A DNA stretch of 30,015 bases from positions 1 to 30,015 of IMG/VR virus record IMGVR_UViG_3300006754_007205; one strand, written 5' to 3'. The stretch comes from a virus. Within the stretch, counting starts at the first letter, position 1. Every line of letters begins with the position of its first letter. A program made the translations under genes and the position numbers. Below are positions 1-30,015 of this stretch, piece by piece. The notes under the pieces are model-generated. The model was not told where the DNA came from. It was given only the letters and a program-made list of their open reading frames with translations, and did not search any database.

Positions 1-329
1 CAGCGCTTGTAACGGCACTGGCGACATACATGAATATGGATCCTGATACCGCACAACGAGCAGTAGATGGATTAGATCCAGGGATAGTAGATCAATTCGA
101 AATTGGTGGTGATATCATGCCCGGAGGTGATACCGGTGAAATACCTAGCCATTCCCAATGGAACGATGCTGGTGTTGATACTACCCGTGCTCCAGGAATA
201 GACTCGCATGATGCTGCACTCGAACGAGGTAAGCAGTTTAAGCAACAACTACATCAGCAGCATTTACCTCATTCAAAGCCTATCCCCGGGGGAGGTAAGA
301 AGGGTATTACCCCGGGAGTTGATTTTTAA
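1..329 (+). CDS. Partial unknown protein, paralogue of the next gene (5' end off the window)
   Basis: The frame is open to the left edge (first complete codon at base 3), so the ATG at 30 is very probably internal. The visible part reads ALVTALATYMNMDPDTAQ followed by VDGLDP. The same hydrophobic segment and motif occur at residues 57-81 of the next gene, so this is the tail of a tandem paralogue. After the shared part the two diverge; this copy has a hydrophilic Gly/His/Gln-rich end and stops at 327-329, six bases before the next ATG. The hydrophobic stretch could be a membrane segment or a packed helix. No family is recognised. The neighbour's N-terminus suggests a virion-internal protein, but the N-terminus of this copy cannot be seen. 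Confidence 0.75.
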   Translation, partial: ALVTALATYMNMDPDTAQRAVDGLDPGIVDQFEIGGDIMPGGDTGEIPSHSQWNDAGVDTTRAPGIDSHDAALERGKQFKQQLHQQHLPHSKPIPGGGKKGITPGVDF

Positions 330-335
330 TTTAAT

Positions 336-1055
336 ATGAACAAAGATGTACAATTAATTAATGAAGCATATGGTAATATGCCTCCGCAGGTACCACAACA
401 TCTCCTCGAAGAGGGGATGATGGATCAGCTTAATGTATGGGTAGTCAATCAAGCAATCCCATGGCTCAAGAAAAACAAATATTGGGTAGCCGGTGGTGCA
501 GCACTTGTAACAGCATTGGCAACGTATATGAATATGGATCCTGATACGGCACAGGGAGTAGTAGATGGATTAGATCCAGAGGTACTGGGTGGTGTTGAAA
601 CAGCGACAGGTGCAGAAATAAACCAACCTGACGTTGATCTCGATCAAAGCTTTGGTGCTCACGATTCTGGTAATCTTGGCGGTGCTGAGCAAGGAGCAGA
701 TGCAGTAGCTGGAGGTGGAGAACTAAGTTTACAGGATGCGATGCCTGACGGCTATATGGGAACTGATCCCAGCCACGGTGGAATTTACTATGGAGAAGAT
801 GAGAGTGGTAAATGGTTAGCGAAAAAAGTGTCCCCAAATGCAAATCCAGACCTCATGAAGGATGTTATTGAGCAGGCACAGTCCGTTCTGAGTATGAAGA
901 TTCAAGGTGCAGGTAATACGAGCGCTGGTCTTGGATTTGAGACTATCGATTTAGAAGGAGGCGCTAAATTAATTAAAGCTCATATTTCGAATGTGCAGCA
1001 TGCTCCTTCAGACATGTTGGATGGCCCTTCAATACTAGATAGAGGTAATCAATGA
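336..1055 (+). CDS. Unknown protein with putative capsid-targeting N-terminus and one hydrophobic segment
   Basis: 239 aa, not recognised as a known family. The N-terminus carries I8-N9-E10 followed by A11, and L24-E25-E26 followed by G27. Both fit the (I/L)-x-E cleavage consensus of the T4 prohead protease gp21, and the first sits at the same position as in T4 internal protein IPIII (MKTYQEFIAE then A). Residues 50-66 form a hydrophobic Ala/Gly-rich segment. The middle (about 75-130) is acidic and Gly-rich, and the end (about 150-225) looks folded. The LLEEGMMD motif recurs in the 489-aa protein at 6718-8187. The stop overlaps the next gene's start by 4 nt. An internal head protein is an inference from the N-terminus only. 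Confidence 0.8.
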   Translation: MNKDVQLINEAYGNMPPQVPQHLLEEGMMDQLNVWVVNQAIPWLKKNKYWVAGGAALVTALATYMNMDPDTAQGVVDGLDPEVLGGVETATGAEINQPDVDLDQSFGAHDSGNLGGAEQGADAVAGGGELSLQDAMPDGYMGTDPSHGGIYYGEDESGKWLAKKVSPNANPDLMKDVIEQAQSVLSMKIQGAGNTSAGLGFETIDLEGGAKLIKAHISNVQHAPSDMLDGPSILDRGNQ

Positions 1056-1705
1056 AATTCGATCTAATATATGAGCAAACAATGCATAGACTTCTTTTCG
1101 AACAAGAAGGCATTACTGCTATATATCCCGGCGGATTTAAGCCACCTCACAAGGGCCATTTCGAATTAGCAAAGGCATATGCTTCAGATCCCGCAATTAA
1201 AGAGGTAAAAATTATGCTAGGCCCTAAGCCGCGGCTCAGCGAAGACGGAACAGTTACTATTACCGAGGAAATGTCCAAGAAAGTATGGGAAGAGTACTAT
1301 ATTCCCAACCTTCCTGGCAATGTTATAGTAGAATCTGCACCAGATCCAGTACCTGTCAGGGCTGCTTACATATATGTCGACCTTCACACTACAGCTGGTG
1401 ATATAGTTACCTTGATGTCAAGCGTTAAAGACGCTAAAGACGCAAAAAGATCCAATGAATTTGCAGAAAAGCACAAAGAAGGCACTGGTATGTACCATAA
1501 ACCTGACGTTGATGTTGTTTATTACCCTAAAAACACTGTAGAATACTATGAAGATAGGACCGATAACCTTAATGGTGAATCGATTAGTGCATCAACAATG
1601 AGAAATGACATTGCTAGAAATGATCTAGACAATTTTAAGACTAATCTCCCCGATGAAGTTCAAGAACGCGCCGAAGAATTGCTTAACATCTTCTCAAATC
1701 CCTAA
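1052..1705 (+). CDS. Cytidylyltransferase-like nucleotidyltransferase with N-terminal extension
   Basis: 217 aa. A nucleotidyltransferase signature begins at residue 22: [15 protein letters not shown], with the HxGH motif at H33-K34-G35-H36. A late ISASTMR motif near residue 178 resembles the second (I-S-S-T-x-x-R type) nucleotide-binding motif. Members of this superfamily move a nucleotidyl group from CTP or ATP to a phosphorylated acceptor; the substrate cannot be told here. The first 20 residues are an extension not needed for the fold, with I6-Y7-E8 and L15-F16-E17, which look like prohead-protease sites. The start overlaps the upstream gene by 4 nt and is preceded by AGAGG. The last 23 nt overlap folE on the other strand. 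NMN adenylyltransferase-like activity is one possibility among several. Confidence 0.82.
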
Positions 1706-2327
1706 CGAAATCGTAGAATTCTTGTCGAGTTAGGTCAGTTTTATCCAGAAATGCACCAGACATACGTGCTGTCTTCATAGTTGAGTTGTGTTTTACACCT
1801 CTAACACATGCACACATATGATTTGCCTCAACTAATACAGCAACACCCTTATTGAGTAAGCATACTTCATCGATATGTTTATGAATCTGCATAGTTAAGT
1901 TCTCTTGTACTTGTGGTCTACGTGCAAACCACTCAACAATTCGGTTTAATTTGCTCAAACCAATCACTTTTCCCTCTTTACCTGGTATATATGCTACGTG
2001 AGCATGCCCAATAAATGGTAAATGATGATGTGAACAGAAAGAATGCATGGTAATATTACCTTGAAAAACCAATCCATCATACTTATCTACGTTATCAAAT
2101 GCAGTAATCCTGGGAGGCTCTGTAAAACACCCTTCAGCTAAGTCATTTACAAATGCTTTTGCGACTCTTCGTGGTGTATCTGAGCTGTTTGGATCATCTC
2201 GCCAGTTAAATCCGAGAGCTTCCATGTACTGGCCATAGTGAAAAGCGGCTTGCCTAATGATTTCTTCCTTTTCTTCTGCAGTTCGTGGTCTGTTTCCGTT
2301 AGCGTAAGGCAATTTATAATCACTCAT
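1683..2327 (-). CDS. folE: GTP cyclohydrolase I
   Basis: 214 aa, the usual length for FolE. It converts GTP to 7,8-dihydroneopterin triphosphate, the first step toward both folate and 7-deazaguanine (queuosine/preQ0) precursors. Zinc ligands are visible as C98 and H101 in [11 protein letters not shown] and C172 in [11 protein letters not shown]. The GHAHVAYIP and [14 protein letters not shown] blocks are also family hallmarks. Next to queD and queE it most likely feeds 6-carboxytetrahydropterin formation rather than folate. It is transcribed opposite to queD/queE, starts from its own sigma70-like promoter, and its 3' end overlaps the convergent nucleotidyltransferase gene by 23 nt. Confidence 0.95.
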
Positions 2328-2335
2328 GTACTTAA

Positions 2336-2363
2336 ATTATATAATAGTTTACAAAAAATTCAA
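2336..2363 (-). promoter_or_regulatory. Sigma70-like promoter for folE
   Basis: On the minus strand: TTGAAT (-35) at 2363-2358, a 16-nt spacer, then TATAAT (-10) at 2341-2336. The folE ATG lies 8 nt beyond the -10 box, so the transcript would start about 2 nt before the start codon. The -35 box overlaps the late-type motif of the divergent gene at 2379. Confidence 0.7.
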
Positions 2364-2369
2364 TAAATA
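2362..2369 (+). promoter_or_regulatory. Late-type promoter motif (AATAAATA) before 2379 gene
   Basis: AATAAATA ends 9 nt before the ATG at 2379. It is one mismatch from the T4 late consensus TATAAATA and is one of eight junctional copies in this window. Confidence 0.6.
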
Positions 2370-2378
2370 TTTGAAACA

Positions 2379-2729
2379 ATGTTTGGCTTTAATGATAATG
2401 TTAATGATATACTCTCAGGTTTAGGAATTCAACCTCAATCCTCATCATCAAATAATATATTTGACGAATTCAAACACTGGCTGGTACATTATGTTCAGGA
2501 ACATAACGAACTAGAGTCTAATCATCCTACAATCAAGCAAATACAGAACCTGAACTCGGTAGATGAGATCGAACAGCTCTTAGCTCATAATCATGAGTAT
2601 TGCGATGAGTGCTTTCTCAAGATGTATCGCAAGTTTGCATCAGGAGAACAATCTGGATGCGGCTGTGGCGGTGAAATGCAGCCACAAGTTGTAGAAGTTG
2701 AACCTGAAGCACAGCAAGGTGGTGGCTGA
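2379..2729 (+). CDS. Unknown small acidic protein with Cys pairs
   Basis: 116 aa, no family recognised. The N-terminal third is Asn/Ser-rich, and a helical middle part is followed by HNHEYCDECFLKMY (about residues 70-83). A GCGCGG cluster is near residue 95, then an acidic Gln/Gly tail ends in GGG. The CxxC pair, the His residues and the second Cys pair could bind a metal such as zinc; this is inferred from spacing only. It lies between folE and queD but has a late-type promoter motif of its own, so it need not belong to the deazaguanine pathway. Confidence 0.75.
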   Translation: MFGFNDNVNDILSGLGIQPQSSSSNNIFDEFKHWLVHYVQEHNELESNHPTIKQIQNLNSVDEIEQLLAHNHEYCDECFLKMYRKFASGEQSGCGCGGEMQPQVVEVEPEAQQGGG

Positions 2730-2740
2730 ATTTAATTTTC

Positions 2741-2768
2741 TTGATCTTCCGTGAGAAGGTTATATAAT
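2741..2768 (+). promoter_or_regulatory. Sigma70-like promoter for queD-queE
   Basis: TTGATC at 2741-2746, a 16-nt spacer, and TATAAT at 2763-2768. The GTG chosen as the queD start (2775) is 7 nt past the -10 box, exactly where transcription would begin, predicting a leaderless mRNA. Confidence 0.72.
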
Positions 2769-2774
2769 ACCTAC

Positions 2775-3335
2775 GTGCAATACATAACACGTAAGGGTAC
2801 TTTTGATTCTGGCCACAGAGTCATGAACGAGAGAATGAAATGTTTCAATCTTCATGGTCATACCTATCTATATGAGTTAACATTTAGATTCCAAGAGATG
2901 GAACATATTGGATATGCTCTAGACTTCAAAGAGATTAAAAGAGTTGGTTGTCAATGGATCGATGATCTATTAGATCACGGAATGATTCTCAATCCAGAAG
3001 ATGAAGTTGTTATCGATGCAACCGAAAAGACAGGAAGTAAACTTTGGTTGATGTCGTTAAATGGAGGTAAATATTGCAACCCATCAGTAGAAAATTTAGC
3101 ACGAGAGGTATTTTTAGCTCAGCAAGTTCTCTTTGAGAATTATCTGATGTTAAAAGTTGATCATTTGAGATTGTATGAAACGCCAAACTGCTATACAGAT
3201 TGTTATGAGAAATCAATTACTGAAATTGATAAGATAAATTTTTACGGTAACAGATATGAATCAATTAAAAAATATGCCAAAGAAAAAGGAGTTGTCGAAT
3301 ATGACGATAGAAAAACCGACGTTGTCGCTCTCTGA
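2775..3335 (+). CDS. queD: 6-carboxy-5,6,7,8-tetrahydropterin synthase (QueD/PTPS family)
   Basis: 186 aa from GTG 2775. QueD converts dihydroneopterin triphosphate to 6-carboxytetrahydropterin, the second step to preQ0. Expected residues are present: H14 in FDSGHR, C23 and the H27-x-H29 pair in KCFNLHGHTY (zinc ligands and catalytic Cys), and DHLRLYETPNCY near the end. Family members are often about 120-140 aa; this one has an internal insertion and a charged C-terminal extension. The frame is open upstream to GTG 2751, but that start lies inside the promoter, and the family begins close to the ITRKxTFDS block, so 2775 is preferred. It overlaps queE by 35 nt. Confidence 0.88.
   Translation: MQYITRKGTFDSGHRVMNERMKCFNLHGHTYLYELTFRFQEMEHIGYALDFKEIKRVGCQWIDDLLDHGMILNPEDEVVIDATEKTGSKLWLMSLNGGKYCNPSVENLAREVFLAQQVLFENYLMLKVDHLRLYETPNCYTDCYEKSITEIDKINFYGNRYESIKKYAKEKGVVEYDDRKTDVVAL
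3286..3291 (+). promoter_or_regulatory. Shine-Dalgarno deciding the queE start
   Basis: AAGGAG lies 9 nt before ATG 3301, inside the end of queD. It supports 3301 over the upstream in-frame ATG at 3256. It is one of the few strong ribosome-binding sites in the window and serves an internal cistron. Confidence 0.75.
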
Positions 3336-4089
3336 GAATTTTTACTCAGTACAATGTGAGGGTATAACAACCGGTTACCCGTCATATTTTATTCGACTTA
3401 AAGGTTGTAATTTAATGTGTGGTGGTAAAAATGGATCCTTGATGAAGGAAGGTAAAGCCACGTGGTGGTGTGATAGTGAGGCTGTTTGGCGCAAAGGTGA
3501 AAAAGCTGATATTGAAGTTTTAATTGATGACTGGATAAAAGAGGGCATTCTTGATTGGGTATTAAATGGTAGAGTTCATCTAGTATGGACCGGTGGTGAG
3601 CCTACTCTCTCCAAACACCAAAGAGATATTGTTAGTTGTTTAGACTATCTTTGCAAAAAATATGATGACATTTCATATAAATGCCTCAAGCTACCAATAT
3701 ACAATGAGATTGAAACAAACGGTACACAATATATAGAAGACGCTTTGTTCGGTGAATTGGATCAAATTAATTGTAGTGTCAAATTAGCTAACAGTGGTAT
3801 AGATTATTATAGCAGAGTCAATTTAGTCGCATTACATCGTATCATGAGTCATCACAATTACTGGTTCAAATTTGTTGTTAGCGAAGAAAAGGATTTGGAA
3901 GAGATCCGTGATACTTTTATTAAGCCTCTCAAAATACCACCAAGCAAAGTTCTTATGATGCCAGGATTGGATCATCAAGACAATTTTCACGAAAGAACTG
4001 AGTTTTGCTTACAAATGGCTAAGAAGTATGGTTATGTAGGAATGACAAGATTGCACATTTCTGCATGGAATCAGACCACAGGAGTATAA
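3301..4089 (+). CDS. queE: 7-carboxy-7-deazaguanine synthase, radical SAM (QueE)
   Basis: 262 aa. QueE rearranges 6-carboxytetrahydropterin to 7-carboxy-7-deazaguanine with SAM and a 4Fe-4S cluster. The start of the fold, SENFYSVQCEG, and RLKGCNLMC are typical. The cluster cysteines appear to be C36, C40 and C57 (in ATWWCDSE), i.e. C-x3-C-x16-C instead of the usual radical-SAM C-x3-C-x2-C. VWTGGEPTL is the SAM-binding GGE motif, and NEIETNGTQ follows. It is co-transcribed with queD; the TAA stop lies inside the late-type promoter of the next gene. The next enzyme, QueC, is not in the window. Confidence 0.9.
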   Translation: MTIEKPTLSLSENFYSVQCEGITTGYPSYFIRLKGCNLMCGGKNGSLMKEGKATWWCDSEAVWRKGEKADIEVLIDDWIKEGILDWVLNGRVHLVWTGGEPTLSKHQRDIVSCLDYLCKKYDDISYKCLKLPIYNEIETNGTQYIEDALFGELDQINCSVKLANSGIDYYSRVNLVALHRIMSHHNYWFKFVVSEEKDLEEIRDTFIKPLKIPPSKVLMMPGLDHQDNFHERTEFCLQMAKKYGYVGMTRLHISAWNQTTGV

Positions 4090-4092
4090 ATA
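4085..4092 (+). promoter_or_regulatory. Late-type promoter TATAAATA before 4099 gene
   Basis: Exact match to the T4 late promoter core TATAAATA. It contains the queE stop codon (4087-4089) and ends 6 nt before ATG 4099. Confidence 0.75.
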
Positions 4093-4098
4093 TTTCAA

Positions 4099-4398
4099 AT
4101 GGCTGACGGAGACTTCATAAATAGAAACATTTGTAAAAACGCCACTCAAACTGCTGTAGCTACAACCGCTGATCATACAGGTGCGCTAGCTGATATGAAA
4201 TGTTCTGAAGTCGTTATGAGTTGCACGGCAGCTACTATGATTTATGACGGAAATGCAAATTTTGAAGTGCCTGCTAATACAATTATGTCATTCAGAGGTC
4301 TTACTAACGCCAATCAATTAACTGCACATAATACTGCAGGTAGCGGTGAAGTGTATTACCGAGCACAGTATTACACTATGTCGCTCCAGAACGGTTAG
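4099..4398 (+). CDS. Unknown small protein, probably virion-associated
   Basis: 99 aa, rich in Ala, Thr and Asn, with no charged clusters and no membrane segment. The alternating pattern in SEVVMSCTAATMIYDGN and EVYYRAQYYTMSL suggests a small beta-sandwich, as seen in phage decoration or fibre proteins. It is driven by the only exact TATAAATA motif at a gene junction here, which supports late, structural expression. No specific family is recognised; the structural role is inferred from composition and promoter. Confidence 0.75.
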   Translation: MADGDFINRNICKNATQTAVATTADHTGALADMKCSEVVMSCTAATMIYDGNANFEVPANTIMSFRGLTNANQLTAHNTAGSGEVYYRAQYYTMSLQNG

Positions 4399-4410
4399 CC
4401 TATAACGTGT

Positions 4411-4427
4411 CCGAATAAATAATTCGG
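4411..4427 (+). other. Perfect inverted repeat enclosing a late promoter core
   Basis: CCGAAT, loop AAATA, ATTCGG: a perfect 6-bp stem directly abutting ATG 4428. It spans the late-type motif of the next gene. There is no U-tract after it, so it does not look like a classical terminator. Confidence 0.55.
4414..4421 (+). promoter_or_regulatory. Late-type promoter motif (AATAAATA) before 4428 gene
   Basis: AATAAATA ends 6 nt before ATG 4428, within the inverted repeat at 4411-4427. Confidence 0.6.
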
Positions 4428-4817
4428 ATGAGTGATATAATTTTCGACGATCCAAAGAACTGGCTTCTAGAACTTCTATATGATGCTAATAAAGCAGATT
4501 ATGAAACATATCGTGTATATACCTGTCTTGCAAGATATATAAATGATAACAGAGAATTCATTGGTATTACTGAAGAAATTGCTCCTGGTACTCTAAGATT
4601 CAAACCTCTTAATGATCTCGCTGATGATTGCTTATTCAGCGTAACATTCTTTTCTAGTCATATAAAGAAACGTCAACGTCGACGAGGGGCTCCTGGTGTT
4701 TCGTTCTATTCTAACACCGGTAAACATGCTTATACACAAATTGGTTACCCTGCAATTGCAAAACATTGGTCGTTCTGGGTCAATTACGTGAACAATCATA
4801 TAGATCTTAATAAATAA
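4428..4817 (+). CDS. Unknown protein, conserved-looking globular
   Basis: 129 aa. No family is assigned. It is soluble-looking and aromatic-rich, with a basic patch HIKKRQRRRGAPG near residues 79-91 and a C-terminal GYPAIAKHWSFWVNYVN segment with three tryptophans. It has its own late-type motif and lies between two other late-type genes, suggesting a structural or assembly role. The stop TAA (4815-4817) overlaps the late-type motif of the following gene. What it binds or does cannot be read from the sequence. Confidence 0.75.
   Translation: MSDIIFDDPKNWLLELLYDANKADYETYRVYTCLARYINDNREFIGITEEIAPGTLRFKPLNDLADDCLFSVTFFSSHIKKRQRRRGAPGVSFYSNTGKHAYTQIGYPAIAKHWSFWVNYVNNHIDLNK
4809..4816 (+). promoter_or_regulatory. 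Late-type promoter motif (AATAAATA) before 4824 gene
   Basis: AATAAATA ends 7 nt before ATG 4824 and overlaps the upstream stop codon. TAAGGA follows just before the ATG and could act as a short ribosome-binding site. Confidence 0.6.
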
Positions 4818-4823
4818 TTAAGG

Positions 4824-5528
4824 ATGAATTCTAATGATGATAAGATTTTTGAAAGTTATCAAAAATCACAACAGCTCGATGAATTTATAGACCCGCTTAC
4901 TTTAGGGGTAGCAGGCGCAGCCGTGGCAGGAGCTGGTGAGATAGGTAGTGGAGCTCATAACCGCGTTAAAGTTGCTGCTAGGAAGTTTTTATCGGGTCGA
5001 GGTGGGGCACTCTCTCAGTTAGTTGGAAAAGCTGGAGAGTATGTCGGCGGTGCACATTATTCAAAGTTTCAAGCTACACATGAAATTCAAGACTCTGTAA
5101 ATTACTTATGGAATAAAATTCAAGGCTTAATGCGTCTTCATCCAAAAGGTCTTACGGGTGATATGGATAAAAATTTCATAAAACAGCAGTCTGTAACAGA
5201 GGGTGGCCCAAAGATCAATATAGATAAATTGACAACTACAAAAGAGCTTGTTGATGGTCAGGTATATGCTGCAAATGATATTCGTGACAGGCTAATTCCA
5301 ATTACTGTTAATGAATTGTTCGAGACTGGTCAAACAGGTGCAGATGCTACCGTAACAAAAGAAAATTTTATAAATATCATGAAGACAAAAAATGCTAGCG
5401 CAAAAGCAGCTGTTATTAATGCGCTGGATGTAGCTGGTCATTTACCTCCAAAAGATGATAATGTCGTTGCGAGTGCGAAGGTCGAAACGCCATTGGGGGG
5501 TGCCGAACTTACAGCCACCAAATCATGA
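4824..5528 (+). CDS. Unknown protein with putative capsid-targeting N-terminus
   Basis: 234 aa, unrecognised. The N-terminus has I8-F9-E10 followed by S11, matching the (I/L)-x-E pattern at the same register as T4 IPIII. Residues 26-40 (PLTLGVAGAAVAGAG) are Gly/Ala-rich and weakly hydrophobic. The rest is mixed helical and soluble, with many Lys, Ala and Asp residues. It is the first gene of a four-gene unit (4824-8867) in which each gene overlaps the next by ATGA, so the four products are probably made together. A virion-internal role is inferred. Confidence 0.8.
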   Translation: MNSNDDKIFESYQKSQQLDEFIDPLTLGVAGAAVAGAGEIGSGAHNRVKVAARKFLSGRGGALSQLVGKAGEYVGGAHYSKFQATHEIQDSVNYLWNKIQGLMRLHPKGLTGDMDKNFIKQQSVTEGGPKINIDKLTTTKELVDGQVYAANDIRDRLIPITVNELFETGQTGADATVTKENFINIMKTKNASAKAAVINALDVAGHLPPKDDNVVASAKVETPLGGAELTATKS

Positions 5529-6721
5529 GTAACAAATTTACAGGTCAAAATTGGTTTGGTGTTGATCCTCACGCAGGTGAATATTTGTTTGGTGAAGCTA
5601 GCAAAAGACAGACAGCACTACGGAAGGCAGCAAAAGAACTCGGAATAACGTATAGTGGTAAAAAATTAGACGATTTAGAAGCCGAATTAGATGCAGAAGA
5701 TAAAGCGCGAGAAGATCAAGAAAAAGAAAGAATATCACAACAAAGCTATGACCGTATTTCGCAAAACGCGGCAGGAGAACAACCAGCCGAAAAGCCAGTC
5801 CCCGCGGCCACTGGTCAACCAGGTACGACTACTACAGGTAAAACAGCAAGTCCTGAACAAGCCGCAGCGATGGGATACGGTGGATCACCTACGAAGCCTG
5901 GAGCTCCAGCAGCAAAATCAGTACCAGTAGATGCTACAGAACCAGGACCACTAGCCGCACCAGGCGCAGGTGCACCACCAGATTTCGCCGAGACAACACC
6001 GTCAGCAACACCTCCTCCACCAGCAGCAACCGCAGCAACACCTCCTCCACCAGCAGCAACCGCAGCAACACCTCCTCCACCAGCAGTAACCGCAGCAACA
6101 CCTGCAGTTCCAGACGATCAACTACAACAGCAAGCAGTACAACTTGCTGAAAGTGATCCGAGTTTTATTGGTGAACTAGTTAAAAGTATAAACGATAAGG
6201 ATACAGTAGTTGAATTTATCAAAGCAGCTCATGCACGAGGTGATCGACCTGATCATTTGCGTGTATTAATCGATATGTGGAAAAACATGTCTATCCCTAT
6301 TAGATCAAAACGACCAGAGGATATTCAAGTTATGAATGCTGTACATGATGCTGACCCGCAACATAAGGAATGGGCTCAATGGATTCTTGATAATATGAGA
6401 GCAAAGCTAGACTTTGCAGATCTGGAACCATTGATAAGTGATCTAGGAATAACAGATACCAGTGGTGGCGACTGGACACAATTCCAGGGCGAAATTGATG
6501 GGATTGGTAACCGCGCGCAGGAAAAACAATTATTATTGCATATCTTAAACTCTCCACCTGCTTTAGAGAGCGTCATTATACCAAACGGACAGCAATTAAT
6601 TGAAGAACTAACAAAATTATATGCAGCACGGGATCTCCTTCTTGAAGCTGAAGTTGATCCTGATAGAGATCACTTAGACGAACAGGACTTTGTTTCACAG
6701 TACCCGGCAGGAAGACTATGA
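5525..6721 (+). CDS. Unknown protein with Pro/Ala repeat linker
   Basis: 398 aa in three parts. The N-terminal part (1-90) is charged and probably helical (SKRQTALRKAAKELGITYSG). A low-complexity Pro/Ala/Thr linker (about 90-200) includes a three-fold ten-residue repeat at residues 161-193. The C-terminal globular helical part (about 200-370) contains DHLRVLIDMWKNM and LLLHILNSPPALESV. Near the end LLLEAEVDPDRDHLDE contains a possible L-x-E site and a motif (PDRDHLD, 379-385) shared with the gene at 8184. Translation is coupled to both neighbours by ATGA overlaps. A two-domain, linker-joined structural protein seems likely; the family is unknown. Confidence 0.8.
   Translation: MSNKFTGQNWFGVDPHAGEYLFGEASKRQTALRKAAKELGITYSGKKLDDLEAELDAEDKAREDQEKERISQQSYDRISQNAAGEQPAEKPVPAATGQPGTTTTGKTASPEQAAAMGYGGSPTKPGAPAAKSVPVDATEPGPLAAPGAGAPPDFAETTPSATPPPPAATAATPPPPAATAATPPPPAVTAATPAVPDDQLQQQAVQLAESDPSFIGELVKSINDKDTVVEFIKAAHARGDRPDHLRVLIDMWKNMSIPIRSKRPEDIQVMNAVHDADPQHKEWAQWILDNMRAKLDFADLEPLISDLGITDTSGGDWTQFQGEIDGIGNRAQEKQLLLHILNSPPALESVIIPNGQQLIEELTKLYAARDLLLEAEVDPDRDHLDEQDFVSQYPAGRL
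6005..6103 (+). repeat. 30-bp tandem repeat, about 3.3 copies, in coding sequence
   Basis: Units begin at 6005, 6035 and 6065, with a partial fourth at 6095. The copies are nearly identical (one C/T difference in the third) and in frame. They encode ATPPPPAATA-type decapeptides in the linker of the 398-aa protein. Confidence 0.9.
6659..6681 (+). repeat. 23-nt exact repeat, copy 1
   Basis: Identical over 23 nt to 8541-8563 and read in the same frame in both genes, encoding PDRDHLD (plus Asp/Glu). The flanking sequence differs. Confidence 0.8.
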
Positions 6722-8187
6722 GCTATACAAGACAATTATTACAAGAAGATTGCTGGAACGGTTTAACCTCCGACCAGCAAAAATTCTTTATTCATGCAGA
6801 GCAAGAGCTCACACCTGCACTTACTAACCTAGCTAATGTTATTAATAAGCATTCCATGGAAGGTAACAATCAACTATTGATTGAAGCAGGCATCCTAACA
6901 ACTGAAGATAATAGATTGTTAGAAGAAGGTATGATGGATTCGCTTAAAGGGTTAGCTCGCGCGGGAGCAGAAAAATTTCGTAGGCCACCAAGTGGTGGAC
7001 ATATACCAGAAGCGTCAGTTAAGAAGTTAATCACCAATATTGTTGCACAGCACAACGGTACAGATGTTGTTGGTATAAAAAAAGAGCTAGGCAGTGCATG
7101 GAAAGATCTTAAAGATACAGATAAGTCTGAAATTCTTTCAGCTGCTGGTTGGGTTAATAATAAATTAAACGAGCTTGGTCAAGAAGCTCAAAAAATGGGC
7201 GTTATTCAGGACATCGACAATGCGGTTGATAACTGGCTACCTAAACTCAAACAAAAATTTCCTAAGCAAGCCGAAACTGCTGAGAAGATCGGTAATTGGG
7301 CAAAAGAAAATAAAGGAAAATCTGCGATTGCAATCGCTGTATTAGCCGCCGCTGTTAATTTCTCCGCTGGATTAGTTCCTGCGATTGCTGTTGGTATGCT
7401 GTTAAGGGCTGCATTAGGTCAAATGCAAAATCCTCACGAGAAACTTTCAAGTTCGCTAGGACAAGCCGCTAAGATAACTGCTGGTGGTCTAGCCGCCGCC
7501 GGAGCAATTGGAGCGGTAATGGATATAGGTCAAATTGCAGCTGATAAAGTAACAGCTATGGTTCACGGTACAAGTGAGGAAGCCGCCGGTCAAATAATCG
7601 GCGCAACGCCTGGTGAACTGGCTGCAGCAGGCCTTCGTGAAAAGGCAGCAATGATGAGAGATTTTGCTGAAAGAATGGGAATAGAGGATGTAAGTCAGAT
7701 ATCTGGTCAAATGCAAGGTGGTGTACCGGTTGAGATCAACGGCATGCCAGTACCTGAAGAGCTTTACTCTCCAGAACAATTACAAAATCTTCAAGCCGCG
7801 CAACAAGTAAGTGCTGCTATGAGCGGTGATGCAGGTGGTGCTGATGCTGGTGGTGCTGATACCGGTGGCGATAGATTCGGCCTCACAACCGACGCAGAAT
7901 TCGACACCATAACTAATACTCCAGTAGATAGCACTCAAAGTTTGATAGATCGATTAGAATATTTTGCTGATAATAGATTTGCTGGTAAGCCTGGACTAAA
8001 ATGGGACCTCACCGGTGGTTCTGTTACTATTGAAGCCGGTGATGCATCCAAGCTCTCCCAGGATTTAACTATTAAATTTTCTGATATGTCAATGGATGAG
8101 ATGAAAGGCCTTGAAGCTGCGCTTAAGAAAATAGGCATTGACGAGGTTAGAATATGGGACTCAATGGGAAGACACGCTAGACAATGA
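6718..8187 (+). CDS. Unknown large protein with putative protease sites and two hydrophobic regions
   Basis: 489 aa, unrecognised. Candidate (I/L)-x-E sites are L8-Q9-E10, L54-I55-E56 before A57, and L68-E69-E70 before G71. The last is inside the LLEEGMMD motif also found in the 239-aa protein at 336. Two hydrophobic Ala/Gly-rich stretches lie at about 203-232 and 251-270. A Gly/Ala/Asp repeat (DAGGADAGGADTGGD, about 371-385) leads to a C-terminal domain of about 85 residues that looks folded. The start follows CAGGAAG and overlaps the previous stop. The combination resembles a multi-site processed, possibly membrane-active head protein, but this is inference. Confidence 0.8.
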   Translation: MSYTRQLLQEDCWNGLTSDQQKFFIHAEQELTPALTNLANVINKHSMEGNNQLLIEAGILTTEDNRLLEEGMMDSLKGLARAGAEKFRRPPSGGHIPEASVKKLITNIVAQHNGTDVVGIKKELGSAWKDLKDTDKSEILSAAGWVNNKLNELGQEAQKMGVIQDIDNAVDNWLPKLKQKFPKQAETAEKIGNWAKENKGKSAIAIAVLAAAVNFSAGLVPAIAVGMLLRAALGQMQNPHEKLSSSLGQAAKITAGGLAAAGAIGAVMDIGQIAADKVTAMVHGTSEEAAGQIIGATPGELAAAGLREKAAMMRDFAERMGIEDVSQISGQMQGGVPVEINGMPVPEELYSPEQLQNLQAAQQVSAAMSGDAGGADAGGADTGGDRFGLTTDAEFDTITNTPVDSTQSLIDRLEYFADNRFAGKPGLKWDLTGGSVTIEAGDASKLSQDLTIKFSDMSMDEMKGLEAALKKIGIDEVRIWDSMGRHARQ

Positions 8188-8867
8188 AAAATGTAAACTT
8201 TAATACTGGCTGGTACATGGGCGAAGATGAAGTGATCGAAGAATTCGGTCCGATGGAGCCTATTGCTGAAAGCCCAGTAGCTGGTGGCGAAGATCCTTCT
8301 CCTGCACCTGCCCCGCCCGGTAACTTAATCAATGAATCAGACTTAGAGCAAGCATGGATTGCAGCAGGTAAGCCTACAGATGTTAAAGGTGTACTTGATG
8401 TATTCATGAAAGTAGGCCAAGAAAAGCTCGGTGATGATAAAATTGCACTACGTAAGTGGGAATATGCGGTTAATCAAGGCTTAAGATCTATCAGACCTGA
8501 TATTACAAAAGAGCCTCCTGTACCTGGTGAGGAAGAGCCACCTGATAGAGATCACTTAGACGATGATGATCCTATGGTAACATTAGGTGACAAGATTAGA
8601 GATCTGGGTCCAGAAGCTGTTGATGCAGTTGTTAAATATATGAGCGGGCCCGCCACCGGTGCACAAACTATGTCAGGATCAGAACACCATCGTGACGATC
8701 CGGAAATTATTGCTGCCATACAAGCAAGATATCCCGATGCCCCGGGCGGGGAAACCACAGAAAAGACAGTACCAGGATCAACAGACGAATCACACCACTC
8801 CGGTACAGAGCTGGGCAAGTTTGCATCTCTCCTTACAGAGCATCTTGCAAACACGAATAGAAGCTAA
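8184..8867 (+). CDS. Unknown acidic protein, last of the coupled head-like unit
   Basis: 227 aa, acidic, with Pro/Gly/Glu-rich stretches. Candidate prohead-protease sites are I18-E19-E20 and I27-A28-E29 before S30. The latter is an IAE site of the kind seen in T4 head proteins. A helical block (about 48-105: DLEQAWIAAGKPTDVKGVLD and following) may be globular. PDRDHLD at 120-126 is encoded by the 23-nt repeat shared with the gene at 5525. The C-terminus is disordered-looking, followed by a helix (LGKFASLLTEHLANTN). No family is recognised. It overlaps the preceding gene by ATGA. Confidence 0.78.
   Translation: MKNVNFNTGWYMGEDEVIEEFGPMEPIAESPVAGGEDPSPAPAPPGNLINESDLEQAWIAAGKPTDVKGVLDVFMKVGQEKLGDDKIALRKWEYAVNQGLRSIRPDITKEPPVPGEEEPPDRDHLDDDDPMVTLGDKIRDLGPEAVDAVVKYMSGPATGAQTMSGSEHHRDDPEIIAAIQARYPDAPGGETTEKTVPGSTDESHHSGTELGKFASLLTEHLANTNRS
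8541..8563 (+). repeat. 23-nt exact repeat, copy 2
   Basis: Same sequence and frame as 6659-6681, encoding PDRDHLD. Confidence 0.8.
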
Positions 8868-8873
8868 TAAATT
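8866..8873 (+). promoter_or_regulatory. Degenerate late-type motif (AATAAATT) before 8880 gene
   Basis: AATAAATT ends 6 nt before ATG 8880 and overlaps the upstream stop codon. It differs in the last base from the other junctional motifs, so it is a weaker call. Confidence 0.35.
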
Positions 8874-8879
8874 ACTGTA

Positions 8880-9599
8880 ATGCGCATTTGTATTAGTGGT
8901 ACTAGCAGTCAAGGTAAATCTACATTTGTTAAAGATTTCATAAAGGAATGGCCTTCTTACACAACTCCGACATATTCCTATCGTGAGCTTATTGGTGAAT
9001 CTCACAGTAAGAAAACCAATAAAGACATGCAATTGAAAATTTTAGACAGCATGGTTGATGAGGTCATCAAACACGGTGAAGATGATAAAATAGTGTATGA
9101 TCGAGGGCCTTTAGACAATCTCGCATATTCACTGTGGGCTAACAGTAAAGGTATTGTTGATGACGAAACTATCTCAAAAAGTCTACCCCTCTTAAGAGAA
9201 TCGTTAAAATTTATTGATATTATATTTTACATACCTATAACTGAAGCTGCAAAAGTAGACTATGATACCGAAGAATTTCAAAAATATAAAGCAGCAGGTT
9301 TCACTGACGAGCAATTTCGTGAAGAAGTGGATAATATTTTCAAAGTATTAAAATACGATTGGGATAGCCCGGAATCAAAATTTTGTGAAACTCGTGATAA
9401 GCCACCTATAATTGAAGTATTCGGGCAACCTCATGAGCGTATACATATGGTTAAGTGGTATTTAGATGCTGATGGGGACCTTATTGATAATGTAGGTGTA
9501 TTTACTGAAAATGATATACAGGAGATGGAGCAGCTTAAAGCTAGCTTTGGAGTTCAAGATAAAACTAGTGAAGCTTACCGAAATCCAACCGGGACATAA
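8880..9599 (+). CDS. P-loop kinase/ATPase (AAA_28 or nucleoside-kinase-like)
   Basis: 239 aa. The Walker A motif GTSSQGKST is at residues 7-15. A DRGPLD motif at 74-79, followed by NLAYSLW, resembles the substrate-binding DR(S/G) region of deoxynucleoside and thymidylate-type kinases and of NadR/AAA_28 proteins. A later segment (about 150-175) with basic and acidic residues could be the lid. It could phosphorylate a nucleoside or nucleotide, fitting the phage's nucleotide metabolism genes, but the substrate cannot be read. The stop TAA overlaps the late-type motif for the next gene. Confidence 0.8.
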   Translation: MRICISGTSSQGKSTFVKDFIKEWPSYTTPTYSYRELIGESHSKKTNKDMQLKILDSMVDEVIKHGEDDKIVYDRGPLDNLAYSLWANSKGIVDDETISKSLPLLRESLKFIDIIFYIPITEAAKVDYDTEEFQKYKAAGFTDEQFREEVDNIFKVLKYDWDSPESKFCETRDKPPIIEVFGQPHERIHMVKWYLDADGDLIDNVGVFTENDIQEMEQLKASFGVQDKTSEAYRNPTGT

Positions 9600-9605
9600 T
9601 AAATA
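9598..9605 (+). promoter_or_regulatory. Late-type promoter motif (AATAAATA) before 9611 gene
   Basis: AATAAATA ends 5 nt before GTG 9611. It overlaps the stop codon of the kinase gene (9597-9599). Confidence 0.6.
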
Positions 9606-9610
9606 ATTAT

Positions 9611-10267
9611 GTGAAACCTGACAAGCTTGAAAATATATTAGAATTTTATAGACCGAGGCCGATTCGCACATCTAAGCGAACATTATATCCTCGCGGCTTT
9701 ACTCTGAGCTCAGAATTTTTAGATTCGTTTCACCTAGAATTTGATAGAATGGTTCACGAAGGATGTGATCCCAAAAAGCTTGTCAATCATTTTAGCAAGG
9801 CTCTTCGCTTTCATACTGACGATGAGAGAAGCCAAGCAGTAATGGAAGCTAAAAAGGGATGGCAGAAAAAGGACAAAGAAAAAGTTACCCGGCGTCGAGA
9901 GGATAAAGAAGCAGCTCAAGAACCTGTACAGAATACAAAGAAGTTAGATGAGCTTGCTCAATCTTGCGGTACAGATAAAAAAGGCAAAAGAGTATGCAGA
10001 GCAAGTCATTCACGTGGAGGCCCTGCGGCAGGTACAAAAGTAGATTCTGCAGGCAGACCAATTAAAGAAGAGGGTCAATCAGACGAAGTCGCGGCTAGAG
10101 AAATGGAGAACATGCACCAAAGGGAGCAAAATCCGTTCCCTAATCCTCCACGAAAGAAACGAAAAGGTCTTCCACCATTACCACCAGAAGCTAATGCCTC
10201 TAAAGAGCAGCAAGACAATGTAGCTAAAGGAGTTGTAAAGCCTTATGTTAAAATAAAAAGACGCTAA
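9611..10267 (+). CDS. Unknown basic, largely disordered protein
   Basis: 218 aa, GTG start. The only ATG nearby (9609) runs straight into a stop. The N-terminal 70 residues look folded (EFYRPRPIRTSKRTLYPRGF and following). The rest is Lys/Arg/Glu-rich with a helical charged stretch (WQKKDKEKVTRRREDKEAA) and a Pro/Lys-rich tail. A CGTDKKGKRVC pair and an SHSRGGP segment are present. I9-L10-E11 near the start fits the (I/L)-x-E pattern. A basic, late-expressed protein could be DNA-associated in the head; this is inference. The stop directly abuts the phoH stop on the opposite strand. Confidence 0.75.
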   Translation: MKPDKLENILEFYRPRPIRTSKRTLYPRGFTLSSEFLDSFHLEFDRMVHEGCDPKKLVNHFSKALRFHTDDERSQAVMEAKKGWQKKDKEKVTRRREDKEAAQEPVQNTKKLDELAQSCGTDKKGKRVCRASHSRGGPAAGTKVDSAGRPIKEEGQSDEVAAREMENMHQREQNPFPNPPRKKRKGLPPLPPEANASKEQQDNVAKGVVKPYVKIKRR

Positions 10268-11029
10268 CTAGTTCCTAAGCTTCTTAACAATATATTTACA
10301 AAGTTCAGATCTCATAACATCTTCCTCTGTAAACTTGAATGTATGAATTCCCATATACCTGCTTTCATCATCCGAGAACAATTTGAATAATCTCTCAAAC
10401 CCACCACAAAGTCTCTCAGTCCTAAGATCAGTTTGCATTGGATCTGCCAGTATAAAACATTTACTACCCTTACCTAGACGAGTTAATACTGTTGTAATCT
10501 CCTTAGAAGTAGAATTTTGAGCTTCGTCTAGAATAATACATTTATTAGTCCAATTCATTCCTCGAGCAAAGTTAACTGGGAACATACTAATTCTTCCTTG
10601 TTCTTCTAACTTCTCGATACGGGTATTTTCAAGAAGTTCATCTAATTTATCCAAAAATGGCATATTATAAAATCTCAATTTTTCATCTGCACTTCCCGGT
10701 AAAAATCCCAACTTAGACTCAGAACTCTCTACTGCGGATCTCAGATACATAATATCAGAAATAACTTTCATATTAAGGAGCTGTAAGCCACAATACACAG
10801 ATAAAAGAGACTTAGATGTACCTGCAGGCCCGTCAACAAATATAATTTGAGTATCTTTGTCTAATGCGATCTTAAAGAAGTCCTTTTGTTTTTGTGTCCA
10901 TGGTAATTGTTTTACTTTAATTACTCTCTTAATTGGGTTTAAGTTTTGAGGTGTATAAGGTGATATGTCTTCAGATATTTCCCTTCTTACCTCTTGTTTT
11001 TCCTTAGAACGAGAAGGTCGTTTTTTCAT
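10268..11029 (-). CDS. phoH: PhoH-like ATPase
   Basis: 253 aa. Walker A GPAGTSKS is at residues 67-74 and Walker B CIILDEAQN at 164-172, with the downstream LADPMQTDLR motif, as in PhoH family ATPases. The first 40 residues are a basic lead (KKRPSRSKEKQEVRRE). PhoH is common in marine phages; its phage role is unsettled (RNA metabolism or phosphate stress have been proposed). It has a late-type AATAAATA motif 7 nt upstream and is divergent from the glycosyltransferase cassette. It is tail-to-tail with the gene at 9611, with no intervening base. Confidence 0.93.
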   Translation of the reverse strand: MKKRPSRSKEKQEVRREISEDISPYTPQNLNPIKRVIKVKQLPWTQKQKDFFKIALDKDTQIIFVDGPAGTSKSLLSVYCGLQLLNMKVISDIMYLRSAVESSESKLGFLPGSADEKLRFYNMPFLDKLDELLENTRIEKLEEQGRISMFPVNFARGMNWTNKCIILDEAQNSTSKEITTVLTRLGKGSKCFILADPMQTDLRTERLCGGFERLFKLFSDDESRYMGIHTFKFTEEDVMRSELCKYIVKKLRN

Positions 11030-11036
11030 CTACTAT

Positions 11037-11044
11037 TATTTATT
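11037..11044 (-). promoter_or_regulatory. Late-type promoter motif (AATAAATA) for phoH
   Basis: Read on the minus strand, AATAAATA ends 7 nt before the phoH ATG (1029-11029 strand minus, start codon 11029-11027). It sits one base from the -35 box of the divergent promoter at 11046. Confidence 0.55.
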
Positions 11045-11045
11045 C

Positions 11046-11073
11046 TTGAATATCCAGGGACATATCATATAAT
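11046..11073 (+). promoter_or_regulatory. Sigma70-like promoter for the glycan cassette
   Basis: TTGAAT at 11046-11051, a 16-nt spacer, TATAAT at 11068-11073, and ATG 11082 after 8 nt. The predicted leader is about 2 nt. Confidence 0.72.
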
Positions 11074-11081
11074 TGTATTAT

Positions 11082-11909
11082 ATGGGAAAAGTTGGACTTG
11101 GTGTTATCACGTGTAATAGAGAAGAATTTTATAAGCAATGCTGTGAAAGTATACCACTGTATTCTGTTGATCATATTGTGACTGTAAACGACGGTGACCC
11201 ATATAAATACCAGCATTCCGGAATACATGTATATCAAAACGATACTAACTTAGGTGTTGGTAAATCTAAGAATAAAGCTATGCAACATTTACTTAACTGT
11301 GACTGTGAGCATATATTTTTAATAGAAGATGATATTATTATTAAGAACAGTTTAGTATTTGAAAAGTATATTGATACAGCTTGCCAGACAGGATTATGGC
11401 ATTTGATGTTTGGTTATCATGGACCAGCTAACAAAAATGAACATAAATTTCCTAATCCCCGATTAGTTGTTGAGTATAGTGATGAGTGTAAAGTAGCTTT
11501 CAATCTACATTGTGTTGGTGCATTTTGTTATTATCATAGAGGCGTATTGACTAATATTGGACGGATGGATGAACAATATAAAAATGCTTGGGAACACGTA
11601 GATCACTCATTTCAAATTGCCAAGAAGGGGTTACTACCAGCCTACTGGTGGTGGCCAGATGTTGCCAACTCATGTGATTATCTAGATGAATTAGCTTGTA
11701 GTGAAGAGAGCTCAACAATTAGATGGGAAGATGCCGAGAATAAGGTACCTAAAAAAGACTGGCAAGACAACATACAAACTGGAATGGACCATTTTGTATC
11801 CAAACACAGTTTTACTCCTGTACAGGTACCAGATACCCCTGTTGAATTAATTCAAGAAAAACTTAAATTTATTAGAGAGACTTACAGCAGAAATGAAGCA
11901 AAACTTTAG
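11082..11909 (+). CDS. Glycosyltransferase, GT2/GT-A-like
   Basis: 275 aa from ATG 11082. An upstream TTG at 11073 overlaps the -10 box and is rejected. The N-terminus GLGVITCNREEFYKQCCESI and TVNDG is a nucleotide-sugar-binding GT-A start. NLGVGKSKNKAMQHLL and FLIEDDIII give the D-x-D-like metal-binding motif (EDD). A later CVGAFCYYHRGVLTNIGRMDE and AWEHVDHSFQIAKKG block looks like the acceptor/GalT-C region. It probably transfers a sugar from a nucleotide donor to a glycan; donor and acceptor are unknown. It is the first gene of the sugar cassette and overlaps the next by 17 nt. Confidence 0.82.
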   Translation: MGKVGLGVITCNREEFYKQCCESIPLYSVDHIVTVNDGDPYKYQHSGIHVYQNDTNLGVGKSKNKAMQHLLNCDCEHIFLIEDDIIIKNSLVFEKYIDTACQTGLWHLMFGYHGPANKNEHKFPNPRLVVEYSDECKVAFNLHCVGAFCYYHRGVLTNIGRMDEQYKNAWEHVDHSFQIAKKGLLPAYWWWPDVANSCDYLDELACSEESSTIRWEDAENKVPKKDWQDNIQTGMDHFVSKHSFTPVQVPDTPVELIQEKLKFIRETYSRNEAKL

Positions 11910-12762
11910 TGGTATAACGCTAATAACGTTCGTTAGATTAGACAACAAAGAACGCATAGAAAATCTACAATCGATGGTAGGTTTTTACAATAAGTATTGC
12001 GAGAATTATACACATATAATAGTAGAAGAGGATGTAGAGCCAAAAGTATTAGACAGTTTAGATCTACCCTCACATGTCACATATATCTATAATAAGAGTG
12101 ACACTGAATGGAACAAATGTAAAGGTTATAATACGGCATTCAAGATAGCCACGACTAATACGTTACTTCTTAATGATGTAGATATCATAGTTCATCCAGA
12201 TCAAATTCTACAAACTGCATCAAATTTATCTGATAATGATAACGCAGCGTTAATGTACCCGTATAACGGATTGTTCCTGTGTGTAGAAAAAAACCTTAAA
12301 GAATTATTTTGTAAAGATTTGGATTATGATGTTTTATCATCCAACTTTCCTGAACCACTCAATGATTATAATGGAGTAAGCAAAGGTCAGCGTCAGCGAT
12401 ACAGAAAATATATAAATGAATTTTTTAATAATGGAAATGTAATGGTAGGACATGTTAGTAGCATGGGTGGATGCGTTATGGCCAGAAGAGACAATTTATT
12501 AAAATTAAATGGATATAATCCGAATTTTATCGGATGGGGATACGAAGATGACGAAATGCCGGTAAGAGCGAATAAGTTAGGATATGAAGTTAGTAGGTTA
12601 GGCTTTACAAAAGCCCCAGCATGGCATCTACATCATTATGATGGTACAGGGTCACAGAAAGAAACTCAACCATTTTACGAACACAATAGGCAAGAGGTAT
12701 CCAAGGTGGAGCATATGGCTGAGGAGGAATTAAACACATATAAGGATACATGGATTTTATAA
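11893..12762 (+). CDS. Glycosyltransferase with galactosyltransferase-type C-terminal domain
   Basis: 289 aa. The N-terminal GT-A-like region is GITLITFVRLDNKERIENLQ, with KGYNTAFKIATTNTLLLNDVDIIVHP supplying the DVD metal motif. The C-terminal block GGCVMARRDNLLKLNGYNPN, then FIGWGYEDDEM, is typical of the Glyco_transf_7C (beta-4-galactosyltransferase-like) domain, followed by HLHHYDG. It likely extends the same glycan as the preceding transferase. It ends 1 nt before the start of the GT11 gene. Confidence 0.82.
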   Translation: MKQNFSGITLITFVRLDNKERIENLQSMVGFYNKYCENYTHIIVEEDVEPKVLDSLDLPSHVTYIYNKSDTEWNKCKGYNTAFKIATTNTLLLNDVDIIVHPDQILQTASNLSDNDNAALMYPYNGLFLCVEKNLKELFCKDLDYDVLSSNFPEPLNDYNGVSKGQRQRYRKYINEFFNNGNVMVGHVSSMGGCVMARRDNLLKLNGYNPNFIGWGYEDDEMPVRANKLGYEVSRLGFTKAPAWHLHHYDGTGSQKETQPFYEHNRQEVSKVEHMAEEELNTYKDTWIL

Positions 12763-12763
12763 T

Positions 12764-13594
12764 ATGATAGCAGCGAGATTAAAAGGGGGTCTAGGTAATC
12801 AACTATTTCAATTATCTACAGCTTTTGCAGCTGCAAAAGCCAACAACGACGAATTTGTAATTGATTATGACATTAAGCATCACAGCGGTCAAGGTCATAA
12901 ACATATAAAATATAAAGACAATTTATATGAGAATTTGCCTGAGAAGTCAATAAAAGGTGATGATCTTCAAATTTACAACGAACCTGCATTTTGTTATTCC
13001 CCCATACCCAAATATACAGGTAATATCATAATTGATGGCTATTTTCAATCTGAAAAATATTTTATCAATTATAGAGATGATGTAATTAAAATGTTTACTT
13101 TTCCAGACGACATTAAAGATGGAGCTAGAAAGAAAATTGATAAAATAAAAAGCCACTTTAATAGAGAGCAAACTGTTTGTATTCACGTTAGACGAGGTGA
13201 ATACTTAAAGTTGCAACATATTCATATCGTACAGCCTAAGGAATATTATCTAAATGCAATGGAGAAGTTTGATAAATCTAAGACAGTGTTTATTGTCATA
13301 TCTGATGATATGGATTGGTGTACTGTAAATTTGAATTACTATAAAACTGCATTTTGTAACACAGGGTATGATTATGATACCGAGCCAATATCAACAGATT
13401 TGTGTGAATTATTTGATTTACATCTAGCGAGTTTATGTGATCATAATATTATACCTAATAGTTCGTTTGGCTGGTGGGGTGCTTGGTTGAACGAGAATAA
13501 AGATAAAAAAGTAATCGCACCTTCAGTTTGGTTCGGTCCTGGTGGGCCACAAGATTATCATGATATGTATTGTGACGGGTGGGAGAAAATGTAG
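12764..13594 (+). CDS. GT11-type alpha-1,2-fucosyltransferase-like protein
   Basis: 276 aa. GGLGNQLFQ at residues 8-16, HVRRGEY at 141-147 (the GDP-fucose-binding HxRRGDY motif, with E for D), and SSFGWWGAWL near 235 are the three hallmarks of glycosyltransferase family 11. Family members transfer L-fucose, or a similar L-sugar, from its GDP donor to galactose. In this cassette it would use the product of the GDP-mannose dehydratase/epimerase genes downstream. The D-to-E change in the donor motif is noted; some GT11 proteins vary there. Confidence 0.9.
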   Translation: MIAARLKGGLGNQLFQLSTAFAAAKANNDEFVIDYDIKHHSGQGHKHIKYKDNLYENLPEKSIKGDDLQIYNEPAFCYSPIPKYTGNIIIDGYFQSEKYFINYRDDVIKMFTFPDDIKDGARKKIDKIKSHFNREQTVCIHVRRGEYLKLQHIHIVQPKEYYLNAMEKFDKSKTVFIVISDDMDWCTVNLNYYKTAFCNTGYDYDTEPISTDLCELFDLHLASLCDHNIIPNSSFGWWGAWLNENKDKKVIAPSVWFGPGGPQDYHDMYCDGWEKM

Positions 13595-14029
13595 GTGAGA
13601 ACAGTTTTTACAAACGGTTGTTTTGATATTCTTCACGTTGGTCACGTCAAGCTTCTAGAGTTCTGTCATGATCTGGCATATAAGAGTTCAGGTGGTCCGA
13701 GCCGAGTCGTTGTAGGTCTTAACAGTGACTCGAGTGTTACCAAGTTAAAGGGCCCGCATAGACCTGTCAATACCGAGCGCGATAGACAGCTTATATTGGA
13801 GAGTTTGAGATTTGTTGATGATGTAATTATTTTTCACGAAAATACACCATACAATCTTTTATTACAACTCAAGCCGGACATATTGGTTAAGGGAGGGGAT
13901 TATGACTCAAGCATTACTGATAAATCTGATCCGAGATATGTTGTAGGGTCCGACTTGTGCGAGCTTGTAATTTTTAACACAGTTGATAATTACTCGACAA
14001 CTAGTATAATTAATACACTAAATTTATGA
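13595..14029 (+). CDS. HldE C-terminal-like (RfaE2) nucleotidyltransferase
   Basis: 144 aa, GTG start directly after the GT11 stop (GGGAG lies about 10 nt upstream). FTNGCFDILHVGH at 5-17 carries the HxGH motif (H14, H17). VGLNSDSSVTKLKG, RPVNTERDR, LVKGGDY (97-103) and YSTTSII are the ordered motifs of the heptose-1-phosphate adenylyltransferase half of HldE/RfaE. The enzyme activates a sugar phosphate to NDP-sugar. The kinase half is absent, and no heptose isomerase or kinase is seen here, so the substrate may be host-made heptose phosphate or another polyol phosphate. Confidence 0.87.
   Translation: MRTVFTNGCFDILHVGHVKLLEFCHDLAYKSSGGPSRVVVGLNSDSSVTKLKGPHRPVNTERDRQLILESLRFVDDVIIFHENTPYNLLLQLKPDILVKGGDYDSSITDKSDPRYVVGSDLCELVIFNTVDNYSTTSIINTLNL
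13983..14010 (+). promoter_or_regulatory. Internal sigma70-like promoter before gmd
   Basis: TTGATA at 13983-13988, a 16-nt spacer, and TATAAT at 14005-14010, inside the end of the HldE-like gene. ATG 14026 follows 15 nt later. Confidence 0.55.
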
Positions 14030-15003
14030 AGTATCTGATAACAGGAATTACCGGGTTTGCCGGTCCACATTTGGCTAATCTCCTACATGATCACGGACAT
14101 GAAATTCACGGGTTGATACGTGGCAGTAATGGAATGGAAACAGACATTTTAGATGTTGTTCCTGAATATGTTTTTGAAACTATAAATTTTGTATACGGTG
14201 ACTTAAAGGATTTACGTTCTATGCAAAAGGTTTTTTCGCATGAATCATACGATGGAGTGTTTCATTTAGCTGCCCAATCGCACCCCCCTACGAGCTTCTC
14301 AGATCCTCTAGAAACATTTCAAACCAATGTGATCGGGTCGGCAAACTTAATTCAATGCATTATCGATCACCAACCAGAATGTAAATTGATGTTCTGTTCT
14401 ACGTCTGAAGTGTACGGTAACGTTGGTCAAGATGGTAGAAGAATCAAAACGACAGACACCATGATGCCAGCCAATCCGTATGGTGCTTCTAAGGCTGCTA
14501 TTGATTTGTATCTACAAGAGCGGATAACTAACGGTAAGATAAAAGCATTTATTACTAGAGCCTTTTCGCATACTGGCCCTCGTCGCGGTAAAAACTTCTC
14601 TATTTCATCCGATGCATTTCAAATTGCAAAAATGATGTTAGGTATGCAAAAACCAAATCTGTTAGTTGGCAATTTGAAGTCAATTAGAGTTGTTCTTGAT
14701 GTTAGAGATATCGTTAATGCGTATTATTTGCTGATGTCAAGCCCTGAATCTACCGGAAAGACGTTTAATGTAAGCGGAGATGTTCCGTATGAAATGCAAC
14801 ACTATACTGACTTGCTAATTAAGCTAAGCGGTGTTGAGGGTGTTGATCAAACCATACATAAACCATTTTGGCGGCCGCATGATATACACTACCAGCACGG
14901 TGACTGTACGGATTTAGTTGATATTACTGGGTGGAAGCCAGTATATGAACTTACAGTAACAATGCAAGATCTATTAGACTACTGGGTTAAGAAATTAAGC
15001 TGA
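14026..15003 (+). CDS. gmd: GDP-mannose 4,6-dehydratase
   Basis: 325 aa, an extended SDR. GITGFAG (7-13) binds NADP. STSE (125-128) and Y152-GAS-K156 are the catalytic residues, with AAQSHPPTSFSDPLETFQTN the typical GMD block and RVVLDVRDIVNAYY downstream. The reaction is GDP-D-mannose to GDP-4-keto-6-deoxy-D-mannose, precursor of GDP-fucose, GDP-rhamnose and others. It is slightly shorter than many GMDs (about 340-370 aa). It overlaps both neighbours and most likely supplies the donor for the GT11 and GT10 enzymes. Confidence 0.88.
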   Translation: MKYLITGITGFAGPHLANLLHDHGHEIHGLIRGSNGMETDILDVVPEYVFETINFVYGDLKDLRSMQKVFSHESYDGVFHLAAQSHPPTSFSDPLETFQTNVIGSANLIQCIIDHQPECKLMFCSTSEVYGNVGQDGRRIKTTDTMMPANPYGASKAAIDLYLQERITNGKIKAFITRAFSHTGPRRGKNFSISSDAFQIAKMMLGMQKPNLLVGNLKSIRVVLDVRDIVNAYYLLMSSPESTGKTFNVSGDVPYEMQHYTDLLIKLSGVEGVDQTIHKPFWRPHDIHYQHGDCTDLVDITGWKPVYELTVTMQDLLDYWVKKLS

Positions 15004-15725
15004 TGAAGGTTATTTTATCACAACCATGGGGAGGGCTAGGAGACAATTTACAGTTTACTACCCTACCTCACTATTACTATCTACAGGGAGACGATTTTTA
15101 CATTAACTCAGACAATTCATATCGCAATGATGAGATCTATGATATGGTATGGAAGTCTAATCCGTATGTTAAAGGTATTACTGATGAGCCTGCCAATGTT
15201 GGGTACCCGTCCAAGCACGCAGAAGTGTGCCATATGAGTATACGCAACGTCATTAAATCGTGGGAATTAGTGCATGGATTTGATTCTGGTAAAGATATGT
15301 TCCCACCACCTGTCTTATACCACATACCTAAAATGGTTGATGCGGCCCGCGGTAAGATTGTTGTAGATTTCGGTACCATAACATTTAGCGGCAAATACAA
15401 TAAGGATAAAGTGCTAGCCTTTATGGAAGATAACTTTAATGTAGAGGATTTATTGTTATTAAAACGAAAAGGTAATCCTACCTTTCACAATTCGTTCAAT
15501 GAAAAGGTAGTTGACCGGGTCATTGAATATGAAACATATCATGACTACTTGGATATACTATCATCATGTAAGGGTGTTTATTGCTTTTCGAGTGGTACGA
15601 ACGCTGTTGCGGCCGCTCTCAACAAGTATAAAATGATTGATGTACACTGCGTGTATCATGTAGAAAATTTTGACCCATCCTGGCCAGGATACTTTTTCAG
15701 CAATGTAACATACCACGAAATATGA
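15003..15725 (+). CDS. Unknown, glycosyltransferase-9-like (heptosyltransferase-type) protein
   Basis: 240 aa. The N-terminus SQPWGGLGDNLQFTTLPHYYY resembles the GD-x-(I/L) donor-fold start of ADP-heptose glycosyltransferases. A late CKGVYCFSSGTNAVAAALNKY segment resembles the GT-B motif in which a Ser/Gly-rich loop binds the nucleotide sugar. At 240 aa it is shorter than a complete two-domain GT9 (about 320-350 aa), so it may be reduced or a divergent relative. A heptosyltransferase-like function would fit the HldE-like gene two positions upstream, but this remains an inference. Confidence 0.65.
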   Translation: MKVILSQPWGGLGDNLQFTTLPHYYYLQGDDFYINSDNSYRNDEIYDMVWKSNPYVKGITDEPANVGYPSKHAEVCHMSIRNVIKSWELVHGFDSGKDMFPPPVLYHIPKMVDAARGKIVVDFGTITFSGKYNKDKVLAFMEDNFNVEDLLLLKRKGNPTFHNSFNEKVVDRVIEYETYHDYLDILSSCKGVYCFSSGTNAVAAALNKYKMIDVHCVYHVENFDPSWPGYFFSNVTYHEI

Positions 15726-16579
15726 TAACTATAAATTTATTTGATGCAAATTTCGCTCATGCTATTAGTGAAGATGGGTTCGATACTTGTACATCTACTA
15801 GAAAACCTAAAAAGGTCCAATGGGCTAGAAACAACTTTAATTGGAGCGATGTGACAGTGTTTACTGACCATTTTATTGGTACTGATGCTGTGACTGATGT
15901 TGAGTCAAAATATAAAGTAGCATGGCTCATAGAGCCAAAAAGCATACATCCTCACATATATCAGAACATACATAAATTAGAAGACAGATTTGATCTAATA
16001 TTGACATTTGATGGCGACCTGCTCAAACGCGGTGACAAATATAAGAGATGTATATTTGGTGGTTCCTGGATTAGTGATGATGAGCGCGAAATGTACCCTA
16101 AATCAAAAAATATATCCGTAATAACATCGTGGAAAACAGAAACTGAAGGTCACAATTTAAGGCATAAGATCGTACAGGCCTGTCCTCAGTTAGATGCGTG
16201 GGGTAAAGGCTTGAAGCCATTTGACAGTAAGTTAGAACCATTAAAAGATTATTATTTTTCAGTTGTCATTGAGAACGTAAGTTATGATTATTATGTTACC
16301 GAGAAGTTGGTTGATTGCTTTAGTACAGGTACAATACCGGTATACTGGGGATGTCCAAACATTGGTGACATCTTTAATAAAGACGGTATAATACAATTTT
16401 CCAATTTTGATGAATTTACAAAATTGAAGTTAAATCGAGACATGTACAATGATATGCTACCAGCTATCAAGGATAATTTTGAGCGTTCAAAATTGTATCA
16501 ATCCGCAGATGATCGGGTGGCAGATGTTATTATGAAATGGAAGGAAGAACATGAAAAGAGTAGCTGTATTGGGATCTAG
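15722..16579 (+). CDS. GT10-type alpha-1,3/1,4-fucosyltransferase-like protein
   Basis: 285 aa. The C-terminal GT10 donor motif is clear: FSVVIENVSYDYYVTEKL at 179-196, then GTIPVYWG at 203-210 and IGDIFNKDGIIQF. This domain binds GDP-fucose in family 10. The N-terminal part contains VAWLIEPKSIHP and DLILTFDGDLL, also found in phage and bacterial GT10-like proteins. It probably adds fucose or another GDP-linked L-sugar to a glycan. It is ATGA-coupled to the preceding gene and overlaps the next by 29 nt. Confidence 0.85.
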   Translation: MITINLFDANFAHAISEDGFDTCTSTRKPKKVQWARNNFNWSDVTVFTDHFIGTDAVTDVESKYKVAWLIEPKSIHPHIYQNIHKLEDRFDLILTFDGDLLKRGDKYKRCIFGGSWISDDEREMYPKSKNISVITSWKTETEGHNLRHKIVQACPQLDAWGKGLKPFDSKLEPLKDYYFSVVIENVSYDYYVTEKLVDCFSTGTIPVYWGCPNIGDIFNKDGIIQFSNFDEFTKLKLNRDMYNDMLPAIKDNFERSKLYQSADDRVADVIMKWKEEHEKSSCIGI

Positions 16580-17384
16580 CGGTCAAATAGGTAGCCATTT
16601 AGTTCCTTATCTGAAAGAGAGAGACTATGAAGTTGTTGGTTATGATATCGTACCTAGTGAAACAACAGACCATGTTGTTGACTTGAGCGTACTAAATGGA
16701 TTCGGTTGCTCAGAAATCATGGATATTGATTTTGTATATTTTCTAGCATTTGACGTAGGAGGCTCTCGATACTTAAAGCAGTATCAGCACACTACTGACT
16801 TTATGCATAATAATTTAGCCCTCATGTCAAATGTGTTTAAGGCATTAAAGAGCTCTCATATACCTTTTATATTTACATCAAGCCAAATGGCTAACATGTC
16901 ACATTCACCATACGGACTACTGAAACATATTGGTGAGTTAATTACTAAATCAATGGGAGGTGTAGTTGTGAAATTTTGGAATGTATATGGTGTTGAGCAT
17001 GATCTAGATAAAGCTCACGTGATTACTGATTTTATTATTAAAGCTCGCGATACTAGAAAAATTGACATGATGACTGACGGTACAGAAGTTAGACAATTTT
17101 TATACGCGGATGACTGTAGCAAGTGTCTAGAGATATTAGCTCAAAACTATTCACAAATTGATAGAGATAAGGAGCTTCATATAACAAATTTTGAATGGCA
17201 CTCAATTTTAGAAACAGCTAATATGATAGCAGAGCATTTCCCGGGGTGTGAGATAATACCTAGCGCTAGTAAGGATACAGTACAACAAGACAAGCGAAAT
17301 GAACCAGACCCATATATTTTGAACTACTGGAAGCCGGAAACGGGATTATCGACAGGGATAAAAACCATAATAAATCATATGTAA
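16551..17384 (+). CDS. NAD-dependent sugar epimerase/dehydratase (extended SDR)
   Basis: 277 aa. GSSGQIG at 8-14 is the dinucleotide-binding loop, and Y121-GLL-K125 is the catalytic YxxxK pair. EVRQFLYADDCSKCLEIL and the C-terminal substrate region follow the family order. It may be the epimerase/reductase that finishes the nucleotide sugar started by the dehydratase at 14026 (as GDP-fucose synthase does), but similarity to GDP-fucose synthase itself is not obvious. The start is backed by an AAGGA-type site 6-7 nt upstream. It ends 47 nt before gme. Confidence 0.8.
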   Translation: MKRVAVLGSSGQIGSHLVPYLKERDYEVVGYDIVPSETTDHVVDLSVLNGFGCSEIMDIDFVYFLAFDVGGSRYLKQYQHTTDFMHNNLALMSNVFKALKSSHIPFIFTSSQMANMSHSPYGLLKHIGELITKSMGGVVVKFWNVYGVEHDLDKAHVITDFIIKARDTRKIDMMTDGTEVRQFLYADDCSKCLEILAQNYSQIDRDKELHITNFEWHSILETANMIAEHFPGCEIIPSASKDTVQQDKRNEPDPYILNYWKPETGLSTGIKTIINHM

Positions 17385-17393
17385 TGTATGTTC

Positions 17394-17421
17394 TTGACTT
17401 TTCGTAAATTGATGTTATAAT
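17394..17421 (+). promoter_or_regulatory. Sigma70-like promoter for gme
   Basis: TTGACT at 17394-17399, a 16-nt spacer, and TATAAT at 17416-17421, in the only real intergenic gap of the sugar cassette. ATG 17432 follows 10 nt later. This is the best match to the bacterial consensus in the window. Confidence 0.8.
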
Positions 17422-17431
17422 AATTATAGTT

Positions 17432-18448
17432 ATGAAACGAGCAGTAGTATGTGGTGCAGGCGGATTTATTGGTAATCATTTAGTTAAACAGTTAAAGAAT
17501 GAAGGGTATTGGGTCAGGGGTGTAGATCTCAAGCAACCACTTTATGATGACACTGTTGCAGATGAATTTTTAGTTAAAGATCTCAGTAAATTGGGCAATT
17601 GTTTTGATGCCATCAGGTTAGATGTTAGCGAGCCCGTCGATGAAATATACCAGCTAGCAGCAGACATGGGAGGTGCTGGATTTGTATTTACCGGTGACAA
17701 CGATGCTGATATTATGCATAATTCTGCAGCTATCAACCTTAATATGTTACACGCGCTCCATACCTATAACGGGGACAATGATTGGTTAGACCGTACAAAG
17801 ATATTCTACTCTTCTTCTGCTTGTATGTACCCTGAGTACGCTCAAACTGAAGCAGATAACCCAGGTCTAAAAGAACAAGACGCTTACCCCGCAGCTCCTG
17901 ATAGTGAATATGGTTGGGAGAAATTATTCAGCGAAAGAATGTATCTAGCATATAACCGCAATTATGGTATACCTGTCCGTGTTGCTCGGTTCCATAATAT
18001 TTTCGGTCCCTTAGGTACTTGGAAGGGTGGTAGAGAGAAAGCTCCTGCAGCGCTCTGTAGAAAAGTAGCAGAACTCCCCAGCAGCGGTGGTGAAGTTGAA
18101 ATATGGGGAGACGGGGAACAAACTAGAAGCTTCCTTTATGTAACAGAATGTGTATCAGGTATTAGGCGCTTGGTAGATGGTGACTGGACTGGCCCTGTAA
18201 ACATTGGTTCTGACGAATTGGTTAGCATTAATCATATGGTTGATGTGATATCAGAAATTGCCGGTAAAAAGACTACGAAACTTCACATATCCGGGCCTAT
18301 AGGAATCCGCGGTAGAAATTCAGACAATTCTCTCATCAAAGAAAAGTTCGGTTGGGGACCTAACTTTAGTTTGAGAAAAGGTCTTGAGCTTACATATCCG
18401 TGGATTGAAGAGCAGATTCAATTATCACGACATGTTAACCAAGCTTGA
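17432..18448 (+). CDS. gme: GDP-mannose 3,5-epimerase-like enzyme
   Basis: 338 aa. Strong resemblance to plant GDP-mannose 3,5-epimerase: GAGGFIG (8-14), NLAADMGG-like QLAADMGGAGF, SSACMYPE with C131, Y160-GWE-K164, then RFHNIFGPLGTWKGGREKAP, QTRSFLY and RGRNSDN. C131, Y160 and K164 correspond to catalytic residues of GME. The reaction converts GDP-D-mannose to GDP-L-galactose (and GDP-L-gulose). In a phage this would provide an unusual L-hexose donor for the glycosyltransferases upstream. It has its own promoter, so it may be expressed separately from the first half of the cassette. Confidence 0.92.
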   Translation: MKRAVVCGAGGFIGNHLVKQLKNEGYWVRGVDLKQPLYDDTVADEFLVKDLSKLGNCFDAIRLDVSEPVDEIYQLAADMGGAGFVFTGDNDADIMHNSAAINLNMLHALHTYNGDNDWLDRTKIFYSSSACMYPEYAQTEADNPGLKEQDAYPAAPDSEYGWEKLFSERMYLAYNRNYGIPVRVARFHNIFGPLGTWKGGREKAPAALCRKVAELPSSGGEVEIWGDGEQTRSFLYVTECVSGIRRLVDGDWTGPVNIGSDELVSINHMVDVISEIAGKKTTKLHISGPIGIRGRNSDNSLIKEKFGWGPNFSLRKGLELTYPWIEEQIQLSRHVNQA

Positions 18449-19106
18449 AACTTCATCTCAGTTAACACTACTACAGCGCGGAAAATATCTATCCGACAAC
18501 AAGATAGTATGGGATAGTGAATCGCTGACGTGTGAGCAAAATTGGCATGAGAGAGACAAGCCGTACGAATATCTAAAACTTCAAGCTGATATACTCAAGG
18601 TTATTGGTGGAGGTGTAATTGTAGAGATAGGTTCTGTACGCCAACCTATGAATCATGATATAAATACAATTGACCCTGCATGCTGTACTGATGGCCATTC
18701 TACATTTTTTTGGGCTGAAACTGAAAATGAAGTACATACAGTAGACATTGTAAACTATGGAAACATTATGTCAGCAATCAAAAATAAGCACCCGAATACA
18801 TTCAATGCATATGTTGGCGATGGTGTTGTTTTTCTTGAACAATTTTCAAAAAAAATTGATTTTTTATTCCTAGATGCATGGGATGTTGTACCAGGTACAC
18901 AATATGCCGAAGAACATCTTCGTGCATTCAACGCTGCAAAAGATAAGTTAGCCGAAAAGCATATAATCGGTATTGATGATACTGATATATACAAAGGAGG
19001 GAAAGGTAGATTACTAGTACCACATCTAAAACAGCTAGGCTACAGCGTTATAACGGATGGTCGCCAAACAATATTTGTCAATTTCGACTTGAACGAGAAG
19101 GAATAG
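18432..19106 (+). CDS. Class I SAM-dependent methyltransferase-like protein
   Basis: 224 aa from ATG 18432 (17-nt overlap with gme). An upstream start at 18384 would overlap gme by 65 nt and is less likely. VIVEIGSV (motif I), EVHTVDIV (motif II), AYVGDGVVFLEQF, DFLFLDAWD (motif IV) and HIIGIDDTD follow the Rossmann methyltransferase order. A C-terminal LLVPHLKQLGYSVI segment completes the sheet. The target cannot be read; placement at the end of the sugar cassette suggests a glycan or nucleotide-sugar modification. The resemblance could also extend to cephalosporin-hydroxylase-like Rossmann proteins. Confidence 0.72.
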   Translation: MLTKLETSSQLTLLQRGKYLSDNKIVWDSESLTCEQNWHERDKPYEYLKLQADILKVIGGGVIVEIGSVRQPMNHDINTIDPACCTDGHSTFFWAETENEVHTVDIVNYGNIMSAIKNKHPNTFNAYVGDGVVFLEQFSKKIDFLFLDAWDVVPGTQYAEEHLRAFNAAKDKLAEKHIIGIDDTDIYKGGKGRLLVPHLKQLGYSVITDGRQTIFVNFDLNEKE

Positions 19107-19116
19107 CAACTATAAT
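19089..19116 (+). promoter_or_regulatory. Sigma70-like promoter for the DUF366-like gene
   Basis: TTGAAC at 19089-19094, a 16-nt spacer, TATAAT at 19111-19116, and ATG 19123 after 6 nt. The predicted transcript starts on the ATG itself. Confidence 0.72.
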
Positions 19117-19122
19117 ATACAC

Positions 19123-19713
19123 ATGATTGTTCAAGATATCGATTGCTATGATGGTTCCTTAATTCACGATAGGTTTGCATATAAATTCTTTCGTAACAAG
19201 ACATTACCAATTGGTAACATCTTAGCTTTTAGATCTTCTATGCTTGTAGAGGCGGACGGGATGATTGATCTAGAAGATACACTCGAAAATGACTATATTT
19301 ACAGCGATGATGCTGTAAACTTTGTTTGGGAAATTCCTGGATTGGATTCACTAGGCGCTGTTGCATGGCAAAGACTATTCAATACTCAAATTGCAAATAT
19401 TCTAAGTACAAAATATCTGAACGCGCCTATTGAAGTAGATGGTGATGATTTAATTGTTCATAAAGAACACGAGCAGCACGGCATAATTCAACCAAAAGGT
19501 AAGTGTAGCGTGAGTATTACATATGCTAAGAATGGCGCGGCATTAGGCCATACAGCTATCAACATTAATGCAGGTAGAAAGGCACCAGCATTTGCGTTTT
19601 CTACACATTTAACTGACGAACAATCTGATAGCTTCATGAGAGATATTATTGATGTGTTTTATCAAATGAATGATGATATGTTTATCGCTACTACTAAAAT
19701 TATAATTAAGTGA
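19123..19713 (+). CDS. DUF366-like protein
   Basis: 196 aa. The pattern CYDGSLIHDRFAYKFF, ILAFRSSM, DGMIDLEDTLENDYIYS, VNFVWEIPGLD and ...WQRLFNTQIANIL follows, from memory, the DUF366 family (biotin/lipoate-ligase-like fold, function unknown). INAGRKAPAFAF is the later block. Assignment is by recall of family pattern, not by search. The gene has the same promoter type as folE and queD. It ends with a GTGA overlap to the gp62-like gene, so it leads a replication/chaperone unit. Confidence 0.7.
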   Translation: MIVQDIDCYDGSLIHDRFAYKFFRNKTLPIGNILAFRSSMLVEADGMIDLEDTLENDYIYSDDAVNFVWEIPGLDSLGAVAWQRLFNTQIANILSTKYLNAPIEVDGDDLIVHKEHEQHGIIQPKGKCSVSITYAKNGAALGHTAININAGRKAPAFAFSTHLTDEQSDSFMRDIIDVFYQMNDDMFIATTKIIIK

Positions 19714-20111
19714 CGACAATATTCAATTTTATAAACGATATTCTTTGCTATAAAAAAGGAGATTTATTGGATAATGTAGCAGACGAGTCTAATTACAATA
19801 GTTATATGGTTAATAGGTGGTTGAGCATGTATTCACCAAATGTTGCTGATTTAGTGAATTATACTACTAATAGATACTATTCTGTATTTGATACCAAGCA
19901 GAGCCACTATAAATTTTTAACAAGAGTTGTACCTCATTCAAAGATCTATAGAATTAACTATATTAAAAAAACTAGTAAGCACAACTCAGAAGACACGCAA
20001 ACGATTGCTAAATTAGCCAACCATCTTGAACTCTCACAAAGAGAGATTAGATATTATATAGAAAGCGATAATATAGATATATCGAAATATAAAAAGTTAT
20101 GGGAGCATTAA
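19710..20111 (+). CDS. 62: DNA polymerase clamp-loader small subunit (T4 gp62-like)
   Basis: 133 aa, GTG start overlapping the upstream TGA. NSYMVNRWLSMYSPNVADLVNY near residue 30 and the following YKFLTRVVPHSKIYRINYIKKT, then a C-terminal helix pair (LANHLELSQREIRYYIE), match the gp62 pattern of T4-like phages. gp62 joins four gp44 ATPase subunits to load the sliding clamp onto DNA. T4 gp62 is 187 aa, so this is a short form. In T4 it directly follows gene 44; here gene 44 is not adjacent. It overlaps the next gene by 13 nt. Confidence 0.8.
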   Translation: MTTIFNFINDILCYKKGDLLDNVADESNYNSYMVNRWLSMYSPNVADLVNYTTNRYYSVFDTKQSHYKFLTRVVPHSKIYRINYIKKTSKHNSEDTQTIAKLANHLELSQREIRYYIESDNIDISKYKKLWEH

Positions 20112-20581
20112 ATAAACTGCAGGAAAATGCAGAATCAAATGATTACCGGTTAATTGATCTAGATACATATCATAATGATAATTTTACACTATTCGGGTAT
20201 GGTTTATCTAATGTACTAGATGATATTTTATTAGTACAATATGCAGATACGGATGATGGAGGTAAGTCAGTGATGCGCGGTGGTATTGCGATTCCTCTCG
20301 CACATGTTGAACGGGCATGGCGAATTGGGAAAGTTGTATTAGCAGGACCTAAGTGTAAGCATGTTAAAGTAAATGATTACGTTTGCTTTCCTAGCGATAA
20401 AGGCATTCCTTGCAGCAATCTTGATGTTGACGATGTAGGTACTCTTAAAGATGCTATTTTTCTAAACGAAGGTAGAATTTTTGGCATTTGTACACCTCGA
20501 GAATTAAATACACCTGATGCAGATAAGTCTAGAGACGCTAGGAAGACTACTACAAAACAACGTCGCAGAAATAAAGTTTAA
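20099..20581 (+). CDS. GroES-like co-chaperonin (T4 gp31 analogue)
   Basis: 160 aa. DDILLVQYADTDDGG, RGGIAIPL, ERAWRIGKVVLAGPKCKHVKVNDYVCFPSDKGI follow the Hsp10 beta-barrel order, with the mobile loop between about residues 50 and 62. A long C-terminal extension (about 125-160) ends in a basic run (KQRRRNKV). Such proteins replace host GroES to fold the phage capsid protein. It overlaps the upstream gene by 13 nt and, on the chosen start, the downstream gene by 65 nt. Confidence 0.82.
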   Translation: MGALNKLQENAESNDYRLIDLDTYHNDNFTLFGYGLSNVLDDILLVQYADTDDGGKSVMRGGIAIPLAHVERAWRIGKVVLAGPKCKHVKVNDYVCFPSDKGIPCSNLDVDDVGTLKDAIFLNEGRIFGICTPRELNTPDADKSRDARKTTTKQRRRNKV

Positions 20582-20894
20582 CAGGCGCAAACCGAAGTCT
20601 GGTAAACCGCTTACAAGGAGAATGATGTGCACAAATAGTACCGAATTATTGTTCTCTGTACCCGGTAAAGTATCATTGAACTTTCGAGCTACATCTAAAC
20701 CACCGAAATATAACCCTGCCAGACATAATTTGTTGATCACATGGGATCTATTTATGCAGGATTATAGGTCTATTAATATGGATAGTTGTTCTCTGATTAG
20801 CCTAATACCAGCTGACGACACATTCTGGGGATATTTTACCGAAAGTATTGCTCCAATGACACCTCGCCAAAAAATGAGATTTATGGACGTATAA
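20517..20894 (+). CDS. WYL_2/Sm-like small protein (start uncertain)
   Basis: 125 aa. EIKFNRRKPKSGKPLTRRM, MCTN, then LLITWDLFMQDYRSINMDSC and IPADDTFWGYF resemble, from memory, the WYL_2 (Sm-like SH3 beta-barrel) proteins of T4-like marine phages; their function is unknown. The first 21 residues lie within the co-chaperonin gene. A downstream ATG pair near 20622 would cut off the conserved start of the domain, so the overlapping start is kept. The stop overlaps the next ATG by one base (TAATG). Confidence 0.68.
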   Translation: MQISLETLGRLLQNNVAEIKFNRRKPKSGKPLTRRMMCTNSTELLFSVPGKVSLNFRATSKPPKYNPARHNLLITWDLFMQDYRSINMDSCSLISLIPADDTFWGYFTESIAPMTPRQKMRFMDV

Positions 20895-21238
20895 TGCTGT
20901 TACATGATTTACAAGAGAGTTTGAGAGGTATCCTGCAGAAGGATATTAAATTTATATTGAATAAAAAAATATTACGAGAAGGTAAACTCATATTATTCAA
21001 TGTTAAAGATTTCTATATCCACTTTTTACTTGAGACTCAAAAAAAGCCATTTACTAAGAACTACGAAATACCTGTACCTTTCGATATCATACAAGCACAG
21101 GGTTCACTAACTTTCGACTATTCAACTCAACACATAATAAAGAATAATAAGCAAATCAGTCTACTTATCGATTCAGCTGTTAAGAAAACAAATAAAACTT
21201 CAAAGTTTTACAACAATATATTAACAATTGAATTTTAA
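20894..21238 (+). CDS. Unknown protein
   Basis: 114 aa, Lys- and Ile-rich, no family recognised. L6-Q7-E8 near the N-terminus could match the (I/L)-x-E pattern by chance. A middle part with alternating hydrophobics (GKLILFNVKDFYIHFLLET) suggests a beta-rich fold, followed by NYEIPVPFDIIQAQGSLTFDYSTQHI. It is coupled to the preceding gene, and its stop TAA lies inside the late-type motif for the gp15-like gene. Confidence 0.72.
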   Translation: MLLHDLQESLRGILQKDIKFILNKKILREGKLILFNVKDFYIHFLLETQKKPFTKNYEIPVPFDIIQAQGSLTFDYSTQHIIKNNKQISLLIDSAVKKTNKTSKFYNNILTIEF

Positions 21239-21244
21239 TAAATA
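21237..21244 (+). promoter_or_regulatory. Late-type promoter motif (AATAAATA) before the gp15-like gene
   Basis: AATAAATA ends 6 nt before GTG 21251 and overlaps the upstream stop (21236-21238). Confidence 0.62.
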
Positions 21245-21250
21245 TTTGTA

Positions 21251-21916
21251 GTGAAGAATCAGCCTTATTATTTTGAGATCAAAGATCTCATCACCCAGTT
21301 CATCGCTGCTTTTGATGATGTTACTATTAACAGATACAATCGCAGTAGATCTGTAGTCGATAAAATCCAGGTAAGATATGTTTATGCTCCAAAACAGCGA
21401 GTATTAAATGACTTAATCAACAAATCTCAACATTTAACACTACCTGTCATATCCATTACAGTTGGTAATATTGCCAGAGATACTGATAGAGTTTTTAATA
21501 AGATAACCGGCTTTTATGATGTACAGCCTCATACTGCAAGTACAGAGTTTTTACGGGCTCCGGTACCGATAAATGTAGATGTTGGTATGTCGATACTGAC
21601 AAAATATCAAACCGATATGGATCAAATTTTATCGAATTTTATACCATATTCAAATCCGTATATTATTATATCCTGGAAATTACCATCAAAATTAACAAAT
21701 CAAACTGTAGAAATTCGCTCTCAAGTTGAATGGTCTGGTGATGTTTCGTTAGAATATCCTTCCGAATTGACATCTGATCAACCTGCGAGGGTAACAGCAG
21801 ATACATCATTTACAATTAAGGGCTGGTTATTTCCATATACATCATCACTTAGTGCTGACAACATATTTTATGTCAAGACACATATAACTCCTCTAACCGG
21901 GTTTGAATACATCTAA
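21251..21916 (+). CDS. 15: Tail-sheath stabiliser and completion protein (T4 gp15-like)
   Basis: 221 aa, GTG start. DKIQVRYVYAPKQRVLNDL (38-56), TLPVISITVGNI (63-74) and VDVGMSILTKYQTDMDQIL (109-127), then NFIPYSNPY, parallel T4 gp15 (ITYASKEHF..., LPRINLHLVDF, LSIFTRYEDDMFQIVEQILPYFQP). The C-terminal TSFTIKGWLFP block matches gp15's LTFEVNGWMYP. gp15 caps the sheath and tail tube and forms the joint with the head. T4 gp15 is 272 aa; this one is shorter. It lies two genes before the portal instead of next to genes 16 and 17. Confidence 0.85.
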   Translation: MKNQPYYFEIKDLITQFIAAFDDVTINRYNRSRSVVDKIQVRYVYAPKQRVLNDLINKSQHLTLPVISITVGNIARDTDRVFNKITGFYDVQPHTASTEFLRAPVPINVDVGMSILTKYQTDMDQILSNFIPYSNPYIIISWKLPSKLTNQTVEIRSQVEWSGDVSLEYPSELTSDQPARVTADTSFTIKGWLFPYTSSLSADNIFYVKTHITPLTGFEYI

Positions 21917-22464
21917 TGAAAAAATTTGAAACAAAAATTGAATCAGAAGAACTAACGAATTACATAACATCTCTTAGTTCAGTAACAGGGGAGCGAGTTG
22001 ATGGTCATGCTCTATCAGCGCAGAATATTACAAGTTATTTTGTAATATCCGCTAGACCGGCAATTTCCTATGTTAGACCAGATGACCCACCAATTTGGGG
22101 GGATGATATTCCTATAGCTCGCGTAGGATTTGAATGTAAAATACGCCTCACAGGGTATAATTTTGAGAAGAGTATTGCTGTGTATTTGAGCGCTGGTACC
22201 GGTGTATATACAACTAACGCATTAAGTGGTAAGTCAGAATTTGATCTATTTACCAACACACGCTCATTATCATCACATTTCCCTGCATTCTCTGGATTAG
22301 AGCTCGGCTCTGACAAATATAGAGTGCTATCACCCAATTTAATGTGGATTAATATACCTGCTACACAAGCTGTAGGGTTTATAGACATTATCATCGCTAA
22401 TAAAGGTGGGTATGGTACGTTATACGGTGACAATCAAACTAGAATAGTAAATGTAAAATCATAA
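21916..22464 (+). CDS. IPT/TIG-like Ig-fold protein
   Basis: 182 aa. ISYVRPDDPP, FECKIRLTGYNFEKSIAVYLSAG and WINIPATQAVGFIDIIIANKGGYGT follow the IPT/TIG Ig-like pattern (P-x-x-x-G, G-x-N-F, then V/I-x-V-x-N-x-G-G). The first 40 residues form a helical lead. Ig-like domains of this kind often decorate phage capsids, necks or tails. It sits between the gp15-like and portal genes, where T4 has genes 16-19. Overlap with the upstream gene is TAATG. Its exact role is unknown. Confidence 0.68.
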   Translation: MKKFETKIESEELTNYITSLSSVTGERVDGHALSAQNITSYFVISARPAISYVRPDDPPIWGDDIPIARVGFECKIRLTGYNFEKSIAVYLSAGTGVYTTNALSGKSEFDLFTNTRSLSSHFPAFSGLELGSDKYRVLSPNLMWINIPATQAVGFIDIIIANKGGYGTLYGDNQTRIVNVKS

Positions 22465-22467
22465 ATA
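22460..22467 (+). promoter_or_regulatory. Late-type promoter motif (CATAAATA) before the portal gene
   Basis: CATAAATA ends 9 nt before ATG 22477 and contains the upstream stop TAA (22462-22464). Confidence 0.62.
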
Positions 22468-22476
22468 ATTTCATAT

Positions 22477-24294
22477 ATGGCTGAATACGGTTCGTCAGGT
22501 ACGCAGAGGGAAAATACATTTGGTAGAAATTTAATGACCTACATTAAATCTAGCATGCCATATGGTCAGCCCTATGATTTAATTGATAATGTTAATAATA
22601 TAAATCCAAAATTTAAGGATTTTTATAAAACTGGTACTAGGCGACAAGATCTCATCTCCAAACATTCAGTCTTCACCAGTAACCGAGAAGAGAATATTGC
22701 AGGTGTTGGTGGTGTTGCTTCAGATAAAAATTACCATGCATTCATGTATGCTAATGTCGATTACGACAAGTCAAAGCGCTTAAGAGATTATAGGGTCATG
22801 GCTCAATTTGCAGAAGTAGCAGATGCGTTGGATGAAATCTGCGATGAGTGTATCAACAAGGACCAACAAGAAGAGTTTATTAAGATAGACTTCTCAGATT
22901 TAGATGTCGACATTAACATTAAAAAGGAGCTAAAATCTGAATTTGACATGTTTATAAGTCTTTACGAGTTAGAGCATAGAGGGTGGGAGTATTTTAGACA
23001 AATGTTGGTCGATGGAGAAGTATTTTTCGAACATATTATTCATAAAGATCACACGGAAGCTGGTATTTTAGGTATTATAAATGTGCCGTCTGAAATAGTG
23101 GATCCTATATATGATAATGTACAAAACTTGATGATAAAGGGGTTCTTACTACGCAAACCAAAAATTGATAAAAAAGATGCTGGGGGTAACCAATTAAGCA
23201 ACTCAAACGACGATAAAGTTCAACACATTCCATTTGATAAGAATCAAGTTACATATATACATAGCGGTATTTGGAATGAAACGAAAACTCTAAGAATGCC
23301 ATTTGTTGAAAGCGCTCGCCGAGCTTACAGGCAGTTATCCTTAATTGAAGATTCGATCATTGTTTATCGCTTAGTTAGAGCTCCAGAGAGATTAGTGTTT
23401 AATGTCGATGTTGGTAATATGGCTCCACCAAAAGCTGAGGCGTACCTGAAGCGGTTGATGCAGAATTATTGGTCCAGAAAAACATATGACAGTAATCAAG
23501 GTAAATCGGTTCAAGCCTTTAACCCTCAATCGATGTTAGATGCATTTTGGTTTGCTAAGAGAGCAGGCTCTGATGGTACTCAAGTTACAACCTTAGAAGG
23601 AGGTAAGAATTTAGGTGAGTTAGAGGATCTAAAATATTTCCAACAAAAATTATACAGAGCACTTAAAGTTCCGGTAGAGCGGTTGAATCCAGAATCTCAA
23701 ACCGATGCTCAAGGTGCGACTATTCTTAGAGAAGAGCTAAAATTTGCACGATTTATTATTAGGTTGCAAGGATATTTTGCACGTGGCTTGAAAGATGCAT
23801 TTGTAACACATCTAAAATTGAAAGGCCTATGGGAGGAATTTGAACTTAAAGAGCCGATGATCAACATCCACTTTTTACCGCCATCTAATTTTCACGAATT
23901 AAGAGTTCAACAAATACATGAATTAAAATGGAACAATTATGCTACCGCTATCGGTAATCAGCTTATCTCAGATACATACGCTAAAAAGAACTTCTTAAAA
24001 TTTACAGATGAAGAAATATTATTGAATAGAGAGCTTCTCAGAAAAGATTCAGCACTTAAGTGGGAATTAGCTCAAATTGAATCAGGTGGTCCTAATTGGC
24101 GCGATCAATTTGACACTGCAGGTGAAGAGGCTGCAATGGGTGGTGGTGAGCTCGGTGGTATGCCACCTCCCGCTCCTATGGGTGGCGGTATGCCACCTGA
24201 CTTCGGCCCTACACCACCAGGCCCTGAGGGCGGAGAACCTGCACCGCTACCTCCCGCTCCCGCTCCCGGTGGTGAGACAGCTTTACCACAATAA
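22477..24294 (+). CDS. 20: Portal vertex protein (T4 gp20-like)
   Basis: 605 aa. RLVRAPERLVFNVDVGNM followed by PPKAEAYLKRLMQNYWSRK matches the most conserved part of T4 gp20. LKYFQQKLYRALKVPVERL and INIHFLPPSNFHELRVQQI are further core blocks. The protein forms the dodecameric vertex through which DNA is packaged and to which the tail joins. T4 gp20 is 524 aa; the extra length here is mostly a Pro/Gly/Ala-rich C-terminal tail (about residues 545-605). The genes expected next in T4 (67, 68, 21, 22, 23) do not follow. Confidence 0.96.
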   Translation: MAEYGSSGTQRENTFGRNLMTYIKSSMPYGQPYDLIDNVNNINPKFKDFYKTGTRRQDLISKHSVFTSNREENIAGVGGVASDKNYHAFMYANVDYDKSKRLRDYRVMAQFAEVADALDEICDECINKDQQEEFIKIDFSDLDVDINIKKELKSEFDMFISLYELEHRGWEYFRQMLVDGEVFFEHIIHKDHTEAGILGIINVPSEIVDPIYDNVQNLMIKGFLLRKPKIDKKDAGGNQLSNSNDDKVQHIPFDKNQVTYIHSGIWNETKTLRMPFVESARRAYRQLSLIEDSIIVYRLVRAPERLVFNVDVGNMAPPKAEAYLKRLMQNYWSRKTYDSNQGKSVQAFNPQSMLDAFWFAKRAGSDGTQVTTLEGGKNLGELEDLKYFQQKLYRALKVPVERLNPESQTDAQGATILREELKFARFIIRLQGYFARGLKDAFVTHLKLKGLWEEFELKEPMINIHFLPPSNFHELRVQQIHELKWNNYATAIGNQLISDTYAKKNFLKFTDEEILLNRELLRKDSALKWELAQIESGGPNWRDQFDTAGEEAAMGGGELGGMPPPAPMGGGMPPDFGPTPPGPEGGEPAPLPPAPAPGGETALPQ

Positions 24295-24296
24295 GC

Positions 24297-24325
24297 TTGC
24301 TGTTTCCTGAAAAAGTTCATACAAT
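24297..24325 (+). promoter_or_regulatory. Weak sigma70-like promoter before 24336 gene
   Basis: TTGCTG at 24297-24302, a 17-nt spacer, TACAAT at 24320-24325, and ATG 24336 after 10 nt. The boxes are less perfect and the spacer differs from the 16-nt set. Confidence 0.4.
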
Positions 24326-24335
24326 AAAGCTGTAA

Positions 24336-24878
24336 ATGAAAAAGAATTGTTACGCCTGTATAATTACTGGCGAGGAAAAATATATACCTCCAAGTATCGC
24401 TACATCCAAGATTGAAAAGTTTGGTAATGAGGAAGCGTTTAGAAATCATTATATTAGCCCATTAGCTGCTAAATTGCTCCGAAAAGGGCAAACTGTAGAC
24501 GAAATCAGAAACAATTTGAATATTCAAGATCTACCTAGTATAAACCCTCACATACTAACTCGGTTGAACTTAATGCGTAAAAAGAAAGGTCTTCGAGTAA
24601 AAGAAACAGCCGAAAAAAAAGAGCGAGAGAGATATCTCAATTCTAGAGAATATAAAGATAAAATGTGCCGATGGAGAGATCGTCATCAAAACAGAAATTT
24701 CGAGGAGTGGGTCCGTGATCATACCGGTACAGGGAGAGAGCGAGGCGGTACATGTCTAAGACCTGATATATTTTTATCACATAACAATAGAGCATGTGAT
24801 GGCTGTCAGTGCTATGAATTCTGTATGTGTTATGGTAAGAGATTATCACACGAGAAGAGAAAGCCTAAAAAACAATGA
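24336..24878 (+). CDS. Unknown Cys-rich protein, paralogue of the next gene
   Basis: 180 aa, basic. The N-terminal domain (1-62) has CYACIITGEEKYIPPS, then KIEKFGNEEAFRNHYIS, AAKLLRKGQTVDEIRNNL. The same order of conserved residues appears in the downstream protein. A central charged helix (LMRKKKGLRVKETAEKKERE) leads to a C-terminal cluster of six cysteines: C139 near TCLRPDIF, then the ACDGCQCYEFCMCYGK segment, likely a metal-binding knuckle. It could bind nucleic acid, but no family is recognised. It is ATGA-coupled to the next gene. Confidence 0.78.
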   Translation: MKKNCYACIITGEEKYIPPSIATSKIEKFGNEEAFRNHYISPLAAKLLRKGQTVDEIRNNLNIQDLPSINPHILTRLNLMRKKKGLRVKETAEKKERERYLNSREYKDKMCRWRDRHQNRNFEEWVRDHTGTGRERGGTCLRPDIFLSHNNRACDGCQCYEFCMCYGKRLSHEKRKPKKQ

Positions 24879-25228
24879 AAGAGAGAAAGACGAGAAAATT
24901 AGTGTGTAATGTCACCGGTCGAAAGCTTTTTACAAGTAAAGACTACTATGAAAAAAAGGTAAAAACCGCGGGGACCGAAGAGATTCTACACAAGACGTAT
25001 ATGTGTAGAGAGGCGAAGGACCTTCTTAAAAAAGGTTACACAGTTGAGAATGTACAAGAGACGTTAGGTACAAAGTATACATGTAATTTATCTGATAGCG
25101 AGATAAGAGACATTATCGGTAATAAGTCTTCGCTAAGAATAAATACTTCAGAAGACAATAAAATTGACGTTATTAAAACAGATCCAAAAGTTAAAAAATT
25201 TATCGAAAATATCTTAAATAATGAGTGA
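24875..25228 (+). CDS. Unknown small basic protein, paralogue of the previous gene
   Basis: 117 aa. KLVCNVTGRKLFTS, KVKTAGTEEILHKTYMC, EAKDLLKKGYTVENVQETL align with residues 2-62 of the preceding protein (C-x-x-TG, K-x-x-x-x-G-x-EE, A-K-x-LL-x-KG-x-TV). It lacks the C-terminal six-Cys region. A second motif, DSEIRDIIGNKSSLR, matches the register of PHILTRLNLMRKKKGLR in the longer copy. It is likely a tandem duplication followed by loss or gain of the Cys-rich domain. Function unknown. Confidence 0.76.
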   Translation: MKERKTRKLVCNVTGRKLFTSKDYYEKKVKTAGTEEILHKTYMCREAKDLLKKGYTVENVQETLGTKYTCNLSDSEIRDIIGNKSSLRINTSEDNKIDVIKTDPKVKKFIENILNNE

Positions 25229-25451
25229 TTCTTTTTATACAGTACATGATACCGGTCAGGGATATCTAAAAGTCATTGACGCACATAAGGGTATACAGGC
25301 CGGGATAATATCCCCTAGGGGTAAAATAGTCACACCTCCTATAGTTAGTGGTGACCGTGTTTCGTTTGTAGTTGAAGCTCCAGACGGTACTAAGATGGGA
25401 GTAACACATAAACTGCCTAATGGTGCAGTATTAAACCATTTTAGAGCGTAA
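25221..25451 (+). CDS. Unknown small beta-rich protein
   Basis: 76 aa. The sequence alternates short hydrophobic strands and Gly turns (GYLKVIDAHKGIQAGII, RVSFVVEAPDGTKMGVTHKLPNG), suggesting a small beta-barrel or sandwich. No motif or family is recognised. It overlaps the upstream gene by 8 nt. Reading frame, coding-like composition and tight packing support it as real. Confidence 0.65.
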   Translation: MSDSFYTVHDTGQGYLKVIDAHKGIQAGIISPRGKIVTPPIVSGDRVSFVVEAPDGTKMGVTHKLPNGAVLNHFRA

Positions 25452-25454
25452 GCT

Positions 25455-25483
25455 GTGGCATTCTGAAATGTTTTTTCTATAAT
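25455..25483 (+). promoter_or_regulatory. Weak sigma70-like promoter before 25494 gene
   Basis: A TATAAT box at 25478-25483 has a poor -35 (GTGGCA, 25455-25460, 17-nt spacer). The box overlaps the upstream ATG at 25482, which argues for the ATG at 25494 (10 nt beyond the box) as the true start. Confidence 0.42.
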
Positions 25484-25493
25484 GGATATAGAA

Positions 25494-26063
25494 ATGAATA
25501 GTATTGATCTGATAAATAAGCCTGTATCTACGAAGAATTATAGGATCTATGACACCAGTAAACTGCCTAAAGTATTTCTCGGTATACGGGTAAAGAATAG
25601 GTTTGATGAAACCCGAATTAAAATTAAGACGAAATATAAACCTCAATTAATTTCCCACTTCAAAACTGACACACAATTAGAGCCAATCTATCTATATGGT
25701 ATTGAAATATCACCAAAGCAACAATATATCAATCTACTCCACGACTTTGCTCAGATATTCACACCAAATACATCATACGAGTACTGCTTATCTAAATACA
25801 AAAATATGCTATGTGAATTTGATTTATCATGCGATACGTGCTATAAATTTTTCTCTGACGGTGTGTATCCGATTGATATCAAGCACTTGTCTGATATTTC
25901 TAAAAAGAATTATAATAATGAGATTTCTGCAGGGTTTCAATCCATGGTAAAGAAGACACCTTACCCTTGGTATGCTACTTTACTAAATTTTAACATATTT
26001 GCGCTATGTCGGTCATCTGGATATAATATCGATTACCAACTAAATATGGATACAAATATTTAG
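25494..26063 (+). CDS. Unknown protein upstream of nrdA
   Basis: 189 aa from ATG 25494; an in-frame ATG at 25482 overlaps the -10 box and is rejected. It has four Cys in the middle (YCLSKYKNMLCEFDLSCDTCYKFF), a pattern with a CxxC pair that could bind metal. The N-terminal part is basic and beta-like. No family is recognised. It lies directly before ribonucleotide reductase and shares its transcription direction, so a role in nucleotide metabolism is possible but not shown. Confidence 0.72.
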   Translation: MNSIDLINKPVSTKNYRIYDTSKLPKVFLGIRVKNRFDETRIKIKTKYKPQLISHFKTDTQLEPIYLYGIEISPKQQYINLLHDFAQIFTPNTSYEYCLSKYKNMLCEFDLSCDTCYKFFSDGVYPIDIKHLSDISKKNYNNEISAGFQSMVKKTPYPWYATLLNFNIFALCRSSGYNIDYQLNMDTNI

Positions 26064-26081
26064 TTGGACACTATAAGAGTG

Positions 26082-28328
26082 ATGAAAGTAGTAAAACGAG
26101 ATGGCAGGATTGAGGATTTTGATAATGAGAAAATACATGATGTGCTATTTTGGGCTACTGAGAATATAAAAGGTGTAACAGTAAGTGATATTGAGATCAA
26201 AGTGGCTCCTCAATTTCACGACGAGATTACATCTGAGAATATTCATAAAATATTAGTTCAAGGTTGCGCTGATATGATCACAGAGAAGACCCCTAACTAT
26301 CAATATGTAGCCGCCAATCTTCTTAATTTTTATCTTCGTAAAGAAGTATTCAATACCTCTGATAACATGCCTTCATTATATGATGTTATTATTAAAAATA
26401 TTGAAGATGATATTTATGATAAGCAAATTCTAGAAGTATATACGAAAGAAGAAATACGAAAACTAGACAACATTATAAAACATAAAAGAGATTACGATTT
26501 TGTTTATGCAGGCTTACAGCAGCTAATTGACAAATATCTTCTTAAGGATAGGTCAATTGGTACTATACATGAAACTCCACAGTTTATGTATATGCTTATA
26601 TGTATGACACTCTTAGGTCGAATTGGAGATAAGATTAGAAGGCGCAGGTTAATTAAAGAATTATACAACGATCTATCGACTTTTAAGATTAGCCTACCAA
26701 CCCCTATTATGTGTGGTGTACGAACGCCTTCCAGACAGTATTCTAGCTGTACCCTAATTGATGTAGGTGACAATTTACCGTCTATTTTCCACTCTAATAC
26801 AGCTGTAGGTTATTATACTGCTAATAGAGCTGGCATTGGTTTGAATTTTGGAGAAATCAGGGGGGTAGGTTCCAAGATTCGAAATGGTGAGGTAGTACAT
26901 ACTGGGGTCATTCCGTTCTTGAAGATGTATGAGTCTACGACTAAATCGTGTACTCAGAATGGTGTACGTGGAGGCTCTAGTACTACACATTTCCCGTTTT
27001 GGCATAAGGAGATTCAAGAAATTCTTGTCCTCAAAAATAATAGAGGAACCGACGACAATAGAGTTAGAAAAATGGACTACTCTATTCAATTTTGCCGATT
27101 ATTTTATCGTAGATTTGTTGAAGATAAATATGTAACTTTATTCTCGCCTCATGAGGTGCAGGATTTATATGAGGCTTTTGGATACAATAATGACAAATTT
27201 GAAGAGCTGTATGAGCATTACGAGCGATCGCGATCAATATGGAAGAAAAGGATTAAAGCTCGTAATCTGTTTAATCAATTTTGTAAGGAGAGAATAGAGA
27301 CTGGTAGAATGTATGTAATGAATATTGATCACTGCAATGACCATAGTTCATTTAAGGATAAAATCAAGATGTCTAATCTTTGTCAAGAGATTACACTACC
27401 AACAACCCCTCTCAAACATATCGACGATAATTGTGATACGGATGCTGAGATAGCATTATGTGTATTATCTGCTATTAATATAGGCGCCGTAAAGTTGGAG
27501 CAGCTCAAGTATGTGTGTATGAATATTGTTAGAGCGTTAGACGCTGTAATTGAATATCAATCATATCCTGTAGGTGCGTCAATGAAAATGCTTAAACGTA
27601 GAAGCATAGGTGTAGGTATAACTAATTTAGCATATTATCTAGCAAAAAATGGTGTCAGATACAATGATATAGAAGCATATAATATTGTAGATGAATTGAT
27701 GGAACATATTCAATTCTATATGATTAAAGCTTCTGTCAGATTAGCTAAGGAGCTAGGTCCTTGTGAGTGGTTTAATAATACTAAATACTCAATAGGTCTA
27801 CTACCCATCGACACCTATAATAAGAATGTAGATAAGTTGGTGACACGAAAGTTGAGCCTCCCATGGGAAAAACTTCGCAAAGAAATAAAGAAACATGGAA
27901 TGAGAAACTCTACATTAACTGCTCTCATGCCTTGCGAATCTAGTTCTCTAGTAACAAATTCTACAAATGGTATAGAACCCCCTCGAGGGTTATTGTCTGT
28001 TAAAAAATCCAAGCAAGGCCTACTACCTCAGGTAGTACCAGATGTACATAATTTGCGAAACAAGTATACTCTCGCATACGAAATGGAAGACAATAAAGGG
28101 TATACTAATATAACGGCTATTATTCAAAAATATATAGACCAAGCAATTTCTGCAAATCATTATTATAACTTTTCTAAATATGAAAGCGGCAATTTACCAA
28201 TGTCTGAAATTGCTCACGACCTTTTATACTCATATAAGATGGGTGTAAAGACATTGTATTATGCAAATACGGATGACGGTAAGACTGACGAAGCTGAAGT
28301 ATGTCAGGGAGGAGCTTGTAGTATATGA
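26082..28328 (+). CDS. nrdA: Ribonucleoside-diphosphate reductase, alpha subunit (class Ia)
   Basis: 748 aa from ATG 26082; a TTG at 26064 would add six residues. An ATP-cone (VVKRDGRIEDFDNEKIHDVL) opens the protein. SSCTLIDVGDN carries the first active-site Cys, NLCQEITLP has the N/C/E catalytic trio, and LTALMPCESSSLVTNSTNG is the substrate-phosphate region. The C-terminal VCQGGACSI gives the CxxxxC redox pair that hands electrons to the active site. The enzyme reduces NDPs to dNDPs with NrdB. It is coupled to nrdB by ATGA. Confidence 0.97.
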   Translation: MKVVKRDGRIEDFDNEKIHDVLFWATENIKGVTVSDIEIKVAPQFHDEITSENIHKILVQGCADMITEKTPNYQYVAANLLNFYLRKEVFNTSDNMPSLYDVIIKNIEDDIYDKQILEVYTKEEIRKLDNIIKHKRDYDFVYAGLQQLIDKYLLKDRSIGTIHETPQFMYMLICMTLLGRIGDKIRRRRLIKELYNDLSTFKISLPTPIMCGVRTPSRQYSSCTLIDVGDNLPSIFHSNTAVGYYTANRAGIGLNFGEIRGVGSKIRNGEVVHTGVIPFLKMYESTTKSCTQNGVRGGSSTTHFPFWHKEIQEILVLKNNRGTDDNRVRKMDYSIQFCRLFYRRFVEDKYVTLFSPHEVQDLYEAFGYNNDKFEELYEHYERSRSIWKKRIKARNLFNQFCKERIETGRMYVMNIDHCNDHSSFKDKIKMSNLCQEITLPTTPLKHIDDNCDTDAEIALCVLSAINIGAVKLEQLKYVCMNIVRALDAVIEYQSYPVGASMKMLKRRSIGVGITNLAYYLAKNGVRYNDIEAYNIVDELMEHIQFYMIKASVRLAKELGPCEWFNNTKYSIGLLPIDTYNKNVDKLVTRKLSLPWEKLRKEIKKHGMRNSTLTALMPCESSSLVTNSTNGIEPPRGLLSVKKSKQGLLPQVVPDVHNLRNKYTLAYEMEDNKGYTNITAIIQKYIDQAISANHYYNFSKYESGNLPMSEIAHDLLYSYKMGVKTLYYANTDDGKTDEAEVCQGGACSI
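28307..28314 (+). promoter_or_regulatory. Strong Shine-Dalgarno for nrdB
   Basis: GGGAGGAG lies 10 nt before ATG 28325, inside the end of nrdA. It is among the strongest ribosome-binding sites in the window and again serves an internal cistron. Confidence 0.7.
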
Positions 28329-29395
28329 AAAACATTATTAACAGGAAAAATGTTGATACAACTAAACAACCGTTATTTTTTGGTGAAGGTCTAAATCTTC
28401 AGCGATATGATAGATATAGATATAAGAAAATATTCGATCTATTTCTACAACAATTATCATTTTTCTGGCGACCTGAAGAAGTAGATTTAGGTGGTAAGGA
28501 GAAGAATGACTTCTTAAGCCTAACTGACCATGAAAAGTTCATTTTTACTAAAAACTTATCGTACCAAACTCTCCTGGATAGCGTCCAAGGTAGAGGCATT
28601 TCACATCTATTGCACGACTGCTCTAATCCAGAGTTTGAGGCATTTTCTAAAGCCTGGGAATTCTCTGAAACAATACACTCCTATTCCTATACCTATATCA
28701 TCAAGAACGTCTACGCGAATCCGTCGGAAATCTTTGACGAGATTCTAACAGATAAAGAAGTACTAAAAAGAACAACCTCAGTAACAAAGCATTACGATGA
28801 TCTCATTAATTCCTTCAGTAACACCTGTAATGATCGTAAGAAGAAATTGTATCTAACATTAGTTAGTGTTAATATTCTAGAAGGTATTAGATTTTATGTA
28901 TCGTTTGCCTGTAATTATGCGCTAGCTCAGAATAAGAAGATGGAAGGTAGCGCAAAGATTATTTCATTAATTAATAGGGATGAAAATCTACACTTAGCGT
29001 TGACACAATATGTATTAAAACTCTTAAGAGACAATAAGGATGAAGGGTTTCAACATATTGTCAAAGAGTGTGAAGAGACTGTCATCAACATGTATAAAGA
29101 TGCAGCGCAAGAAGAAATAGAATGGGCTGCGTATCTCTTCAAAGATGGGTCTATTCTCGGGCTAAACGATAAAATCTTAGTTCAATATATGAAACATTTA
29201 ACCAATAAGCGTATGCGCGCGATTAACCTTGCTCCTATATTCGAGGACAGTCCTAATCCAATCAATTGGATTCAAAATTGGACGGAAAGTAAACGTGTAC
29301 AAAATGCTCCTCAAGAAACAGAAATCGAATCGTATAAGATTGGCTCTTTTGAACAGAATATAAACGACATTGATGTCAATGAATTTGATTTTTAA
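28325..29395 (+). CDS. nrdB: Ribonucleoside-diphosphate reductase, beta subunit (class Ia)
   Basis: 356 aa. Metal ligands and the radical tyrosine are intact: D in TLLDSVQG, E-x-x-H-x-x-x-Y in SETIHSYSY (E. coli E115, H118, Y122), E in NILEGIRFY, and E and H in INRDENLHLAL. The subunit forms a diiron-tyrosyl radical used by NrdA. The C-terminal peptide (NDIDVNEFDF) is the NrdA-docking tail. Retention of the Tyr places it with conventional class Ia, not with Tyr-less variants. It overlaps the dCMP deaminase by TAATG. Confidence 0.97.
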   Translation: MKNIINRKNVDTTKQPLFFGEGLNLQRYDRYRYKKIFDLFLQQLSFFWRPEEVDLGGKEKNDFLSLTDHEKFIFTKNLSYQTLLDSVQGRGISHLLHDCSNPEFEAFSKAWEFSETIHSYSYTYIIKNVYANPSEIFDEILTDKEVLKRTTSVTKHYDDLINSFSNTCNDRKKKLYLTLVSVNILEGIRFYVSFACNYALAQNKKMEGSAKIISLINRDENLHLALTQYVLKLLRDNKDEGFQHIVKECEETVINMYKDAAQEEIEWAAYLFKDGSILGLNDKILVQYMKHLTNKRMRAINLAPIFEDSPNPINWIQNWTESKRVQNAPQETEIESYKIGSFEQNINDIDVNEFDF

Positions 29396-29829
29396 TGCCT
29401 CATCAAACACTCATAGATAAGACATATTTGCAGATGGCGTATAGGTGGAGTGATCTCTCGAAAGCTAAACGTAAAAAGGTCGGATGCTTGGTAGTTAAGG
29501 GTGGTAGAATTATTTCTGACGGGTATAATGGCACTCCTCACGGATTTGATAATGAGTGTGAGCTTGAAACTAGATTCGGCTTTGAGACTAAACCAGAAGT
29601 CTTACACGCAGAATCTAATGCAATAACTAAGCTAGCTAAAAGTACACAGAGTAGTGATAATGCTACAGTCTATACAACTGTATCTCCCTGCTTTGCCTGT
29701 GCCAAATTGATGATTCAAAGTGGTATCAAACGCGTAGTATATGATGAGGAATATAGAGATCGATCAGGAATTGATTTACTAGAGCAAGCAGATATTAACG
29801 TTGTTAGTATTGACCATCTAGTTCAGTAA
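29395..29829 (+). CDS. Deoxycytidylate (dCMP) deaminase
   Basis: 144 aa. HAESN (71-75; H71 zinc ligand, E73 proton shuttle) and SPCFACAKLMI (C99, C102 zinc ligands) define the cytidine/deoxycytidylate deaminase fold. GYNGTPHGFDNECE is typical of dCMP deaminases. It converts dCMP to dUMP for dTTP synthesis, fitting the adjacent RNR genes. Overlap with nrdB is one base. Its 3' end overlaps the minus-strand gene at the edge by 26 nt. Confidence 0.95.
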   Translation: MPHQTLIDKTYLQMAYRWSDLSKAKRKKVGCLVVKGGRIISDGYNGTPHGFDNECELETRFGFETKPEVLHAESNAITKLAKSTQSSDNATVYTTVSPCFACAKLMIQSGIKRVVYDEEYRDRSGIDLLEQADINVVSIDHLVQ

Positions 29830-30015
29830 GTGTATTATAAAAGTCAATAAATGTCTGAGTGGTTTCAACAGATTGCGCCGCGGTAGCGATTTGAAAATCT
29901 ATACCAAATGCACCTAAAGTAGAGTCATAATATGTTTCACTGCTACTACTGGGATTCGGAGTTAAGTGTATCCATTTCATACCAAACGACCAACCTGTTG
30001 CAGCCACGGTAAAGG
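29804..30015 (-). CDS. Partial unknown protein, 5' end off the right edge
   Basis: On the minus strand the frame stays open to the window edge (GTG 30007 is not necessarily the start). The visible C-terminal part (about 70 residues) includes WSFGMKWIHLTPNPSSSS and FGIDFQIATAAQSVETTQ, then FIDFYNTLTE near the end. It is the only candidate gene for 29830-30015, has coding-like composition, and converges on dCMP deaminase with a 26-nt overlap. No family is recognised. Confidence 0.55.
   Translation of the reverse strand, partial: FTVAATGWSFGMKWIHLTPNPSSSSETYYDSTLGAFGIDFQIATAAQSVETTQTFIDFYNTLTELDGQY

What the first reader, a model, noticed from the sequence alone, without database searches (positions are those of the whole stretch)
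336..10267. A set of neighbouring proteins with T4 capsid-targeting-like N-termini
Seen: (I/L)-x-E ends at residue 8-11 in five proteins (starts 336, 1052, 4824, 6718, 9611). In three of them it ends at residue 10 exactly, as in T4 IPIII. Extra IAE or LEE sites occur at 336 (L24-E26), 6718 (L54-E56, L68-E70) and 8184 (I27-E29). Known: the T4 prohead protease gp21 cuts after (I/L)-x-E, and short N-terminal capsid-targeting sequences send internal proteins into the prohead. Inference: this block encodes a set of packaged, processed proteins that may be delivered with the DNA.
Basis: partly seen in the sequence, partly recalled or inferred. Interest (0 to 1): 0.75.

Follow-up and report, generated by a model that had tools for sequence, protein, structure and literature searches.

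The report
Head-packaging tags on phage enzymes
A T4-like phage fragment carries a run of genes whose proteins begin with short removable tags like those phage T4 uses to load proteins into its head, which suggests that enzymes (one NAD-type, and in the same phage one RNA-ligase-like) travel inside the virus particle and enter the host with the DNA.

Summary
In detail: (I/L)-x-E ends at residue 8-11 in five of 14 proteins of the block, against 0.6 expected from shuffled N-termini (p = 0.0006). The rest of the window shows 2 of 26. An overlapping contig of the same phage extends the series upstream.

Protein 1052 is a HIGH-motif nucleotidyltransferase with NMNAT-like fold. Its conserved site is E17, not E8. 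In relatives this enzyme carries a T4-type tag (MNELTKFLVE, MKTFKQFVTE) or starts directly at the enzyme domain. A neighbouring RNA-ligase-like protein shows the same pattern: a tag ending in phi-x-E, then GGxGGHM, or a plain M-GG start. When the two enzymes are fused, phi-x-E sits at the junction in 19 of 19 non-redundant cases.

Published virion proteomes of two cultured T4-like phages (S-CREM2, S-SCSM1) contain such nucleotidyltransferases; both start with a canonical T4-type tag. In S-CREM2, 5 of the 6 proteins matching the T4 tag spacing were detected in virions.

For 336, 4824, 6718 and 9611 the evidence is weaker. FolE, QueD, QueE and the kinase in the block are not part of the set. Processing and delivery were not shown for this phage.

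The parts
336..1055 (+). Protein of 239 aa with tandem sites LINE10|A and LLEE26|G; positional counterpart in relative G002 (L099:9602-10507) starts MRDKDSQLIFE|AYLLTE|G
   Evidence: N-terminal 40 residues align above all shuffles with the G002 counterpart (score 42, shuffle max 37) while the remaining sequence does not (35, shuffle max 51)
1052..1705 (+). HIGH-motif nucleotidyltransferase (NMNAT-like fold) with N-terminal tag
   Evidence: H33-x-G-H36 and S179/R184 invariant; AlphaFold pLDDT 91; Foldseek best match archaeal NMNAT 4yp7, E 2e-5, TM 0.53; PHROG cytidyltransferase 1.4e-9
1052..1102 (+). Predicted propeptide of 1052: [17 protein letters not shown]17|QEG; also an unconserved site at E8
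   Evidence: E17 kept as VLFE|R in G045 and G046 and aligned with MKTFKQFVTE|A in G004; model: helix 3-16 of low confidence, first strand at 21
4824..5528 (+). Protein of 234 aa, IFE10|S and LDE20|F; a hydrophobic Gly/Ala stretch follows
   Evidence: Orthologues: IME12|G in G046, KLTE11|V in G002, but INQE in G045
5525..6721 (+). Pro/Ala-rich protein of 398 aa in the same cassette, no standard site in the first 30 residues; membership uncertain
   Evidence: cassette 4824-8867 is absent between orthologues of 4428 and 8880 in G004 and G028
6718..8187 (+). Protein of 489 aa, LLQE10|D and LLEE70|G; strongly hydrophobic segment near 202-220
   Evidence: no orthologue with a comparable N-terminus found; 45% identity over 78 aa to a tape-measure-like protein in G034/L002
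8184..8867 (+). Protein of 227 aa with VIEE20|F and PIAE29|S; membership uncertain
   Evidence: the cassette of G045 holds a 428-aa protein starting MSTEFGKFIKLLQE|AEPT
9611..10267 (+). Basic protein (pI 9.8) with conserved tag ILE11|FYRP
   Evidence: (I/V)LE|(F/G)Y(R/K)P in window, G002, G004, G028 and G045; pI
1..329 (+). 3' remnant of a second, tandem copy of the 336-type gene (C-terminal ORF 30-329)
   Evidence: window 1-86 aligns without gaps to 499-584 inside gene 336; overlapping contig L003 has gene C there instead

Best explanation
The N-terminal (I/L)-x-E segments are T4-type capsid-targeting propeptides. The segment binds the prohead core and draws its protein into the forming head. 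The phage's gp21-type (Peptidase S77) protease then cuts after Glu in phi-x-E, often at two successive sites, and releases the mature protein, which stays in the head with the DNA and probably enters the host with it. Cargo of this phage with good evidence: the NMNAT-like nucleotidyltransferase 1052 and, on the overlapping contig, an RNA-ligase-like enzyme and a short Lys-rich copy of the capsid protein's N-terminal arm. Cargo with moderate evidence: 9611 and 336. Candidates: 4824, 6718 and, less likely, 5525 and 8184. Shown here: the motif, its enrichment, its conservation, its modular presence or absence, and its position at domain junctions. Reported by others: virion presence of related enzymes in two cultured phages. 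Inferred: cleavage, targeting and injection in this phage.
For: Enrichment 5/14 vs 0.59 expected. Upstream genes of the same phage continue the series: MNLFEKYFNKVLNE|T, MSKVNDVLQKYVANSGIILE|Q, MINFRNYMLLME|GG. phi-x-E is kept in orthologues whose surroundings differ: LNE / INE for gene A, ILE / LYE for gene B, LLME / LLNE / LLQE for gene C, LFE for 1052, ILE / VLE for 9611. Nucleotidyltransferase family: 31 distinct long-start homologues all have phi-x-E, 28 have two sites, most as M-x-x-L-x-x-[FY]-[LI]-x-E10, the T4 IPIII spacing; 9 start directly at the domain. Gene C: 30 of 31 tagged homologues have phi-x-E directly before GG; four relatives start M-GG. In a non-redundant set, 19/19 fused and 21/23 N-terminal forms have phi-x-E|GG, with P1 = E and P3 = I/L/V while P5-P12 vary. 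Gene A aligns its Glu14 with the predicted maturation Glu60 of the Gp23 capsid protein. Peptidase S77 in 22 of 34 related records. S-CREM2 virion proteome: 5 of 6 proteins with T4 tag spacing were detected by MS, p = 0.003, including cytidylyltransferase gp154 MKNFSSFLTE|A (PMC10665884). S-SCSM1 NMNAT MKSFLQFLKE|A also detected (PMC9602691). T4 mutagenesis: residues 4 and 7 target, 8 and 10 are for processing (PMC9026906).
Against: 336, 4824, 6718 and 9611 lack the hydrophobic residue 6 positions before Glu that matters in T4 IPIII, and 4824 and 9611 also lack the one 3 before. No protease gene on this 30 kb fragment or on its closest relatives' fragments. Tagless enzymes also occur in phages that have the protease, so the tag is optional and the protease alone does not predict it. 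The single-site test in S-CREM2 virion proteins without the spacing rule is weak (5/28 vs 13/167, p = 0.09), and the spacing rule was written after I had seen those N-termini. The S-CREM2 authors warn that virion enzymes may be co-purified contaminants.
Confidence: 0.77

Rival explanations
1. The sites are real protease sites, but the proteins of the cassette (336, 4824, 6718) are prohead core or tail/membrane components that are cut up or stay structural; only the enzymes are delivered cargo.
For: T4 core proteins gp22, gp67 and gp68 are cut at the same motif and mostly lost (PMC9026906, PMC5694885). 6718 shares a 78-aa stretch with a tape-measure-like protein and has a strong hydrophobic segment. 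6718 and 336 both have LLEE|GMMD.
Against: These genes lie next to enzymes with tags, not next to the portal/protease/scaffold genes; the 4824-8867 cassette is absent in G004 and G028, which is unusual for a core component.
Confidence: 0.25
2. phi-x-E at these N-termini is kept for another reason, for example as a docking peptide that holds the nucleotidyltransferase and the ligase together, or as part of the ligase fold.
For: Glu before GGxGGHM is nearly invariant even inside fused proteins, as a structural residue would be.
Against: Relatives that start M-GG lack the Glu. The segment is predicted as unstructured (residues 1-17 below pLDDT 50). Five unrelated protein families share the motif, and one of them aligns it with the capsid protein maturation site.
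Confidence: 0.1
3. Chance: short hydrophobic-Glu triplets are common near N-termini and the block was picked after the fact.
For: The rest of the window also has two such proteins (20099, 20894) and T4 has 33 in 255. Fisher test block against rest is only 0.02-0.10.
Against: Shuffle test p = 0.0006; conservation over divergent orthologues and large families; virion proteome agreement.
Confidence: 0.05

Closest known systems
Phage T4 capsid targeting sequence of internal proteins IPI-IPIII and Alt (MKTYQEFIAE|A), cut by gp21
   Same: 10-20 residue N-terminal segment ending in (I/L)-x-E; in relatives of 1052 and gene C the same spacing of hydrophobic residues 4, 7, 8 and Glu10; fast-evolving, unrelated bodies behind a similar tag; gp21-type protease in the lineage
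   Different: Cargo here includes enzymes (NMNAT-like and RNA-ligase-like) rather than small basic proteins; two successive sites are common; several window tags lack the residue-4 hydrophobic
Virion-associated cytidylyltransferase/NMNAT of T4-like cyanophages (S-CREM2 gp154, S-SCSM1 QFG06348)
   Same: HIGH-motif nucleotidyltransferase, MS-detected in virions (PMC10665884, PMC9602691), N-terminus MKNFSSFLTE|A or MKSFLQFLKE|A
   Different: Divergent family; 1052 has a 17-residue tag with another sequence; a tag is not mentioned in the passages of those papers that were read
Microcystis phage Mel-JY01 WWT39297 (nucleotidyltransferase fused to the gene C domain)
   Same: Both enzymes of this phage in one chain, N-terminal double site LSE11/FSE19 and IIAE|GGLGGHM at the junction; gene lies about 8 kb from an annotated prohead protease
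   Different: Fused in Mel-JY01, separate genes here; no virion data found
Propeptides of giant phages SPN3US and phiKZ
   Same: Ejection proteins enter the head with N-terminal propeptides cut after Glu, sometimes at several sites (PMC5694885)
   Different: Propeptides mostly over 100 residues and another cleavage motif

Membership tests
T4-type capsid targeting sequence | N-terminal segment of about 10-20 residues ending in (I/L)-x-E | tested here: met
   336, 1052, 4824, 6718, 9611; 1234 and 3021 on L003
T4-type capsid targeting sequence | Hydrophobic residues at positions 4 and 7 (6 and 3 before Glu), shown to target in T4 | tested here: inconclusive
   Met by relatives of 1052 and gene C and roughly by 1052 counted from E17 (M11, L14); position -6 not met by 336, 4824, 6718, 9611
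T4-type capsid targeting sequence | gp21-type protease (Peptidase S77) in the same phage | tested here: inconclusive
   Absent from the 30 kb fragment; present in 22 of 34 related records
T4-type capsid targeting sequence | Removal of the segment in the virion | not testable with these tools
   Needs N-terminal mass spectrometry
T4-type capsid targeting sequence | Tagged protein present in the virion | not testable with these tools
   No data for this phage; homologous enzymes detected in S-CREM2 and S-SCSM1 virions
T4 internal proteins IPI-IPIII (as homologues) | Small basic protein with sequence similarity to an IP family | tested here: not met
   No PHROG or Pfam match above the cut-off; predicted pI 4.2-6.5 for 336, 4824 and 6718, only 9611 and L003:1234 are basic
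HIGH-superfamily nucleotidyltransferase (NMNAT/cytidylyltransferase) | H-x-G-H motif, ISxxxxR motif and Rossmann-type fold | tested here: met
   [11 protein letters not shown] and ISASTMR, invariant columns H33, G35, H36, S179, R184; fold match to NMNAT/PPAT; Pfam PF01467 below its cut-off
HIGH-superfamily nucleotidyltransferase (NMNAT/cytidylyltransferase) | NMN as substrate | not testable with these tools
   Needs enzyme assay
ATP-dependent RNA ligase (gene C, L003:3021-4232) | Motif I K-x-D-G, motif IV E-G, motif V K | tested here: met
   K53, D55, G56, N58, E157, E366, G367, K387 invariant in 26 sequences
ATP-dependent RNA ligase (gene C, L003:3021-4232) | Ligase fold | tested here: inconclusive
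   VIA-align: the 24 best chains are all RNA, tRNA or DNA ligases, best T4 Rnl1 Z 8.2, rmsd 4.8 over 195 residues; Foldseek E only 0.13

The most novel reading that the evidence does not exclude
Many T4-like phages load ready-made repair enzymes, an NMNAT-like nucleotidyltransferase and an RNA ligase, into the head through a T4-type tag, often as one polyprotein that the head protease separates at phi-x-E|GG. They inject them so that host attacks on tRNA or NAD are undone before the first phage gene is read.
Probability: 0.3. Interest if true: 0.82.

Novelty: new variant of a known kind. Interest (0 to 1): 0.66.

Why it matters
T4's capsid targeting sequence has been treated mostly as a feature of T4's own internal proteins and as a tool. 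The present evidence makes it a predictive code in environmental T4-like phages. It explains why enzymes such as cytidylyltransferase, SAM hydrolase and kinases turn up in cyanophage virion proteomes, which the authors could not separate from contamination. It also predicts further cargo from sequence alone. The tagged/tagless and fused relatives give ready-made test pairs. If the enzymes are delivered, phages would bring RNA and NAD repair into the cell at the moment of infection.

Tried and rejected
Direct homologues of 336, 4824, 5525, 6718 and 8184 in PHROGs and Pfam: none above the cut-off. Homologues of gene C in cultured phages by tblastn with three queries: none; it was found only through the fused Mel-JY01 protein. 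The idea that the tag occurs only where the S77 protease is present: rejected, tagless forms occur in records with the protease. A strict T4 4-7-8-10 rule applied to the window: none of the five listed proteins matches; the only match is an unrelated gene on L003. Sequence search of solved structures with genes C and E: nothing useful. A match of gene A to L137 was first taken for a capsid protein; Pfam shows a DUF5661-like protein, so only the Gp23 of L097 and L078 is used.
Full report
What the window is. The window is a 30,015-base virus record from IMG/VR, all that is held of this phage. Its portal gene at 22477-24294 matches T4-like portals (34% to cyanophage gp20). Most of the named proteins have no family match. 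Contig L003 (9,193 bases, identical over gene 1052) overlaps the window and adds upstream genes of the same or a nearly identical phage.

The observation. All five listed sites and the extra ones are present. Five of 14 block proteins carry (I/L)-x-E ending at residue 8-11, where shuffled N-termini give 0.59 (p = 0.0006). With the L003 genes it is 7 of 19 at 8-14 against 1.36 (0 of 5000 shuffles). The rest of the window has 2 of 26. Whole-genome calibration with a simple gene caller: T4 33 of 255 against 22 expected, Flavobacterium phage immuto 37 against 17, a 248 kb relative 48 against 28. So a single site is a weak predictor on its own, and conservation has to decide.

The block extends upstream. 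L003 carries, in order, gene A MNLFEKYFNKVLNE|T (Lys-rich), gene B MSKVNDVLQKYVANSGIILE|Q (then Pro-rich), gene C MINFRNYMLLME|GGAGGHM, then 336 and 1052. Related contigs G045, G046, G002, G004 and G028 have the same order as far as they reach. Their orthologues keep the site while the rest of the tag changes: gene A SINE|Q, gene B VLYE|A or ILYE|Q, gene C SLLNE|GG or CLLQE|GG, 1052 NVLFE|R or QFVTE|A, 9611 VLE|GY(R/K)P. The tag of 336 is the only part that aligns with its G002 counterpart. FolE, QueD, QueE, 4099, 4428 and kinase 8880 have no such tag, and the cassette 4824-8867 is missing in G004 and G028 between conserved neighbours.

Gene A points to the protease. Gene A aligns with the N-terminal arm of the Gp23 capsid protein of relatives (PF07068 1e-91). 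Its Glu14 falls on capsid Glu60 in LKE|Q or INE|A, the position expected for the gp23 maturation cut. The relatives have Peptidase S77 (22 of 34 records), and in them the protease and scaffold proteins also start with phi-x-E (MLLKLITQTPITE|G, MSQDISTILKE|A).

Two enzyme families as a natural experiment. For the 1052 family, 31 distinct long-start homologues have phi-x-E before the enzyme domain, 28 of them twice ([32 protein letters not shown]), while 9 start at the domain ([15 protein letters not shown]). One of the 31, L288, is probably a misjudged start. For gene C, 30 of 31 tagged homologues end the tag in phi-x-E exactly before GG (MITFKQFLLE|GGVAGHM), while four relatives start M-GGAAGHM. 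When both enzymes are fused, phi-x-E stands at the junction: 19 of 19 in a set reduced at 80% identity, with Glu at P1 and Leu/Ile/Val at P3 while P5-P12 vary. The fused cultured example is Mel-JY01 WWT39297 with IIAE|GGLGGHM, about 8 kb from an annotated prohead protease. A site that is kept whether it ends a tag or joins two domains, and whose downstream residue is the start of tagless forms, is best explained as a cleavage site.

Structure. 1052 is modelled with confidence 91. A low-confidence helix 3-16 precedes the first strand at 21, so the cut after E17 falls in the linker. Foldseek finds NMNAT and PPAT. Gene C (confidence 85, residues 1-17 unstructured) carries ligase motifs K53-x-D-G-x-N, E366-G and K387. 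Its best structural neighbours are all ligases, T4 Rnl1 first with Z 8.2, although Foldseek alone is not significant.

Outside evidence on virions. T4 mutagenesis assigned targeting to residues 4 and 7 and processing to 8 and 10 of the tag (PMC9026906). I applied this spacing to the 219 proteins of S-CREM2, whose virion proteome is published (PMC10665884). Six proteins match and five were detected in virions: SAM hydrolase MKDFDSFLEE, gp13 MKDLHSFLTE, kinase MKRFDAFLTE, gp136 MQTFSMFFSE and cytidylyltransferase gp154 MKNFSSFLTE (p = 0.003). I had seen these N-termini before fixing the pattern, so the p-value is not blind. S-SCSM1 NMNAT, also detected in virions (PMC9602691), starts MKSFLQFLKE|A, and seven further cyanophage homologues that I sampled carry the same spacing. 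The exceptions are Melnitz (MKKFSEIIE|A, one residue shorter) and the jumbo phage RaK2 (no tag). The passages of these papers that I read do not mention a targeting sequence, and a full-text search for capsid targeting with Synechococcus found only the SPN3US paper. The S-CREM2 authors caution that the enzymes might be contaminants; a shared T4-type tag argues against that.

Limits. No protease, virion or cleavage data exist for this phage. The window proteins 336, 4824, 6718 and 9611 do not follow the full T4 spacing. Tagless enzymes occur in phages with the protease, so packaging of these enzymes would be optional. Injection into the host is inferred from T4.

Verdict. The finding is a real and fairly well-supported example of T4-type capsid targeting outside T4's own internal proteins, carried by enzymes. 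It is a new variant of a known kind. The tagged/tagless pairs, the polyprotein junctions and the link to published virion proteomes make it directly testable.

Noticed in passing
window 1-329: Remnant of a second tandem copy of gene 336; the overlapping contig L003 has gene C directly upstream of 336 instead, so copy number of this gene differs between close strains (or one assembly is wrong).
   Followed up: partly
L003:1234-1572, L314:9424-9654, L316:7062-7292, L102:11942-12178, L127:10269-10514: Small proteins that look like the Gp23 capsid protein's N-terminal arm around the maturation site (E|...SGDNYAPGDARxPKIL...IRRTFPE) with Lys-rich tracts inserted; possible capsid-arm mimic that binds DNA.
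   Followed up: partly
L235-L308, L317:10299-12218: Nucleotidyltransferase and RNA-ligase-like domains fused in one chain with phi-x-E|GG at the junction; looks like a head-processed polyprotein.
   Followed up: yes
L146:19173-21896 (Flavobacterium phage immuto gp088): 907-aa protein with a polymerase-beta-like domain, a nucleotidyltransferase preceded by TLAE|A, and HExxH-type stretches; possibly another head-processed polyprotein. The same genome has many tags of the form MENFDLKKFLVE|NKLTTNSKILKE|N.
   Followed up: partly
S-CREM2 gp12 (OR473000.1 7704-10313): Cas9/Csn1-annotated nuclease detected in virions carries RFASFMAE|A (Glu25), a T4-like tag spacing further from the start.
   Followed up: no
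window 1683-4089: FolE, QueD-like and QueE-like genes in the middle of the block suggest 7-deazaguanine DNA modification; no QueC or DpdA seen in the fragment.
   Followed up: no
window 11073-18448: Cluster of glycosyltransferases, a glycerol-3-phosphate cytidylyltransferase-like gene (13595) and nucleotide-sugar epimerases/dehydratases.
   Followed up: no
window 6718-8187 and L002:8276-10261: Shared stretch (INGMPVPEELY, 45% over 78 aa) between protein 6718 and a tape-measure-like protein; both have Gly/Ala-rich hydrophobic segments, which might point to a membrane-acting ejected protein.
   Followed up: partly
window about 5934-6101 (inside 5525-6721): Repeated PPPPAATAAT units in protein 5525.
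   Followed up: no
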